IMG/VR virus record: IMGVR_UViG_3300010158_000120
Coordinates: 1 to 45,138 of that record
Length of the DNA stretch: 45,138 nt
Reading direction: 5' to 3' (one strand)
From: a virus
Shown: positions 1-45,138 of the stretch, one piece after another
Layout of the letters: the number at the start of each line of letters is the position of its first letter
How positions within the stretch are numbered: position 1 is the stretch's first letter
Made by a program: the position numbers and the translations under genes
Notes under the pieces: model-generated
The model's database searches: none
Told to the model about the DNA's origin: nothing
Seen by the model: only the letters and a program-made list of their open reading frames with translations

Positions 1-13
1 AAACCAATTAGTT

Positions 14-304
14 ATGAGAAAAATGATACAGTCCAATGCAGCCGTTAGTTTCAACGCAGTAGTCTCCTATACGGATATATTAGGAAAGCGCCACAATATA
101 GTGTGTCGTAATCGTGCACAAATCAAGCAGGCCAACAGTTTCCTATCTATGTTTAAGCGCGAAGGCACCACCATCAAAGCTTTGGCAGCGCAGTATAACG
201 TGAAGAGAGGTAAGTTTGTAAACGTTGCTGGTCTTATATCTGATTGCGTTATGGTTGGTTTTAGTAAAGAAGCAGCGAGAAAGATCGTTGCATCAAGTTT
301 GTAA
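14..304 (+). CDS. Hypothetical protein, 96 aa
   Basis: I do not recognise the family. The product is basic (many Lys/Arg), with no membrane segment or obvious catalytic motif. The sequence just before the ATG, ATTAGTTATG, resembles the AATAAAAGTTATG leader found before several other genes here, which supports the start. It heads a run of small plus-strand genes and ends 17 bases before the next one. A small DNA- or RNA-associated early protein would fit the charge and position, but that is a guess. Confidence 0.6.
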   Translation: MRKMIQSNAAVSFNAVVSYTDILGKRHNIVCRNRAQIKQANSFLSMFKREGTTIKALAAQYNVKRGKFVNVAGLISDCVMVGFSKEAARKIVASSL

Positions 305-307
305 TTA

Positions 308-319
308 AATAAAAGTTAT
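308..319 (+). promoter_or_regulatory. AATAAAAGTTAT leader element, copy 1
   Basis: Exact 12-base element directly before the ATG of the 58-aa gene at 322. Identical copies precede the genes starting at 516, 1307, 5925 and (minus strand) 43067. No Shine-Dalgarno sequence is present, so this A-rich element may be the translation-initiation or regulatory signal. Confidence 0.5.
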
Positions 320-321
320 AT

Positions 322-498
322 ATGAAATTAGAATTAACACCCGCAGAATTAAAGACAGTTCAAATCGCATTAACAGAAATAATTGATACATGGACATCAG
401 ATCGTAAAGAGATCGATATAGATGCAATAGCTTATAGAGCTCAGTCTCTATTGAATGAGATTGAATCATACAATAATGAGAAGAATAAAAAAAAGTAA
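322..498 (+). CDS. Hypothetical small acidic protein, 58 aa
   Basis: Open frame of 58 codons beginning MKLELTPAEL and ending in a Lys/Asn-rich tail. It is preceded by the AATAAAAGTTAT leader with the ATG three bases later, exactly as for the next gene at 516. The central part looks helical (alternating hydrophobic and charged residues). The leader and the fit between its neighbours support a real gene; the function is unknown. An antisense frame over 305-724 is a shadow. Confidence 0.65.
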   Translation: MKLELTPAELKTVQIALTEIIDTWTSDRKEIDIDAIAYRAQSLLNEIESYNNEKNKKK

Positions 499-501
499 AC
501 A

Positions 502-513
502 AATAAAAGTTAT
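502..513 (+). promoter_or_regulatory. AATAAAAGTTAT leader element, copy 2
   Basis: Exact copy of the 12-base leader, followed by AT and then the ATG at 516. Spacing to the start codon is the same as in copy 1 (308-319). Confidence 0.5.
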
Positions 514-515
514 AT

Positions 516-866
516 ATGAAAGAAGTATTAGAAACAGTAGTAGAAACGCCGTACGAATCCCACGAAATGTGGTTAAGCAAACGTACTAGTCTGATGGCAG
601 GCATGATCGGCTTGTTAAGTGCTAGGCTGGAAATGGTCGCAATGCACCACAGACTTGATATGGAGTACGGATCTATGACGGTCGATGCGTATCGTAGATC
701 TGCAAGAGAGATGAGAACGGACATACTCGAGACTTTGATCAGGTATCAGAACGAGTGGGCCGACATGCAGCAGTATAGCAATGCTGACTACGGTAAGGAA
801 ATGTACGAGCGCAAGATAGCAGAGTACACCACGGAGTTAGAGGCACTTAAAACTTTAGCTTTATAG
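516..866 (+). CDS. Hypothetical protein, 116 aa, predicted helical
   Basis: Mostly alpha-helical, charged sequence with heptad-like stretches in the second half (ILETLIRYQNEWADMQ and the region after it), so a coiled-coil or helical bundle is likely. No membrane segment and no motif I can assign. The start is fixed by the conserved leader at 502-513. It belongs to the plus-strand early-type cluster. Function unknown. Confidence 0.65.
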   Translation: MKEVLETVVETPYESHEMWLSKRTSLMAGMIGLLSARLEMVAMHHRLDMEYGSMTVDAYRRSAREMRTDILETLIRYQNEWADMQQYSNADYGKEMYERKIAEYTTELEALKTLAL

Positions 867-930
867 TATCGCCAGAATTGGTTATATTTACTCTAGATCA
901 TTATTAATCGTTTAACCAAAAATCAGACCT

Positions 931-1179
931 ATGAGCACAAACTCAAACAGACCAAGTAGCTACAACAAATTAAGCTACATCCAGAAAGTAAGCCGTATTA
1001 ACCGCAAATTGCGTAACGGTGATATCACTAACGTAGCCGAAGTTACAGGCTTCTCTACTACGCACGTATCAGACGTGTTGAGTGGTAAGTACTTCAACGA
1101 GAAGATCGTTAACGAAGCGTACGATGCATCACGCGGTCGTATCTCTAACGCAGTTAAGTTAACAAGCTTAATGGCTTAG
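931..1179 (+). CDS. Small putative helix-turn-helix DNA-binding protein, 82 aa
   Basis: Residues about 33-56 (ITNVAEVTGFSTTHVSDVLS) resemble a helix-turn-helix of the LacI/Cro type: a short helix, a Gly turn, then a recognition helix with a Thr-x-x-Val-Ser pattern, followed by GKY. The rest is basic and polar. Such proteins are usually transcription regulators. A TATATTTA sequence at 883-890 is one base from the Bacteroidota -7 box and may be its promoter. A strong hairpin terminator follows the stop codon, so this gene may be a separately controlled unit. The regulatory role is inferred. Confidence 0.55.
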   Translation: MSTNSNRPSSYNKLSYIQKVSRINRKLRNGDITNVAEVTGFSTTHVSDVLSGKYFNEKIVNEAYDASRGRISNAVKLTSLMA

Positions 1180-1188
1180 TAAACCTTT

Positions 1189-1254
1189 AAGAAGGCGGAC
1201 CATCGGAGTTATCTCTGTAGGTCTCACGATCACGCACGAGCCGACCGCCTTCTT
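1189..1254 (+). terminator. Hairpin with long loop followed by T-rich tract
   Basis: A perfect 10-base inverted repeat, AAGAAGGCGG (1189-1198) and CCGCCTTCTT (1245-1254), is followed by TTCTTTT. Inside it TCGG (1203-1206) can pair with CCGA (1241-1244). The loop is unusually long for a simple terminator (about 34 bases), so this could also be a small structured RNA ending in a terminator. Confidence 0.6.
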
Positions 1255-1296
1255 TTCTTTTAGAACCTAGGCAGTATTGCCACCCAAAATATATTA

Positions 1297-1308
1297 AATA
1301 AAAGTTAT
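1297..1308 (+). promoter_or_regulatory. AATAAAAGTTAT leader element, copy 3
   Basis: Exact 12-base element whose last two bases are the first two of the ATG at 1307. The same fused arrangement (AATAAAAGTTATG) occurs at 5925 and at 43067 on the minus strand. Confidence 0.5.
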
Positions 1309-2101
1309 GACAAAAGACATCCAGTCGATCTCAATGGATCGCGCAAAACAAATGGCACCAGCAATCTTTGCAACGGAGCCTGCTTCTTACATCAATCAGA
1401 AGCTATACACATTCACACCAACCACAGGTATCATTGACCAAATGAACAGTCAAGGCTGGCAGTTAACCAGAGTACAGCAGTCCCAATCCAAGTCTGCCTT
1501 ACGCAAGGACTACGGCATACACATCGTTAGGTTCCAACACCCAGACATCTACATCAAGGACGGTTTAGGCGGAGTAGAGGCAAGACCTGAGATCGTAGTG
1601 ATTAACAGCCACGACGGAACAAAGCCACTGCAGTTCGAGGCCGGTCTGTTTAGATTGGTATGCGAGAACGGATTGGTGCTTAAGACCCAAGACTTCGGCG
1701 GTTTCAAAGAGAGACACACCAAGTTTACGTTGGACTCTCTCAAGACCATGATCGACGAGAAGATGAGCATCATGAACAAGACCGTTGGCACCATTAGCAA
1801 GTGGGCAGAGAAAGAAATGACAGCAGCAGAGAGAAGAAGATTTGCGACCGAGTCATTGGCATTAAGAATCTCAGGAGACAGACAAGCAGAGGAGTACGAG
1901 ATCATGGAGATCCTGAACCCTCGTAGAGAGGCGGACAAGGCCAACACTTTATGGCACACGTTCAACCGCGTACAGGAGAACCTGATCAAGGGCGGCTATC
2001 AGATGAACAACAGAACCGCACGTGCCATCACCAATCCTTTGGAGGACATGGTTCTTAACCAAGGGTTGTGGCAGATCGCGGACAGCTTTGTGACGGCTTA
2101 G
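1307..2101 (+). CDS. DUF932-family phage/plasmid protein, 264 aa
   Basis: Matches the DUF932 family, common in phages and plasmids, whose biochemical role is not established. Visible hallmarks are a hydrophobic strand-rich centre containing IHIVRF (about 71-76), a NSHDG motif (100-104) and the signature EAGLFRLVCENGLVL (about 111-125), followed by a long helical C-terminal half. The length is typical. The start is fixed by the conserved leader. Codon use is noticeably richer in G and C than in the structural genes, as for the rest of the first 3.6 kb. Confidence 0.75.
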   Translation: MTKDIQSISMDRAKQMAPAIFATEPASYINQKLYTFTPTTGIIDQMNSQGWQLTRVQQSQSKSALRKDYGIHIVRFQHPDIYIKDGLGGVEARPEIVVINSHDGTKPLQFEAGLFRLVCENGLVLKTQDFGGFKERHTKFTLDSLKTMIDEKMSIMNKTVGTISKWAEKEMTAAERRRFATESLALRISGDRQAEEYEIMEILNPRREADKANTLWHTFNRVQENLIKGGYQMNNRTARAITNPLEDMVLNQGLWQIADSFVTA

Positions 2102-2118
2102 CGGATAGAGGATTGCAA

Positions 2119-2222
2119 GTGGGTTGCTAGTGAAAAAATATCGACGCTAGCAACCCGTTAGCGACCCACCAACGTCACGATTGTTGTAGGCAGCGAACCG
2201 GTAGGGGGGCCGGGGCCCTCTT
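2119..2222 (+). other. Structured non-coding region with alternative hairpins
   Basis: This gap between genes has no convincing frame. GGGTTGCTAG (2121-2130) pairs perfectly with CTAGCAACCC (2147-2156). The same 5' arm, as GTGGGTTGCTA (2119-2129), can instead pair with TAGCGACCCAC (2159-2169) with one G-U pair. A further hairpin, AGGGGGGC (2203-2210) with GCCCTCTT (2215-2222), lies downstream and looks terminator-like. Competing stems followed by a terminator suggest an attenuator or a small RNA, but no ligand or function can be named. Confidence 0.45.
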
Positions 2223-2279
2223 AGTCCGTCACCGAGAATTCCCCAAATTTGGCCATCTTAAAAGTGTAAATACGAATAT

Positions 2280-2462
2280 ATGAAAGATCAAGACCTAATA
2301 GACATGATTACCAAGTCCATTACTCGATTCGAAGTAATAGATCACACCTCAAAGAAGCGAGGTCGCATAGTGGTAGAGTATAATGTCAACGTTGAACTTT
2401 CCCTACAGGACGAGAGCAGAACGCTAAAAGTATTCTTAACAGATAAAAAACCAACCACATGA
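2280..2462 (+). CDS. Hypothetical small protein, 60 aa
   Basis: Short protein with alternating charged and hydrophobic residues suggesting a small beta-rich fold. Its stop overlaps the next start by four bases (ATGA), a sign of translational coupling and the main support for both genes. Family not recognised. Confidence 0.6.
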   Translation: MKDQDLIDMITKSITRFEVIDHTSKKRGRIVVEYNVNVELSLQDESRTLKVFLTDKKPTT

Positions 2463-2665
2463 GAGGAGTAATAGCCCCAAGTCACATAGACCTAATAATA
2501 GATCTAATGACCAATATCAGTGCAATGAACAAGGCAACATCAAGATTCGATACGCTTAGATATATCCACGAGTGCGAGGCCAGCTTGAAGGCTATCGATT
2601 TCAGGCTGCAGAATATTAAAGCGCGAACGATGGCCGACACCCCCGAGGATATCCAATTTCCGTAA
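2459..2665 (+). CDS. Hypothetical small protein, 68 aa
   Basis: Begins within the stop of the preceding gene (ATGA overlap). Predicted helical, with no membrane segment or known motif. Likely translated with its upstream partner. Function unknown. Confidence 0.55.
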   Translation: MRGVIAPSHIDLIIDLMTNISAMNKATSRFDTLRYIHECEASLKAIDFRLQNIKARTMADTPEDIQFP

Positions 2666-2691
2666 CAAATACAAATAATAAATCTAAATAT

Positions 2692-2844
2692 ATGAGTAAC
2701 AAATTCATGGACTGGTTCGGCAAACATTTCTCTACCATATCAATTCTGGTAGCGCTACTAAACCTTTTAATAGGCAACTACGTAATTGGATCCCTGTGGG
2801 TTTTAATTTTCCTAACCGACTATCAACACAAAATGAAAAACTAA
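2692..2844 (+). CDS. Small membrane protein, 50 aa
   Basis: Open frame beginning MSNKFMDWFG. Residues about 14-42 are almost uninterrupted hydrophobic sequence, enough for one long or two short membrane segments, with a charged tail (DYQHKMKN). The ATG follows an A/T-rich leader without a Shine-Dalgarno sequence. The stop TAA shares its last base with another ATG at 2844. Small inner-membrane proteins of this kind are common in phage early regions, often acting on host functions, but nothing specific can be assigned. Confidence 0.6.
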   Translation: MSNKFMDWFGKHFSTISILVALLNLLIGNYVIGSLWVLIFLTDYQHKMKN

Positions 2845-2853
2845 TGAGCGCAC

Positions 2854-3027
2854 ATGAAACAGACAACCAAGGAGGACGAACTAATGATAGAGACAATACT
2901 AGTGGAAGCGGACGCGTGGGGCCTGAGGTACGAAGTGACTCGGGACGCGAAGCAGTACCTAGAGGAAGGGACGGCCGCAGACGAGGTGGAAGCCTACATC
3001 TGGGCGTACGAGGAGTGGATCAAGTAA
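2854..3027 (+). CDS. Small acidic protein, 57 aa
   Basis: Frame beginning MKQTTKEDEL and ending EAYIWAYEEWIK. The composition (acidic, aromatic, helical) is typical of real small phage proteins. The competing frame through the same bases (2844-3101) reads as Arg/Gly-rich low-complexity sequence and is probably a shadow. However, that frame starts at a coupled ATG and ends in a plausible helix (EIVEAIRELNQTLKNKL), so overlapping coding cannot be excluded. Function unknown. Confidence 0.5.
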   Translation: MKQTTKEDELMIETILVEADAWGLRYEVTRDAKQYLEEGTAADEVEAYIWAYEEWIK

Positions 3028-3102
3028 ATCATTGGCAAGTGCTCGACGAGATTGTGGAAGCTATCCGCGAACTTAATCAAACCTTAAAGAACAAACTCTA
3101 AT

Positions 3103-3573
3103 ATGAAACGTATCACCTCAGAACAGTCCAGGTTCTATGTGCCTCTGGACATAGAGAACGACAAGTATGCCTTGCAGAGAGCCAAAGCATTTACTGTTAC
3201 CTCTACAGAGGACGGATGGGAAGACGTGACTTATTTTGGAGAAGCGATTCTAGACCCAACCGGTAGCGTTAGAAAACCTCAATGGGTGTACGTTTTGGTG
3301 AACAAGGGCATGCCGGGAGTGTGCAAGATTGGTATGACAACTACTAGCGTAGATCAACGAACCCGTGAGATTAACGCGTCGACGGGAGTTATTACGCCTT
3401 GGTTCTCGGTATACAAACACAAGTGCATCAACGCCAAAGCCATCGAGCGGGCAGTGCACGAGAGACTAGAAAACTTTGGTAAACGCGTTAATAGAAAGCG
3501 AGAAGGCTTCGACTGCACCACCGAATTGGCGGTCGCAACCATAAAAGAACTCGCGGAAGCTTACGAAATTTAA
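3103..3573 (+). CDS. T5orf172 / GIY-YIG-like domain protein, 156 aa
   Basis: Residues about 61-135 match the T5orf172 group of the GIY-YIG nuclease superfamily: a first strand WVYVLVN (61-67), a second strand CKIGMTTTSVDQR (74-86) with the Ile-Gly that replaces the second half of GIY-YIG, then conserved Glu residues (E115, E120) in the helix AIERAVHERL. The N-terminal 60 residues are extra. GIY-YIG domains usually cleave DNA, but T5orf172 proteins are largely uncharacterised. It lies in the early-type cluster. A second, different GIY-YIG-like gene is at 9448-9918. Confidence 0.7.
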   Translation: MKRITSEQSRFYVPLDIENDKYALQRAKAFTVTSTEDGWEDVTYFGEAILDPTGSVRKPQWVYVLVNKGMPGVCKIGMTTTSVDQRTREINASTGVITPWFSVYKHKCINAKAIERAVHERLENFGKRVNRKREGFDCTTELAVATIKELAEAYEI

Positions 3574-3583
3574 ACTTACAAAT

Positions 3584-3787
3584 ATGAAAATACAACGTTA
3601 CGAGGTCGTCTATGCAAACAGCGAGTCTGAATTCGTACAGCAGATCAATAAGATGATCAAGGAAGGGTGGCAGCCGTTTGGCGGTGTTGGTATTACCTAC
3701 ATCGAAAAGCAAATGCAAGTTGTATACCACCAAGCAATGGTAGAATACAAGCCGAATTACGAACCTAGGTTAGATCCATTGGGATAA
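3584..3787 (+). CDS. DUF1737-like small protein, 67 aa
   Basis: The pattern YEVVYANSESEFVQQINKMI then EGWQPFGGVGI and YHQAMVEY follows the DUF1737 family of about 60-residue proteins of unknown function: an N-terminal strand, a helix, the Gly-Trp-Gln-Pro-x-Gly-Gly turn, then two strands. Complete. It begins 10 bases after the preceding stop, suggesting one transcript. Confidence 0.7.
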   Translation: MKIQRYEVVYANSESEFVQQINKMIKEGWQPFGGVGITYIEKQMQVVYHQAMVEYKPNYEPRLDPLG

Positions 3788-3851
3788 TTTCTCATTTCTG
3801 TATTTACTGGTCTACTGGGACGATGAGTCGTTTTCTAATTGATATGGCTCG

Positions 3852-3861
3852 ATATTTATTA
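3852..3861 (+). promoter_or_regulatory. Putative late-type box ATATTTATTA
   Basis: ATATTTATTA lies 22 bases before the ATG of the 585-aa acidic protein. The same box, in the coding orientation, precedes six minus-strand genes in the late region. The window encodes a gp55-like late sigma factor, which makes a phage late promoter a reasonable explanation; this is inference. Confidence 0.45.
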
Positions 3862-3883
3862 ACGTATAATTAAAACTGATTAC

Positions 3884-5641
3884 ATGAAGAATAACTTCGA
3901 CTTAACTAACTACATGAAGAGCAACAAGGTTGGTGCTTACCAACAGCTTAACGAAATGTGGTATCAAGACATTAACCAAGCTTTAGGCGATTTCAACGTT
4001 ATCAAAGAAGAGGCTATTGAGGAAACTCCGCTTCATCCTGATACAGAAGAAGACGAAAACGGAAATACATACTTCACAGAAGACGAGATGGAAGAAGGTA
4101 AAAAGAAACTTGCTTTCGTTATTCCTTGTCCTGATGCTTACGATATCGAAGAGGAAGCAGAACACTTTCAACATTTACTTGACAAAGCAGGCGTAAAAGC
4201 TAAAGTTAAAGCCAATCAAGTAGGAGAAGAGGCTGAAGTATACACTAAAGACGAAAAGAAAGCTAGAAAAGTAATTGAGAAAAACGGATATCAAATCGGT
4301 TGGAATGACGAAGTTGAAGACAACGGACAAGGCGAACCAACACAATCCGACGATCAAGAGCAATCTCACTATTTAGATATTCCAACAGGATCAGATAAAG
4401 GTTGGAAAAACGACGGTGAGGAAAAGAAAGGTAATATTACCGTAGTTGTAGATTATAATACTGATCCTGACGATATAAAATATGTTTCTAATATTTTGAA
4501 AAAAGCAGGGATTGTTGGAAAAGTTAAAGCCGGAATTGATTCTGAAGAAGTTGAAATTAAAATAAACGCGGCAGATAAATCTAAACTCGCTAAAGCATTA
4601 AGCAAAAACGGACTTGAATTACAAGAAGTTAGTTTAGAAGAGAAAGGCGACGTTAAATCTATCGGCGACGCTGGTAAAATGGCACACGCTAACACTCGAA
4701 CTAACTTGGCTCGTCATCGTTCAAGCGATATGCTAGACAAGATGAGCAAGAAGGATCACAAGACTAACACTGTTGTTGGTGCTAAAGCTGCGGCTTATAA
4801 GGCTCCACACATGAAAGAAGCCGAAGAAGATATCTTTGCTGGATCTGACACTGCAAATTGGAAAGGCAATTACGGTAACGAAACTTCTGAGTGGGATACA
4901 GAAATAGCTGGACAAACCATAAAAGGTTGGACTGCAGAAGAGACTCAAGGCGGCGCAATAGCTTGGCAAAATCCTAGATATCCTAATGCACACATCTATG
5001 CTACACCAGGATGGGAAGGAGTTGACGGTATTGCTTTTGAAGTTCACGAATCAGAAGACGGATATATGGACGAGCCAAAGATACAAAAAGTAATTGGAGC
5101 TGGTACAGATCTTTGGAAAACTAAAGAAGGCTATATGGCTTTAATGGCTAAGGCATTTACTGTAGTGGAAAAAATGCTTACTCCTTCTGACAATATGGAT
5201 GAAGATCACGGCAGACAAATTGATCACGATAAGAACGATAACATTAGTAAAGATCCTAGCGAATTTGAAGATACTGTATACGAAGGCATACAAGATTATA
5301 ATCATACTTTTGAAGAGGATATTATGGATTTATTAGACGATGGCGTAAGCAAACCTGAAATATTAACTCACTTTAAAGATATTTTAAAAAATGCTAATCC
5401 TCGCATGGAAGAATCTATAGAAGACGATGAGGATCCATTCGGTTCTATCAAAACTGGTATCGATAAGATTACTCAAGGTAATGACGAAGATATGAGCGAC
5501 GAAGACAGAATAATGAGCATGGGTGGAGATCAGATAAAAGCAGGTATTCAAAGTTTATTGGACGATGGATTTGATTACAGACAAATTTTAGACCTTGTTA
5601 AAAATGCTATAAAAGCAACTCGTAAGGGCGGAGTTAATTAA
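3884..5641 (+). CDS. Large acidic protein with internal duplications, 585 aa
   Basis: No family recognised. The protein is strongly acidic, with Glu/Asp-rich linkers. Two copies of an alpha/beta domain are visible at about 75-140 and 183-250. Each has a strand (LAFVIPC; ITVVVDY), a helix ending in a KAGV or KAGI turn, a strand with KVKA, then a Lys-rich helix ending in KNG. The C-terminus has two shorter repeats with IQ...LLDDG followed by a helix (about 465-510 and 545-585). The middle (about 320-440) is Trp/Gly-rich and may be a separate fold. A late-type box precedes it, so an internal virion, scaffold or DNA-associated protein is possible. Its codon use is more AT-rich than the genes upstream. 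Confidence 0.6.
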   Translation: MKNNFDLTNYMKSNKVGAYQQLNEMWYQDINQALGDFNVIKEEAIEETPLHPDTEEDENGNTYFTEDEMEEGKKKLAFVIPCPDAYDIEEEAEHFQHLLDKAGVKAKVKANQVGEEAEVYTKDEKKARKVIEKNGYQIGWNDEVEDNGQGEPTQSDDQEQSHYLDIPTGSDKGWKNDGEEKKGNITVVVDYNTDPDDIKYVSNILKKAGIVGKVKAGIDSEEVEIKINAADKSKLAKALSKNGLELQEVSLEEKGDVKSIGDAGKMAHANTRTNLARHRSSDMLDKMSKKDHKTNTVVGAKAAAYKAPHMKEAEEDIFAGSDTANWKGNYGNETSEWDTEIAGQTIKGWTAEETQGGAIAWQNPRYPNAHIYATPGWEGVDGIAFEVHESEDGYMDEPKIQKVIGAGTDLWKTKEGYMALMAKAFTVVEKMLTPSDNMDEDHGRQIDHDKNDNISKDPSEFEDTVYEGIQDYNHTFEEDIMDLLDDGVSKPEILTHFKDILKNANPRMEESIEDDEDPFGSIKTGIDKITQGNDEDMSDEDRIMSMGGDQIKAGIQSLLDDGFDYRQILDLVKNAIKATRKGGVN

Positions 5642-5661
5642 AATATCAAAAAAAGTAAGTT

Positions 5662-5832
5662 ATGCAAGTTTTGATAGTAGAAGAGGCAGACGAAAGAGCA
5701 ATAGAATGCGACGAAATAAAACTAGTGGCATTCAGACCAACAAAAAAAGCGCTCTGTTTTGAAGAGGCCACTCAGTTCGAAGAGGCCAAAAAGAGACTAA
5801 AAGATTTGGATATCAAATTTGAATTATTATAA
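5662..5832 (+). CDS. Small acidic protein, 56 aa
   Basis: Frame beginning MQVLIVEEAD and ending DIKFELL. A beta-alpha-beta pattern with a Glu/Lys-rich helix is apparent. It lies 20 bases after the preceding stop, has AAGTTATG at its start (part of the recurrent leader) and is followed at once by a hairpin terminator, so it is probably the last gene of that transcript. Function unknown. Confidence 0.6.
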   Translation: MQVLIVEEADERAIECDEIKLVAFRPTKKALCFEEATQFEEAKKRLKDLDIKFELL

Positions 5833-5835
5833 GAG

Positions 5836-5853
5836 TAGGGGCCCCAGCCCCTA
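5836..5853 (+). terminator. Hairpin terminator
   Basis: TAGGGGC (5836-5842) and GCCCCTA (5847-5853) form a perfect 7-base stem with a 4-base loop, followed by TTTCTAT. It starts four bases after the stop of the 56-aa gene and separates it from the operon beginning at 5925. Confidence 0.65.
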
Positions 5854-5901
5854 TTTCTATGTTACTAGGAACTTAAACGAATAGATTTAATATATTTTTT
5901 G

Positions 5902-5909
5902 TATATTTG
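5902..5909 (+). promoter_or_regulatory. Bacteroidota-type -7 promoter box TATATTTG
   Basis: TATATTTG matches the TAnnTTTG consensus of Bacteroidota primary sigma-factor promoters exactly. It lies directly after a terminator and 15 bases before the ATG of the first gene of the 5.9-9.4 kb operon. No clear TTTG -33 box is present. A related stretch, TGTTATATTAGATTA, precedes the primase gene at 43936. Confidence 0.55.
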
Positions 5910-5914
5910 ATTAC

Positions 5915-5926
5915 AATAAAAGTTAT
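5915..5926 (+). promoter_or_regulatory. AATAAAAGTTAT leader element, copy 4
   Basis: Exact 12-base leader fused to the ATG at 5925. It sits between the -7 promoter box and the start codon, so it would be in the transcribed leader. That argues that the element works at the RNA or translation level. Confidence 0.5.
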
Positions 5927-6698
5927 GAGATTACAGACATCACCCTACCTCACTAGACAGGAAGAGTACAGAGACGACCCTTGGAAAATGCTAATGGTCT
6001 GTTTCATGCTAAATCAAACACATCACAGACAAGTAGACGAAGTTAGAGAACACTTCTTTAACAAGTATAATACAGCACAGCGATTGATAGAAGGCAACGA
6101 CGAAGAGATCATAAGACTTATAAAGCCTTTGGGATTCTACAACAAAAGATTAAAAGCTTGGAAAGAATTCTCGTATCAGTGGTTAGAACTAGTAGCGCAG
6201 TATAAAAATCCCATCTATATACCAGCAGATAAATTAATTGGACTTAAAGGAGTTGGTAAGTACGCATTAGATTCATGGAGAATATTCCAATGTTTCGATT
6301 ACGAAGTGGAACCAGAAGATCATGTGTTAAACTTCTACGTTGAGTGGGCAAGAGCAGAAAAAGAAAGAGTACTTAGAGAACAAGGCACTCCAAAGCCTAT
6401 GACAGTTTATTATGCTCACTATAAAAGTTATAGAGAGGACGAACCGAATTGGAACAATCTAAAAGACTATGTTTGCTGTGTTATGGCAAGAACTCAAGAC
6501 GAAGCAATAGAGAAAACAAAAAGAATTGCATTGAAACGTGAAGGCGCTGTACACATTAAAATTGCAGGTATCGGTCATGGTAAAGTAGAGTGGGTTGACG
6601 AAGAGCATTGGTTGGATACTGATCCTGAATACTATCACATACATACCGAAGCAATGTGGAAAAGAATGGAAACAAGAAGAATACTAGAAAATAAATAA
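5925..6698 (+). CDS. HhH-GPD DNA glycosylase, MBD4-like, 257 aa
   Basis: A helix-hairpin-helix GPD-family base-excision glycosylase, closest by eye to MBD4. DPWKMLMVCFMLNQT (18-32) corresponds to the start of the MBD4 domain. LKGVGKYALDSWRIF (about 107-121) is the helix-hairpin-helix, and EPEDHVLNFY (129-138) carries the presumed catalytic Asp at about 132. Such enzymes remove mismatched or modified pyrimidines such as thymine or 5-hydroxymethyluracil. Residues after about 150 form an extra C-terminal region absent from MBD4. I use ATG 5925: an upstream in-frame TTG at 5907 lies inside the promoter box. It leads a four-gene operon with modification-type proteins. Confidence 0.8.
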   Translation: MRLQTSPYLTRQEEYRDDPWKMLMVCFMLNQTHHRQVDEVREHFFNKYNTAQRLIEGNDEEIIRLIKPLGFYNKRLKAWKEFSYQWLELVAQYKNPIYIPADKLIGLKGVGKYALDSWRIFQCFDYEVEPEDHVLNFYVEWARAEKERVLREQGTPKPMTVYYAHYKSYREDEPNWNNLKDYVCCVMARTQDEAIEKTKRIALKREGAVHIKIAGIGHGKVEWVDEEHWLDTDPEYYHIHTEAMWKRMETRRILENK

Positions 6699-6699
6699 T

Positions 6700-7869
6700 A
6701 TGATTACAGCAAACCAAAAATGGATTACAACCACACCGTATTACGAAGAATTTTTACGCTATTATCAAATGGCTAAAACACAACAACAAGAGTGTAACTT
6801 AGGAATTATAAAACATGCAGATAGCTCTGTGCCCGATGACTTAATGAAACACGTTGAACTATACGACGTGGTTGAAAGAAAGTACGCAGGATTCTCACAG
6901 ATAGTTAACGATGTTTTTTATGGTTTTTCCGAAGATCACCCTTACTGGAACAAAATGACTCAAGGTCACATGACAAAACAGAGAGAAACTGTTTCTAAAA
7001 ATTGGACAGGCAAGCGCAGCGTGTTCGGTTTAAGGGAGTGGATTTATTTGTTTTTGTTTCACAGATTAACAGGATCTGCTATTAACTACTCGATGAAGCC
7101 TTCAGGCTATCACAACACGCTCTTGTTCGAGATGCATCAAGCTGACAATATTGCTCAGCTGATAGACATCATAAAAGGAGCCACTAAACCATTCTACACA
7201 TCGGTAGGCTATCAGTTTCCAAGTTTTCCTAAACCTCAAGGCAATTACAAACGTGGAGGAGATTATTTCCTTTGCGAATTCGTTCCTCAACTCGCAGAAG
7301 ACGTAGCTAACTTCTTAGAGCAGGGCGAGAAAAAAGACTTGAGACAAGTAGGAGACTTTATGTTTAAGTGGAACACAGACAGAGGCCTTAGAGCTTTCAG
7401 ATTCCAGTACGCTGCTTTTATTGCTGACATAGCAGATTGGTTCCCTGAATTCGTTAACCGTGAAAGTCCATTTTATTACGGTACGAACGCAAAGGAATGC
7501 GTTAGCTATTTAGCAAAGAAGTCTACTAAAATGCAAGAAGAAACGTTTTTGGATTCAGTAATGATGAAGATATACGACGACACTGGCAGTTATCCGTACA
7601 ACGCAGAGGACGTAACGTGCGACTCAATTCGATGGATTGAGAACTACGTAAAACCTGGAGCGGACTACGATCACTTAGATTTCGATCATGTATGGAACAG
7701 CAGCAAGATTATAGACCATCCATACGGTCGACAGAAAGCAATGTTAGATCTTGGTCTTGTCCCAAGTTTTAACGGTATTACAGAACACCCTTCCGATGAC
7801 AAGGTACTTAAATCACTTCTTATAACAGAAGAGCAATACAAGGACAGGGTACAACAACATTATAAATGA
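6700..7869 (+). CDS. Putative DNA base-hypermodification enzyme, aGPT-Pplase-like, 389 aa
   Basis: Resembles, by eye, the helical 'alpha-glutamyl/putrescinyl thymine pyrophosphorylase' superfamily, which includes amino-acid:DNA transferases and 5-hydroxymethyluracil DNA kinase helical domains of thymine-hypermodifying phages. Supporting features are FLFHRLTGSAINY followed by GYHNTLL (about 128-148), an Arg/Phe/Gln helix ending in ADIADW, a Gly-rich turn FYYGTNAKE, and an acidic C-terminal segment (DYDHLDFDHVW). No P-loop is visible. It starts one base after the glycosylase stop and overlaps the next gene by four bases. Membership in this superfamily needs a profile comparison. If wrong, it is an uncharacterised helical protein tied to the glycosylase. 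Confidence 0.45.
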   Translation: MITANQKWITTTPYYEEFLRYYQMAKTQQQECNLGIIKHADSSVPDDLMKHVELYDVVERKYAGFSQIVNDVFYGFSEDHPYWNKMTQGHMTKQRETVSKNWTGKRSVFGLREWIYLFLFHRLTGSAINYSMKPSGYHNTLLFEMHQADNIAQLIDIIKGATKPFYTSVGYQFPSFPKPQGNYKRGGDYFLCEFVPQLAEDVANFLEQGEKKDLRQVGDFMFKWNTDRGLRAFRFQYAAFIADIADWFPEFVNRESPFYYGTNAKECVSYLAKKSTKMQEETFLDSVMMKIYDDTGSYPYNAEDVTCDSIRWIENYVKPGADYDHLDFDHVWNSSKIIDHPYGRQKAMLDLGLVPSFNGITEHPSDDKVLKSLLITEEQYKDRVQQHYK

Positions 7870-8363
7870 AACAAACAAAACAACGCGATGCCTTTAAAAT
7901 AAAAGCAACAGGCAATATCGCAGAAAAAATAGTGTACAATCACTATTCAAAAAAACACCAAGTAGAAATTAACACAGACGAATTCGGTTATTGGGACATG
8001 AAAATTGATGGAGCTACTGTACAAGTAAAAGCAATTACTCCATTCGTTAAATTTGATTGTTGGGCAATTAACGAGGGTAAAACCACGCAGAATATAAACA
8101 ACATATTCAAGTGCGATAAGTTTTTAATTTTATCTCTACCCTCTAGAGTACCACACGAATACGATGGTTATGTATTAGAAGTAGATCCTAAAGAATGCAT
8201 GACAAAAGTATTAGAAGGATCTTTTAATCCAGAGAAAAAAATATCTTTAGTTATTCCAAGAAATCCTGCTTATATTAAGAAGATTTTTAAGATAACTAAC
8301 GAGGAAGAAAAAAATATCTTAGAACACGGTACATCTATATTTAGAAAAAAATTAACAAAATAA
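7866..8363 (+). CDS. PD-(D/E)XK nuclease-like protein, 165 aa
   Basis: Shows the core of the PD-(D/E)XK nuclease fold: a helix with E20 (GNIAEKIV), then D44 in GYWDMKID and Q53-V-K55 in ATVQVKA on successive strands. The Q-x-K form occurs in several active and inactive members. The length suits a single-domain nuclease. It overlaps its neighbours on both sides (ATGA, TAATG), so it is translated with the two putative modification enzymes. It may cut unmodified host DNA or process a repair intermediate; the substrate is unknown. Confidence 0.6.
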   Translation: MKQTKQRDAFKIKATGNIAEKIVYNHYSKKHQVEINTDEFGYWDMKIDGATVQVKAITPFVKFDCWAINEGKTTQNINNIFKCDKFLILSLPSRVPHEYDGYVLEVDPKECMTKVLEGSFNPEKKISLVIPRNPAYIKKIFKITNEEEKNILEHGTSIFRKKLTK

Positions 8364-9367
8364 TGAGTGAAATTTTATTTCCAAACACTTGCGAAGTAGA
8401 ATTTAAAGGCAAAAAACCAAAGGACTCTTGGATGCGAGATTGGTCACTAGATCAACGTATCGAAAAGTTCTTTGAGTTCTGCCAAAAATTCGATAATAGA
8501 AAAGACTCTTTGTTAAAGACAGAGTATCAAATCTTTTCACATCGCTTGCATTGGCACGAGCACCCATATTGTTACTACATGAGGGACAATGTTACTGACA
8601 ACGAACTAAGAATGTTTTATACTTTAGTGTTTAGTTTTAGTAACGAACATTGGGGAACTTTTATGAAGTTAGCCAAAGAAGGTGAAGAAGCTACTAAAGA
8701 GCACTTCATTAACAATCGTCATGCTAGAAACGACTTATTCCAAATCTACTATCCAAAAGGTACAGACGTTAAACATTGGTTGCTACACGGACCTAGAATT
8801 GCTGGTCAAGAATTGGCTTACGTTTTACAGGACGTTGAAGATGGTAAGCGTGGAAAGTATACAATGATGGAGTTTGCAAAGATTCTTGAGAAGTATTTTA
8901 AACAGCATCAAAACTTTAGAAGTCCTTTGTATCCATGTAAGAACACAGCAAGATATATCGCAATGAGTTATCCACACTTGGTAGATCCTGAATCTATCTT
9001 ATTCGGTGGTACTGGTCACTTCGATGGATTGCACCAGATATTCGGTGGTCAGAACCTAAACGGTAAAGTTAAGTACACTATTAACGAAGCTGGAGCATTC
9101 ACGCCTGAGAACAAACAGGCAGAGCAATGGTTATATCAGATGGATCTGTTAGTGAATCACCCGTTAAACCCAATGACTGAACAGAAGTATCTGAACATTG
9201 AAGACAAGACCTGTTTCTTTTGGAAGCACATCGCAATCTCTCATGGTGAAAAGAAACCTACCAAAAATATACCTTACACTTGGATCTTTCCAGACACATT
9301 CAGTTTGGCTAAACAAGACCAAGAGGAATTCTTAGACGGCATACAGCACAGAAGTTTAATGTATTAG
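8363..9367 (+). CDS. Putative second aGPT-Pplase-like protein, 334 aa
   Basis: A helical, aromatic-rich protein with features resembling the same hypermodification superfamily as the gene at 6700: KNTARYIAMSYPHLVDPES (about 194-212), then the Gly-rich turn FGGTGHFDG and a C-terminal LNIEDKTCFFWK. The family is often encoded as side-by-side paralogues, which fits this operon. The match is by eye and weak. It starts one base inside the preceding stop (TAATG) and ends 22 bases before a bidirectional terminator, closing the operon. Confidence 0.4.
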   Translation: MSEILFPNTCEVEFKGKKPKDSWMRDWSLDQRIEKFFEFCQKFDNRKDSLLKTEYQIFSHRLHWHEHPYCYYMRDNVTDNELRMFYTLVFSFSNEHWGTFMKLAKEGEEATKEHFINNRHARNDLFQIYYPKGTDVKHWLLHGPRIAGQELAYVLQDVEDGKRGKYTMMEFAKILEKYFKQHQNFRSPLYPCKNTARYIAMSYPHLVDPESILFGGTGHFDGLHQIFGGQNLNGKVKYTINEAGAFTPENKQAEQWLYQMDLLVNHPLNPMTEQKYLNIEDKTCFFWKHIAISHGEKKPTKNIPYTWIFPDTFSLAKQDQEEFLDGIQHRSLMY

Positions 9368-9388
9368 GATCGTATAGTTAGTAAATAA

Positions 9389-9416
9389 GAAAGGGAGCTC
9401 ATTTGGGCTCCCTTTT
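9389..9416. terminator. Bidirectional hairpin terminator
   Basis: AAAGGGAGC (9390-9398) pairs with GCTCCCTTT (9407-9415) with an 8-base loop. T-rich sequence follows on the plus strand and A-rich sequence precedes it, so it can act in both directions. It lies between the ends of the plus-strand operon and the long minus-strand late block. Confidence 0.75.
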
Positions 9417-9447
9417 ATTTTTGTTTAATATCTTATCGTAATTGTTA

Positions 9448-9918
9448 CTACTCTTCGGCCTCGAGCTCGGGTGTGATTGGATTCACGTCCCTGCGGTACC
9501 ATTTACCTGCTATATTCTCGTTATAGCTTTCCACCTCTAAAACCCTAAGTGTCATTTGATAATAGGTCTCCCAATAACTCATCTGTTTCTTCGTGGTGCA
9601 GACCCTTAATATTTCTCTAGTGAATGCTTCTTTGCCAAAAGTCTTAATGTCCTCTGTAACCAATTTACTCGAACCGTAATAGTCTACCCAATTACTCTCT
9701 TTGATCTCCTTTCTTTTCTTTGGAATACGGCCCGGTTTTATCCACTCCGAGATTTCTTTCTTCGTTAAGATTTTAGTTAGAACGTTTCTAAGGATTTTTT
9801 TGCCGACATAAAATTTGCCAGTATTATTGTTGGTAACTTTGTAGACAAATCCTACAGCATTATCTGGGAAATCTTTTAATTGAGTGAGCTGATTCCCTTC
9901 GTATAACCAATTTGACAT
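9448..9918 (-). CDS. GIY-YIG-like endonuclease, 156 aa
   Basis: Residues 23-41 (GFVYKVTNNNTGKFYVGKK) are a degenerate GIY-YIG motif, followed by YYGSS (about 75) and a helix like GKEAFTREIL, the pattern of free-standing phage GIY-YIG/Seg-like endonucleases. Homing endonucleases of this type cut DNA and spread between phage genomes. It is the last gene of the minus-strand block. Its own ATATTTATTA box and its position beside a terminator are consistent with a later insertion. Catalytic activity is inferred. Confidence 0.7.
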   Translation of the reverse strand: MSNWLYEGNQLTQLKDFPDNAVGFVYKVTNNNTGKFYVGKKILRNVLTKILTKKEISEWIKPGRIPKKRKEIKESNWVDYYGSSKLVTEDIKTFGKEAFTREILRVCTTKKQMSYWETYYQMTLRVLEVESYNENIAGKWYRRDVNPITPELEAEE

Positions 9919-9929
9919 AGACTGTTTTC

Positions 9930-9939
9930 TAATAAATAT
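9930..9939 (-). promoter_or_regulatory. Putative late-type box ATATTTATTA
   Basis: Lies 11 bases before the ATG of the GIY-YIG-like gene, read on its coding strand. Identical to the boxes at 3852-3861 and 10251-10260. Confidence 0.45.
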
Positions 9940-9940
9940 C

Positions 9941-10246
9941 TTAGCTATCCCAACGAATAACGAAGGTCATATCTGTATTAGAAGCAATTGGATAAGGAGT
10001 AGATAACTTACCAACTACCAGTAACTCGTCGCTATCGTTGTATAATCCAACAGTGGTAGCGTAAGGCCTGAACTCTGATCCTGTCACTGCGTCTATGTAA
10101 GATCCTGAAGTACCTGATCTAATGGCGCTAGGATTAAGTGTGTAGTTGAAATCGTTCTCGTCTACTTGACATCTAACTTCTTTTTGATAGATTGTAGTTT
10201 CTGCTTGAAAAGACAGCGCGTAAGGTTCGTATTGGATAAATGGCAT
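9941..10246 (-). CDS. Small virion-type protein sharing a domain with the 357-aa tail protein, 101 aa
   Basis: The protein is essentially one beta-rich domain. It matches the C-terminal ~80 residues of the protein at 26372-27445: DFNYTLNPS then TTVGLYNDSDELLVVGKLS and a final IRW, against EYNYTSNPS, TTVGMYNNNNELLAVAKLS and IRVKLDW. The shared domain suggests it binds the same virion partner, perhaps as a decoration or fibre-tip protein. It lies far from the tail module, downstream of the glycan enzymes. Confidence 0.65.
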   Translation of the reverse strand: MPFIQYEPYALSFQAETTIYQKEVRCQVDENDFNYTLNPSAIRSGTSGSYIDAVTGSEFRPYATTVGLYNDSDELLVVGKLSTPYPIASNTDMTFVIRWDS

Positions 10247-10250
10247 ACTC

Positions 10251-10260
10251 TAATAAATAT
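10251..10260 (-). promoter_or_regulatory. Putative late-type box ATATTTATTA
   Basis: Only four bases separate this box from the ATG at 10246, so if it is a promoter the transcript would be nearly leaderless. It overlaps the stop of the large fusion gene. Confidence 0.4.
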
Positions 10261-13200
10261 TAGTTCTCTCGTCTTTCCTCTGGTTTGTAGTGAGCTATTC
10301 TATTGTGTAGGATAGGACTGGCTAGCAATACCGCAGGTTTTAAATTGCCTTTTACTGTTTCTTGGAACATATAACTCATCCAAGTCTGTTCGTAAGGGTG
10401 TGCCCATGTGGTATCTAAGAACATTTTTTGATTGCCGATCTTTCCGCATATAGTCGGCCAGTTCGCATAGTATACATCTCCTGTGATATAGCCAAGACCG
10501 TCTAGAAATTCTATTTTATCGAAAGAGGTTCTTGGACAGTTTGGATCTAATCCGTGTTCTGGTAACTTATCGTATTCTGGGTAGAATTTCGTTCTTACCG
10601 CTTGAGGAATATTGTACCATGACACTTGAATGTTATTATCCATATAAACTTCTGTAAAAGATAACTTTAAGAAATCAACTTCAGAAGACTCCATTATTTT
10701 TACAAGCTTATCGTATAAATTATCAACGTACATTCTAAATCCATTTCTACAGAATCCAAGTTCTTCTGGAGGATTCACACCCATATCGTCTTCTAAGAAT
10801 AGATAGTAATCGCTATCGGATTCTTGGAAGTGCTGAGCAGCTCTGAATCTACCACCATTAATGCCCGTATTTTCGTTTGTTATGATATGCTCGAAACCGT
10901 ACTTATCGCACAGCAGTTTATTCGCTTGTCTTGCTTCGTCGTTGGTAGAATTATCGATTAAAATATTTCTAGTGTTTGTAATAAACTTAGGATGCTTTAA
11001 CCAAGTTTGTATTGTGTGCTCTACTTGATGAGGAAAATTAAAGGTCAACATATAGATCGACACTTTTATTTTGTCAACGTCTATGAATCGCTTTGTCAAT
11101 TTAGCTCGGCCTTCTGGTATCGGTTCTAATTCTGCGACATCGTCTAATGTTTTTTGTACGAACTCTTGAATGTGCCCGTTAATACCAATTCTAGTGGTTC
11201 TAAATAATTCTGGATATCTGTGAGCTAATATAGAGAATAAACTTTCCTCTGTGCCCAAAAATCCTTCGTTTAAAGAATCGTTAGTTAAGTGCCAATAATA
11301 ACTGTTTGCTTCTTTGATTGCTTCTCTAGTTCCACCGAATAGTCCGCCTCTACATATCCACTCAACAGTTCCACCGGCCATTCTATTTAATGCATCCCAA
11401 TTAAATCCATGAACTTCACCAACTCCTTTATCAAAATATGGATAAGGATACTGAACGAATAGGAATGGATCAATATATTTTTCTAACTTATCAAAGAATC
11501 TGTCGTGTATTAATAGGTTGTAGTTAATTGTGTTTGAAATACCAGCATCTACCCATGCAAATTTTTCTGTATCGAATGGGTTGTATATGCTAGCGTCGTG
11601 TAGCAATGACATCTTAGACATTACAATCGGATTGTACCATTCAGAACTGCCTTGTGGAGAATCCTTTAACCAACCAGTTTGATTAATCCACGCATCGCTT
11701 GTTCTAATTGCTTGAGCTTTGTCCCAAAAATCGCCAAACATATTTTTAATGTCAGATAATTCAAAGTATTTTATTGCCGTATTAGATGGGCTTCTTCTTT
11801 GCCATACAAACTCTTCTAGCTCTTTAGGAATGAATAAAAATAAATTAATATCAACCTTCAACAATTTATCAAAGCATTCTAAATAGTGCTCAAAAGATCT
11901 ACCAGGTCTACCGATATCCCATAAACCGGTAACCATTGTTAAATTACTTTTTGTTTTTTTCCAATTATAATTTTCAGGTACTTGTTTTGCAAATTCAATG
12001 TCTATAGCTTCTATGTCTTGATTGCCAGTTTCGTACGCATAACCTCCGATTTCTAATTTCTCTTTTAAAGCGGCCAATTCCTCTGGTAAAAGATTCATGT
12101 GTTCTATTCTAATACACTTAGGTCTGTATTTAGTTAAGTCTAATTGTTTGAATATTTCCCAATCCATGCCTTCTGTATCTGTTAAGAACACATCTATTTT
12201 TTCTACGTTATTCTTTTTTAATATAGAATCGAGTGTAAGACAGTTAGCATTTATTTTTTCTGAGTAATTATCTTTTACAAAAATATCTCTTTCGTAATCT
12301 GATCCAAAACCGTTTCTTGGAGGAAATGCAGTTGCCATTCCTTTGTAACCTAATTGTAAATCGTATTCTTGTATTTTACTTTCTGGAACATACATCATCT
12401 CTAGAGTTCCATCGTAATCTGCCACTGCTACATTTTCAAATATGTGATTAGGTCTTGTACTTAAATTGCTTTTTAATTTCTCAAATACTTCAGGTATAGG
12501 TTCTACAAATATTCCACCCCAACTGTACATGTCAATGTAGCCTCTCATATCGTCGAAAGTAATACCGTCCATTGCACCCGCTTGAAATACAAATATGTCT
12601 TGAAAGTTTTTACCCAAATAATGTAATGCGATTGCTAAAGAGTCCTCGTATGGCTTTTCGTATCCGGCTCTTTCTATTGCACCTATTGGTTCCTCTTGAG
12701 GCGTAGATACATTTTCGTTATTAAAATCAGTTATTGATTCTAATAGACCTCTTCTAGAACCTGTCTTTTTAACTATTAAAAGATTACCATTAAAAAAATA
12801 TTCGTGATCTTTTATTACATTTAAAATCTCTTCTCTATAATCGATAAAAGCATTTAACGAATCTCCACCTCCACCTAAATCTTCAATAACATAAAATCCT
12901 CCGGTTCTAACACGACCAAAAAAGTTTTTTATTGTTTGAGTTTGAGCTGCAGATTGGTGTAAACCATCGTCGATAACAATATCAAACATTGAAGTGCTTA
13001 ATTGTTTATCGCACGCATGCTTGTCCAAAGAATCGCATATATAAGTAGAGATTCTGTCTTCTGTAAATTTACAATCTTCTGCAATATCTAATCCTGATAT
13101 TTCGGCTTTTGGAAAATAATCTCTCCAAACTCTTAACGATCCCCCTTGTACGTAATTTTCGTAGTAGATTTCTCTAATCTGTCTAAAGTGACCTTTCACG

Positions 13201-13346
13201 TTTATGTCAAGACTTCCAATTCCTATTTCTAATAAAGAAGTAACTTCGTTCTTAATATCGTTAAAAAGATATTCGTAACTTTTAGAGTAACCACTTATTG
13301 CCTTATCGGTACCGTACTGGTCCATCAGAGCATCTAAACTTTGCAT
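10260..13346 (-). CDS. Four-domain glycan-modifying fusion: methyltransferase, FkbM, HtrL-type and GT2-type glycosyltransferases, 1028 aa
   Basis: Four domains can be read. At 1-200 is a class I SAM-dependent methyltransferase (LLEIGIGS 38-45, GLDI, FDIVIDDGLH). At about 230-455 is an FkbM-type methyltransferase (FQAGAMDG 254-261, VEPIPEVFEKL, ENVAVAD). At about 465-735 is a HtrL/YibB (WlaTC) glycosyltransferase-like domain (LTMVTGLWDIGR, then FAWVDAG 596-602). At about 760-1028 is a GT-A family 2-like glycosyltransferase with the DxD-type motif LEDDM (851-855). FkbM and HtrL members act on sugars of glycolipids, O-antigens or glycoproteins. No membrane segment is visible, so a cytosolic acceptor is likely. 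It follows the carbamoyltransferase by six bases. The combined role, adding and methylating sugars, is inferred. Confidence 0.75.
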   Translation of the reverse strand: MQSLDALMDQYGTDKAISGYSKSYEYLFNDIKNEVTSLLEIGIGSLDINVKGHFRQIREIYYENYVQGGSLRVWRDYFPKAEISGLDIAEDCKFTEDRISTYICDSLDKHACDKQLSTSMFDIVIDDGLHQSAAQTQTIKNFFGRVRTGGFYVIEDLGGGGDSLNAFIDYREEILNVIKDHEYFFNGNLLIVKKTGSRRGLLESITDFNNENVSTPQEEPIGAIERAGYEKPYEDSLAIALHYLGKNFQDIFVFQAGAMDGITFDDMRGYIDMYSWGGIFVEPIPEVFEKLKSNLSTRPNHIFENVAVADYDGTLEMMYVPESKIQEYDLQLGYKGMATAFPPRNGFGSDYERDIFVKDNYSEKINANCLTLDSILKKNNVEKIDVFLTDTEGMDWEIFKQLDLTKYRPKCIRIEHMNLLPEELAALKEKLEIGGYAYETGNQDIEAIDIEFAKQVPENYNWKKTKSNLTMVTGLWDIGRPGRSFEHYLECFDKLLKVDINLFLFIPKELEEFVWQRRSPSNTAIKYFELSDIKNMFGDFWDKAQAIRTSDAWINQTGWLKDSPQGSSEWYNPIVMSKMSLLHDASIYNPFDTEKFAWVDAGISNTINYNLLIHDRFFDKLEKYIDPFLFVQYPYPYFDKGVGEVHGFNWDALNRMAGGTVEWICRGGLFGGTREAIKEANSYYWHLTNDSLNEGFLGTEESLFSILAHRYPELFRTTRIGINGHIQEFVQKTLDDVAELEPIPEGRAKLTKRFIDVDKIKVSIYMLTFNFPHQVEHTIQTWLKHPKFITNTRNILIDNSTNDEARQANKLLCDKYGFEHIITNENTGINGGRFRAAQHFQESDSDYYLFLEDDMGVNPPEELGFCRNGFRMYVDNLYDKLVKIMESSEVDFLKLSFTEVYMDNNIQVSWYNIPQAVRTKFYPEYDKLPEHGLDPNCPRTSFDKIEFLDGLGYITGDVYYANWPTICGKIGNQKMFLDTTWAHPYEQTWMSYMFQETVKGNLKPAVLLASPILHNRIAHYKPEERREN

Positions 13347-13352
13347 TTAAAA

Positions 13353-15026
13353 CTATTTAATTTTTTTTATGTAGTAATTTTCTAGGATCAAACAATCCAT
13401 TTGAGTGTCTTGTAATATTTTGAAAGCGTCTTTAATTGTAGAAAGAATTGGTCTTCCATCCAAATTAAAGGAAGTATTTAATAAAACTCCTACGCCATTT
13501 TGTTTTTCAAACTCGGTCAATAAATCGTACAGCCATTCGTTCTGTTCTCTTGTTACCGTTTGTACTCTAGCTGTACCGTCTACGTGAGTAATTGCAGATA
13601 GCTTCTCTTGCCACTCTTCTCTAACTGTTGGACAAAAACTCATCCATCTTGATTCTCCTTCCCATTCGAAGTACTTAGATACATCTTCCAATCTTACAAC
13701 TGGTGCAAACGGTCTGTACCACTCTCTGTGTTTTACTTTTTCGTTTAGCACGTCTTTCATATCAGCAATTGAAGGATTACATATAATACTTCTGTTACCT
13801 AATGCACGTGGACCGTGTTCTGCTCTGCCTCTTGCTACTCCAACTATTTTGCCTTCTAATATGTCTTTTGCTAAAACTTCTATATCACATTTAGTAGTAG
13901 TAAAGTTAACGCTACTGTCATGAATGTATTGAGACAAAGAATCGAAATCCTGTAAAGTTAAACCTGAATATGTAGCATCGAAAGCCTCTTGTGGTTTTAA
14001 TATATTTAACATAGAACCCAAAGCAATACCACAATCGTTAGGTCCAGGTCCAACAAATACTTTTTTACCAAACTCTTTTACCAATCTAGTATTGAATATA
14101 ATGTTTAAGCCACAACCGCCTGCTACGCATATAGGTAAATCAGGATACTGCTCCATGTAAGGTTTAACTACTTCTAAGAAAGCCTCTTCGAAAGCTCTTT
14201 GACTTGTTGCAGCTACGTTGTATTCTAATTCGTCTTTTAATCTGTCAAATACGTCAAACTTAACTCCAATCTTCTCTCCTAATGCATTGATCTTGGATTC
14301 AAAGTCGTAATAACCCGTAGTGTCCCAAGGCCCAAAGTGATTGCCGTTAGGATCGCTCTTATAAAATTCTATGAAATGAGGTACCCACTCTTCTACTACT
14401 TTTCCGTAAGAAGCAAGTCCCATAATTTTTCCTGGATAAACTAGGTTGCCTATGTTCAAAGGCTCTTTCTTTATAGAAGACAAATACTCACCAAATACCA
14501 TATAAGGAAAACCTAGATCGTAGTATATGTGAGGATTATTTTCTATTGGATTTATTACCGATTCTAATAACTTAGGAGATTCTCCTCTAATTGCGTGATA
14601 GATATTAAACTTACCGTCGTTTCCTCCACCGTCAACAGAGAATACTAAAGCCTCTTGAAAATTTGATTGATAAAAACAACCGGCTGCATGAGATTCGTGG
14701 TGTAAACAGTGATGATAGTTTTCTGCGTTAATGTATTTTTCTAATTCGTGTTTTTCTTCGATTATTACATCGCAGTTCAAGTAATAACAGTTTTCAAACT
14801 TGTCTATGTTTAATTTTTCGCGAATAAAATTTGGGATGTATTCTGCCAAGAATAATAGATCGTGGTTTTTAGGGCACATATACTGCGCCATACCACTATT
14901 TTTATAATTTAAAAAACGTTCTACTTCCAATACTAAAAGTATTTCCCCTTCTGATTCTACAACATATGCTGAGTTATGAGAACCATAAAATGCTATATTG
15001 GCTTTTATTTTATTGTTATTTTGCAT
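13353..15026 (-). CDS. NodU/CmcH/TobZ-family O-carbamoyltransferase, 557 aa
   Basis: Transfers a carbamoyl group from carbamoyl phosphate (via carbamoyl-adenylate) to a hydroxyl, usually on a sugar or antibiotic. Clear family marks are HHCLHHESHAA (105-115), with the metal-binding His residues of the N-terminal Kae1/YrdC-related domain, VDGGGNDG (131-138), the Gly-rich CVAGGCGLN and GPGPNDCGIALG, and the C-terminal domain with RAEHGPRALGNRSI and LNTSFNLDG. Length is normal and the protein looks complete. It sits between a putative glycosyltransferase (1-base overlap) and the methyltransferase/glycosyltransferase fusion, so a sugar substrate is most likely. Carbamoyltransferases also occur in phage DNA-hypermodification pathways, an alternative here. 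Confidence 0.9.
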   Translation of the reverse strand: MQNNNKIKANIAFYGSHNSAYVVESEGEILLVLEVERFLNYKNSGMAQYMCPKNHDLLFLAEYIPNFIREKLNIDKFENCYYLNCDVIIEEKHELEKYINAENYHHCLHHESHAAGCFYQSNFQEALVFSVDGGGNDGKFNIYHAIRGESPKLLESVINPIENNPHIYYDLGFPYMVFGEYLSSIKKEPLNIGNLVYPGKIMGLASYGKVVEEWVPHFIEFYKSDPNGNHFGPWDTTGYYDFESKINALGEKIGVKFDVFDRLKDELEYNVAATSQRAFEEAFLEVVKPYMEQYPDLPICVAGGCGLNIIFNTRLVKEFGKKVFVGPGPNDCGIALGSMLNILKPQEAFDATYSGLTLQDFDSLSQYIHDSSVNFTTTKCDIEVLAKDILEGKIVGVARGRAEHGPRALGNRSIICNPSIADMKDVLNEKVKHREWYRPFAPVVRLEDVSKYFEWEGESRWMSFCPTVREEWQEKLSAITHVDGTARVQTVTREQNEWLYDLLTEFEKQNGVGVLLNTSFNLDGRPILSTIKDAFKILQDTQMDCLILENYYIKKIK

Positions 15027-15958
15027 TAATTATATAATTTTTTTAGATCTATTTTTTCAAGCAAAACGCTTGCATTTTTATATTCGTTCCCGTTTTCTTT
15101 ATACCACTCGTGTCCATTTTTAGCTATAAATTTTATATAGTCTAGATCTTTTTTTACTTCGTTGTATCTTTCGTACATTCTATCAGATAATTGTTTATAA
15201 AAAATATCGCAGCTATTTTTGTCTAAATCTTCTATATCGACAGAAATATAATGATAGTCCGGTATTAATTCATTGTGAAATTTTACATTTAACTTTGGTC
15301 TAAATAAAGCTGTTCCTGTACCCATTATTTCTATATCTCTATTGCATATTTCTCCTACTCCATTTAAGCTTAAATTCACCCAATTACTCGATAATTCATA
15401 TATGTATTCCGAATAAAGCTTGTGATCAAATTCTATATTTAACACATTAAACCTATCGTCTTTAGTTAAATACTCTCTAAATAGATATACTCTTCCTCTA
15501 AACGGTAATTTTTCAGGTACTGTTCTTGCTATATTTTGTTTTTGTACTTCGATAACGATCTGATCAAAATCTGGTCTAAATGAAGTATAAGAAATTGGAG
15601 TATAATTAAAGTTATAGCTATTAGAAAAACAATCGAAATAACAAATTCCACAAGAAGTTAATATCTCTACACAATTTTCTATATCCCAATTGGTATTGAA
15701 CACATCTTTTAAATTATCCCAATAAGATACTATAATATATTTTTTATTCTCAGGATTTTCAATAATCATAAAGAAATGTCCATGCTTATTTCCAGGAGAA
15801 TACTGTCCAGGAGGTTGGTAAATTTTATCCATTTCAGAATTATCTATAAATTGAAATTCTATTTCTGGATATCTTTTAATTAGTTCTTCGTGAACAATAC
15901 TAAGAGCCTTTGCAAAAGAGTAAAGAGTATTATTAGAATAATAAATAATTAACTTCAT
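15026..15958 (-). CDS. Putative glycosyltransferase, CAP10/GT90-like C-terminus, 310 aa
   Basis: The N-terminal half is not recognised. The C-terminal third, with SLNGVGEICNRDIEIMG then ALFRPKL, PDYHYISVD and finally AKNGHEWY, resembles by eye the nucleotide-sugar-binding half of CAP10/GT90 and related GT-B glycosyltransferases, where a Gly-x-Gly-Glu turn is followed by a Cys-x-Arg-x-x-Glu helix. The match is tentative. I take ATG 15958 as the start; the frame extends to a TTG five codons upstream. Its stop overlaps the carbamoyltransferase start by one base, tying it to the glycan cluster. It may build or extend the sugar that is later carbamoylated. Confidence 0.5.
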   Translation of the reverse strand: MKLIIYYSNNTLYSFAKALSIVHEELIKRYPEIEFQFIDNSEMDKIYQPPGQYSPGNKHGHFFMIIENPENKKYIIVSYWDNLKDVFNTNWDIENCVEILTSCGICYFDCFSNSYNFNYTPISYTSFRPDFDQIVIEVQKQNIARTVPEKLPFRGRVYLFREYLTKDDRFNVLNIEFDHKLYSEYIYELSSNWVNLSLNGVGEICNRDIEIMGTGTALFRPKLNVKFHNELIPDYHYISVDIEDLDKNSCDIFYKQLSDRMYERYNEVKKDLDYIKFIAKNGHEWYKENGNEYKNASVLLEKIDLKKLYN

Positions 15959-16003
15959 TAAATCAGTTTTCAATATTTTGATAAAAATACTCCATTTTAT
16001 TTT

Positions 16004-17281
16004 TTAATTTATTGCGTGTTCGATTCTTTCTGCCCAACCAATCTCTTCAGAGAATCCCCAGAATACAACTCGTTTAGGCGTTTTATCGGTCAAGAAAAAC
16101 TCTTCGTAGTGTATCTGTTGGCCCTTATGCATGAAGTCTTCTAGTTGTTGACCGTCTATGTATTTGTGATTGATTGAATTTCCATTCTCATCGTCGAATG
16201 CAATCAAGATATGTTTGTAATCTTTTCTTGGAAAATCATGAGGATACACTGTAACCAAATGATAGAAAGATCCCATAAAAGATTGTTCCCATAATTCGTC
16301 GTCTGAAATGTAAGGATTAGGAGGATAGTTATTGTCTAGCGTATATTTCTGAACCGCCTTTCTTTGAAAATTAAAACCAGCGTATTTCTCGTAATCTCTT
16401 AAAGTTCTAACTGTTCCTAAATCGTAGCCAGTTAAATCAATGTTTGGATCCTCTTCAGTTCCTAGTAACACTCTAATCTTCTTTCTTGCATACTCTTGCT
16501 TTTGGAACCAATCAACGCCGAATTTAGCATCATCATCCCATTTCAACATGTTAGCTCTTTCTTCTCTCATAGTAGAATGCCAAACAACTAACTTGTGTGG
16601 ATGGAATAGATCGTATCCATGAGTGTAAGATCTAACTGTTAAGTTTAATTCCTCTCCACTAAAGTAGATATCTGGATCGTGTCTAATCTCCTTTGCCCAT
16701 TCAGCTCTAGCAAAACAGAAGTGGCCAGATAAAAACCTACTCATTGGTGGTTCAGTCATGTCTTGCCAACCGGTTAATAATCCTGGTCTAATAAAGATAG
16801 TTCCGTGAGGATAGAAGCAAGCAAAGGTCTGTTGCCATGGCTCCATAGTGCGTCCTCCTGGATCGTTAAATGGAGTATACAATGGCAAATAAGCCCCTAA
16901 GATTGGTTTGTAACCTTGAGCTTCTAAACCGCCATGCATTTCAAGCAAGGTCTCGTCCCAATTCTCTGCAAATCTGTGATGAGAATCTAATTGTAAAATG
17001 TAGTATTGATCTGTTAAAAGCTTCTCGTTAATTTGAGCTCTAGCCCATGGTAGACCTTGAGCTTCGGTATACAAAACGTCCATGATATGAAAACGTTTGT
17101 CTTCTCTGTACTCGTCTAGGTTATCGAAAAGATCTTCTGGGTTATACTGTCTGCAGATACCAAAGTGTACTCTTTTTGGGTACTTGGCGTTTTCTAGTGC
17201 TGACTTAATTGTTGGTACTAATTCTGGATCTCTATATGCTGGGAGATGCAACAGAATGGTTGGATGTTTACTTTTTGCCAT
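16004..17281 (-). CDS. GT60-like polypeptide GlcNAc-transferase, paralogue 1, 425 aa
   Basis: Resembles the GT60 / Pfam 'GlcNAc' glycosyltransferases, cytoplasmic GT-A enzymes that transfer GlcNAc from UDP-GlcNAc to proteins (Skp1 hydroxyproline in Dictyostelium). It opens with a strand and AYRDPELVPTI (15-25), has LDSHHRFAENWD (98-109) with the metal-binding DxH-type motif, then PMSRFLSGHF and FSGEELNLTVRSYTHGYDLF for acceptor and catalytic regions. The C-terminal ~90 residues form a separate domain shared with its paralogue at 22182, ending in WAERIEHAI. The gene lies directly after the Ser/Thr/Pro-repeat fibre genes on the same strand, which are obvious candidate substrates. The sugar and linkage are inferred. 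Confidence 0.75.
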   Translation of the reverse strand: MAKSKHPTILLHLPAYRDPELVPTIKSALENAKYPKRVHFGICRQYNPEDLFDNLDEYREDKRFHIMDVLYTEAQGLPWARAQINEKLLTDQYYILQLDSHHRFAENWDETLLEMHGGLEAQGYKPILGAYLPLYTPFNDPGGRTMEPWQQTFACFYPHGTIFIRPGLLTGWQDMTEPPMSRFLSGHFCFARAEWAKEIRHDPDIYFSGEELNLTVRSYTHGYDLFHPHKLVVWHSTMREERANMLKWDDDAKFGVDWFQKQEYARKKIRVLLGTEEDPNIDLTGYDLGTVRTLRDYEKYAGFNFQRKAVQKYTLDNNYPPNPYISDDELWEQSFMGSFYHLVTVYPHDFPRKDYKHILIAFDDENGNSINHKYIDGQQLEDFMHKGQQIHYEEFFLTDKTPKRVVFWGFSEEIGWAERIEHAIN

Positions 17282-17293
17282 AACAGAATTTAA

Positions 17294-17303
17294 AACTTTT
17301 ATT
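17294..17303 (-). promoter_or_regulatory. Partial leader AATAAAAGTT
   Basis: Ten of the twelve bases of the recurrent AATAAAAGTTAT leader, read on the minus strand, 12 bases before the ATG of the GT60-like gene at 17281. The remainder diverges, so it may be a distant copy or chance in AT-rich sequence. Confidence 0.3.
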
Positions 17304-17336
17304 GTATATTTTGCTGTTTATCTTTTTAGTAGAGCG

Positions 17337-17567
17337 TTATAAAGCTGCTACCACTGAATTTTTAATTGCTAAAAAAGACTCTTCGTCAGAAGCACTCCAC
17401 TTCGTAGAGTCCTGTGAATCTGTTACTTTTTTATTGTAGTAAGACTCTTTTATAACGTTATTGCCGCTACTTAGATTTGTTGTATAGTAGACTTCAACTA
17501 CTTGATAATTAGAACTATCTAACATCATGTAGACGTCTCCTGCAATACTTTTATAATATGTTTTCAT
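17337..17567 (-). CDS. Hypothetical small protein, 76 aa
   Basis: A Tyr/Ser/Asn-rich protein with a strand-rich first half (DVYMMLDSSNYQVVEVYYTT) and a C-terminal helix. Composition resembles the small beta-rich virion proteins of this phage. It is sandwiched between the largest repeat-fibre gene and a GT60-like gene. A fibre accessory or chaperone is possible; no family recognised. Confidence 0.55.
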   Translation of the reverse strand: MKTYYKSIAGDVYMMLDSSNYQVVEVYYTTNLSSGNNVIKESYYNKKVTDSQDSTKWSASDEESFLAIKNSVVAAL

Positions 17568-17586
17568 ATAATTTAAAATTTATTTT

Positions 17587-20364
17587 TTAAGGGCAAACAA
17601 CATTTGAATTATCAGATATACCTGTAATGTAAGCATCAGAGGTTACATAAACAGATGAATTGACTTGCGCATCACTGGATTCAGTACAGTTATATTGATA
17701 ATCTGATGCTCCACCGCTAACAGTAATTTGAGCTATAGCAGCATATTGAGCAACACTACCAACTTCCGTTTGTACTAAGTCCGTAGTTGATACATTGTAT
17801 ATAGTTCCAATAGCTCCATTAGTTGTTGTATAAACTACTTGTGTTCCGTTAACATAAATTGACATATATCCATTTCCCGTACCACCTGTTTTAGAATAAC
17901 TCCAACCTATTGAGAATACAGTAGGACTCGGAGATGCAGGAGGCGTAGGACTAGGAGTTGGTGTACTACTTGGAGCCGGTGTGTTGCTAGGTGCTGGTGT
18001 ATTACTTGGTGCAGGAGTTACTGAAACTGAAGGAGTACTGCTTACTGATACACTAGGAGTAACTGAAGGACTAGGAGAACTAGTTACAGACGCTGATGGA
18101 GTAACTGAAGCACTTGGAGTTCTTGTTACACTCACAGAAGGAGTAACTGATGGAGATGTCGTTACTGAAACTGTTACAGATGGCGTAACTGAAGGACTAG
18201 TTGTGCTAGTTATTGAGACGCTTGGAGTTACTGAGCTACTTGGAGTTCTTGTTATTGTAATACTAGGTGTAACCGTCGGAGTAATTGATATGCTTGGCGT
18301 TACGGTTACAGTTACAGAAGGAGTCACACTAATACTTGGTGTTGCTGATATACTTACCGAAGGCGTTACGCTAATACTAGGAGTTACCGATATGCTTACA
18401 GAAGGAGTAACAGATGCGCTAGGCGTAACAGTTACGGTTACCGAAGGAGTTACACTAATACTAGGAGTGGCTGTTATGGATACGCTCGGAGTAACTGAAG
18501 CCGAAGGAGTCGCTGATACCGCCGATGTTCCAGAAATAGAAGGCGTTACCGATATCGAAGGAGTAACTGTAGGCGTTACTGATACTGTTGGAGTAACTGA
18601 TATTGTTGGTGTTGTAGTCGGTGTTATGGTTATACTTGGAGTAACTGATACGCTCGCTGTTCTTGTAACGCTTGGAGTAACTGATATGCTAGGCGTCAAT
18701 GATACAGAAACGCTAGGCGTAATTGATATCGAAGGAGTTACAGAAACTGTAGGAGTTACTGATACTGCGGATGTAGTAGATATCGATGTAGATGGAGTTA
18801 CTGAAACACTTATACTAGGTGTAATCGATATACTAGGCGTAATCGATATTGAAGAAGTTGTAGTTACACTTGGAGTAACTGTTGGAGTCGCTGATACCGC
18901 CGATGTTCCAGAAATAGATGGAGTAACTGAAATTGAAGGAGTAACTGTAGGTGTTACTGATACAGTAGTCGTTGTAGATACACTCGGCGTCACTGAAACT
19001 GTAGGCGTAACAGATACTGCAGAAGTTGTAGATATAGATGTAGATGGAGTTACTGAAACAGTTATGCTTGGAGTAACTGATACTGTTGGTGTTACTGATA
19101 CCGCTGATGTTGTTGAAATAGACGGCGTTACAGAAATAGAAGAAGTTGTAGTTACACTAGGAGTTGTAGTTGGTGTTATTGATACCGCAGATGTTCCAGA
19201 AATAGATGGAGTTACCGATACACTTGGAGTAACTGAAATTGAAGGCGTAACCGTCGGTGTTATTGATACAGTAGTAGTTGTAGATACACTAGGGGTAGCA
19301 GAAATTCCAGGCGTAGTTGAAACAGATGGAGTAACTGATACACTAGGAGTAGCTGAAGGCGTTACTGAAGCTCCTCCTGCACTTGGTGTAGTAGAAATAC
19401 TTGGAGTCACAGAAACACTAACAGCGCCAGCACTTGGTGTAGCAGATGGAGTTGTTGTAGGTGTTACTGAAGCTCCACCAACTGAAGGAGTTGTTGATAT
19501 GCTTGGAGTTGCAGAAACTGTAGGTGTAACAGATACTATAGGAGTTGTTGATACACTTGGAGTTGCACTTGTACTAATACTAGGCGTGATAGAAATAGTA
19601 GGTGTTATCGATACTGTACGAGTTGGAGTAACAGATACACTATTTGTAACCGATATAGACGGAGTTACTGAAATGGTGGCTGTCGCTGATAAACTAGGCG
19701 TTACTGAGGTGCTAGGCGTTACCGATAAAGATGGAGTTACTGTAACCGAAGGAGTAGTTGTAGGAGTTATCGAAGTAGTGACGCTTGGAGTTACAGATAT
19801 GCTTGGCGTAACGGATGCAGATGGAGTACTAGTAACTGCTGGCGTTCCTGATACGGATGCGGTAACAGATATCGATGGTGTTATAGAAACTGATGAGGTC
19901 ACACTAACGCTAGGAGTAGTTGATACGGTAACGCTTGGAGTTATAGATGTGCTCGGTGTAACAGAAGGAGAAGCCGTAACAGACATTGAAGGAGTTACGG
20001 ATGTGCTACGCGTTACTGTAACCGATGGAGTAGTTGTGGGAGTAATAGAAACAGTAATGCTAGGAGTAATAGAAACGCTTGGTGTAACAGAAATAGACGG
20101 TGTAACAGAGATTGATGGAGTGGCGCTTGGACTAACTGATACAGATGCAGTAATAGAAGGCGTAACGGAAATTGATGGAGTAACAGAAGTAGAAGGTGTT
20201 GGAGAAAGTCCTGGTAATTCTGGCTGAGGCGCATCTAAAGCTCCATTATTATTAATTATGGTAGATTGTAACGCAAGATCTTGTCCTCTACCAGAAATCT
20301 TATTCTGATAATTTATTTTTTTGGATGATGTTCCAAATGTCGATCTTCTACCGTTTAATGCCAT
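17587..20364 (-). CDS. Mucin-like Ser/Thr/Pro-repeat fibre protein, 925 aa
   Basis: A short basic N-terminus (1-52, probably the virion anchor) is followed by about 760 residues built almost only of Ser, Thr, Pro, Val and Ile in SVTPS-type pentapeptides (about 53-816). A folded, strand-rich C-terminal domain of about 109 residues ends in NVVCP. The repeat region cannot form a normal globular core and should be an extended stalk dense in possible O-glycosylation sites, as in mucins. No signal peptide. It lies in the tail-fibre part of the late block with three similar proteins and two GT60-like enzymes. The C-terminal domain contains GTIYNV, as does the neighbour at 20394 (GYIYNV), perhaps a related receptor-binding fold. 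The long antisense frame across it is an artefact of the repeats. Confidence 0.8.
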   Translation of the reverse strand: MALNGRRSTFGTSSKKINYQNKISGRGQDLALQSTIINNNGALDAPQPELPGLSPTPSTSVTPSISVTPSITASVSVSPSATPSISVTPSISVTPSVSITPSITVSITPTTTPSVTVTRSTSVTPSMSVTASPSVTPSTSITPSVTVSTTPSVSVTSSVSITPSISVTASVSGTPAVTSTPSASVTPSISVTPSVTTSITPTTTPSVTVTPSLSVTPSTSVTPSLSATATISVTPSISVTNSVSVTPTRTVSITPTISITPSISTSATPSVSTTPIVSVTPTVSATPSISTTPSVGGASVTPTTTPSATPSAGAVSVSVTPSISTTPSAGGASVTPSATPSVSVTPSVSTTPGISATPSVSTTTTVSITPTVTPSISVTPSVSVTPSISGTSAVSITPTTTPSVTTTSSISVTPSISTTSAVSVTPTVSVTPSITVSVTPSTSISTTSAVSVTPTVSVTPSVSTTTTVSVTPTVTPSISVTPSISGTSAVSATPTVTPSVTTTSSISITPSISITPSISVSVTPSTSISTTSAVSVTPTVSVTPSISITPSVSVSLTPSISVTPSVTRTASVSVTPSITITPTTTPTISVTPTVSVTPTVTPSISVTPSISGTSAVSATPSASVTPSVSITATPSISVTPSVTVTVTPSASVTPSVSISVTPSISVTPSVSISATPSISVTPSVTVTVTPSISITPTVTPSITITRTPSSSVTPSVSITSTTSPSVTPSVTVSVTTSPSVTPSVSVTRTPSASVTPSASVTSSPSPSVTPSVSVSSTPSVSVTPAPSNTPAPSNTPAPSSTPTPSPTPPASPSPTVFSIGWSYSKTGGTGNGYMSIYVNGTQVVYTTTNGAIGTIYNVSTTDLVQTEVGSVAQYAAIAQITVSGGASDYQYNCTESSDAQVNSSVYVTSDAYITGISDNSNVVCP
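17917..20208 (-). repeat. Pentapeptide-coding repeat tract (SVTPS type), largest copy
   Basis: A run of 15-base coding units for SVTPS variants (SITPS, SVTPT, STTPS, SGTSA). The protein pattern is constant but third codon positions vary freely, so neighbouring units differ at the DNA level. Confidence 0.9.
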
Positions 20365-20393
20365 TTTATTCTTTATTATTTATCTTTTTAATA

Positions 20394-22142
20394 TTAACAA
20401 GCTCCTGCATATCCAGCATTTGCTGTAATATATAATGTTACGTTAGATGTTACTCTATACGCCTGACTTCCATAAGGATTTGCACTACAAGCGCTAGGAG
20501 CAGAAGGATATCCACTACCTACAGCCATATTAATTGCAGTACCAGCATTATCTACAGCTGGTCCTCCACCAGAACCATAATCACAAGCCAATTGTAATGT
20601 TGTTAAATTAGGAACGTTGTATATATAACCGACTAAACCACCGCTAGTACTAACAGCTCCTGATAATTGAGTATTACTAAACCATATATCATCGCTCCAC
20701 CAGATATATTGACTAGGGCTTAAAGCTCCGCTTGATTTAGCATATACTGTAACTGTCCAAGTAGGAGGTACTCCACTTACGCTAGGAGAAGGAGTGGAAC
20801 TCACTGCTGGTGTATTACTTGGTGCTGGTGTTACAGATATGCTAGGAGTTGCAGATATTGATGCGCTTGGTGTAACGGATACTGAAGGAGTAACAGATAC
20901 TGAAGGAGTAACTGAAACGCTTGGAGTAACCGATACTGAAGGCGTTACACTAATACTTGTAGTTACCGAAGGCGTTACTGATATCGATGGAGTAGCGCTA
21001 ATAGAAACAGAAGGCGTAACCGATGGTGATACAGTTACCGAAACAGTTACTGAAGGAGTTACCGATATACTAGGCGTAGCCGATATAGAAATGCTCGGAG
21101 TTACACTAATACTCGTAGTTACTGAAGGAGTTCTAGACGGCGTAATTGAAGAACTAGGCGTTTGAGTTACTGTTATAGATGGAGTTACGCTAATGCTTGG
21201 TGTCGCTGATATGCTTACAGAAGGTGTAACAGATACGGAAGAGGTAACTGTAATAGTTGGCGTAACTGTAATGCTTGGAGTCACACTAATACTAGGTGTA
21301 ACTGATATGCTAGGTGTTGCTGATATAGAAATGCTTGGCGTAACTGAAATACTTGGAGTTACACTAACACTAGGCGTATTAGATATAGAAATAGTAGGTG
21401 TTATCGATACGCTATTTGTAACAGACAAACTAGGAGTTACCGATGTACTAGGAGTTACCGATACTGATGGTGTTGTCGAAGGAGTCACCGTAGGAGTAAT
21501 CGATATGGTTGGTGTTATAGTAGGCGTTATAGATACACTAGGAGTTATTGAAACGCTGGCAGTTCTTGTAACACTTGGAGTAACAGAAGCGCTTGGAGTT
21601 ACTGATATCGATGGAGTTCTAGAAGGCGTAGCAGAAGGAGAAGGCGTTGCGCTATTTCCAGGAGTTACCGATATACTTGGAGTAACTGATATTGTAGGAG
21701 TGATAGATATTGTACGCGTAATACTTGGAGTTCTAGATGGCGTATGACTTATACTTGGAGTAATACTAGTACTTGGTGTATTAGTAGGTGTAATACTTGG
21801 AGTTCTAGAAGGGTTGATAGTATTCGTTGGAGTGATACTAACTGTTGGAGTGGCCGTTTTAGTAACTGTTATGCTAGGCGTTTTAGTAATTGATACACTT
21901 GGTGTAATCGTAGGCGTAGTAGAAAAACTAGGAGTTACAGAAAGGCTTGGAGTAGGAGACGGACTATTAGATAGCGGTAGAGGGCCTGGCATTGGACCCG
22001 GAAGACCCGTATTGCTGTTCTTTAATTCAGATTGCACGGCGAAAGGAACCTGTTTAGTTTTAGTTCTATCGCTGTAAAGAAAAACCTGGGTGGTATCGTT
22101 ATTAGGCGCTAGCTTTGATTTTTTGTGATCTCTTAATTCCAC
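20394..22142 (-). CDS. Mucin-like Ser/Thr/Pro-repeat fibre protein, 582 aa
   Basis: N-terminal ~60 residues include a folded part and a Pro-rich hinge (LPGPMPGPLPLSNSPSPTP). Then comes about 395 residues of SVTPS-type repeats (61-456) and a 125-residue strand-rich C-terminal domain with Trp pairs (YIWWSDDIWF), GYIYNV and a terminal Cys. I accept a GTG start at 22142 because it follows a late-type ATATTTATAC box by nine bases and no better ATG precedes the anchor region. Same architecture as the 925-aa protein, with a different anchor. It lies immediately downstream of a GT60-like gene. Confidence 0.8.
   Translation of the reverse strand: MELRDHKKSKLAPNNDTTQVFLYSDRTKTKQVPFAVQSELKNSNTGLPGPMPGPLPLSNSPSPTPSLSVTPSFSTTPTITPSVSITKTPSITVTKTATPTVSITPTNTINPSRTPSITPTNTPSTSITPSISHTPSRTPSITRTISITPTISVTPSISVTPGNSATPSPSATPSRTPSISVTPSASVTPSVTRTASVSITPSVSITPTITPTISITPTVTPSTTPSVSVTPSTSVTPSLSVTNSVSITPTISISNTPSVSVTPSISVTPSISISATPSISVTPSISVTPSITVTPTITVTSSVSVTPSVSISATPSISVTPSITVTQTPSSSITPSRTPSVTTSISVTPSISISATPSISVTPSVTVSVTVSPSVTPSVSISATPSISVTPSVTTSISVTPSVSVTPSVSVTPSVSVTPSVSVTPSASISATPSISVTPAPSNTPAVSSTPSPSVSGVPPTWTVTVYAKSSGALSPSQYIWWSDDIWFSNTQLSGAVSTSGGLVGYIYNVPNLTTLQLACDYGSGGGPAVDNAGTAINMAVGSGYPSAPSACSANPYGSQAYRVTSNVTLYITANAGYAGAC
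20775..21962 (-). repeat. Pentapeptide-coding repeat tract (SVTPS type), second copy
   Basis: About 395 codons of SVTPS, SISAT, TPTIT and related units. Some stretches have near-identical tandem SVTPS units (around 20850-20960), but most differ in synonymous positions. Confidence 0.9.
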
Positions 22143-22151
22143 GCGTGTTTT

Positions 22152-22161
22152 GTATAAATAT
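22152..22161 (-). promoter_or_regulatory. Putative late-type box ATATTTATAC
   Basis: Nine bases before the GTG start of the 582-aa repeat protein, in coding orientation. It matches the other late-type boxes in its first eight bases (ATATTTAT). Confidence 0.4.
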
Positions 22162-22181
22162 TCAAAGAATCAAATACAGCT

Positions 22182-23441
22182 CTATTCGTAATTTATCTTA
22201 TTTTCAATTCTGTCGCACCAGCCCTTAGATTCGCTGTGGGGCCATATTCTCCAAGAATCAGGAGCTATTGCGCTCTCAAAATCTCTCCAGATGTGTACAA
22301 ACTGATCGTCGGCTTCCTGGTTGCGCAATCCATCCATTTCTTGAATAGTCATATCCTGTCTGTATAAGTCCTTGCCATCAGCATCTAATAGAGCAATTGC
22401 GAATGTATCGTAATCGGCTTCTGTCAGAGCGCCTTTCCAAAGATCTATACAAACTTTTCTTTTGTGCATTAGACCTGATTCATAGTCGCCCTTTATTGGT
22501 GGTAGATCATTTGCTACGGTTTCTTTGTGAATTTGTCTTGTTTTGAATTTTAAACCTGCAAATTTCTCGTATTGTTCTAATGTTCTAACCGTACCGAATC
22601 CGTACTGAGCTAATGCTCTTCTTTGACATGGCGTACAAGGCACATCGTCCATTTCGAATAGCTTTCTAAACCTAGCGTAAGAAGCCTTGTCCAACTCTCC
22701 GTAAGTTTTGTGATCGTCCCAATGTCTTTGCTTTCCCTTTCTGGTGTATTCGTGCCAAACAATTGGTCTGTGTGGAGCGTATATGTCGTATCCGTGTGTG
22801 TAAGCTCTTGCGGCCAAACTAGTCTCTTCTCCATGAAAATAAAAATTAGGATCGTAAGGTACCTCTTTAACAAAACTTCCAACAGTGAATATAAAGTGAC
22901 CCGATAAAAATCTGCTTGGAACTGGCTCTGTTAAAGATTTCCAACCGTCAAAGTGATAAGGCTGTAAAAACACTGCACCTTCAGGTAAGAATCTCATAAT
23001 GTTTAATCCCCATACCTCTTGAACTCTGCCTTCAGGATCGTTCTCTGGAAAGTAGCCTGGCACGTAGGAGGAGATGATTGGTTTTTTATTGCCCTTGCAT
23101 CTAAAGTAATTAACGTAATCTTTTAGAGTGGTGTCCCAATTCTTTTCGAATCTGTGATGAGAATCTAGTTGAAAGTAATAGTCTTCTCCTCTATAAAATT
23201 CCTGTATTTTACTTCTAACCCAACAAACTCCGTTAGAATCGGTATGATCTATGTCAAGAATGGTGAATCTTGGATCTCTTACGTATTGGCTCAATGTGTC
23301 CCACTCGTCTTCATTAGAGTGCTGCCAACCAATACAAACGTGCAAATTTTCAGGCTCTGCACTATTTTCCAATAAATTCTTTAAAGTAGGTAAAAGTTCG
23401 GGGTCTCTATAGGACGCTATCGAAACGAAGATTTTTGACAT
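22182..23441 (-). CDS. GT60-like polypeptide GlcNAc-transferase, paralogue 2, 419 aa
   Basis: Same family as the protein at 16004. It begins IFVSIASYRDPELLPTL (4-20), very like cytoplasmic Skp1 GlcNAc-transferases, and carries QLDSHHRFEKNWD (91-103), PSRFLSGHF and FHGEETSLAARAYTHGYDIY. The C-terminal region shared with its paralogue follows TVRTLEQYEKFAG and ends with GWCDRIENKI. No signal peptide or membrane segment, so it acts in the cytoplasm before virion assembly. It sits between two Ser/Thr/Pro-repeat fibre genes. Two diverged copies suggest different acceptors or sequential steps. Sugar specificity is inferred from the family. Confidence 0.8.
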   Translation of the reverse strand: MSKIFVSIASYRDPELLPTLKNLLENSAEPENLHVCIGWQHSNEDEWDTLSQYVRDPRFTILDIDHTDSNGVCWVRSKIQEFYRGEDYYFQLDSHHRFEKNWDTTLKDYVNYFRCKGNKKPIISSYVPGYFPENDPEGRVQEVWGLNIMRFLPEGAVFLQPYHFDGWKSLTEPVPSRFLSGHFIFTVGSFVKEVPYDPNFYFHGEETSLAARAYTHGYDIYAPHRPIVWHEYTRKGKQRHWDDHKTYGELDKASYARFRKLFEMDDVPCTPCQRRALAQYGFGTVRTLEQYEKFAGLKFKTRQIHKETVANDLPPIKGDYESGLMHKRKVCIDLWKGALTEADYDTFAIALLDADGKDLYRQDMTIQEMDGLRNQEADDQFVHIWRDFESAIAPDSWRIWPHSESKGWCDRIENKINYE

Positions 23442-23495
23442 AACCCAATATTAATTAATTTTTATAACTTAATGAAATTTAAAAAGCAAGTAAGA

Positions 23496-25151
23496 TTATG
23501 AAAATATCCTTTTACAACTAGTAGTAGGTATACCAACATTTACTGTAGTAGCTCCTCCATTTACCGTGAAACTATCTCCGTTGTTATAATTAGTTCCATT
23601 TATAACAATTCCGTTTTGGAATTTGTAGTATGATCCTGCGGCTGCGTAGTCTGCATTGGCATAGAATTGGCCACTAAATCCTTTGGTTAAAGTGAAAGTA
23701 GGATAATTTGTAACACCATCTATAGATCCTGCGTTACATGCAGACGTAGTATATGTATACACACTTATACTATACTGATCTATCACTAAATCAGTACCTA
23801 TAGGAGTGCTAAGGGTCAAGCCTATAAATCCGGAACCAAGAGAATTATAGTAATCGTTTAATGCAAGAGTAGTAGACGCAGGATAAGTAAAGCCTGTAGT
23901 GCCTCTTACGTAATAAGTTCTACCTCCAGTAAGCGTAAAATTAGTATTTATGCTATATGTGGTATAATTAGTAGTGCTATTGATTATAGTATTACCAGCG
24001 CTATCAGTAATAGTTAAATTTCTTGTAGAAGTTCCAAAAGCTGGAGGAGCATAAGCCGAATCTCCTGAAGCTTGCGCATATATAGATTGATCTTGATATT
24101 GAGTGCCTCCAACCAACACATCTCCAGGAGTACTGAATACATCATTAACAAGATCTGTGCTCGTAGTATTGTTACGTATATATACATTGTTGTCTAAGAA
24201 TACAGTTCCATCGTTGGCTTCTGTATTTCTGTAATAAAGAACCGCGACCAAAGGAGTTACAGATACTGAAGGCGTGGCGGTTATAGATACACTAGGAGTT
24301 CTCGTTAAAGATACGCTAGGAGTTACTGATATAGAAGGCGTAACTGATACAGATGAAGTTACAGATACGCTTGGAGTTACGGATATACTAGTTGTAACTG
24401 AAGGAGTAACTGATAAACTCGGAGTAACTGAAGGAGAAGGCGTTACTGATAAGCTAGTTGTAACGGAAGGCGTAGCTGATTTTGAAGGCGTTACTGATAA
24501 ACTAGGCGTTATAGATATACTAGTTGTTGCAGAAGGAGTAACTGTCGGAGTAGCGCTAACAGTAATTGATGGTGTAACAGATACTCCCGGTGTTACTGAT
24601 ACAGATTTTGTAACAGATATAGAAGGAGTAACTGAAGGAGAAGCAGTTACAGATACACTAGGCGTTACAGATATTGACGGCGTAGCACTAATAGAAGAGG
24701 AAGGAGTCACACTAATAGAAGGAGTTGCACTTATACTTACAGATGGAGTAGCGCTAATACTTACTGATGGAGTAATTGAGAACGAAGGAGTTACTGTAAT
24801 ACTAGGTGTAACCGATACTGATGGAGTAACTGAAACAGAAGGCGTAACTGATACAGAAGGCGTTGCAGAAATAGAAACGCTAGGAGTAACTGAGTAAGAC
24901 GGAGTAACGGAAGGAGAAGGCGTAGGACTTAATGGTACAATATATTTAAACATTGTATTTAAGCCGCAAGGATCTTGGTTTTCTAGTACTATATATTGAG
25001 CTGCATCAGGAACAGAAACAAGATGGCCGTCCAATAAATCGTCTAATGTAACGTTTAATTCAACAATGTTCAAGAAACTATCCCAATAGATATTAAATGG
25101 ACCTACAGCATTTCCGTATTGAGTAACTCTTATGTATATCGATTGTGCCAT
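23496..25151 (-). CDS. Mucin-like Ser/Thr/Pro-repeat fibre protein, 551 aa
   Basis: A folded N-terminal domain (1-74, strand-rich, with VTQYGNAVGPFNIYWD and a PCG turn) is followed by about 225 residues of SVTPS-type repeats (75-300), then a large C-terminal region of about 250 residues that looks beta-sandwich-like and rich in Thr/Asn/Tyr, ending CKRIFS. The C-terminus is twice the size of those in the other repeat proteins and may be the receptor-binding part. The preceding gene, 18 bases upstream, has the same stalk type; the next gene downstream is a GT60-like enzyme. Confidence 0.8.
   Translation of the reverse strand: MAQSIYIRVTQYGNAVGPFNIYWDSFLNIVELNVTLDDLLDGHLVSVPDAAQYIVLENQDPCGLNTMFKYIVPLSPTPSPSVTPSYSVTPSVSISATPSVSVTPSVSVTPSVSVTPSITVTPSFSITPSVSISATPSVSISATPSISVTPSSSISATPSISVTPSVSVTASPSVTPSISVTKSVSVTPGVSVTPSITVSATPTVTPSATTSISITPSLSVTPSKSATPSVTTSLSVTPSPSVTPSLSVTPSVTTSISVTPSVSVTSSVSVTPSISVTPSVSLTRTPSVSITATPSVSVTPLVAVLYYRNTEANDGTVFLDNNVYIRNNTTSTDLVNDVFSTPGDVLVGGTQYQDQSIYAQASGDSAYAPPAFGTSTRNLTITDSAGNTIINSTTNYTTYSINTNFTLTGGRTYYVRGTTGFTYPASTTLALNDYYNSLGSGFIGLTLSTPIGTDLVIDQYSISVYTYTTSACNAGSIDGVTNYPTFTLTKGFSGQFYANADYAAAGSYYKFQNGIVINGTNYNNGDSFTVNGGATTVNVGIPTTSCKRIFS
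24252..24929 (-). repeat. Pentapeptide-coding repeat tract (SVTPS type), third copy
   Basis: About 225 codons of SVTPS, SISAT and SVTAS units, again with variable synonymous positions. Confidence 0.9.
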
Positions 25152-25168
25152 TTACTTTCTATCTTTTA

Positions 25169-26362
25169 TTAACATGTTGAAATTTGAACTCCAACCACAC
25201 CAGAACTATTTACTGCGTATATCTTATTATCGCTACCTGCAATAGCAGTTAAGTTCGTCCATGGAGTATTGTAAGATTGATACAATGTTATACCTGTTGT
25301 AATGTAAGGTGCCGTAGTTACAGTGTTAGGCAAGTAAACGTTTGAAGCATTCGCTACTGGGAATCCTGAAGACTGTATAAAGCACGGTGTATAGTAATAG
25401 CCCAATGAATTTCCTACCATTGGAGATAAAGAAACTGTTGGAGTTATTGTTACACTAGGCGTTCTAGTCGGTGTTATACTAGGCGTAATCGATATAGTAG
25501 GAGTTATACTTACTGTAATGCTTGGAGTAACCGAAGGTATAGTTCCCGGTGAAGTTGATGGAGTCACTGTAGGCGTAACTGTTGGAGTAGTAGTTACAGT
25601 TGGAGTAGCTGTAGGAGTTATTGTTACGCTAGGAGTTACAGACACAGTCACAGTTACAGAAGGCGTTCTCGTAGGTGGAGGTGGTGGTGTTGCTGTTACC
25701 GTAGGTGTCAATGATGGAGTAACTGTAGGCGTTAAGAACGGAGTCAAACTTATACTTGGTGTAGGTGTTGGACTTGGTAAAATTGCTTGAATGTAAAAAT
25801 CAAAAGTGGGATCTTGAATTAAACATATATAAGTGGGATCAGTAAAAGTAATAATTCCTTGCGAGTATATTACGTTTCCAACTTTTTTATTATCGACCAA
25901 AATGTCTATAACATTTCCATTACCGTCGTCTGTTAAATGATAGTTAGTACTTAATGGATTTGTAGGTAGTATGTGTAAACTATTTCTAGAGATCTGCTCG
26001 CCAAACTGTTTTCTTGGAATATAGAAAAAAGAGACTTGATCGTTGGAACCAGTGGGAAAATATCTAGCGTCTTCGTCACCGCTTCCAGATGCAGCTGTAG
26101 ATTGATCGTAAGAATCGTAAGCGCTACCCGACTTTAACAAAGAACCGGAAATAAAGTTCTTGTAATAAAGCTGTTTGATTAATTGGTATTTTAGAGCATT
26201 ATTATCCAAAGATCCAGTCACGGTCATAGGATGATAGAAGCCCCTATTTATAGTTATTCCTGCGTTGTCAAATGATTCACTTGTATAAGATGCAGAATAC
26301 TTTAATTTAATAGGAGCCGAAGATATGTCTGAAAACCTTATCGTATTCTTCGATCTGCTCAT
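25169..26362 (-). CDS. Virion structural protein with Ser/Thr/Pro-repeat insert, 397 aa
   Basis: A large folded N-terminal domain (1-194) carries the pattern FFYIPRKQFGEQISRNSLHI, DDGNGNVID, then VGNVIYSQGIITFTD, which I recognise from virion proteins of T4-like environmental phages. It is followed by about 120 residues of Thr/Pro/Val-rich repeats (195-315, more TVTPT than SVTPS) and an 82-residue C-terminal domain ending in a Cys. This protein links the conserved tail module upstream with the repeat fibres downstream, and probably anchors to the baseplate or tail. Ten bases separate it from the preceding gene. Confidence 0.75.
   Translation of the reverse strand: MSRSKNTIRFSDISSAPIKLKYSASYTSESFDNAGITINRGFYHPMTVTGSLDNNALKYQLIKQLYYKNFISGSLLKSGSAYDSYDQSTAASGSGDEDARYFPTGSNDQVSFFYIPRKQFGEQISRNSLHILPTNPLSTNYHLTDDGNGNVIDILVDNKKVGNVIYSQGIITFTDPTYICLIQDPTFDFYIQAILPSPTPTPSISLTPFLTPTVTPSLTPTVTATPPPPPTRTPSVTVTVSVTPSVTITPTATPTVTTTPTVTPTVTPSTSPGTIPSVTPSITVSITPTISITPSITPTRTPSVTITPTVSLSPMVGNSLGYYYTPCFIQSSGFPVANASNVYLPNTVTTAPYITTGITLYQSYNTPWTNLTAIAGSDNKIYAVNSSGVVGVQISTC
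25418..25780 (-). repeat. Thr/Pro-rich coding repeat tract, fourth copy
   Basis: About 120 codons of TPTVTPS-like units. Shorter and less regular than the three other tracts, with a Pro run (PPPPP) near the N-terminal third. It could be the ancestral linker that was expanded in the others. Confidence 0.85.
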
Positions 26363-26371
26363 TGTTTATTT

Positions 26372-27445
26372 TTACCAGTCTAATTTAACTCTAATAAGTG
26401 CCTCTTTTGTGAAGTCTTTTACCAACGGCTTCGATAACTTAGCTACTGCAAGTAATTCGTTATTGTTGTTGTACATACCCACAGTTGTAGGATACGTTTG
26501 AGGATTGTTGATAAAGTTAGAATAAACTAAGTTACCAGATCCAGATATATAAGAAGGATTGCTTGTGTAGTTATATTCGCCATTCTTAACTCTAATGAAA
26601 ATATAATCAGAAGAAATTGTCTCTTGAGAATTTAATTGGAAACCAGATCCTGTGCTAGAGAAAGCTAAACTACCGCTTCTAATCATTTCTAAAACTCTAG
26701 ATTGATTGTATCCACCTAAAACTGGGTTAGTACTTCCGGTCATTGAGGCATTTATTCCTAAACCGCCTTGAGCAACTGGAATAGCGATCGCTGCTGGATT
26801 CAAGATAATAGCTCCCATATCAGGTAAGAATAAACCGTAAGATCCTGAAACGGTGTAGCCTTTAGAAGCGCCTGCGTAAGTAGGACTGTTTGCTGCCGTT
26901 CCGTTAGATCCAGAAACTATATTGTAAACTCTACCTCCGTCTATGTAAGTTACAGTTGAAACGTCGTTTGAGTTGTCGGTTAAAGAAAGAATAGTGCCAG
27001 ATCCTGATATGCTTAATTGTAAATTGAAAGTGCCTGGAAATAAACTCTCTTTGTATCTGTTTCTATCTATAGCTAAAGCAATAATATCCAAAGAAGAAGT
27101 AACACCTGTACCGTTATAAGAAAAATCTACTAAAGACTCAGCGTCTCCGTACATTAGGTTTCTGTATTGACCGTAAGTGATTCTACTTGGTGTATTTTGA
27201 GGGATCAAAGGATTTAAAGGCGCCGAACCAGATCCGTAGATGTGGCCGTAAGCAATAGAAAATTGTATAGCGGAGTTACTTAAAGCTGATCCAGTTTGGT
27301 AAACGTCCAAGTAATAGCTACTCGTTGCGTTAGACGCCAAAGTGAAAAACTGAGTAAGCACTGGTGAATTCGTACTCCATGCTGGTGCAGTAACTGAATC
27401 AGAGGATACTACGAAATCTGTTGGGTCTAATCTTGAAAATGACAT
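26372..27445 (-). CDS. Virion structural protein, 357 aa
   Basis: The sequence has the layout of tail or baseplate proteins of environmental T4-like phages: an N-terminal beta-rich part, YGQYRNLMYGDAES (about 92-105), AIDRNRYKESLFPGTFNLQLS (about 126-146), then GLFLPDMGAIILNP. The C-terminal ~80 residues form a domain found alone in the 101-aa protein at 9941. It lies between a 219-aa tail protein and the repeat-fibre proteins, so a fibre adaptor role is plausible. No enzyme motif. Confidence 0.7.
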   Translation of the reverse strand: MSFSRLDPTDFVVSSDSVTAPAWSTNSPVLTQFFTLASNATSSYYLDVYQTGSALSNSAIQFSIAYGHIYGSGSAPLNPLIPQNTPSRITYGQYRNLMYGDAESLVDFSYNGTGVTSSLDIIALAIDRNRYKESLFPGTFNLQLSISGSGTILSLTDNSNDVSTVTYIDGGRVYNIVSGSNGTAANSPTYAGASKGYTVSGSYGLFLPDMGAIILNPAAIAIPVAQGGLGINASMTGSTNPVLGGYNQSRVLEMIRSGSLAFSSTGSGFQLNSQETISSDYIFIRVKNGEYNYTSNPSYISGSGNLVYSNFINNPQTYPTTVGMYNNNNELLAVAKLSKPLVKDFTKEALIRVKLDW

Positions 27446-27454
27446 ATTCTAATA

Positions 27455-28114
27455 TTATTGAGTTACTTTTGTAATGTTTACTGGGATACTTAATCTAGCG
27501 CCTGAATCTCTACCAATTACAACTAAAGTAGTGTACAACGTAGAGTTGGTTCCAAATAAAGTATTTAATGTTGTTGCCGATAAGTTAATGGTTGTACCGA
27601 TGACAGTCTTGCTAACGTTTGTACCGATAGTAGTTGTGCTGTTCAATGATGTAGCTTCTGGGGTATTGATTCCTAAGCCATTGAAAGCACTCATAGTTCT
27701 TACATCGCCTATAGTTGCAACGTAGCCTGATTGCTCGTATGTGCTTGTAGCGCCTAAGTAATTTAAGGTTTGAGGAGTAATAGATAGAGAAGCTCCTTGA
27801 CGAAGTTGAATAGCGTTATAGCCAATGTCTAATACAGGAAGCTTAGCAGTACCTCTTGGTAATGTGATCAACTTGTATTTCATGATCTCTTGATCGTTAG
27901 GATATGCCTGTAAGATTGGCATAGCTTCTATGGCTTCACCGTAGAAAGCAGATCCAGAAGGATGGTTAGGGTTATAAAGGGTATAATCTATCTCATCGTC
28001 AGATAATGAAAATTGAGTGATTTGGAAAGACCCGTTGTTTCTAGCCAAAAGTTCTCTTCCTTTTTTGGTTAAAATGGCGTCTACTATTACCGATGTGCTA
28101 CTTAAATATGACAT
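27455..28114 (-). CDS. Virion structural protein, 219 aa
   Basis: The N-terminus, with VDAILTKKGRELLARNNGSF then ITQFSLSDDEIDYTLYN (about 11-48), is a pattern I know from structural proteins of marine T4-like phages, where it begins a tail or fibre-associated protein. The remainder is Thr/Leu-rich and beta-rich. It starts a transcriptional subunit: upstream lie a late-type box, a TATATTTG promoter box and an inverted repeat separating it from the 1360-aa gene. Confidence 0.7.
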   Translation of the reverse strand: MSYLSSTSVIVDAILTKKGRELLARNNGSFQITQFSLSDDEIDYTLYNPNHPSGSAFYGEAIEAMPILQAYPNDQEIMKYKLITLPRGTAKLPVLDIGYNAIQLRQGASLSITPQTLNYLGATSTYEQSGYVATIGDVRTMSAFNGLGINTPEATSLNSTTTIGTNVSKTVIGTTINLSATTLNTLFGTNSTLYTTLVVIGRDSGARLSIPVNITKVTQ

Positions 28115-28130
28115 TTTTTATGTGCTTTAG

Positions 28131-28140
28131 AAATAAATAT
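28131..28140 (-). promoter_or_regulatory. Putative late-type box ATATTTATTT
   Basis: Lies 16 bases before the ATG of the 219-aa tail protein, in coding orientation. Confidence 0.4.
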
Positions 28141-28156
28141 TGACAAAAACTGTTTT

Positions 28157-28164
28157 CAAATATA
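28157..28164 (-). promoter_or_regulatory. Bacteroidota-type -7 promoter box TATATTTG
   Basis: TATATTTG on the minus strand, an exact match to TAnnTTTG, 42 bases before the ATG at 28114. A TTG lies 17 bases upstream of the box and may act as the -33 element. The intergenic position supports a promoter for the fibre part of the late block. Confidence 0.5.
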
Positions 28165-28176
28165 ACTCTTTTTGGT

Positions 28177-28203
28177 TACCACAATATATAAATATTTGTG
28201 GTA
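28177..28203 (-). terminator. AT-rich inverted repeat between tail genes
   Basis: TACCACAA and TTGTGGTA form a perfect 8-base stem around an 11-base A/T loop, ten bases after the stop of the 1360-aa gene. No strong T tract follows, so it may be a weak terminator, an RNA-processing site or an operator for the adjacent promoter. Confidence 0.4.
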
Positions 28204-28213
28204 CGCCCTATTT

Positions 28214-31200
28214 TTAAATTAAATTTTGCTGCTTCAAAGCTTTGACTACGTTACCCGAGTTTTTTCTTACCAGAGGATTGAGGTATTGAGGGAAGATCAA
28301 ACCGTCTTGGGTAATATTGGCGCTAGAGCTATAATTCAATATTAAATTGGTCTCGTCAGGAATGTGCTTTAACACAACGTATCTTGATATGAATCCTGGG
28401 AAAGATCCACTGTCCACATTGTTCGTGCTCATCCCTCTGTCCAATGTAGCGTAATAGTAGCTAGTACTTCCGCTTAAGGCTTGATATACTGATACGACTC
28501 TAAATTCGTCAGATCTTCCAAAGGCTTGAGAAGAGCTGTTATAGAATCTTATCATATCTCCATAATCTAAAGAAAGAGGGAATACTGGAGTATCAAAGAA
28601 TGATGCCGTTAGGCCGTAAGTAAACGCTCCGTAATATAAAGATTGAGTGGCTGTAAGTCTCACAGTCTTATTGTCTACTGCGTACCATCTATGATCGGTT
28701 TCTTGTACGCTATTATAGAATATGGTCTGCGTTGTATTTACTACACTACCAGTTGCATACGCTGATACATCAAAAAGAGTAGGAACATTAAATAAGCTAG
28801 GATCTCCTGGCAATATTCCATTTAATGATTGAGGGAAAGCGGTATTCACTGGATACTCTACGTAATAGATTTGATCGTTATAGCCTTGCGCTGCACCCAA
28901 AGAAGTAACAGTTCTTCTTAAACCGAATCTTAAGTTTTGAGATATCGTTGAGCTACTACCAGATATTATTGCGTTATAAGTATATTGAATACCTGGAGGT
29001 ATTAATGTAAATACTGATGTGAAGTTAGATATGTTATTAACCGAATTAGGAGTTGTATATGTGTTAGATCCAGTAACTTGCAAACTAACTTGACCAGGAA
29101 AAGGATTTTTAAATATATAATTCATAGCTGGATTGTTAGATCCGTTTAGATTATATAATATTGGTGAATATCTAAATCCGCCTTCAAATAAAGTTACGTT
29201 TTGATTGTTTGTAAAGTACTGTATGTTAGGATCGGCTGGATCATAATCAAATAAAGATACATCCACAGATTCTCCAGACTTATAAACGTTTTGAACAGTA
29301 AATAAATTTTCGTTTGCTTTGGTTAAATTTAATACGCTCTGATCGTTAGTAAAGATATACTTAATCTGAGCATTCACTCTTCCCGGTAATTGTAAAGAAG
29401 ACGAGTATAGATCTACTAAGTACGCATATTGAAATTTTAACTTATCAATAGCCGCTGTGTTTCCGTAAGATTGATCTCCGCTAGTATAATCGTTATATGT
29501 CGCACTAATTGTTTTAGATCCATAATATCTAGGAACAGTGAAAGAATTCAAACTATAATTGTAATCCTGTAATTCTGCGTAAGGGTTATTAGGATTTGTG
29601 TAGGTGTTATAATTATCAAATTGAGATCTACTAATAGACTGAGTAATCAAGCCGTAATTAATAGGTTTTAATTGATTTGAAGTATAGTCTAAATCAAAGA
29701 ATCTTTTAGATCTAACAGAAGCAGAAACGTTTTGATACAAAGGACTCAACGAATAAGTTGTATAAAACGATGCTGTACCAGGAAATTGAATTTTAGATAT
29801 TTCATTTTGACTACTAACAGAGGTCATAGTAGTAGCAGTAATTTTTGTGCCTTTGAAAGCTCCTGTAAATTTCTCTCTACCATCACTAGTAGTATAAGGA
29901 ATTATACCAATAGAGGAGGTATAAAACCCGCTATCAGCAGTTGATCCGGAAAAACTATTTGCTGCAGATCCAGAGATATTAACCATGTCTATCGACTGCG
30001 AGAAGTTATTGCTAACACTCATGCTAGGCTCGTGTCTAGCGTACTTATTTCTTTCTAGAATGTGACTCTTAACAATAATACCAGTAGATAGATTTGCTCT
30101 AGCAGGTACAAAATCTTTTATCGTTTTGAACAAAGAGTTATTGTAATACTTGATTAATCTTATAAATTCCCAAATGCTGTGAGGCTTTGTGTAAGTGCTA
30201 AAATAACTTTGTTTTTGTACTTCTAAAGCTGGATAAGAACCTGAATACATATACTCTGGTTTACCTATCAATTGATCCATGTTTAGATTAGGTAAAGACG
30301 AAGATATATTCGTATTGATAGTGTAAGCTGTAGAAAAACCAACCTCTAAGTTAGTTGAGTTTAGCCTTCTATCAGTATTGTAGTATTGTAATGTCGAAAA
30401 TGGAGAAAGAACAGATGCGCTTAAAGCCATTGGAGTTCCAGAATCGTCCATGTGACCATTAATATATATAGAGCCTTGCATAGAGCCCGTTCCTATGTAT
30501 ATTTTATTATTATTTATCTCTGAAATGCCTATTGATGTGTAACGATCTTCTCCACCAAATTCGTTGATTGTAAGTATATTGTCAGGAATACCGAAGGTAG
30601 AGATCAAAGCTTTTATAGATCTTTGAGTTCCCTTTGTCTTTAACAAATACGGCAAATTATGATACAATCTCTTGTATATTTCGCCTTGTAAAATTTCTGG
30701 ACCCTCTGTTGTCAAACTAGAAGTTACGTAGTTTGTTATGTGTTCGGATCCTGTTGGAGGTAATAAAGATCCGTCTTGATTGATGCCAAATAAAGTGTAG
30801 AATAGGTTGTCCGATACGTTAGTATTGGTGTATAATTCGAATCCAAGACTTCTTAAAGCATCGGATACAACGTCCAAAGAAATTCCAGTTTCGGGATTAT
30901 TAGAGGCTTCGTATCTGTTTGTAACGTCTTTGTAGTACAGCCAAATATTATCGAAATGTTGACCCATCATGTCCATAAAAGTAGCGTAAGGAGCATTATT
31001 TGGATCGTCTAACAAGTATTGAGGAACAGCATTCTTTAATAAGTCTTTGTTAGTCGCGTCATAAAAAGAAGCGGAGTATAATAAAGATGTGGTACTTGGA
31101 GTAGTAACTGTATCTGCTGATCCCAACCAATTTAAAGCTGCAGATGACGTTACCGAATACAGTTGATAAGGTTGAGTAGCGGTTCTCTTTGGCCATGACC

Positions 31201-32296
31201 AACTTCCAGAATTAAAGTATAAATAGTACTCGTAGGTATCAAATTTTTCAATGATATTATTTATTGAATTCTGTATAAAACCGATAGAAGAAGACACTGT
31301 AGAGGCTACCGTAACACCTCCAGACAATTGGCCTTGTTGTGCTATCTGATCGTTAAAGCCCTCTATTAATTCTAATTTGTATACGAAATTATTCAATCTC
31401 TCTGTTGCGCTAGAGAAGTGAATAAAGTTTCCAAAATTGCTATAATCTACGTTAATTGCTACCGATTTGTCTTGATAGTAACTCATTAACTTTTGGTAAG
31501 AAGAACTTATCGGACTAGTTAATAAGCTAGTATAATTGTAGTAAGGAGTAGTTTGAGTAGTCTTTTCGTTAACCTTTATTTTAAAGTTTGGGCCTCTTAA
31601 AGAGTTGGCGGTAGAAGAGGTTTCTACTGATGTTTGAATATCTACGTTAAAGCTTACTGACTCTGCAACTTTATCAACAATCCATAATTGAGACTTCATA
31701 TCGTAAGCCGCAGGTAATGGTTCGTAAAGTTTGATTAGTAGATTTCCTCCATCTGCATCGTCTACGTAAGCAACGTTATTAGCGATAACTAATTCGTTAT
31801 TACCAAAGTTTAAATAGAAATCTGGAAAGTAGTTCTTTGATACCGCGTAAGATTGATACTGAGTAAAAGAATTTCTTATAAGAATATCGCTAAGTACTTG
31901 AGAAGCTATTTTGATCTCAGTTCTTGAGCTAGAAATTTCTTTTATCCAATAAAGAGTGCCATTACTAGAATTGAATAGCTTCCTAAAGAAATTGTATTGT
32001 ATATTTAAAAGACCTCTGCTGTATCCTTTTAATTTTAAATCCTTTTCGGGGTCCAAAGTTAAAGCGCTAAATCTATCTGATCCCGCTATTGAATTGGCAT
32101 CAGGATAATAGTCTTTAACATTGTAATCGTAGTCAACTAGATTATTGTTAGCGTCGTAAATAAAGAACTCAATATAGTCGCTAGTATCTCCAAAATCAGA
32201 AGTTACAAAGTTTGACGATACTAATCTATTATCTTGAGAAGAGTACGTTTGTTGTGAGAAACCGGGGCCAGAATACTGTATGCTAACTTTTTCCAT
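28214..32296 (-). CDS. Giant tail/baseplate structural protein, 1360 aa
   Basis: A very long, Ser/Tyr/Asn-rich beta-type virion protein. Around residues 545-595 it contains LPYLLKTKGTQRSIKALI then STFGIPDNILTINEFGG, a pattern I recognise in large tail proteins of related environmental phages and reminiscent of P2 tail protein I. The N-terminal ~230 residues describe a separate domain, and the C-terminal part has a further beta-rich region. It overlaps the upstream 113-aa gene by one base. Its position after the gp6-like wedge protein suggests a wedge/fibre connector analogous in place to T4 gp7 or gp8, but homology to those is not shown. Confidence 0.7.
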   Translation of the reverse strand: MEKVSIQYSGPGFSQQTYSSQDNRLVSSNFVTSDFGDTSDYIEFFIYDANNNLVDYDYNVKDYYPDANSIAGSDRFSALTLDPEKDLKLKGYSRGLLNIQYNFFRKLFNSSNGTLYWIKEISSSRTEIKIASQVLSDILIRNSFTQYQSYAVSKNYFPDFYLNFGNNELVIANNVAYVDDADGGNLLIKLYEPLPAAYDMKSQLWIVDKVAESVSFNVDIQTSVETSSTANSLRGPNFKIKVNEKTTQTTPYYNYTSLLTSPISSSYQKLMSYYQDKSVAINVDYSNFGNFIHFSSATERLNNFVYKLELIEGFNDQIAQQGQLSGGVTVASTVSSSIGFIQNSINNIIEKFDTYEYYLYFNSGSWSWPKRTATQPYQLYSVTSSAALNWLGSADTVTTPSTTSLLYSASFYDATNKDLLKNAVPQYLLDDPNNAPYATFMDMMGQHFDNIWLYYKDVTNRYEASNNPETGISLDVVSDALRSLGFELYTNTNVSDNLFYTLFGINQDGSLLPPTGSEHITNYVTSSLTTEGPEILQGEIYKRLYHNLPYLLKTKGTQRSIKALISTFGIPDNILTINEFGGEDRYTSIGISEINNNKIYIGTGSMQGSIYINGHMDDSGTPMALSASVLSPFSTLQYYNTDRRLNSTNLEVGFSTAYTINTNISSSLPNLNMDQLIGKPEYMYSGSYPALEVQKQSYFSTYTKPHSIWEFIRLIKYYNNSLFKTIKDFVPARANLSTGIIVKSHILERNKYARHEPSMSVSNNFSQSIDMVNISGSAANSFSGSTADSGFYTSSIGIIPYTTSDGREKFTGAFKGTKITATTMTSVSSQNEISKIQFPGTASFYTTYSLSPLYQNVSASVRSKRFFDLDYTSNQLKPINYGLITQSISRSQFDNYNTYTNPNNPYAELQDYNYSLNSFTVPRYYGSKTISATYNDYTSGDQSYGNTAAIDKLKFQYAYLVDLYSSSLQLPGRVNAQIKYIFTNDQSVLNLTKANENLFTVQNVYKSGESVDVSLFDYDPADPNIQYFTNNQNVTLFEGGFRYSPILYNLNGSNNPAMNYIFKNPFPGQVSLQVTGSNTYTTPNSVNNISNFTSVFTLIPPGIQYTYNAIISGSSSTISQNLRFGLRRTVTSLGAAQGYNDQIYYVEYPVNTAFPQSLNGILPGDPSLFNVPTLFDVSAYATGSVVNTTQTIFYNSVQETDHRWYAVDNKTVRLTATQSLYYGAFTYGLTASFFDTPVFPLSLDYGDMIRFYNSSSQAFGRSDEFRVVSVYQALSGSTSYYYATLDRGMSTNNVDSGSFPGFISRYVVLKHIPDETNLILNYSSSANITQDGLIFPQYLNPLVRKNSGNVVKALKQQNLI

Positions 32297-32637
32297 TAAA
32301 TTAATTTGTTAATATTGAGATACGCGTTACTTAAATCCAATATTTGTTGACGAAGAGAGTTAATCTCTTCTATTAAAGCCAATTTTTCTGCGTCTAATAC
32401 AGTTCCGCCGATATATTCTTGACTAGTTCTTACCAAGTATTCGTGAGATTCTGTAAAACCATTTGCCGGTATATTGTAAAATAATTGAGTATAGTAGTTG
32501 AAGAATTGTTCAATAGTAATACCTGGCGCCGTTACAGGTGGGGGTGGAGGTACAAGCTCTGTGAAACTTGAATTAATTACTTTTTTGTAAGTATTTAAAC
32601 CTCTTACTTGCTTTACTAAATCTACCTTTGTTGCCAT
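32296..32637 (-). CDS. Small tail-module protein with C-terminal coiled coil, 113 aa
   Basis: A Lys-rich N-terminus, a Pro run (PPPPP, about 31-35), then a helical part ending in a likely coiled coil (EKLALIEEINSLRQQILDLSNAYL). It overlaps both neighbours by one base, so it is translated with the structural proteins. A small linker or trimerisation protein of the baseplate is likely. No family recognised. Confidence 0.6.
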   Translation of the reverse strand: MATKVDLVKQVRGLNTYKKVINSSFTELVPPPPPVTAPGITIEQFFNYYTQLFYNIPANGFTESHEYLVRTSQEYIGGTVLDAEKLALIEEINSLRQQILDLSNAYLNINKLI

Positions 32638-33740
32638 TATCTAATTATTTTAAATATAGAACCGTTGTCGATGTCTATAGATTCTCCTGTTGATAAAACT
32701 ACTTTGATTAAAAGCTTGTAATATCTTTCAGGCTCCAATCCACTCATATAAACCGTAAAGAAACTGCTTGTTGCATCGCAGCTTATTTTAGTATAAGTAG
32801 TGTCGAAATCAATTACTAGGTCTTCTGACTTAACGTCTTGAATTGCCCAATAAGAGGTTTGAGGTAATGCTTTATTTACTGTATAAATAGAAGAGGTTAC
32901 AAATTGTCTCGCTGGATATTTGTCCCTTGAATTAACTCTAAACTTGTATTTTCCTGTATCGGCTTTAAATATACCGGCATTATTTTGAATTGATACAACA
33001 AAATCGCTGGTATTTAAAACGCTTAAACTTCCTGTAACGTAAGAGCTATCGTCCCATCTCATCTCTAATGTAGGAGGATATATAGTATGTGTATCTACTG
33101 AGAAGAAGTTTAAAGCTATAAAACTTGAAGAACTATTTTCTACGGCTTGAGGATGCTTAACAATAAATCCATTATTAATAGATCCACTAAACCATCTGTT
33201 AACAATAGAGGTAACATCAGCATTAATGTCTTTGCTGTCCTTGTATCCGAAAGATTGAGTAGCAAAAGAACCAGTCCAATTTCCACCTCCAGGAGTTAGG
33301 AAATAACTTGCGTTAGACCATTGATTAGATCCGCTAACATAAGACAAAGGATTATACCAAGAAGCTCCATTAATTGTAATAGGATAATCCGTAAATTTAC
33401 CAGTACCCATATTCCAAGAAGAAGACACTTGAGCAATTTGAATGCTATAAGTGGTTGCTAAATTTTCTGCATTGGCCAAATAAAGTTTTAATCCAGCCTG
33501 CCAAGATCCAGTAGCAAAAGATTTTATTGTAGCAATGTCGTTAGCGCTAAATTGAATCAGAGCTCTTCTTAAATCGTCGTTGTATATAGTTTGAGTTGGA
33601 TCTTCTCCTATTGTGTATTGTATAGTTTCTACATTATTTTTAGCAGAGACCTCCAAAATTTCGTCCAATCCTGTATTCTGATTGGCAAATCTAGAGTATA
33701 ACGTAGCATCTGCAGATGGAAAAATTTTATATACTGACAT
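32637..33740 (-). CDS. DNRLRE/CBM-like virion structural protein, 367 aa
   Basis: The N-terminal ~225 residues resemble the DNRLRE carbohydrate-binding-like beta-sandwich: a start with FPSADATLYSRF then NTGLDEILEVS (about 7-33), RALIQFSANDI (about 59-69), later SSWNMGTGKFTDYP and VTSIVNRWFSG. This domain is frequent in secreted and phage surface proteins. The C-terminal part is another beta-rich region. It sits between the gp6-like wedge protein and the giant tail protein, so a baseplate-periphery or fibre role fits. Sugar binding is possible but unproven. Confidence 0.65.
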   Translation of the reverse strand: MSVYKIFPSADATLYSRFANQNTGLDEILEVSAKNNVETIQYTIGEDPTQTIYNDDLRRALIQFSANDIATIKSFATGSWQAGLKLYLANAENLATTYSIQIAQVSSSWNMGTGKFTDYPITINGASWYNPLSYVSGSNQWSNASYFLTPGGGNWTGSFATQSFGYKDSKDINADVTSIVNRWFSGSINNGFIVKHPQAVENSSSSFIALNFFSVDTHTIYPPTLEMRWDDSSYVTGSLSVLNTSDFVVSIQNNAGIFKADTGKYKFRVNSRDKYPARQFVTSSIYTVNKALPQTSYWAIQDVKSEDLVIDFDTTYTKISCDATSSFFTVYMSGLEPERYYKLLIKVVLSTGESIDIDNGSIFKIIR

Positions 33741-33751
33741 TGTTGTTTGGT

Positions 33752-35608
33752 TTAGAATGATACTACTCTGCCTCTTATATCTTGTTGAGGATATTTCGCC
33801 TCGAATATAGAAGGATCTAAAGAAGGATAGATTACGTTGTTTAAGGTTGCCGATTTAATATCGTACGAGTACTCTGAATAACCATTTGCTACTCCGTACT
33901 TATTGGATATTAAAACGCTTTTAACTGTTTGAACTCCATCAACTTGATCCAACATAGAATATACGTTAGATAAAATTATTGGTTGATTAATTTGCCAGTT
34001 ATCAGTGTTAAAATAATCTTGTAAAGTCATTAAGCATCTTGCTATAACGTCTTCGCTAGTGTAATTAGGTCTTACTATGATATCAAAGTCGCATCCAATA
34101 TTAATGATATAGGCAGTCTTAATATGAATAGCATCGGTTAACATTCTATAATCAGAAATATAATTCTGTAAGTTTGTCATTAAAGCTGTAGAAGGTTCTG
34201 CCAATTGACCTGCAGTATTTAGTCCTAGTACGTACATACTAACTAATACTTGATCTTTTTGGCTAGGATCTGCGCTTAAATAATTTGTAAAAGTTGCATC
34301 GTCTTTAGTAACATACACCTTAGCGATCTTACCAAATTTAGAAGGCATACTTAAACATCTTGCCAAGTAATCCTCTTGTGTAACTGCTCTTAATTGACTT
34401 GAGAACTCTGCTTGGATATTTAATTTTAATTCGTCATTAGTGTCTCCATCTCCACCACCTGAAGCAGGATTAACGTTACTAACTGCAATGGTATTTTCAA
34501 AAGAAGGATCCGTTGTACTAACTGTCTTACTAACAATATAAGTTAATTGATTAGATAAAACGTTAGAAGCCGCTCCTCCACCAGTTATGTAAGTAATTTT
34601 TAAAGTAGTATTTTGAGGAGCCAATCCGTAGGTTTGTGTTGTAACAAAATTAGTAGGATCGAAAGCAGTATTCAATAGAGTTAAACCGCTAGTTAAGCCA
34701 ACGCCAACCGTATTTGGATTTGGAATTACGCTAGTATCTGAAACTTGATTGATGCCCGCTCCAAATTCTAAATTTAAAGATCCATCAGTTTGAACTCTTG
34801 TCGTAAATCTTCTTGGAACATTTAGCTTCTGAATCATGTAAGGCACTTGATTGCCTGTTTGATAAAAATCAGGATAGTTTGCAGCTGTATTTTCTACTGG
34901 ATTAAGAATGTAATCTTGGGCCAAATAAGGAACTTCGTACCATAAATTACCGTTTGAATCTTCTACTTTTAAAATAGTAATGATATTAGAATCTTGTAAA
35001 TTTACGGTTACAAATCTTTGAGCAGAGCCAAAAGTAAAATTTTGAGTTTTAACTTGACCTGATATTGCTTGTGTTGATTTCTTTAATAGGAAGCTTGTTG
35101 GAACTCCGTAAGAATCCACTGTATAAGTAGTTATTGTTGTAGGATCTAAAGAAGAAGACATTGTAAAATCTACTTTATTAGGAACGTAGAAGAATATAGA
35201 ATTATTCACATTCGATCTAACTTGCATTCCAGCACTTATTGTAGAAGCATATACAAAATCAGGAACGATATCTCCAGATAAGTTAATAGAAGGAATTTGT
35301 TGGTATACATCTAAATCAACTATTGCAGCAGAAGTAGTTTTTGGTCTGTATCCCAACATGTAGGCCAAAGAGTATAGGTTGCCTTTTTGTTTTGCATATT
35401 GTAAGAAGGTCTCTTGTAATTGATTGTCTAAATAGAAAGATAGTACATCTCCTACGTAAGAAGCCATTTCAATAAACATAGAACCAGGAGAAGCCTGACT
35501 AAAGTCATTGTACACAGTTGGATAGTAAGATTTTGCATACTCTATCAAGTCCGATTTGAAGGAACTAAAATCTTTGTTTAAATATTTTACATCAGTACTG
35601 TTTGGCAT
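33752..35608 (-). CDS. Baseplate wedge protein, T4 gp6-like, 618 aa
   Basis: The N-terminal 95 residues (NKDFSSFKSDLIEYAKSYYP, then SPGSMFIEMASYVGDVLSFYLDNQLQE, and LAYMLGYRP) are characteristic of gp6-type baseplate wedge proteins of T4-like and related phages, part of the baseplate-J group. The middle is strand-rich. The C-terminal half contains the conserved ELKLNIQAEF then AVTQEDYLARCLSMPSKFGKI. It forms the inner wedge iris with the gp25-like protein encoded three bases upstream, the same pairing as in many myophages. Length is close to that of T4 gp6 (about 660). Confidence 0.85.
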   Translation of the reverse strand: MPNSTDVKYLNKDFSSFKSDLIEYAKSYYPTVYNDFSQASPGSMFIEMASYVGDVLSFYLDNQLQETFLQYAKQKGNLYSLAYMLGYRPKTTSAAIVDLDVYQQIPSINLSGDIVPDFVYASTISAGMQVRSNVNNSIFFYVPNKVDFTMSSSLDPTTITTYTVDSYGVPTSFLLKKSTQAISGQVKTQNFTFGSAQRFVTVNLQDSNIITILKVEDSNGNLWYEVPYLAQDYILNPVENTAANYPDFYQTGNQVPYMIQKLNVPRRFTTRVQTDGSLNLEFGAGINQVSDTSVIPNPNTVGVGLTSGLTLLNTAFDPTNFVTTQTYGLAPQNTTLKITYITGGGAASNVLSNQLTYIVSKTVSTTDPSFENTIAVSNVNPASGGGDGDTNDELKLNIQAEFSSQLRAVTQEDYLARCLSMPSKFGKIAKVYVTKDDATFTNYLSADPSQKDQVLVSMYVLGLNTAGQLAEPSTALMTNLQNYISDYRMLTDAIHIKTAYIINIGCDFDIIVRPNYTSEDVIARCLMTLQDYFNTDNWQINQPIILSNVYSMLDQVDGVQTVKSVLISNKYGVANGYSEYSYDIKSATLNNVIYPSLDPSIFEAKYPQQDIRGRVVSF

Positions 35609-35610
35609 CT

Positions 35611-36024
35611 TTACATGTTTTGTATTGTCAATAACACATCGTCGTTTTCCCTAGTGTTTTTTATGGTATAACTAAATTTTATGTTTATAGAATTTGTATC
35701 TGGTTGGCCTATAACGTCCAATTTGGTAATATTAATAGCAGTAAAAGCGCTTTCTAATTGAGTCATTAAAGAGGTTTTAATGTCTTCTGCAGTAGAACTC
35801 TCTATCTGTTCGAACACTTTAGATCTTAGACCGGCTCCAAAGGTAGGATTAAATGGTCTTTCTCTAGGATCTGTCAAAAGAAAGTTAATTATATTGTATT
35901 TTAACTGCTCTTTTGTTGTATATACAGATTGAAAAACAGAAGGAGTTTCAAACGGTATTTTTACGCCTATTCCAGTAGAAGGCTTTAAATCAAGGGGCGA
36001 TATGTTCTTAATGTTATATGCCAT
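35611..36024 (-). CDS. Baseplate wedge protein, T4 gp25-like, 137 aa
   Basis: A member of the gp25/GPW (lysozyme-like fold, non-lytic) wedge family. FLLTDPRERPFNPTFGAGL (48-66), followed by RSKVFE, is the signature of the family, and length is typical. gp25 joins the sheath to the wedge in contractile tails. One-base overlap with the preceding gene; the gp6-like partner follows. Its presence is strong evidence for a contractile tail. Confidence 0.9.
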   Translation of the reverse strand: MAYNIKNISPLDLKPSTGIGVKIPFETPSVFQSVYTTKEQLKYNIINFLLTDPRERPFNPTFGAGLRSKVFEQIESSTAEDIKTSLMTQLESAFTAINITKLDVIGQPDTNSINIKFSYTIKNTRENDDVLLTIQNM

Positions 36025-36497
36025 TAGATTTGTCCTTTAGCCAACATTTTATTCATTAACGCTGAAAAGTCAGGCACTTCGTTTATCTGTACCATGCTTG
36101 GATCCGAGCTTGGTCTTGCGGTTGCTAACATTCCGTTAACGTCTCCAACTGCAACTTGCTTTGGTTGGAAAAGCTCCATTGGATCTGCCATTCCCATGCC
36201 TTCCATTAAGTTGTCAGTGCTATAAGAAACAAATTCGTCGTCTCCTTCTGCCATTCCAACAGCGGTCTCGTTTAATAGACTCGCCAAAGGATTGTTTGAC
36301 GTAAAGTTTGGTTTAGGTTTAACAGGTTGTGTGTTTAGAGTCAATGGGACAGCTTTTTTAGCCTGTATTGATTCTTTTATAACCGGCTTTACTAAGTTAG
36401 AGGATGCGATCTCCTTTATAATGGAGGGCATTTCTTGACGGATGGCTTTAACCACCTCTTCTCTTATCAATTTTCTAAGTAAATCTACTTTTGCCAT
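36024..36497 (-). CDS. Small tail-module protein, 157 aa
   Basis: The N-terminus is helical (LLRKLIREEVVKAIRQEMPSI), the middle is Pro/Lys-rich and flexible, and the C-terminus is acidic and short-helical. Similar small proteins with a REEV-type N-terminal helix occur in baseplate clusters of T4-like phages, but I cannot name the family. It follows a late-type box by three bases and starts the gp25-gp6 subunit of the operon. An assembly chaperone or bushing protein is possible. Confidence 0.55.
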   Translation of the reverse strand: MAKVDLLRKLIREEVVKAIRQEMPSIIKEIASSNLVKPVIKESIQAKKAVPLTLNTQPVKPKPNFTSNNPLASLLNETAVGMAEGDDEFVSYSTDNLMEGMGMADPMELFQPKQVAVGDVNGMLATARPSSDPSMVQINEVPDFSALMNKMLAKGQI

Positions 36498-36500
36498 ATC

Positions 36501-36510
36501 TTATAAATAT
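36501..36510 (-). promoter_or_regulatory. Putative late-type box ATATTTATAA
   Basis: Three bases before the ATG at 36497. The short distance would mean a leaderless transcript if this is a -10 box, so it might instead work in translation. Confidence 0.4.
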
Positions 36511-36531
36511 TGGTTTTTTAATATTGCTTTT

Positions 36532-39500
36532 TTAATCAGGTTGTCTTGTTCCTGCTTTTAGTTCGTCTATCTCTTTTTGTAATTTATCTAATTCGGTTTC
36601 TGCTTCTTTTATTTTCTTTCTTCTGTCTACTATAACAGGTACTCCTAATGGACCAAGTAATATTGCGGCGGCAACTTCTTTTTTCCATCCTTGAACCTGT
36701 TCTTTTATTGGACTCATCTTATTTTCTCTAGTTTTAACAGAAGCGTCTATAGCTAATTTCTTTTGGAATTTACTAGTTCTAGAACCACTTGGATCTGATT
36801 CTTTAAGATTTTGAGACAGTTGAGTTTGCGCTCCTGCCATGGCTCTTCTCATTCGTCTTCTTAATCTTCTGCCCCCTTTAATGCTATTAATAAATCCGTT
36901 AAGACCTAGTCCATTAGCGCCTCCACCCTCTTCGGTATCTGAATCTTCGCTTTCTGGATCGTCTAAGCCGTCGTTAAAATCTATAAATTCTACACCGTCT
37001 ATTGATATGTCATCTTCCATTAAAAAGTTCATTGATTCTTCCATAACGGCAATATCTGCGGGTCTAAATCCTGAAAATCCAATGTTAGTTTGACTAGGAT
37101 TATTTATTTTATCCGCGGCTAAAGTGCCTTGTGATTGTAAATTATCCTGTAAAGAAAGATCTAATCCGCTAGCACCAAAATTATCTCCTGAATTTAAAAC
37201 TCCCCCTATTCCTGAATCTATTCCTCCAACTCCTGTTCCTCCCAAGGCTCCTGCTAATCCTCCATTAAGTCCGTTACTTGCTGCGCTTGATCCTTTGCCT
37301 AAATCAGAATAAGCATTTCCGCTATAATTTAAAGGGCTTTGTGCATTAGATAAAGAATTGCTACCAACTCCATTCACTGAAGTTCCATCTGGATTTAAAG
37401 TACCTTTTGCAGAATCATTAAGATTTCCAAGACCAGTAAGAGCTGGATCGTTGCCACCAATTCCATTATTCATTAGATCAGCTTTTTGGCTGTATCCCAA
37501 AGAATTAGCATTTACTAATCCGCTTGATAATAGTTTTGCTTTTACTTCGTTTATTATTATTCTATCGTCAGAAGCATAAGTTGGGTCAGATTGTAATGCC
37601 ATGACGCCTTTAGCATCAATAGCTATACCGAATCTTCTTCTTATGTTTAATTCAGAATTAGTAACTTCTTCTGTAAGAATTTCTATTGTATAAGGACCGA
37701 ATGTATTGTTCTTTGCATTCTTTTTATTAAAGTAATTAGTAAGGAATGCTAACAATTCGTCAGCTCTAAATTGCAATGCGTCTCTAACGTCTTTAAAATC
37801 TTGAATTAGTTTAGGATCTACGTAAGCTCCATTTCCTCTTCCTGAATTAGGATCATTTTCAACACCTACTTTTACTACTCCAAATCCATTTCCATTACCG
37901 TCTAAGTTTAAATTATTCGCGCTAGTAGCTACGTTGTTAGTAGTTTCATTTCCGGTTCCTCTTTTATTTTGCAATCCACTAGCATTTCCTGAATTATTAA
38001 GAACACCTCCACCTTGACCGTTTCCAGTACCAATTCCATTAGCTCCAGAACCTCCACCTCTAGGTAAATTAGTAACATTTCCAGCATTGGCTGTTTGATC
38101 CAATCCATAAGCATTCAGATCTGCTTGTAATACGCTAGGATTTTCTAGTATCTGATTAGTATTGCTATCCGCATTGCACGCTTCTAAGTTATATATTATT
38201 ACAGTTAACTTATTAATTAATTCGTATAATTTTGAAACTAAACTATTTAAGAATCTAATTATAACTCCTAAAAATTCATTTATTTGTTTTAATCTATTTA
38301 AGAACGTTAAGAATCCTAACTCTTTAATAGTTGATTGAACAACATCTGATGAGATATTTGTTATACCCACCGTAGCAAACATTGTAGGAATAGGAAGACC
38401 TAGGAAAAATTTTCTTAGTATCCAGAATATCTTTACTAAAAGTAAGAATAACTTAATTAGCATACTTCCAAAAGAAATAAATCTAAGTATCGGAGATATT
38501 ATGTTTACTATAGTTTGACATAATTTAATAAGTCCATTACATAGAGGAATTAAAAACTTTGGTTCTATTAATTTTGATATTGCTTTAACTGCGTCACCAA
38601 TTGCTCCATCTAAAAATCTATCCGCTAAATTTATGGCGCCTCCAACGCTAGAAAGATTTTGAACACTTATACAAACTGTTCTTATATCGTCTATTGTTTT
38701 AATTGCCTTTTGAACGTCTTCATTTGGAAAATTTCTAATATCTGTGTATCTATTGAATATAGAAAAAGCATTTGTTAAATAGTTATTTATTATATTCAAC
38801 TCAGGAAATGCTGCTAATATTTCCGGATCAGTTAAAGATACGTCCGTGATATTGCTTCTAAAATCTAAAGAATCTCTAGTCTTTTTTTCTTCTTCTGTAA
38901 GATTTTTATTAGGATCTAAAACGTCGTTCTCAATGCTTACTTCTGGAGGCAATGGCTCTTCTACAGACTGTCCCAGTAATTCTTTTAGTACATTGTTTAT
39001 TCTTCTTACTAATTGAAATACTGCATTTTTACTTTTAGAAGATTTAGCGTCTCCGTAAGTTGCATAGTAGTCGTCTATAAATGTTTGAACTTGAAAAGCT
39101 TTGTATTTTATCTGCCACACTCTAAGAGCTAATACGTCTGTAGTTTGTGGAGGTTTTGTTGGATCAAATTTATCTGTTGCTGGAATTTGATTTAATGCAT
39201 ATTGTATTATATTACATAAATCAACTGAAGCAATAAAATCCAATACGCCAAATAAACCCTTGTCCAAAGCGTCTTGAATAGATGCTCCAAATCCCTCTTC
39301 TCCGCTTCCTCCTGCCGCTTGTTTTTCAAAAGTTCCGTAACAGATATCGTCTATCTTAGTTTGTATTCTAGTAATTGTTTTAGCTGCAAGTATAATTCCT
39401 TTTTCTATACCAGGTTCTGCAGTATTTTCATCTATGTTTAATATTGCATTTCCGCCTTTGGATAATGCGTTAGTATTGTCTCTAGAGACTGCTAATTGGC

Positions 39501-39618
39501 CAATTTTTTTCTGATTTTCAGCAGTAAGACGGCCATAGGCACTCGCAGGTTCAATATTAGTAACCGCTTTTGTGGCAGGAAATGTCTGTGGAGCTGATGG
39601 AAGTGTTGGCGACGGCAT
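36532..39618 (-). CDS. Large tail protein with hydrophobic segment, hub or tape-measure candidate, 1028 aa
   Basis: The first ~480 residues are helical and include a strongly hydrophobic stretch around 355-425 (containing SMLIKLFLLLVKIFWIL and IPTMFATVGI). The middle has Gly/Asn/Ser-rich flexible tracts (such as GGGSGANGIGTGNGQGGG and a later GLAGALGGTGVGG), separated by a globular part at about 610-690. The C-terminus is basic and coiled-coil (KEAETELDKLQKEIDELK). Helices plus membrane-like segments are typical of tape-measure proteins, and the place between spike-like proteins and gp25 resembles T4, where the hub/tape genes lie near gene 25. The assignment is tentative. Confidence 0.5.
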   Translation of the reverse strand: MPSPTLPSAPQTFPATKAVTNIEPASAYGRLTAENQKKIGQLAVSRDNTNALSKGGNAILNIDENTAEPGIEKGIILAAKTITRIQTKIDDICYGTFEKQAAGGSGEEGFGASIQDALDKGLFGVLDFIASVDLCNIIQYALNQIPATDKFDPTKPPQTTDVLALRVWQIKYKAFQVQTFIDDYYATYGDAKSSKSKNAVFQLVRRINNVLKELLGQSVEEPLPPEVSIENDVLDPNKNLTEEEKKTRDSLDFRSNITDVSLTDPEILAAFPELNIINNYLTNAFSIFNRYTDIRNFPNEDVQKAIKTIDDIRTVCISVQNLSSVGGAINLADRFLDGAIGDAVKAISKLIEPKFLIPLCNGLIKLCQTIVNIISPILRFISFGSMLIKLFLLLVKIFWILRKFFLGLPIPTMFATVGITNISSDVVQSTIKELGFLTFLNRLKQINEFLGVIIRFLNSLVSKLYELINKLTVIIYNLEACNADSNTNQILENPSVLQADLNAYGLDQTANAGNVTNLPRGGGSGANGIGTGNGQGGGVLNNSGNASGLQNKRGTGNETTNNVATSANNLNLDGNGNGFGVVKVGVENDPNSGRGNGAYVDPKLIQDFKDVRDALQFRADELLAFLTNYFNKKNAKNNTFGPYTIEILTEEVTNSELNIRRRFGIAIDAKGVMALQSDPTYASDDRIIINEVKAKLLSSGLVNANSLGYSQKADLMNNGIGGNDPALTGLGNLNDSAKGTLNPDGTSVNGVGSNSLSNAQSPLNYSGNAYSDLGKGSSAASNGLNGGLAGALGGTGVGGIDSGIGGVLNSGDNFGASGLDLSLQDNLQSQGTLAADKINNPSQTNIGFSGFRPADIAVMEESMNFLMEDDISIDGVEFIDFNDGLDDPESEDSDTEEGGGANGLGLNGFINSIKGGRRLRRRMRRAMAGAQTQLSQNLKESDPSGSRTSKFQKKLAIDASVKTRENKMSPIKEQVQGWKKEVAAAILLGPLGVPVIVDRRKKIKEAETELDKLQKEIDELKAGTRQPD

Positions 39619-40079
39619 TACTTGGTGAATGTAGTTTTTGAAAGATTGAATGCATTATTAGGATCGCCTTGATTTGTAACTTCGTTGTTAACAGCTGTCG
39701 CAGATTTTTCTAGTAAGTCTCCTACAGACGACAACGCCTGCATAGATGCTGGTAAGTTACTATGAGAAACACGACCTAATTGTTTTCCAACTTCCATAAG
39801 AGCTTCAGAAAGTCTTGTTAGTATTTGATTTGTTTTGTATCCTAGCATAACTGGTTCTAATCCGCTAGTAGAACCTGGCATATTAGGATGACCTAATATA
39901 ATTCTTGGAGAATCTATTGAAACTGCTCCAAATGCGTCCAAATGAATTTCACCAATGGAAGACAGTCCTATATTTTGTTTTCCAAATATAAACACTGCGT
40001 CTTCTTTAGAATGAATTACCACTCTACCACTTGTGATTATAATTTGATTACCTTTATATGGAAATTTAGGTGTATACAT
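39618..40079 (-). CDS. Spike-like baseplate protein, 153 aa
   Basis: Residues about 13-70 form short regular strands (IIITSGRVVIHSKEDAVFI, then IGEIHLDAFGAVSID and PRIILG), the pattern of the beta-helical or beta-prism tip of gp5/gpV-type puncturing spikes. The second half is helical. It overlaps both neighbours by one base (TAATG) and follows the hub/spike-like protein at 40079, suggesting the two form one central spike. The identification is by pattern only. Confidence 0.55.
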   Translation of the reverse strand: MYTPKFPYKGNQIIITSGRVVIHSKEDAVFIFGKQNIGLSSIGEIHLDAFGAVSIDSPRIILGHPNMPGSTSGLEPVMLGYKTNQILTRLSEALMEVGKQLGRVSHSNLPASMQALSSVGDLLEKSATAVNNEVTNQGDPNNAFNLSKTTFTK

Positions 40080-41023
40080 TATGCCCAGTTATTTGCGTCT
40101 TGAGTTGCTGCTGATACTGCATCGTTAGTAGTAGGCATCAATTCTATTTCTAATATATTTTGATTTTGAGGATCTATTCCTCTACCATAAGAAGCAAACG
40201 GAAAGTTAGATATGTCTTCCAAAACCACTTCTTGACCAGCTGTTAAATAGATAGAAGATTTGTCAGAGTTAATATCTTCAACTGTAGTAGAAAAAGAATC
40301 CGCATCGAATGGAATGCCTTGTCCGTTTCTTATTATTGTTATTGGATCTCCTGAATTACCTACGTCTGACCAATGGTTTAAACTTCTCATACCTTTTACG
40401 GTGCTTCCAAATCTTATTGATTGTCCAAATCTAGATTCTAATATAATATCGCCTTCGAATGGTCTTAAGGTTCTGATATCGTCCCTTTCAATAAAAGTAT
40501 TTCCCAATGGAAGTCTTAAATTTTTAGATTGAGTCTTACCATTAAATCCTGGTTTTGAAGAATACTTAGAAACATACTTAGCATATTCTTCCAAGTTTGG
40601 AAAAGCATTGTGATTAGCTGCATTCCACAAAGCATAAGGAGGAAAATAAAACATTGACTTAGAATTAAAGTCGTCGTTTAATCCAGTAGAAGGTCCACTT
40701 AAAATTAATACAATTTCTCCAGCTAATGGATATTGTTTTATAAAGCTAAATATTGGGAAAGCCGGTTCAGATACTGCTTTTAATTTAGACTGCGATAGAT
40801 TAGAATACATTATTTCGTATCTTATCTTACCCACATCTTTCCAACTAGTGAAGTCTGTATCAGGAATTAAAGTCTCTTTAACATTTGGTAAACCATCAGG
40901 TCCTTCGGTTACTTGCAAAGATCTAATATAAGGGCCTAAAACTATAGATTTAACCCTTGCTACTAAGAAGTATTGACCGAACTTGCCGCTCTTGTCGGCT
41001 TTAAATTGTTGCCCCCAAGCCAT
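40079..41023 (-). CDS. Baseplate hub/spike-type structural protein, 314 aa
   Basis: Contains FEGDIILESRFGQSIRFGSTVKG (in two parts, around 188-210), preceded by LPLGNTFIERDDIRTLRP and followed by GDPITIIRNGQ, a pattern found in baseplate or hub structural proteins of many T4-like environmental phages and perhaps an OB-fold domain like that of gp5. The N-terminal region is strand-rich (VARVKSIVLGPYIRS). Position directly before the spike-like protein supports a central baseplate role. No lysozyme motif is visible. Confidence 0.65.
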   Translation of the reverse strand: MAWGQQFKADKSGKFGQYFLVARVKSIVLGPYIRSLQVTEGPDGLPNVKETLIPDTDFTSWKDVGKIRYEIMYSNLSQSKLKAVSEPAFPIFSFIKQYPLAGEIVLILSGPSTGLNDDFNSKSMFYFPPYALWNAANHNAFPNLEEYAKYVSKYSSKPGFNGKTQSKNLRLPLGNTFIERDDIRTLRPFEGDIILESRFGQSIRFGSTVKGMRSLNHWSDVGNSGDPITIIRNGQGIPFDADSFSTTVEDINSDKSSIYLTAGQEVVLEDISNFPFASYGRGIDPQNQNILEIELMPTTNDAVSAATQDANNWA

Positions 41024-41373
41024 TATGCTTTAGCTATTTGTTTTTGAGATATTGAAGTAACGTCGCTCATTAACTGTTCGATGTCTTTCTCTGTTAAAAG
41101 ACCTCCGTCTTCAACGGACTTGTCCTTGGCTTCTGCAGATTTTTGGAATGCACTAAGAATTTTCATTAAAACGTCGTCGTTCTTAAGACTAGAATCCAAT
41201 AAACCCTTGATCATAGGCACCAAAACGATAGCATCACCGATCCCTTCAATCATATCTGCCAAACGTAATATCTCTGATTTTATCGTTGAGTCCTGAGACT
41301 TGTGCTTGTTGTATACCTCTTCCACCAATTGCGCCAAAGTCTTGCCAGGGAAGATTTCTTTTTCAAGTTCCAT
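41023..41373 (-). CDS. Small helical protein, 116 aa
   Basis: Helical throughout, acidic and without membrane segments. I choose ATG 41373 (MELEKEIFPGKT): the frame also extends to a TTG at 41403, but that would overlap the sigma gene and include the ATATTTATTT box. Its stop overlaps the hub/spike gene by one base. It begins the tail-structural part of the late block directly after the late sigma factor, so an assembly factor is plausible. Family unknown. Confidence 0.6.
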   Translation of the reverse strand: MELEKEIFPGKTLAQLVEEVYNKHKSQDSTIKSEILRLADMIEGIGDAIVLVPMIKGLLDSSLKNDDVLMKILSAFQKSAEAKDKSVEDGGLLTEKDIEQLMSDVTSISQKQIAKA

Positions 41374-41383
41374 ACTAATTTTT

Positions 41384-41393
41384 AAATAAATAT
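41384..41393 (-). promoter_or_regulatory. Putative late-type box ATATTTATTT
   Basis: Ten bases before ATG 41373 and touching the last base of the sigma-factor stop codon. It is the first of the late-type boxes met by transcription of the tail module. Confidence 0.45.
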
Positions 41394-42151
41394 CACTGGT
41401 CAACGTTTTCTATGTGATGATCCAGGACCTCTTTGTATGCCACCTTTAGCTTCTTGATCACCTTAGTAATTGTATTGGACTGACAGTCCGTGATCTCTTT
41501 TATGTATATGAATAGAGCTTTCTTATTGAATATATCTATGTTTTCTCTCTTTTTGAATACCTCTAGTATGGCATCTGCTACCTTCATTTCGCTCTCCTTC
41601 TCAAACATGGCGGCCAAATTAGTGTCTACAACATTTATGAATTGATTGATAACAGAGTTCCTATTTACATCCTCTGTCTCAGTTCCTATGACCAAACTTT
41701 CGTGTGTTTTCTCAGAATTATCTACCTCAGAAACTTGCATTTTAGAAACCATCTTCTTGTAGTTCTTCTGATTGTAGATAATCAAATATCTTTTTGCAAT
41801 CGTACCAAAATAAGAGTAGGCTTTACCTTTTGACTGATCGTAAAGGTGCAACTTCTGTAATAAGAAAGAGATAACTTCGTACTTAAGATCTTCAATATTA
41901 TCTACCTCTGTGTAATAAAACTTAAATGTATGGATAATATTCTCTGCTAACTTATAGAAAGCATAGTGAATTTCTTTATTATATATCTGATTTGCTACCG
42001 CTTGATTGGGAGCCATACGATATCGTAGAATGGCCTCTTCAGTTTCAGAAGTAAAGTAGACATTCTTAGTTTTTGGTTTTCTTATTCTTGGAGTACCTTT
42101 TATGGTAAGACCCATATCCGGTTCAGGTTCGACCATTAATTCTTCTGGCAT
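41393..42151 (-). CDS. Late-transcription sigma factor, T4 gp55-like, 252 aa
   Basis: Residues about 60-140 match sigma region 2 in the reduced form seen in phage late sigma factors: a helix with YNKEIHYAFYKLAENII, an acidic strand/helix (VDNIEDLKYEVISFLLQKL), then the basic melting/recognition part YDQSKGKAYSYFGTIAKRYL. The N-terminal ~45 residues are extended, and a helical C-terminus (about 205-250) could be a region-4-like part. T4 gp55 directs host RNA polymerase to late promoters together with the sliding clamp. Here it lies immediately upstream of the tail genes. The recurrent ATATTTATWA box is a natural candidate target. Confidence 0.75.
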   Translation of the reverse strand: MPEELMVEPEPDMGLTIKGTPRIRKPKTKNVYFTSETEEAILRYRMAPNQAVANQIYNKEIHYAFYKLAENIIHTFKFYYTEVDNIEDLKYEVISFLLQKLHLYDQSKGKAYSYFGTIAKRYLIIYNQKNYKKMVSKMQVSEVDNSEKTHESLVIGTETEDVNRNSVINQFINVVDTNLAAMFEKESEMKVADAILEVFKKRENIDIFNKKALFIYIKEITDCQSNTITKVIKKLKVAYKEVLDHHIENVDQ

Positions 42152-42154
42152 AAT

Positions 42155-42430
42155 TTATTTTCTCCCCGTAAATTGTTGAACTCGTAATTGAATTGCTTTG
42201 ATGTTTTCAAAAAGCTGTAATAGCTCAGGGTCAGATTGTACCCACATTGTCATATCTATTTTATTTACTAGACCGTTGAAATCGTCCAATAAAGATAGGG
42301 TATCGTTTACAAAACCGCTTTGATTGATCACTATCTCTTCAAGGCGTTTGTTTTTTCTATAAAGATTATATACTACTGCCCCTAAAATTGTAGCTGTCCA
42401 TAAGATTATGGCTATTGTTGATGTTAACAT
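42155..42430 (-). CDS. Small membrane-anchored protein, 91 aa
   Basis: Residues about 3-23 (TSTIAIILWTATILGAVVYNL) form one membrane segment, followed by a basic stop-transfer (YRKNKRLEE) and a helical, probably coiled-coil, domain. It lies between the HD hydrolase and the sigma factor with only a few bases on each side. A role at the host membrane is likely. No family recognised, and nothing indicates a holin specifically. Confidence 0.65.
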   Translation of the reverse strand: MLTSTIAIILWTATILGAVVYNLYRKNKRLEEIVINQSGFVNDTLSLLDDFNGLVNKIDMTMWVQSDPELLQLFENIKAIQLRVQQFTGRK

Positions 42431-42434
42431 GATA

Positions 42435-43067
42435 TTAAATTTGTGTTTCTACTCTCGAAGCCATTAAATCGGCTTGATGTAGTATGTAAGGTAAATTAGA
42501 TTTTATTTCAGAGTCAGCGCTATAAGTAATGTAATAAGACTTATTGGCTTCTTCGTAAAGGCCATCGTGTAACTTAATTGCCAAGAACTCATTTTCACTA
42601 ACGCTAATGTTTGCTTGCTGTAAATAGAATAAACTACGATCAGCAATTCTCATGTGAGTAATACGGTTATTGTATTTAAAGTGTGCTCCTTGCTTTTCTA
42701 CGTGCCAAGAAGAATCATTAGGAATATAGAAAGGCTCTTCATTAGTGCCCAACTTACCAAGGTCATGATTAATTGCAGAGAATACTAGTTCTTCAATGGA
42801 GTAATCTTTCTTCTGACCAAAGCGCTCCCACACTTTATCCATAACTAAAGAGGCTTCAACTACTCTATTAATGTGCTCAACGTATCCGCCTGGAAAACAG
42901 TTGTGATGCGATAATTTAGTAGACGCTGGACTAATTGCTAGGGTAACTTCTCTGCCCTTATAGAATTCCAGTAAAGAATCCTTTCTATCAGAGGTAATGT
43001 ACTTATCAATATATCCATAAAACTTTTGTAAGTTCTCTAGGATCTGTTCTTCTGTTAATTTCTTCAT
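42435..43067 (-). CDS. HD-domain phosphohydrolase, 210 aa
   Basis: Shows HD-superfamily metal-binding motifs: LSHHNCFPGGYVEHINRV (about 52-69, with the HH and the GGYxEH turn common in phage and YhaM-like enzymes), INHDLGKLG (99-107) with the defining His-Asp, and a later LHDGLYE. HD enzymes hydrolyse phosphate esters of nucleotides or nucleic acids, and the substrate here cannot be told. Start fixed by the exact AATAAAAGTTATG leader. It may adjust nucleotide pools or signalling nucleotides during infection; that is a guess. Confidence 0.8.
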   Translation of the reverse strand: MKKLTEEQILENLQKFYGYIDKYITSDRKDSLLEFYKGREVTLAISPASTKLSHHNCFPGGYVEHINRVVEASLVMDKVWERFGQKKDYSIEELVFSAINHDLGKLGTNEEPFYIPNDSSWHVEKQGAHFKYNNRITHMRIADRSLFYLQQANISVSENEFLAIKLHDGLYEEANKSYYITYSADSEIKSNLPYILHQADLMASRVETQI

Positions 43068-43077
43068 AACTTTTATT
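43066..43077 (-). promoter_or_regulatory. AATAAAAGTTAT leader element, copy 5 (minus strand)
   Basis: Exact copy on the minus strand, fused to the ATG of the HD hydrolase gene. That an identical 12-mer marks a start on the other strand confirms it is directional and linked to initiation. Confidence 0.5.
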
Positions 43078-43081
43078 TTAA

Positions 43082-43258
43082 TTAAGATTCTTGTTCAGTA
43101 TTGATTAAGTGCTGGATCTCGTCAATCTTAGCTCTCATCATATCTAAAGTGTTTTTTAATTCTAGCGCAGGTCTCAATTGAGAAATGGCCGTGTTTTGAT
43201 AAGCGAGCATCATAATCAACTCGTTTAATTTTTTGGTAACTAATTCTTTGTATCTCAT
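43082..43258 (-). CDS. Hypothetical helical protein, 58 aa
   Basis: Frame starting MRYKELVTKK and ending NTEQES, predicted as two helices with heptad-like spacing (ISQLRPALELKNTLDMMRAK), so a helical hairpin is likely. It fills the gap between the HD gene and the glutaredoxin-like gene, with a start 4 bases after the latter's stop. Supported by tight packing and composition. Function unknown. Confidence 0.6.
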   Translation of the reverse strand: MRYKELVTKKLNELIMMLAYQNTAISQLRPALELKNTLDMMRAKIDEIQHLINTEQES

Positions 43259-43262
43259 ATTG

Positions 43263-43589
43263 TTAATATAATACTTTTTTAATTACAAATAACATATTAT
43301 CTATCGAGTGACATGCTATCTTATATATTCCGTTACTATCTACTGGCTTTTCGCCTAAGTCACTATGCTTAGAAGTTTGGTATATTGCATAGGTTTTAGA
43401 ATCTGTTTCTAACATTGCCATGGGATATTCATCGCAGCTTGTAATAGCTTCTATCTTATCGCAAGACTTGGCGTCTTCTTCGCATACGAAATCTGTGAAT
43501 TGAACTTTCTCATTATTTAGATTCTTTTTAAAACTAGCGCAGTGCGGGCACGTTTTAAGTGTAAAAACTTTAAGCTTGTATTTCATCAT
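43263..43589 (-). CDS. Glutaredoxin/thioredoxin-like protein, 108 aa
   Basis: The N-terminus KLKVFTLKTCPHCASFKKNL carries the redox motif CPHC (14-17) after the first strand, as in glutaredoxins. The downstream YPMAMLET contains the cis-Pro expected near the active site. Such proteins supply electrons to phage or host ribonucleotide reductase. It overlaps the upstream 65-aa gene by 20 bases. T4 likewise has a small redox protein (nrdH) in the neighbourhood of gene 55. Reductase genes are not in this window. Confidence 0.75.
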   Translation of the reverse strand: MMKYKLKVFTLKTCPHCASFKKNLNNEKVQFTDFVCEEDAKSCDKIEAITSCDEYPMAMLETDSKTYAIYQTSKHSDLGEKPVDSNGIYKIACHSIDNMLFVIKKVLY

Positions 43590-43767
43590 CGTCTTCTATT
43601 TTATTAAAATCAGGGTCCAAATTCTTCATGGTCTCAATCCAGAATAACTTTTGTTCATTACTCATTTGATCAAATTGCATACTAAGGTATATGTACAACC
43701 CCTGTAGCTCTTGCTCTGTTAGCTGTCTATTTTCCCCCTGTATCTCTAGTAGTTTTGATATATCCAT
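43570..43767 (-). CDS. Hypothetical small acidic protein, 65 aa
   Basis: Helical and acidic, ending in a Asp/Glu run. A 13-base repeat, TACAGGGGGAAAA, occurs inside the gene (codons for IQGEN) and again in the same frame just before the ATG. The first gene of the minus-strand block; the region upstream is the divergent intergenic stretch. Function unknown. Confidence 0.55.
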   Translation of the reverse strand: MDISKLLEIQGENRQLTEQELQGLYIYLSMQFDQMSNEQKLFWIETMKNLDPDFNKIEDDDEIQA

Positions 43768-43935
43768 CTGTCTGCTGTTGTTTTCCCCCTGTAGTAGAAG
43801 GTTTTAAAAATAATTATTTTACCGGACAAAAAAAAATCTAAGTTTTCTGTAGTGTATTCCATAATTAAATATAAACATTTATTTTCACATTAAAAAATAT
43901 TTTTTTCTTTAAGTTATTTTTGTTATATTAGATTA
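43768..43935. promoter_or_regulatory. Divergent intergenic region
   Basis: A 168-base A/T-rich gap between the minus-strand late block and the plus-strand replication genes, with no convincing frame. At its right end TGTTATATTAGATTA (43921-43935) runs up to the ATG of the primase gene. TATATTAG differs by one base from TAnnTTTG, and the whole stretch resembles the promoter at 5900-5913. No clear minus-strand promoter was recognised. Confidence 0.45.
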
Positions 43936-44865
43936 ATGGAGAACGAACAATTGGTTTTAGGTCTTTTAGAATCGGTGCTTGGAAAGGGAAAACCCGACAA
44001 GAACAAGAAAGATCACGCGTTTCATTGCCCTATTTGCAATCACAAGAAACCAAAGTTGATCGTTAACATTTTTACCGGCCAATACAACTGTTGGACCTGC
44101 CACCCGGCTACAAAAGGCAAAACTCCCGTTTCTTTATTTAAAAAATTAGGAGTAGAGAAAGAGAGAATGGTTGAGATGAAAGGCTACTTCAAAGACGATC
44201 GTACTAAGATAGAAGACACGGAAACTACACGCGTATTTTTGCCAAAAGAATTTATTTCTATGACAGAAAACGATAAATCTTTGGAGTATCGTCGCGCCAC
44301 TGTTTATCTAAAAAATAGGGGTATCAACGAATCCGATGTAAGAAAGTACAATATTGGATATTGCAAAGAAGGTCGCTATAGAAACAGAGTTATTGTGCCT
44401 TCTTATGATAAGAATGGTCAAGTAAATTATTTTATTGCTAGATCTTTCGAAAAGGAACCGTATCAAAAGTACGACGCACCATCGGTAAACAAAACAGAAA
44501 TCATAGGACTAGAATATCATATTAACTGGACAGTACCGGTTATACTTTGCGAAGGCATATTCGACGCAATCGCTATCAAAAGAAATGTTGTTCCTCTATT
44601 CGGTAAGAGCATTACAAAGGCACTGATGTTGAAACTTGTGGAATCTCAAGTAAAAACAGTATATTTGGCACTTGATAAGGACGCACTCAAAGAAGCGCTT
44701 ACTTACTCTGAACAGTTGATTAATCTTGGAAAAGAAGTTTACTTAATAGAATTAGAAGGTAAAGATCCTTCAGATCTAGGATTTACGAGCATGACAGAAT
44801 TATTACAAAAAGCAAAACCATTGACATTCGGAGAATTAATGCTCAGAAGAATGAAAATGAACTAA
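43936..44865 (+). CDS. DNA primase, DnaG/TOPRIM type, 309 aa
   Basis: Makes RNA primers for phage DNA replication. A zinc ribbon at 31-55 has CPIC and CWTC pairs (C31, C34, C52, C55). The TOPRIM catalytic core follows: LCEGIFDAIA (204-213, E206) and YLALDKDA (243-250, D247 and D249). Shorter than bacterial DnaG: no separate helicase-binding domain is visible, as in phage primases such as T4 gp61. It begins the plus-strand replication module and is followed by the gp47-like gene four bases later. Confidence 0.85.
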   Translation: MENEQLVLGLLESVLGKGKPDKNKKDHAFHCPICNHKKPKLIVNIFTGQYNCWTCHPATKGKTPVSLFKKLGVEKERMVEMKGYFKDDRTKIEDTETTRVFLPKEFISMTENDKSLEYRRATVYLKNRGINESDVRKYNIGYCKEGRYRNRVIVPSYDKNGQVNYFIARSFEKEPYQKYDAPSVNKTEIIGLEYHINWTVPVILCEGIFDAIAIKRNVVPLFGKSITKALMLKLVESQVKTVYLALDKDALKEALTYSEQLINLGKEVYLIELEGKDPSDLGFTSMTELLQKAKPLTFGELMLRRMKMN

Positions 44866-44869
44866 AAAG

Positions 44870-45138
44870 ATGACAAAATATTTCGACAACGTAGAGAGCC
44901 TTTCTAGGATCTTTCATATATCAGACATACACATACGAAACTTTAAGAGACACGACGAGTACAGACGAGTCTTCTCTAAACTTACCAATTACGTTGCGAA
45001 CAGTTTCGACAAACAAAGCCTGATCTGTCTGACGGGCGACATAGTACACGCGAAGACCGATGTCACTCCAGAACTTGTAAACGAGGTTCAAACATTTCTA
45101 AAAAACTTGGCAGACATCGGTCCCGTGTTACTTATTCC
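44870..45138 (+). CDS. SbcD/Mre11-like nuclease, T4 gp47-like (partial)
   Basis: Truncated by the window end; about 89 residues are visible. FHISDIHIRN near residue 15 carries the first metallophosphoesterase motif (D-x-H), and ICLTGDIVHAKTD the second (G-D). This is the start of the Mre11/SbcD nuclease family, whose phage members (gp47) work with an Rad50-like gp46 ATPase in recombination-dependent replication. The partner should follow outside the window. Confidence 0.85.
   Translation, partial: MTKYFDNVESLSRIFHISDIHIRNFKRHDEYRRVFSKLTNYVANSFDKQSLICLTGDIVHAKTDVTPELVNEVQTFLKNLADIGPVLLI

Follow-up and report, generated by a model that had tools for sequence, protein, structure and literature searches.

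A four-gene operon of an environmental virus encoding two PUGT-fold proteins and its possible place in cytosine hypermodification

Within the window, a stretch of 45,138 nucleotides that covers positions 1 to 45,138 of the IMG/VR virus record IMGVR_UViG_3300010158_000120, four coupled open reading frames follow one another on the plus strand (5925-6698, 6700-7869, 7866-8363 and 8363-9367) and encode proteins of 257 (counted from the ATG), 389, 165 and 334 amino acids, respectively. Genes 1 and 2 are separated by a single base, genes 2 and 3 overlap by four bases (ATGA), and genes 3 and 4 by one base (TAATG). All four are conserved at the protein level in relatives, which together with the frames and their junctions bears out the coupled operon proposed in a preliminary description of this DNA. 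The same description placed a single promoter in front of the operon. We find TATATTTG 15-22 bases upstream of the gene 1 ATG, inside the block GTATATTTGATTACAATAAAAGTTATG (5898-5924, plus strand), and from GTATATTTG to the ATG no base changes across ten related loci, with variable flanks on the outside. This conserved block is compatible with a promoter or leader rather than proof of one; TATATTTG is present four times in the window.

The product of gene 1 (5925-6698, plus strand) had been named an MBD4-like glycosylase, and this name holds well. Its HhH-GPD domain (approximately residues 6-148) exceeds the Pfam cut-off, its best solved relative is MBD4 (E 5e-18, with an overall similarity of the N-terminal part), its GVGKY...PEDH corresponds to GIGKY...PEDH of MBD4, a Tyr occupies the position of the Nth lyase Lys, and a catalytic-type Asp lies within PEDH. 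Unlike MBD4, it possesses an extra, unrelated C-terminal domain (about 157-253), which is also encoded as a free-standing part in 25 ORFs, and a Pfam search of its 257 residues gave no methyl-CpG-binding domain, so that it should be called MBD4-like and not MBD4.

Gene 3 (7866-8363, plus strand) encodes a 165-aa protein whose conserved E20, D44 and Q53-x-K55 agree with the E/D/[EQ]-x-K active-site pattern expected of the suggested PD-(D/E)XK-like nuclease, but a profile search for a solved nuclease gave no nuclease match up to E 1. Loci with a 97% identical gene 2 carry an approximately 35% identical substitute for gene 3, which is an exchangeable, lineage-specific accessory. The glycosylase is a lineage-specific accessory as well: it was found at 21 of 61 non-redundant loci, and the PD-(D/E)XK-like nuclease at 8 of them. 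Both being lineage-specific additions, the cutting of DNA by modification state, one of the roles initially considered, falls outside the conserved system, and we found nothing in favour of another one, host-DNA degradation.

The 389-aa and 334-aa proteins (gene 2, 6700-7869, and gene 4, 8363-9367, both on the plus strand) were modelled by AlphaFold with mean pLDDT of 90 and 91.5. Foldseek alone against the PDB returned no match for either model; in a VIA-align structure comparison PUGT (8z2n) ranks first for both, with Z 9.4 over 208 residues for the 389-aa model and Z 9.6 over 225 residues for the 334-aa model. PUGT is gp46 of Pseudomonas phage PaMx11, a 5-phosphomethyl-dU glycinyltransferase of the ADDT family (PF18724) acting in thymidine hypermodification. 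AGOG and DUF2419 (queuosine salvage) rank after it for both models with Z of about 7-9, and for helical proteins such as these the margin of PUGT at Z 9.4-9.6 is modest. Viral fold neighbours of the 334-aa model (BFVD) include ADDT, Pplase1 and 5-hmdU kinase (HMUDK) proteins. The fold in question is common to PUGT/ADDT, which are amino acid:DNA transferases, to HMUDK and to HhH glycosylases.

Sequence comparison gives a different picture. Searches of Pfam, PHROGs and PDB sequences and profiles with the two families produced no match, and neither protein had a sequence match in 50,697 phage records. The Pfam ADDT family was not matched at E 10 among 13 genomes and 98 aligned members, and HMUDK_hel (PF18723), the family of the 5-hmdU DNA kinase (aGPT-Pplase1), had no match among 8 genomes and 98 aligned members. 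Alignment of both families to ADDT and HMUDK by hhalign was not significant, on a scale where the known HMUDK-ADDT pair itself reaches only E 0.003-0.008; the pairing of HMUDK with the 334-aa family (0.015) ranks above decoys from the HMUDK side but not from the 334-aa side. The two families comprise 464 ORFs, and 440 of these contain a short motif in the last core helix, E-x3-C-x3-[KR]-[YHWF], which was picked after inspection and is present in 2 of 1,977 other ORFs. Its residues are invariant in the 389-aa protein (E303/C307/R311), and its counterparts are E243 and C247 in PUGT and C269 and K273-Y274 in HMUDK, so that E-x3-C is shared with ADDT and C-x3-K-Y with HMUDK. The 334-aa protein carries E-x3-C-x3-K-H and, in addition, an HMUDK-like G-x-G-x3-G-[LIV], the two at a spacing similar to that in HMUDK_hel (G-x-G-x3-G-[LIV] and E-x3-C-x3-K-[YH]), although it stays under any sequence threshold for this family.

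The two proteins had been guessed to resemble the aGPT-Pplase/amino-acid:DNA transferase superfamily, a guess for which a lack of profile similarity was to count as part of a refutation. HMUDK_hel and ADDT profile similarity is, literally, lacking, and here we let structure overrule: the top PUGT matches, the viral fold neighbours and the shared motif support, at the fold level, membership of both proteins in this group. With PUGT of PaMx11 they share an all-helical, HhH-glycosylase-like fold, E-x3-C in the corresponding C-terminal helix, and a phage DNA-modification context; they differ from it in their larger size and the missing sequence-profile match.

According to our analysis, public virus contigs contain about 400-500 relatives of each of the two proteins, and three further genes accompany them: a PLP enzyme of PALP type, a protein that we call U356, and a gene of the TS family (37, 42 and 24 of the 61 non-redundant loci, respectively). 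Fourteen of the contigs measure 100 kb or more; 12 of these have PALP, 12 have U356 and 9 the TS-family hydroxymethylase, often at a distance from the 389-/334-aa pair. The 389-aa gene is the core and the 334-aa gene a usual member that is missing from some cassettes (13 of 223 loci with the 389-aa gene). Three long contigs (260, 149 and 101 kb) keep the former without the latter, and we therefore rejected the idea that the 389-aa enzyme strictly requires the 334-aa protein as its kinase. Both proteins are probably base-modifying enzymes, the 389-aa one a core component and the 334-aa one optional.

The TS-family partner is of particular importance for the choice of a substrate. It is a T4 gp42-type dCMP hydroxymethylase (E 3e-100 to 1b49), and, as in gp42, the position of E. 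coli Asn177 is occupied by the dCMP-specifying Asp in all rows checked, with Asn in the ThyA controls; a true, ordinary thymidylate synthase, which keeps the Asn, is encoded separately in two genomes, G006 and Aeromonas phage 44RR. The hypermodified thymine of the preliminary description is thus probably wrong, and the linked hydroxymethylase is of dCMP and not of the dUMP type that would correspond to PUGT. A search for a hydroxymethylase gave no match either in the window (45 kb) or in G001, the closest long relative. In G001, 549 bases separate the end of the PALP gene from that of the contig, so that the hydroxymethylase gene may sit beyond it. For the phage of the window itself we infer a cytosine substrate.

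In T4, gp42 is paired with glucosyltransferases, whereas in the 12 records searched here the alpha-glucosyltransferase family (AGT, PF11440) was not found and PF09198 matched weakly and chiefly on U356 (below threshold, in four records). The N-domain of U356 resembles T4 beta-glucosyltransferase over 65 residues (hhalign 63%, E 7e-5, the best of ten T4 proteins), and outside this segment no similarity was detected. An earlier view of U356 as an SGNH hydrolase, based on a GDSH...GNID motif, was dropped after this similarity had been seen.

As the pair is accompanied in related phages by two partner genes and an enzyme that produces 5-hydroxymethylcytosine, it probably helps to build an undescribed decorated cytosine in the phage DNA and not a thymine. 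We consider it reasonably probable that the 389-aa and 334-aa enzymes act in a phage DNA hypermodification pathway whose most likely substrate is 5-hydroxymethylcytosine. The gp42-type enzyme would make hydroxymethyl-dCMP, to be incorporated into phage DNA; the 389-aa enzyme, together with a base-recognising, beta-glucosyltransferase-like U356, may activate or substitute the 5-hydroxymethyl group; the 334-aa enzyme, where present, might perform a further activation or transfer step, and the PALP-type enzyme could supply or trim an amino-acid-derived group. In lineages that have them, the task of the MBD4-like glycosylase would be to excise 5-hydroxymethyluracil or thymine opposite G after deamination of modified cytosines, and the PD-(D/E)XK-like accessory possibly acts on unmodified DNA.

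Thymidine hypermodification as in phages M6 and PaMx11, with the pair phosphorylating and aminating 5-hydroxymethyl-dU, seems to us rather unlikely: PUGT, the sole characterised solved match, does act on 5-phosphomethyl-dU, 5-hmdU kinases and ADDT proteins are among the fold neighbours, and a PLP gene (annotated as threonine dehydratase) adjoins an ADDT gene in Pseudomonas phage EKU1, but the similarity and Asp of the linked hydroxymethylases, the additional ThyA of G006 and 44RR and the likeness of U356 to the hmC-specific T4 beta-glucosyltransferase all speak against it. We find it still more doubtful that the two proteins act as DNA glycosylases or base hydrolases within the wider HhH/DUF2419 fold, working alongside the MBD4-like glycosylase and the nuclease-like protein in repair or in destruction of host or competitor DNA. 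AGOG and DUF2419 come next in the structure lists, and a glycosylase and a nuclease-like protein are the neighbours in the window; PUGT, however, is first for both models, the conserved partners are nucleotide-modification and not repair genes, and each of the two neighbours is missing from most loci. Another cytosine handle, such as a C5-methyltransferase-like product analogous to the 5-carboxymethylcytosine of CmoX/CmoY (PMC12783734), is very improbable. In its favour, a C5-cytosine-methyltransferase homologue comes after U356 at 16 of the 61 loci, but this homologue has SSVCPC in place of the SPPC reported for CmoX (PMC12783734) and was rejected as CmoX, is missing from most loci, and is a less common partner than the hydroxymethylase.

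The broader form of our preferred cytosine reading we hold with evenly divided confidence, namely that an undescribed pathway of cytosine hypermodification exists in environmental phages, T4-like and others, nearly all of them known through metagenomes alone. In it, enzymes that have the fold of thymidine hypermodification would turn 5-hydroxymethylcytosine into a new amino-acid-derived base, together with a PLP enzyme and the partner that resembles beta-glucosyltransferase. If so, the 389-aa and 334-aa families would point to a widely distributed way of making a new DNA base, the activate-and-aminate strategy would extend from 5-hydroxymethyluracil to 5-hydroxymethylcytosine, and phages might possess an alternative to T4-type glucosylation against restriction. 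The hydroxymethylase, the 389-aa and 334-aa proteins, PALP and U356 form a concrete cassette for testing, for which Aeromonas phage 44RR may serve as a cultured proxy; there U356 and an HMUDK-type domain form one fused protein, and the genome encodes a second, shorter TS-family gene beside ThyA.

The preliminary description had suggested that genes 2 and 4 (389 and 334 residues) resemble the aGPT-Pplase/amino-acid:DNA transferase superfamily, with the building of a hypermodified thymine as one possible role of the operon. Our analysis favours, as the pathway, hypermodification of 5-hydroxymethylcytosine (hmC), a base assignment that rests on relatives whose gene 2 is 59-95% identical to that of the window. 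The superfamily claim held at the level of the fold and not at that of sequence profiles. Neither protein had a match in Pfam, PHROG, PDB sequences or phage records, and profile comparison alone of the pair with HMUDK (5-hmdU DNA kinase) or ADDT (amino acid:DNA transferase) was not significant; HMUDK and ADDT are themselves scarcely linked to each other by the same comparison. Relatives are plentiful in IMG/VR (more than 500 for gene 2 and about 400 for gene 4), and alignments of 48 and 50 of them gave confident AlphaFold models (pLDDT 90.2 and 91.5, respectively). With VIA-align against the PDB, both models ranked PUGT first (gene 2: Z 9.4, 208 residues; gene 4: Z 9.6, 225 residues), an ADDT-family enzyme from phage PaMx11 that acts as a 5-phosphomethyl-dU glycinyltransferase. 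Next in rank came AGOG-type HhH glycosylases and DUF2419. A Foldseek search of BFVD with the gene 4 model found the homologue of gene 4 itself, which bears an amino acid:DNA transferase domain annotation, a 385-aa protein with the same annotation, and Pplase1, 5-hmdU kinase and ADDT proteins.

A motif defined after inspection, E-x3-C-x3-[KR]-[YHWF], is near-invariant, being present in 440 of 464 ORFs of both families and in 2 of 1,977 other ORFs. ADDT has its E-x3-C part and HMUDK its C-x3-K-Y part, and gene 4 carries an HMUDK-like G-x-G-x3-G-[LIV] 50-80 residues ahead of the motif. The structural alignment of gene 2 with PUGT ends at 318 to 258, consistent with C307 corresponding to C247.

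Several neighbours recur among 61 non-redundant loci: a PALP-type PLP enzyme (37), the ~356-aa protein U356 (42), a thymidylate-synthase (TS) family gene (24), nucleotide-modification domain 1 (21), dCMP deaminase (20), and T4-type replication genes. By similarity (E 3e-100), the TS-family gene is T4 gp42, dCMP hydroxymethylase. In every copy checked the residue corresponding to E. coli Asn177 is Asp, which in this family selects dCMP over dUMP; Asn is kept in the true ThyA copies of contig G006 and Aeromonas phage 44RR2.8t. Of 14 contigs of at least 100 kb, themselves fragments, 12 carry PALP, 12 carry U356 and 9 carry the hydroxymethylase, frequently tens of kilobases from the pair. The window, a 45-kb virus fragment whose tested proteins include a tail/baseplate protein and a DNA primase, lacks these partners. 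In its closest long relative, G001, the operon occupies 116-120 kb, and the stretch at 0.5-3 kb contains PALP and U356; the TS-family gene was not found in that contig, where PALP stops 549 bases short of the end, and in locus L084 it follows PALP by ~1.2 kb.

Among ten T4 proteins, beta-glucosyltransferase is the one that the N-domain of U356 resembles best (hhalign 63%, E 7e-5). When 12 records were searched with PF09198, sub-threshold matches fell on U356 in four of them. In 44RR2.8t the U356 domain is fused with an HMUDK-type domain; likeness and fusion together link hmC recognition to the kinase/transferase fold group. The fusion, ORF233c (L255:8001-10388, 795 aa), is annotated only as hypothetical, its N-terminal half being U356/beta-glucosyltransferase-like and its C-terminal half HMUDK-type.

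As to the chemistry, PUGT and HMUDK biochemistry suggests that the fold group of genes 2 and 4 would activate or substitute the hydroxymethyl group. The PALP gene would point to an amino-acid donor and a PLP step, as would Pseudomonas phage EKU1, in which the ADDT gene has, in an analogous arrangement, an adjoining gene annotated as threonine dehydratase; the relationship of that gene to the PALP family here was not detectable. Gene 4 is missing from the cassettes of L080 and L243, which run TS, gene 2, PALP, U356 and in which gene 2 overlaps PALP, and three contigs of 101-260 kb also have gene 2 without gene 4; gene 2 is therefore the core, and gene 4 provides a step that is usually present but not essential.

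Gene 1 (5925-6698, 257 aa) proved to be the MBD4-like glycosylase proposed earlier: it scores over the Pfam cut-off for HhH-GPD, and we call it MBD4-like because MBD4 structures are its best solved relatives (E 5e-18), GIGKY of MBD4 corresponds to GVGKY, and PEDH is common to both. Since it is without the Nth lyase lysine, it is probably monofunctional. MBD4 excises T and 5hmU opposite G, and by analogy a role in repairing the hmU:G left by deaminated hydroxymethylcytosine would fit. Its last ~100 residues form a separate C-terminal domain, free-standing 5' of gene 2 in other phages. Seven records (H1-H7) of Stenotrophomonas, Xanthomonas and Janthinobacterium phages encode glycosylases that share ~29% identity with gene 1 across the N-terminal domain (E 1e-11 to 4e-12); ENDO3c or endonuclease III is the annotation of some.

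Coordinates and junctions agree with the coupling described earlier: genes 1-4 are translationally coupled, gene 2 (6700-7869) following gene 1 after a 1-base gap, gene 3 (7866-8363) overlapping gene 2 by ATGA and gene 4 (8363-9367) overlapping gene 3 by TAATG. The GTATATTTGATTACAATAAAAGTTATG block 5' of gene 1, identical across ten related loci, fits a candidate promoter or leader. Gene 3 (165 aa) retains E20, D44 and Q53-x-K55, so that the PD-(D/E)XK-like reading stands as a residue pattern, and a profile search gave no support for such a nuclease. Either of two ~35% identical versions occupies its site, an exchange that would be typical of an accessory.

Convergent with the operon (9448-9918, minus strand) is a SegE-type GIY-YIG protein, present in 21 of the 61 loci and possibly a homing element tracking the locus. 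In 17 of the 61 loci (L173:499-1023 and 16 like it), a ~138-aa protein that weakly resembles DUF1643/UDG is encoded just 5' of the 389-aa gene. Immediately after U356, L167:5480-6703 and 15 similar loci encode a C5-cytosine methyltransferase homologue in which SSVCPCAGLS replaces the usual motif IV. PALP-family homologues in Erythrobacter phage R6L (L257, gp1) and Microcystis phage Mae-JY30 (L256:8836-9795) stand inside or beside genes annotated DNA modification methylase and ParB, which suggests another modification cassette. The cassette also occurs on contigs (L242, L243-L245) binned into bacterial MAGs of Bacteroidetes, Thermoleophilia, Microbacteriaceae and Opitutales, probably binned phage contigs.

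Follow-up and report, generated by a model that had tools for sequence, protein, structure and literature searches.

A probable phage-encoded mucin-type O-glycosylation island in a myovirus tail-fibre locus

Why would a phage interleave genes for long Ser/Thr/Pro-repeat proteins with genes for glycosyltransferases? This question is raised by a minus-strand run of nine genes at positions 10260-26362 of the window, the 45,138-base IMG/VR virus record of a freshwater phage analysed here, of which a near-identical fragment (L003) was found in another sample. A sequence-only reading had described four virion-type repeat proteins of 925, 582, 551 and 397 aa in this region, and a check of the open reading frames located all four on the minus strand where they had been placed. 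The intergenic gaps range from -1 to 54 bp, with the exception of 305 bp ahead of GT60-B. The features, given in the order of transcription, are as follows:

26372..28114, minus: two tail genes (357 and 219 aa) that flank the island upstream, in synteny with gp106 and gp107 of phage immuto
25169..26362, minus: f397, tail protein with an N-terminal virion domain (residues 1-182) and a 138-residue Ser/Thr/Pro stalk
23496..25151, minus: f551, N-terminal domain, 242-residue SVTPS stalk and C-terminal domain of about 246 residues
22182..23441, minus: GT60-A, polypeptide GlcNAc-transferase-like (PF11397, E 5e-71; DxH at 93-95)
20394..22142, minus: f582, 437-residue SVTPS stalk and C-terminal domain
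17587..20364, minus: f925, 790-residue SVTPS stalk and C-terminal domain of about 95 residues
16004..17281, minus: GT60-B, divergent paralogue of GT60-A (PF11397, 2e-49; DxH kept)
15026..15973, minus: GTx, glycosyltransferase of GT-B fold by predicted structure
13353..15026, minus: O-carbamoyltransferase of the NodU/TobZ type (PF16861, 1.4e-65; TobZ, 1.5e-43)
10260..13346, minus: four-domain fusion of methyltransferase, FkbM methyltransferase, HtrL_YibB and GT2, by profile matches
9941..10246, minus: 101-aa protein, a homologue of the C-terminal portion of immuto gp105 (E 9e-24), at the island's downstream edge

The four stalks consist of 64-67% Ser, Thr and Pro, contain 804 Ser/Thr residues in total, and have 4-9 charged residues each, almost no aromatic residues and no Cys; they thus present the long Ser/Thr/Pro-rich repeat domain by which mucin-type O-glycoproteins are recognized. 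The general O-glycosylation system of Bacteroidota also places O-glycans on bacterial proteins, as is proposed here for the stalks, but the D-S/T motif that the sequence-only reading gave for that system occurs 0 times in the four stalks, in agreement with its statement that the repeats lack an Asp before Ser/Thr. In f925, 33 of the 37 SVTPS copies differ in DNA sequence, with a divergence of 0.59-0.64 at third codon positions compared to 0.21-0.30 at positions 1 and 2. Nearly all of the copies differ, mostly at third positions, and so the amino-acid pattern is kept by selection; this synonymous divergence rules out a recent expansion or duplication of a DNA repeat. Three plus-strand frames (17981-20227, 21193-21747 and 24274-24897) were rejected as genes, being antisense by-products of repeat codons that give no antisense stops. 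The N-terminal domain of f397 is common to at least 10 other phage repeat proteins, and that of f551 also recurs among such proteins. Separately, three phage records without a GT60 match (L039, L050 and L063) contain ORFs of 3665-4628 codons with more than 700 TP[ST] motifs.

Two GT60-like enzymes had been proposed, and both were borne out by the Pfam profile PF11397, with scores of 240 bits for GT60-A and 169 bits for GT60-B relative to a cut-off of 21 bits. Both enzymes keep the sequence QLDSHHR, which contains the DxH motif that takes the place of DxD in GT60 and GT27 (PMC7185993), and D93 and H95 were invariant among 38 aligned sequences. The Trypanosoma cruzi counterpart initiates mucin glycans on Thr (PMC3769586) and has been grouped in GT60 together with Skp1 Gnt1 (PMC6939170). 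As background it had been stated that GT60 enzymes are cytoplasmic, which does not hold for the family as a whole, as the mucin-type members of T. cruzi and Dictyostelium act in the Golgi (PMC3769586). As judged by profile and DxH motif, the window's enzymes share a family with TcOGNT2, Dictyostelium Gnt2 and Skp1 Gnt1; TcOGNT2 initiates the glycosylation of Thr-rich mucins, and the candidate acceptors in the window are Ser/Thr/Pro stalks. Unlike the protist enzymes, those of the window are phage-encoded paired paralogues in a tail operon, with no Golgi.

No sequence relative of GT60 was found in the PDB, and therefore a comparison of folds was used. The predicted structure of GT60-A (pLDDT 92.7) had as its 28 best PDB matches polypeptide GalNAc-transferases, some of them complexed with mucin peptides; the TM-scores, near 0.5, indicate that what the structures have in common is the catalytic core. 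Polypeptide GalNAc-transferases are the starters of mucin glycosylation. From the family and the GT27-like model, it is predicted that GT60-A and GT60-B probably transfer GlcNAc to polypeptide. In a tree of 172 GT60 sequences the two enzymes fell into distinct clades, that of GT60-B being supported, and in many related phages a second GT60 gene directly follows the first, which suggests that the paralogues may have complementary site preferences.

The genes downstream of GT60-B also correspond to what had been described, namely a putative glycosyltransferase, an O-carbamoyltransferase and a fusion of methyltransferase, FkbM, HtrL and GT2 parts. GTx (315 aa, listed with a TTG start; an ATG lies 5 codons downstream) has no Pfam match, and its model (pLDDT 88.6) has a GT-B fold with PDB matches to POGLUT2, EXT1/2, BshA, SdgB and A075L. 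The last of these is from chlorovirus PBCV-1, in which the virus encodes the glycosylation of a structural protein, as is proposed here, but PBCV-1 differs in being a eukaryotic virus with capsid glycans and an unrelated gene set. The carbamoyltransferase contains both its N- and C-terminal domains (matches to PF16861 and PF02543, the second at 6e-24) and scores below the NodU equivalog cut-off. In the fusion, the N terminus matches a phage methyltransferase family (7e-11), followed by FkbM (2.5e-17), HtrL_YibB (1.1e-11) and a GT2 match that is slightly below the cut-off (4e-4, 20.7 bits).

The location of the island was evaluated by comparison with Flavobacterium phage immuto. The window genes before the island are collinear with immuto tail genes (73% identity to gp107 and 45% to gp106), the N-terminal domain of f397 weakly resembles immuto gp105 in its first half (32% over 109 aa, E 2e-6), and the 101-aa protein resembles gp105 in its second half (38% identity). 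The next genes of immuto in this order are annotated as tail fibre and tail spikes, and therefore the island occupies an adhesin (tail-fibre/spike) locus. Both immuto and Microcystis phage Mel-JY01 lack repeats in this region and a GT60 match. Upstream of the start sites in the window the DNA is AT-rich and shows no clear Shine-Dalgarno sequence, a usual pattern in Bacteroidota, which is the likely host phylum of close relatives (immuto, Flavobacterium). At the edge of the island (9448-9918) there is a SegE-like GIY-YIG homing endonuclease, syntenic with immuto gp100, that could be a helper of island movement.

The sequence-only reading had proposed a survey of other phage genomes for the co-occurrence of SVTPS repeats and GT60 genes. 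This was evaluated in viral contigs sampled by GT60, by repeats, by a baseplate gene or at random and annotated identically; the loci sampled by GT60 were ranked according to their similarity to the enzyme of the window itself, a ranking that favours close relatives, and the survey loci are related and partly fragmentary. Repeat ORFs within about 10 kb were found at 45 of the 92 loci sampled by GT60, at 6 of the 80 sampled by a baseplate gene and at 0 of the 85 sampled at random (Fisher p ~3e-16 for GT60 relative to random, a value that is overstated because the loci are related). When whole records were searched, 12 of the other 47 GT60 records proved to have repeats outside the locus, including one (G007) for which a reversed control pattern gave as many matches, and 50 random records gave two isolated single matches; a repeat array was not found in 35 of the 92 GT60 records, many of them fragments. 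In the opposite direction, GT60 was present in 14 of 50 repeat-bearing records compared to 0 of 50 random records, and, for records of at least 50 kb, in 14 of 25 compared to 0 of 12 (p ~0.0009). The linkage therefore stood against the controls, but GT60 is not universal among repeat phages: it was absent from 11 of the 25 larger repeat-bearing records, about half, and so repeats do not always accompany a GT60 system.

In 14 of 33 loci a repeat gene directly precedes GT60 in the same orientation and ends at most 100 bp before it, whereas 3.7 such loci were expected and the maximum in 1000 permutations was 10; this adjacency was not significant after clustering at 60% identity, where the test loses power. 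Descent from a single inherited lineage was rejected as the source of the association, although adjacency behaves in this way on clustering, because on the tree of 172 GT60s the label for repeat association must change no fewer than 17 times. HtrL_YibB was found in 13 of 14 GT60-positive large repeat records, 0 of 11 GT60-negative and 0 of 25 random records, and carbamoyltransferase in 4 of 14, 0 of 11 and 0 of 12, respectively; general GT2 genes separated the groups less cleanly. The HtrL-GT2 pair is kept in 73 of 92 GT60 loci, and the recurrent order is repeat protein, GT60, GT60, GTx, carbamoyltransferase and methyltransferase/FkbM-HtrL-GT2.

A similar set of genes occurs in bacteria. In GTDB genomes of Bacteroidota, Gemmatimonadota, Acidobacteriota and Myxococcota, genes for GT60 with HtrL-GT2 were found next to genes for Ser/Thr/Pro proteins (partner proteins at L388:8504-9649, L389:8947-9735, L387:2684-3412, L405:8466-10007, L408:8815-9933, L395:9155-9874 and L458:6720-7478). 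Most of these contigs are MAGs; that of Jiulongibacter, where carbamoyltransferase and FkbM are added, is from an isolate. In Myxococcota, GT60, HtrL_YibB and GT2 form one polypeptide of 969-1210 aa (L400, L408:9995-12901, L429 and L433), which ties HtrL_YibB, a family of unknown function, to a GT60 pathway. These gene pairs and fusions argue that GT60 and HtrL-GT2 would form one pathway with a Ser/Thr/Pro protein as its substrate. As judged by eye and with no signal-peptide predictor, most of the bacterial Ser/Thr/Pro proteins have twin-arginine-like N termini; in those of Gemmatimonadota the twin-arginine stretch is internal, after a PqqD-like domain. The Tat system exports proteins that are completed in the cytoplasm, and such export would fit cytoplasmic enzymes of a GT60 pathway. 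We lean towards a widespread prokaryotic mucin-type pathway (GT60 and HtrL-GT2, with HtrL_YibB as one of its glycosyltransferases) that is common to phage tail stalks and bacterial Tat-exported Ser/Thr/Pro proteins. A Saprospiraceae Ser/Thr/Pro protein also bears a Por-secretion C-terminal domain.

Virion glycosylation by phages is already known, and the mucin-type GT60 system appears to be new. Mycobacteriophage glycosylation is not known to involve mucin-like repeat acceptors or GT60. Mycobacteriophage glycosyltransferases are predicted or reported to glycosylate virion proteins of the capsid and tail (PMC11256854). In the open-access literature, which was the scope of the search (subscription papers and preprints lay outside it), we found no description of a phage with GT60 or of phage virion glycosylation with Ser/Thr/Pro repeats. 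In a phage collection, GT60 was present only in XacN1 and the Stenotrophomonas phages CM1 and RAS14. Carbamoyltransferase and HtrL-GT2 genes adjoin GT60 in XacN1 and RAS14, and proteins with Ser/Thr/Pro stretches are encoded within about 15 kb (about 12 kb in XacN1). XacN1 resembles the window in having GT60, carbamoyltransferase and HtrL-GT2 in one block, and differs in being a jumbo phage of another lineage with a single GT60 and a less compact arrangement. In the accessible part of the XacN1 report, at least two glycoproteins were found by proteomic analysis and phage glycosyltransferases are already proposed for them, with the proteins and sites not named there (PMC5852040).

We estimate a probability of about 0.77 that the region is a phage-encoded mucin-type O-glycosylation island in a myovirus tail-fibre locus. 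The recurrence of this gene set in many further phages and in some bacteria makes it probable that viruses build sugar-coated, mucin-like tail stalks. The core of the earlier proposal, mucin-like stalks encoded with enzymes that probably glycosylate them, is well supported by family, fold, co-occurrence, adjacency, synteny, bacterial counterparts and fusions. From the genes present, their families and predicted folds, the statistical linkage, the conserved operon order and the tail-fibre synteny, we infer what the enzymes do, which sugars they use, in which order they act, where in the virion the products lie and what advantage they give, as follows. In the cytoplasm of the infected cell, both GT60s would start glycans on Thr/Ser of the SVTPS stalks with a sugar that is probably alpha-GlcNAc, taken from host UDP-GlcNAc; extension would be the task of GTx and the HtrL-GT2 enzyme, and the carbamoyltransferase and the methyltransferase/FkbM domains would cap the glycan. 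The GlcNAc-initiated, extended, methylated and carbamoylated glycan of the sequence-only reading is thereby retained as a prediction from enzyme families. Once modified, the proteins would form long hydrophilic stalks attached to the tail, in the case of f397 by the N-terminal domain that it has in common with other phage tail proteins, with stiffness, protease resistance, adhesion or shielding as possible benefits. If this is true, a phage version of mucin exists in which acceptor stalks and the enzymes that glycosylate, extend and cap them are encoded in one operon in many environmental phages. Phage genes for GT60, HtrL_YibB and carbamoyltransferase, which are usually classed as auxiliary metabolic genes, would gain a concrete function that can be tested, XacN1 being a cultured system in which glycoproteins have been seen but not explained. 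Protein glycosylation in prokaryotes would also be linked to the enzyme family by which protists initiate mucin glycosylation.

Phage glycosyltransferases that act on host surface glycans are common and HtrL/YibB lies near LPS genes in E. coli, and so the enzymes might instead modify the host surface, for receptor masking or superinfection exclusion, with the stalks being unmodified spacers nearby by chance. The many repeat phages without GT60 also point in this direction and leave other fates of the repeats possible, but we regard this explanation as unlikely because GT60 is a polypeptide-acting family with a GT60-A model like polypeptide GalNAc-transferases, the enzyme genes lie within the tail operon and adjoin repeats in diverse phages, and the bacterial counterparts pair the same enzymes with Ser/Thr/Pro proteins.

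Glycosylation of other virion proteins (capsid or sheath), with the stalks being incidental, would account for the GT60 phages that have no repeat array and for the bacterial GT60s in type VI secretion clusters; it is rather improbable given the preferential adjacency of repeats to GT60 and the dense, obvious acceptor that the stalks provide. The membership of Skp1 Gnt1 in GT60 raises a further route, in which repeat prolines are first hydroxylated and GT60 then adds GlcNAc to hydroxyproline, and Mel-JY01, a relative in its tail genes, has an annotated prolyl 4-hydroxylase gene (L384:3075-3674). This route was rejected as very improbable, because prolyl-hydroxylase-type genes were found in 2 of 27 GT60 records (one under the family cut-off) compared to 3 of 12 random records and are therefore not enriched with GT60.

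In Enterobacterales and Burkholderiaceae, GT60 genes were observed behind a fimbrial-type gene within type VI secretion clusters that contain TssF, TssG and ImpA (L443:4831-11329, L409:4787-18964, L423, L415 and L418), and VgrG proteins encoded near these genes have long C-terminal tails of Thr/Pro or Ser/Pro, (TP)n. In Azospirillum, a GT60 gene and the gene for a tail-sheath protein with Ser/Thr/Pro inserts (L407:13121-15172) are 2 kb apart, in what appears to be a contractile injection system.

Follow-up and report, generated by a model that had tools for sequence, protein, structure and literature searches.

The open reading frame at 10260..13346 (minus strand) encodes a 1028-residue protein in which two methyltransferase domains are fused to two glycosyltransferase-type domains, and we consider it rather probable that this protein is the extension-and-capping enzyme of a phage-encoded mucin-type protein O-glycosylation system. 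The window analysed here is the whole 45,138-nucleotide stretch of the IMG/VR virus record IMGVR_UViG_3300010158_000120. The gene lies in an island in which GT60-type glycosyltransferase genes are interleaved with genes for mucin-like repeat proteins.

Domain architecture of the fusion protein

The frame starts with ATG, and the domain order is MT1, FkbM, HtrL_YibB and GT2-like. The N-terminal MT1 domain (residues 1-205, 12732..13346) matched PDB entry 3ssm with E values of 2.8e-14 for the whole protein and 3.7e-16 for the domain alone, and its predicted fold matched solved MycE/SpnK-type enzymes with a Z score of 19.0 and an rmsd of 3.1 over 188 aligned residues. Six residues (D126, D127, G128, H130, E155, and D156) are invariant in 10 alignment rows and align with 3ssm; we take this DDGxH...ED stretch to be the functional residues of MycE/SpnK-type enzymes. 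The original prediction had placed a class I methyltransferase at the N-terminus, and the sequence and fold matches specify it as a MycE-like sugar O-methyltransferase, for which sugar O-methyl transfer is predicted.

The next two domains, anticipated as an FkbM methyltransferase and a HtrL/YibB (WlaTC)-like protein, were both recognized above the Pfam cut-offs. The FkbM domain (residues 235-455, 11982..12644) matched PF05050 at residues 256-421 (E 2.5e-17, 64 bits against a gathering score of 22.7). Its residues G257, E282-P283, D390, E392, and G393 are invariant across the 11 FkbM-bearing rows and are presumably the conserved SAM-site residues. The HtrL_YibB glycosyltransferase-like domain (residues 463-735, 11142..11960) forms the first half of a constant core. 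It matched PF09612 at residues 468-717 (E 1.1e-11, 45.3 bits against a gathering score of 24.1), as did all 10 scanned relatives above the same score, and D600 is invariant in the alignment. While this domain is a Pfam member like other HtrL_YibB or WlaTC-type proteins, it differs from them in its fusion to a GT-A domain in 99 non-redundant core proteins (the rule by which they were selected), 39 of which also carry one or two methyltransferases.

The second half of the core (residues 756-1028, 10263..11081) had been called GT2-like, and this held as a GT-A fold but not as a GT2 domain accepted by Pfam. The match to Glycos_transf_2 (PF00535, residues 763-859, E 4.4e-4) reached 20.7 bits, below the cut-off of 23.3, which was reached by none of the 10 scanned relatives. 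Pfam alone does not admit the domain, but the GT-A fold is clear and speaks against a chance resemblance: the model of residues 756-1016 matched GT-A enzymes such as human B4GALNT1 (Z 17.4, rmsd 3.2, 198 aligned), and the acidic metal motif E852-D853-D854 is conserved at a level of at least 90%. By its model, the fourth domain is thus a GT-A fold glycosyltransferase domain, a wider class than GT2.

The AlphaFold2 model of the fusion has a mean pLDDT of 83.3 and a pTM of 0.43, indicating that the single domains are confident and their mutual arrangement is not. LH3/collagen glycosyltransferases and Mimivirus R699, which contain tandem GT-A domains, were aligned to residues 466-1021 by VIA-align (Z ~13.8) and were also found by Foldseek. 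The rmsd of 16-18 over both domains, at an identity of 10-12%, limits the likeness to the two-module layout.

Recurrence of the fusion and exchange of its N-terminus

The four-domain order is also present in five other metagenomic contigs (L001, L003, L004, L005, and L010), while L002 is cut at its 5' end. The dN/dS values against L001, L002, L003, and L010 are 0.05-0.28 for all four domains, indicating purifying selection. The recurring order and the selection on every domain exclude an assembly error, a frameshift, or a chance read-through, and the fusion is real. The expectation that no phage protein has this order stands for isolates, as none of 50,697 GenBank phage records contained a match with 80% query coverage; it does not extend to metagenomic virus contigs. 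The whole core was found in three of these records (XacN1, CM1, and RAS14).

In the 99 non-redundant viral relatives, a constant HtrL+GT2 half (~560 aa) follows an N-terminal slot that is empty in 60 and holds one or two methyltransferases in 39. On the core tree (86 rows), this slot changed at least 25 times, a count that leaves out partial rows cut at the 5' end (nine named; L006 and L007 are among the partials). A count of 28 that included such rows was discarded for its false module differences. Shuffles gave 28-33 changes with a mean of 32.1, so the modules still follow descent, though only to a small degree. The N-terminus is a swappable slot: related phages keep the glycosyltransferase half and exchange the methyltransferase half. 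Among pairs with cores about 94% identical, L033 has TylF where L074 has MT1, and L008 has MT1 where L010 has MT1+FkbM. The notion of one fixed assembly line finds no support, as the methyltransferases come and go while the other half stays; it is still plausible that the fusion extends a single glycan in an ordered way and caps it. Since close relatives exchange methyl caps but retain the sugar-adding half, diversifying ecological pressure, such as host defence, lectins, glycosidases, or adsorption, probably acts on the cap. The same cassette is found on a bacterial chromosome, that of Jiulongibacter sediminis (L330), and its function need not be phage-specific.

Gene island, GT60-type enzymes and mucin-like repeats

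All island genes described here are on the minus strand. Next to the fusion gene, 13353..15026 encodes a NodU/CmcH-type carbamoyltransferase of 557 aa (PF16861 E 1.4e-65, PF02543 E 5.9e-24, phrog_1601 E 4.1e-123). It is followed by U315 (315 aa, 15026..15973), a protein without a family match whose homologues occur at 14 of the 78 core loci and which may, judging from a conserved stretch, be a glycosyltransferase. Two GT60-type glycosyltransferases are encoded at 16004..17281 (copy a, 425 aa, PF11397 E 2e-49) and 22182..23441 (copy b, 419 aa, PF11397 E 5.1e-71). The genes of two mucin-like proteins lie between them: one at 17587..20364 (925 aa), in which 797 aa belong to the S/T/P repeat SVTPSISVTPS with 48% S+T, and one at 20394..22142 (582 aa, 447 aa repeat). 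Two more are encoded at 23496..25151 (551 aa, 259 aa repeat) and 25169..26362 (397 aa, 144 aa repeat). A 748-aa frame on the plus strand (17981-20227) was dropped as the antisense of a repeat. A baseplate wedge subunit gene at 33752..35608 (phrog_6 E 1.3e-24) places the island near tail genes.

The PF11397 scores were 169.4 bits for copy a and 240.4 bits for copy b against a gathering score of 21. The motif D93-S94-H95 (copy b numbering) is invariant in 27 rows that include both copies, and a D-x-H motif is the rule for the polypeptide-transferase fold. G204-E205-E206 of copy b is also invariant. Sequence searches of the PDB gave no match for GT60 or U315, an absence that does not count as evidence. 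The model of copy b (pLDDT 88.5) retrieved GT27 polypeptide GalNAc-transferases in all of Foldseek rows 1-42 and at VIA-align ranks 1-29 (Z 22.8-19.2), with the next family at Z 16.6; the superposition on 6nqt gave Z 22.8 and an rmsd of 3.4 over 274 aligned residues. The fold of copy b is closest to the animal mucin-initiating GalNAc-transferases, and transfer to a polypeptide is predicted.

In all seven large contigs chosen by GT60 alone, an HtrL gene is located within 8 kb of GT60. Co-occurrence with the core was 66/91 in a set of GT60 loci (L082-L172), a figure that is not independent because the two sets overlap in contigs. The mucin-like coding density was 46.8 bp/kb around the core and 55.5 around GT60, against 5.7 around baseplate gp6. 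The gp6 control loci average only 11 kb in length, as opposed to 15, and 8 of the 80 contain mucin-like ORFs. GT60 was present in 2 of 8 gp6-control contigs. In a search that started from the repeats in contigs of 30 kb or more, GT60 was found in 16 of 39 mucin-like contigs, whereas none of the 27 contigs that carry collagen-like repeats had it (Fisher p 6e-5). Removal of five positive contigs already in other search sets left 11/34 against 0/27 (p 7e-4). PF11397 was absent from the other 23 of the 39, so either mucin-like repeats occur without GT60 too or these contigs are incomplete. Of 8937 mucin residues, 5200 fell within 12 kb, compared with 1088 expected if uniform; this expectation is a rough yardstick and not a test, and some rows are antisense or weak. 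Two of seven whole island contigs (G008 and G011) have no mucin-like ORF at the applied threshold, and in G001 another mucin cluster lies far away. Mucin-like repeats and GT60 are statistically linked, with these exceptions.

Among the 50,697 phage records, copy b matched XacN1, CM1, and RAS14. XacN1 and RAS14, both of which have the island, carry 16 and 9 mucin-like ORFs with TPTPSVTP-like repeats, located outside the island, whereas the large phages RaK2, GAP32, and 121Q have none, and PF11397 was not found in these three. The island of XacN1, a Xanthomonas jumbo phage, contains GT60 (ORF334), a carbamoyltransferase (ORF333), and HtrL+GT2 (ORF330). It is the same island as in the window, but the N-terminal slot of the XacN1 core has no methyltransferase. 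At least two XacN1 glycoproteins were reported by proteomics, with ORF328 and ORF334, the latter being the island GT60, as suggested makers (PMC5852040). In the available text of that paper, which names the public raw data set PXD008065, only these two ORFs are named as glycosyltransferases and the glycoprotein identities are not stated; neither "threonine" nor "carbamoyl" appears in its main text (PMC5852040).

Proposed glycosylation of the virion and alternative readings

The pathway that we infer, from the acceptor and the sugars to the location on the virion and the benefit, would run as follows. Both GT60-type enzymes would attach an alpha-linked HexNAc to Thr/Ser in the SVTPS repeats of proteins that the phage itself encodes in its tail region, and the constant HtrL+GT2 half would add one or two further sugars. 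The growing glycan would be O-methylated by the MycE-like and FkbM domains and would receive a carbamoyl group from the neighbouring carbamoyltransferase. The virion would thereby gain, close to its baseplate, a glycan bristle that is both methylated and carbamoylated. A close described counterpart is that of Trypanosoma cruzi, where GlcNAc-alpha-Thr in mucin-like proteins is the product of a GT60 enzyme (PMC9472816, PMC8724618). It shares a PF11397 initiator (TcOGNT), Ser/Thr/Pro-rich mucin-like proteins, and subsequent elongating and capping enzymes (PMC9472816). It differs in operating in a protist Golgi with Gal and sialic acid, while the phage system has predicted methyl and carbamoyl caps, a fused extension/capping enzyme, and a putative acceptor.

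A methyltransferase with 27-29% identity to MT1 is present in five mycobacteriophage prophages, in three of which an annotated glycosyltransferase also falls under the match; GT60 copy b has no mycobacteriophage match among the 50,697 phage records. Freeman et al. in 2023 reportedly found that mycobacteriophage virion proteins carry glycans. These are placed on the C-termini of capsid and tail-tube proteins, as cited in PMC12619734. A literature search, with most subscription journals and bioRxiv outside its coverage, found no paper on phage mucin-type glycosylation.

HtrL and FkbM domains are well known in gene clusters for lipooligosaccharide and O-antigen, which speaks for an island that remodels the host LPS or capsule, for phage exclusion or masking, with the fusion extending and methylating a host glycan. 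Sugar-nucleotide enzymes of the GDP-mannose dehydratase type in the related island L016 point the same way, as do jumbo cyanophage glycosyltransferase clusters, read as O-antigen diversifying in PMC7824862. We nevertheless regard remodelling of the host surface as unlikely, given the polypeptide-directed type of the GT60 fold, the tie of GT60 to mucin-like repeats more than to other low-complexity repeats, and the XacN1 glycoproteins. An acceptor other than the repeats, which would then be flexible spacers between folded tail modules while GT60 modifies different proteins of the tail or capsid, is also rather improbable. The two islands without mucin-like ORFs and the 23 mucin-like contigs without GT60 would fit such an acceptor, but the excess of GT60 in the mucin-first search, the contrast of XacN1 and RAS14 with the three other large phages, and the interleaving of GT60 and repeat genes argue for the repeats.

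Large phages also use glycosyltransferases on DNA, and PMC12619734 proposes such a role for glycosyltransferases that are conserved in large aquatic phages. Modified bases would then be decorated by the glycosyltransferases and their sugar by methyl and carbamoyl groups. We consider this very improbable, as the initiator resembles polypeptide transferases, the linkage is to repeat proteins near tail genes, and the PHROG matches obtained for 30 proteins of the window, itself a fragment, included no family of base hypermodification.

Mucin-type O-glycosylation of the repeat proteins is the reading that we prefer. More tentatively, and with some doubt on our side, such phages may possess complete mucin-type pathways, with their own polypeptide HexNAc-transferases, mucins, and an extension enzyme with a plug-in methyltransferase slot, and may achieve antigenic variation of the virion by domain exchange; close relatives would then share one glycan bristle and differ in its methyl caps. 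The core claim is testable in two cultured phages, XacN1 and RAS14. If it is true, a gene set widespread in large environmental phages, with GT60 matches in at least 597 IMG/VR stretches, would gain a concrete job, and the enzymes would offer mucin-type O-glycosylation and glycan methylation from a source that works in the bacterial cytosol. The swappable methyl-cap slot would provide a handle on why phages decorate their virions.

Domain structure of the fusion protein

The ORF at 10260–13346 (minus strand) encodes a protein of 1028 aa, and the original prediction that it joins two methyltransferases and two glycosyltransferases in one chain was confirmed. Pfam matches over the cut-off were obtained for FkbM (residues 256–421, E = 2.5e-17) and HtrL_YibB (residues 468–717, E = 1.1e-11), and the match to Glycos_transf_2 (residues 763–859, E = 4.4e-4) was under its own cut-off. 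In sequence, the first 200 residues match two antibiotic-pathway sugar O-methyltransferases, MycE and SpnK, and the predicted fold of this domain (MT1) is of the same type (Z = 19.0, rmsd 3.1, 188 aligned residues). The predicted structure shows a GT-A fold for the last domain, with human B4GALNT1 as the best match (Z = 17.4, rmsd 3.2, 198 aligned residues). With a mean pLDDT of 83.3 but a pTM of 0.43, the whole-chain model is credible for the individual domains but not for how they are arranged. Each of the four domains is under retention, with dN/dS values of 0.05–0.28 against four relatives (L001, L002, L003, and L010). Taken jointly, the HtrL and GT-A domains align with Mimivirus R699 and with human lysyl hydroxylase 3 (its tandem glycosyltransferase module); the rmsd is 16–18, and the likeness is therefore one of layout only.

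Constant core and variable methyltransferases

A search of IMG/VR with the fusion protein gave 78 loci, which were pooled with loci found via GT60 and via the baseplate gene gp6 and with two phage records (L001–L252 and the window). The pooled set contains 146 HtrL+GT2 core proteins, 99 of which remained after those with at least 95% identity were dropped. No methyltransferase was found ahead of the core in 60 of the 99 (47 begin at the core, and another 13 carry a lead of 30–150 aa; contig ends truncate 7 of these 60), and the other 39 carry one or two methyltransferase domains. Single modules are TylF (8), FkbM (7), MTb (6), MT1 (5), MTc (2, plus 2 cut), and a CmcI-like module whose Pfam match is under the cut-off only (1, L056); double modules are MT1+FkbM (6 including the window, plus 1 cut) and MT1+MTb (1). 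Module kinds were assigned by Pfam (TylF, E = 1.2e-28), with the class I types MTb and MTc corresponding to Methyltransf_12 (E = 1e-8 in L015) and Methyltransf_23 (E = 1.8e-9 in L020), respectively. None of the 99 cores has an N-terminal extension of more than 150 aa other than a methyltransferase. One more contig, G010 (read in L312), encodes TylF+MT1+HtrL+GT2, and thus four-domain chains contain at least three different methyltransferase pairs.

The core tree of 86 complete rows requires at least 25 module changes (28–33 in 200 label shuffles), and the 33 methyltransferase-bearing rows require 18. Complete proteins with approximately 94% identical cores differ in their modules (TylF in L033 and MT1 in L074; MT1 in L008 and MT1+FkbM in L010), as do L013 (FkbM) and L058 (no module) with 93% identical cores. 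The fusion combines a double glycosyltransferase that stays constant with a slot into which methyltransferases plug. Five loci (L061, L063, L064, L067, and L070) each have one extra stand-alone HtrL-like gene of ~280 aa, 0.5–0.7 kb upstream from the core; this arrangement may be a sign that adjacent genes were joined to form the core.

Island genes and mucin-like repeats

Upstream of the fusion, on the same strand, are genes for a carbamoyltransferase, a 315-aa protein, two glycosyltransferases of PF11397, which we take to be the Pfam family of GT60 polypeptide GlcNAc-transferases, and four proteins in which Ser/Thr/Pro/Val repeats (e.g., SVTPSISVTPS) make up part or most of the chain. The largest repeat protein (925 aa) is 48% Ser+Thr and its charged residues (K, R, D, and E) number only 22; baseplate wedge genes (33752–36024) come after the repeat-protein genes. 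The 315-aa protein (15026–15973, minus strand) belongs to a fast-evolving island family and gave no family match and no PDB sequence match. A GIY-YIG SegE-like homing endonuclease (9448–9918, minus strand; PF19835, E = 1.3e-28) directly adjoins the island and might help in mobilizing or reshuffling it. Downstream of the fusion, a 101-aa protein (9941–10246, minus strand) resembles by eye the C-terminus of a 357-aa tail-region protein (26372–27445, minus strand; YATTVGLYNDSDELLVVGKLS versus YPTTVGMYNNNNELLAVAKLS), and the pair forms a small duplication on the flanks of the island.

The model of the second GT60 copy (22182–23441, minus strand) has a pLDDT of 88.5. Polypeptide GalNAc-transferases occupied the first 42 rows in Foldseek and ranks 1–29 in VIA-align (Z = 22.8–19.2; next family, 16.6), and neither D93-S94-H95 nor E205-E206 varies among 27 sequences. 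The GT60 enzymes have been described as differing from the animal mucin-initiating GT27 mainly by the absence of a C-terminal ricin-like domain (PMC8724618), and the predicted structure agrees with this kinship. In T. cruzi, GlcNAc-alpha-Thr in mucin-like proteins is reported to be made by a GT60 enzyme (PMC9472816). Two GT60 domains occur in tandem in one chain in L026 (2822–5437) and in a 900-aa open frame of G052.

Among the 78 core loci, 61 have GT60 and 34 have a mucin-like ORF. The mucin-like coding density was 46.8 bp/kb in these loci and 55.5 bp/kb in 91 GT60 loci, versus 5.7 bp/kb in 80 gp6 loci. All seven large contigs chosen by GT60 alone (L102, L103, L120, L121, L125, L146, and L157) have a single HtrL match no more than 8 kb from GT60. 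Conversely, a degenerate DNA pattern of two SVTPS-like units gave 78 stretches, all with a mucin-like ORF; PF11397 was present in 16 of the 39 contigs of at least 30 kb found in this way (14 of the 16 also have HtrL), versus none of 27 contigs of at least 30 kb found by a collagen-like repeat (Fisher p = 6e-5) and 2 of 8 gp6 contigs (16/39 versus 2/35 for both sets together, p = 4e-4). The same script found 16 mucin-like ORFs (one weak) in the cultured phage XacN1 and 9 in RAS14, and none in the large phages RaK2, GAP32, and 121Q, in which PF11397 was not found. Against the link, PF11397 is missing from 23 of the 39 mucin-first contigs, no mucin-like ORF is present in two of seven whole contigs that carry the island, and the repeats in XacN1 and RAS14 sit elsewhere in the genome.

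The XacN1 island has GT60 (ORF334), a carbamoyltransferase (ORF333), and the core (ORF330) near a baseplate gene. Proteomic analysis of XacN1 indicated at least two glycoproteins, ORF328 and ORF334 were suggested as the glycosyltransferases making them, and tail fibers were reported as not seen (PMC5852040); the words “threonine” and “carbamoyl” are absent from the main text of that paper.

Cellular relatives and proposed pathway

Eleven core relatives lie in bacterial and archaeal genome contigs, with GT60 near the core in eight (L329, L330, L331, L333, L334, L335, L336, and L338). A 1.3-Mb contig of a Jiulongibacter sediminis isolate (L330, 3104–10307) has two GT60 genes; GT60, carbamoyltransferase, and FkbM+HtrL+GT2 stand in a row, accompanied by sugar-nucleotide genes and a mucin-like ORF, and the cassette is therefore cellular as well. 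Most of the other cellular contigs are metagenome bins that may contain phage DNA, and transfer between phage and cell could have run either way.

The setting of the fusion resembles an island for mucin-type O-glycosylation by the phage. The original reading of the fusion as a glycan assembly line needs widening to include the constant double glycosyltransferase, the plug-in methyltransferase slot, and this island. We infer the enzymatic steps, the acceptor, and the benefit of the pathway, which probably runs from a GT60 start through HtrL+GT2 extension to methyl and carbamoyl groups. GT60 would attach the first HexNAc to Thr/Ser within the repeats, the HtrL+GT2 half would lengthen the HexNAc-started glycan, MT1 and FkbM would methylate it, and the carbamoyltransferase would supply a carbamoyl group. 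With the caps fused to the extender, capping and extension would stay coordinated. Methyltransferases are exchanged while the extender remains fixed, a pattern suggesting that selection acts to vary the terminal chemistry.
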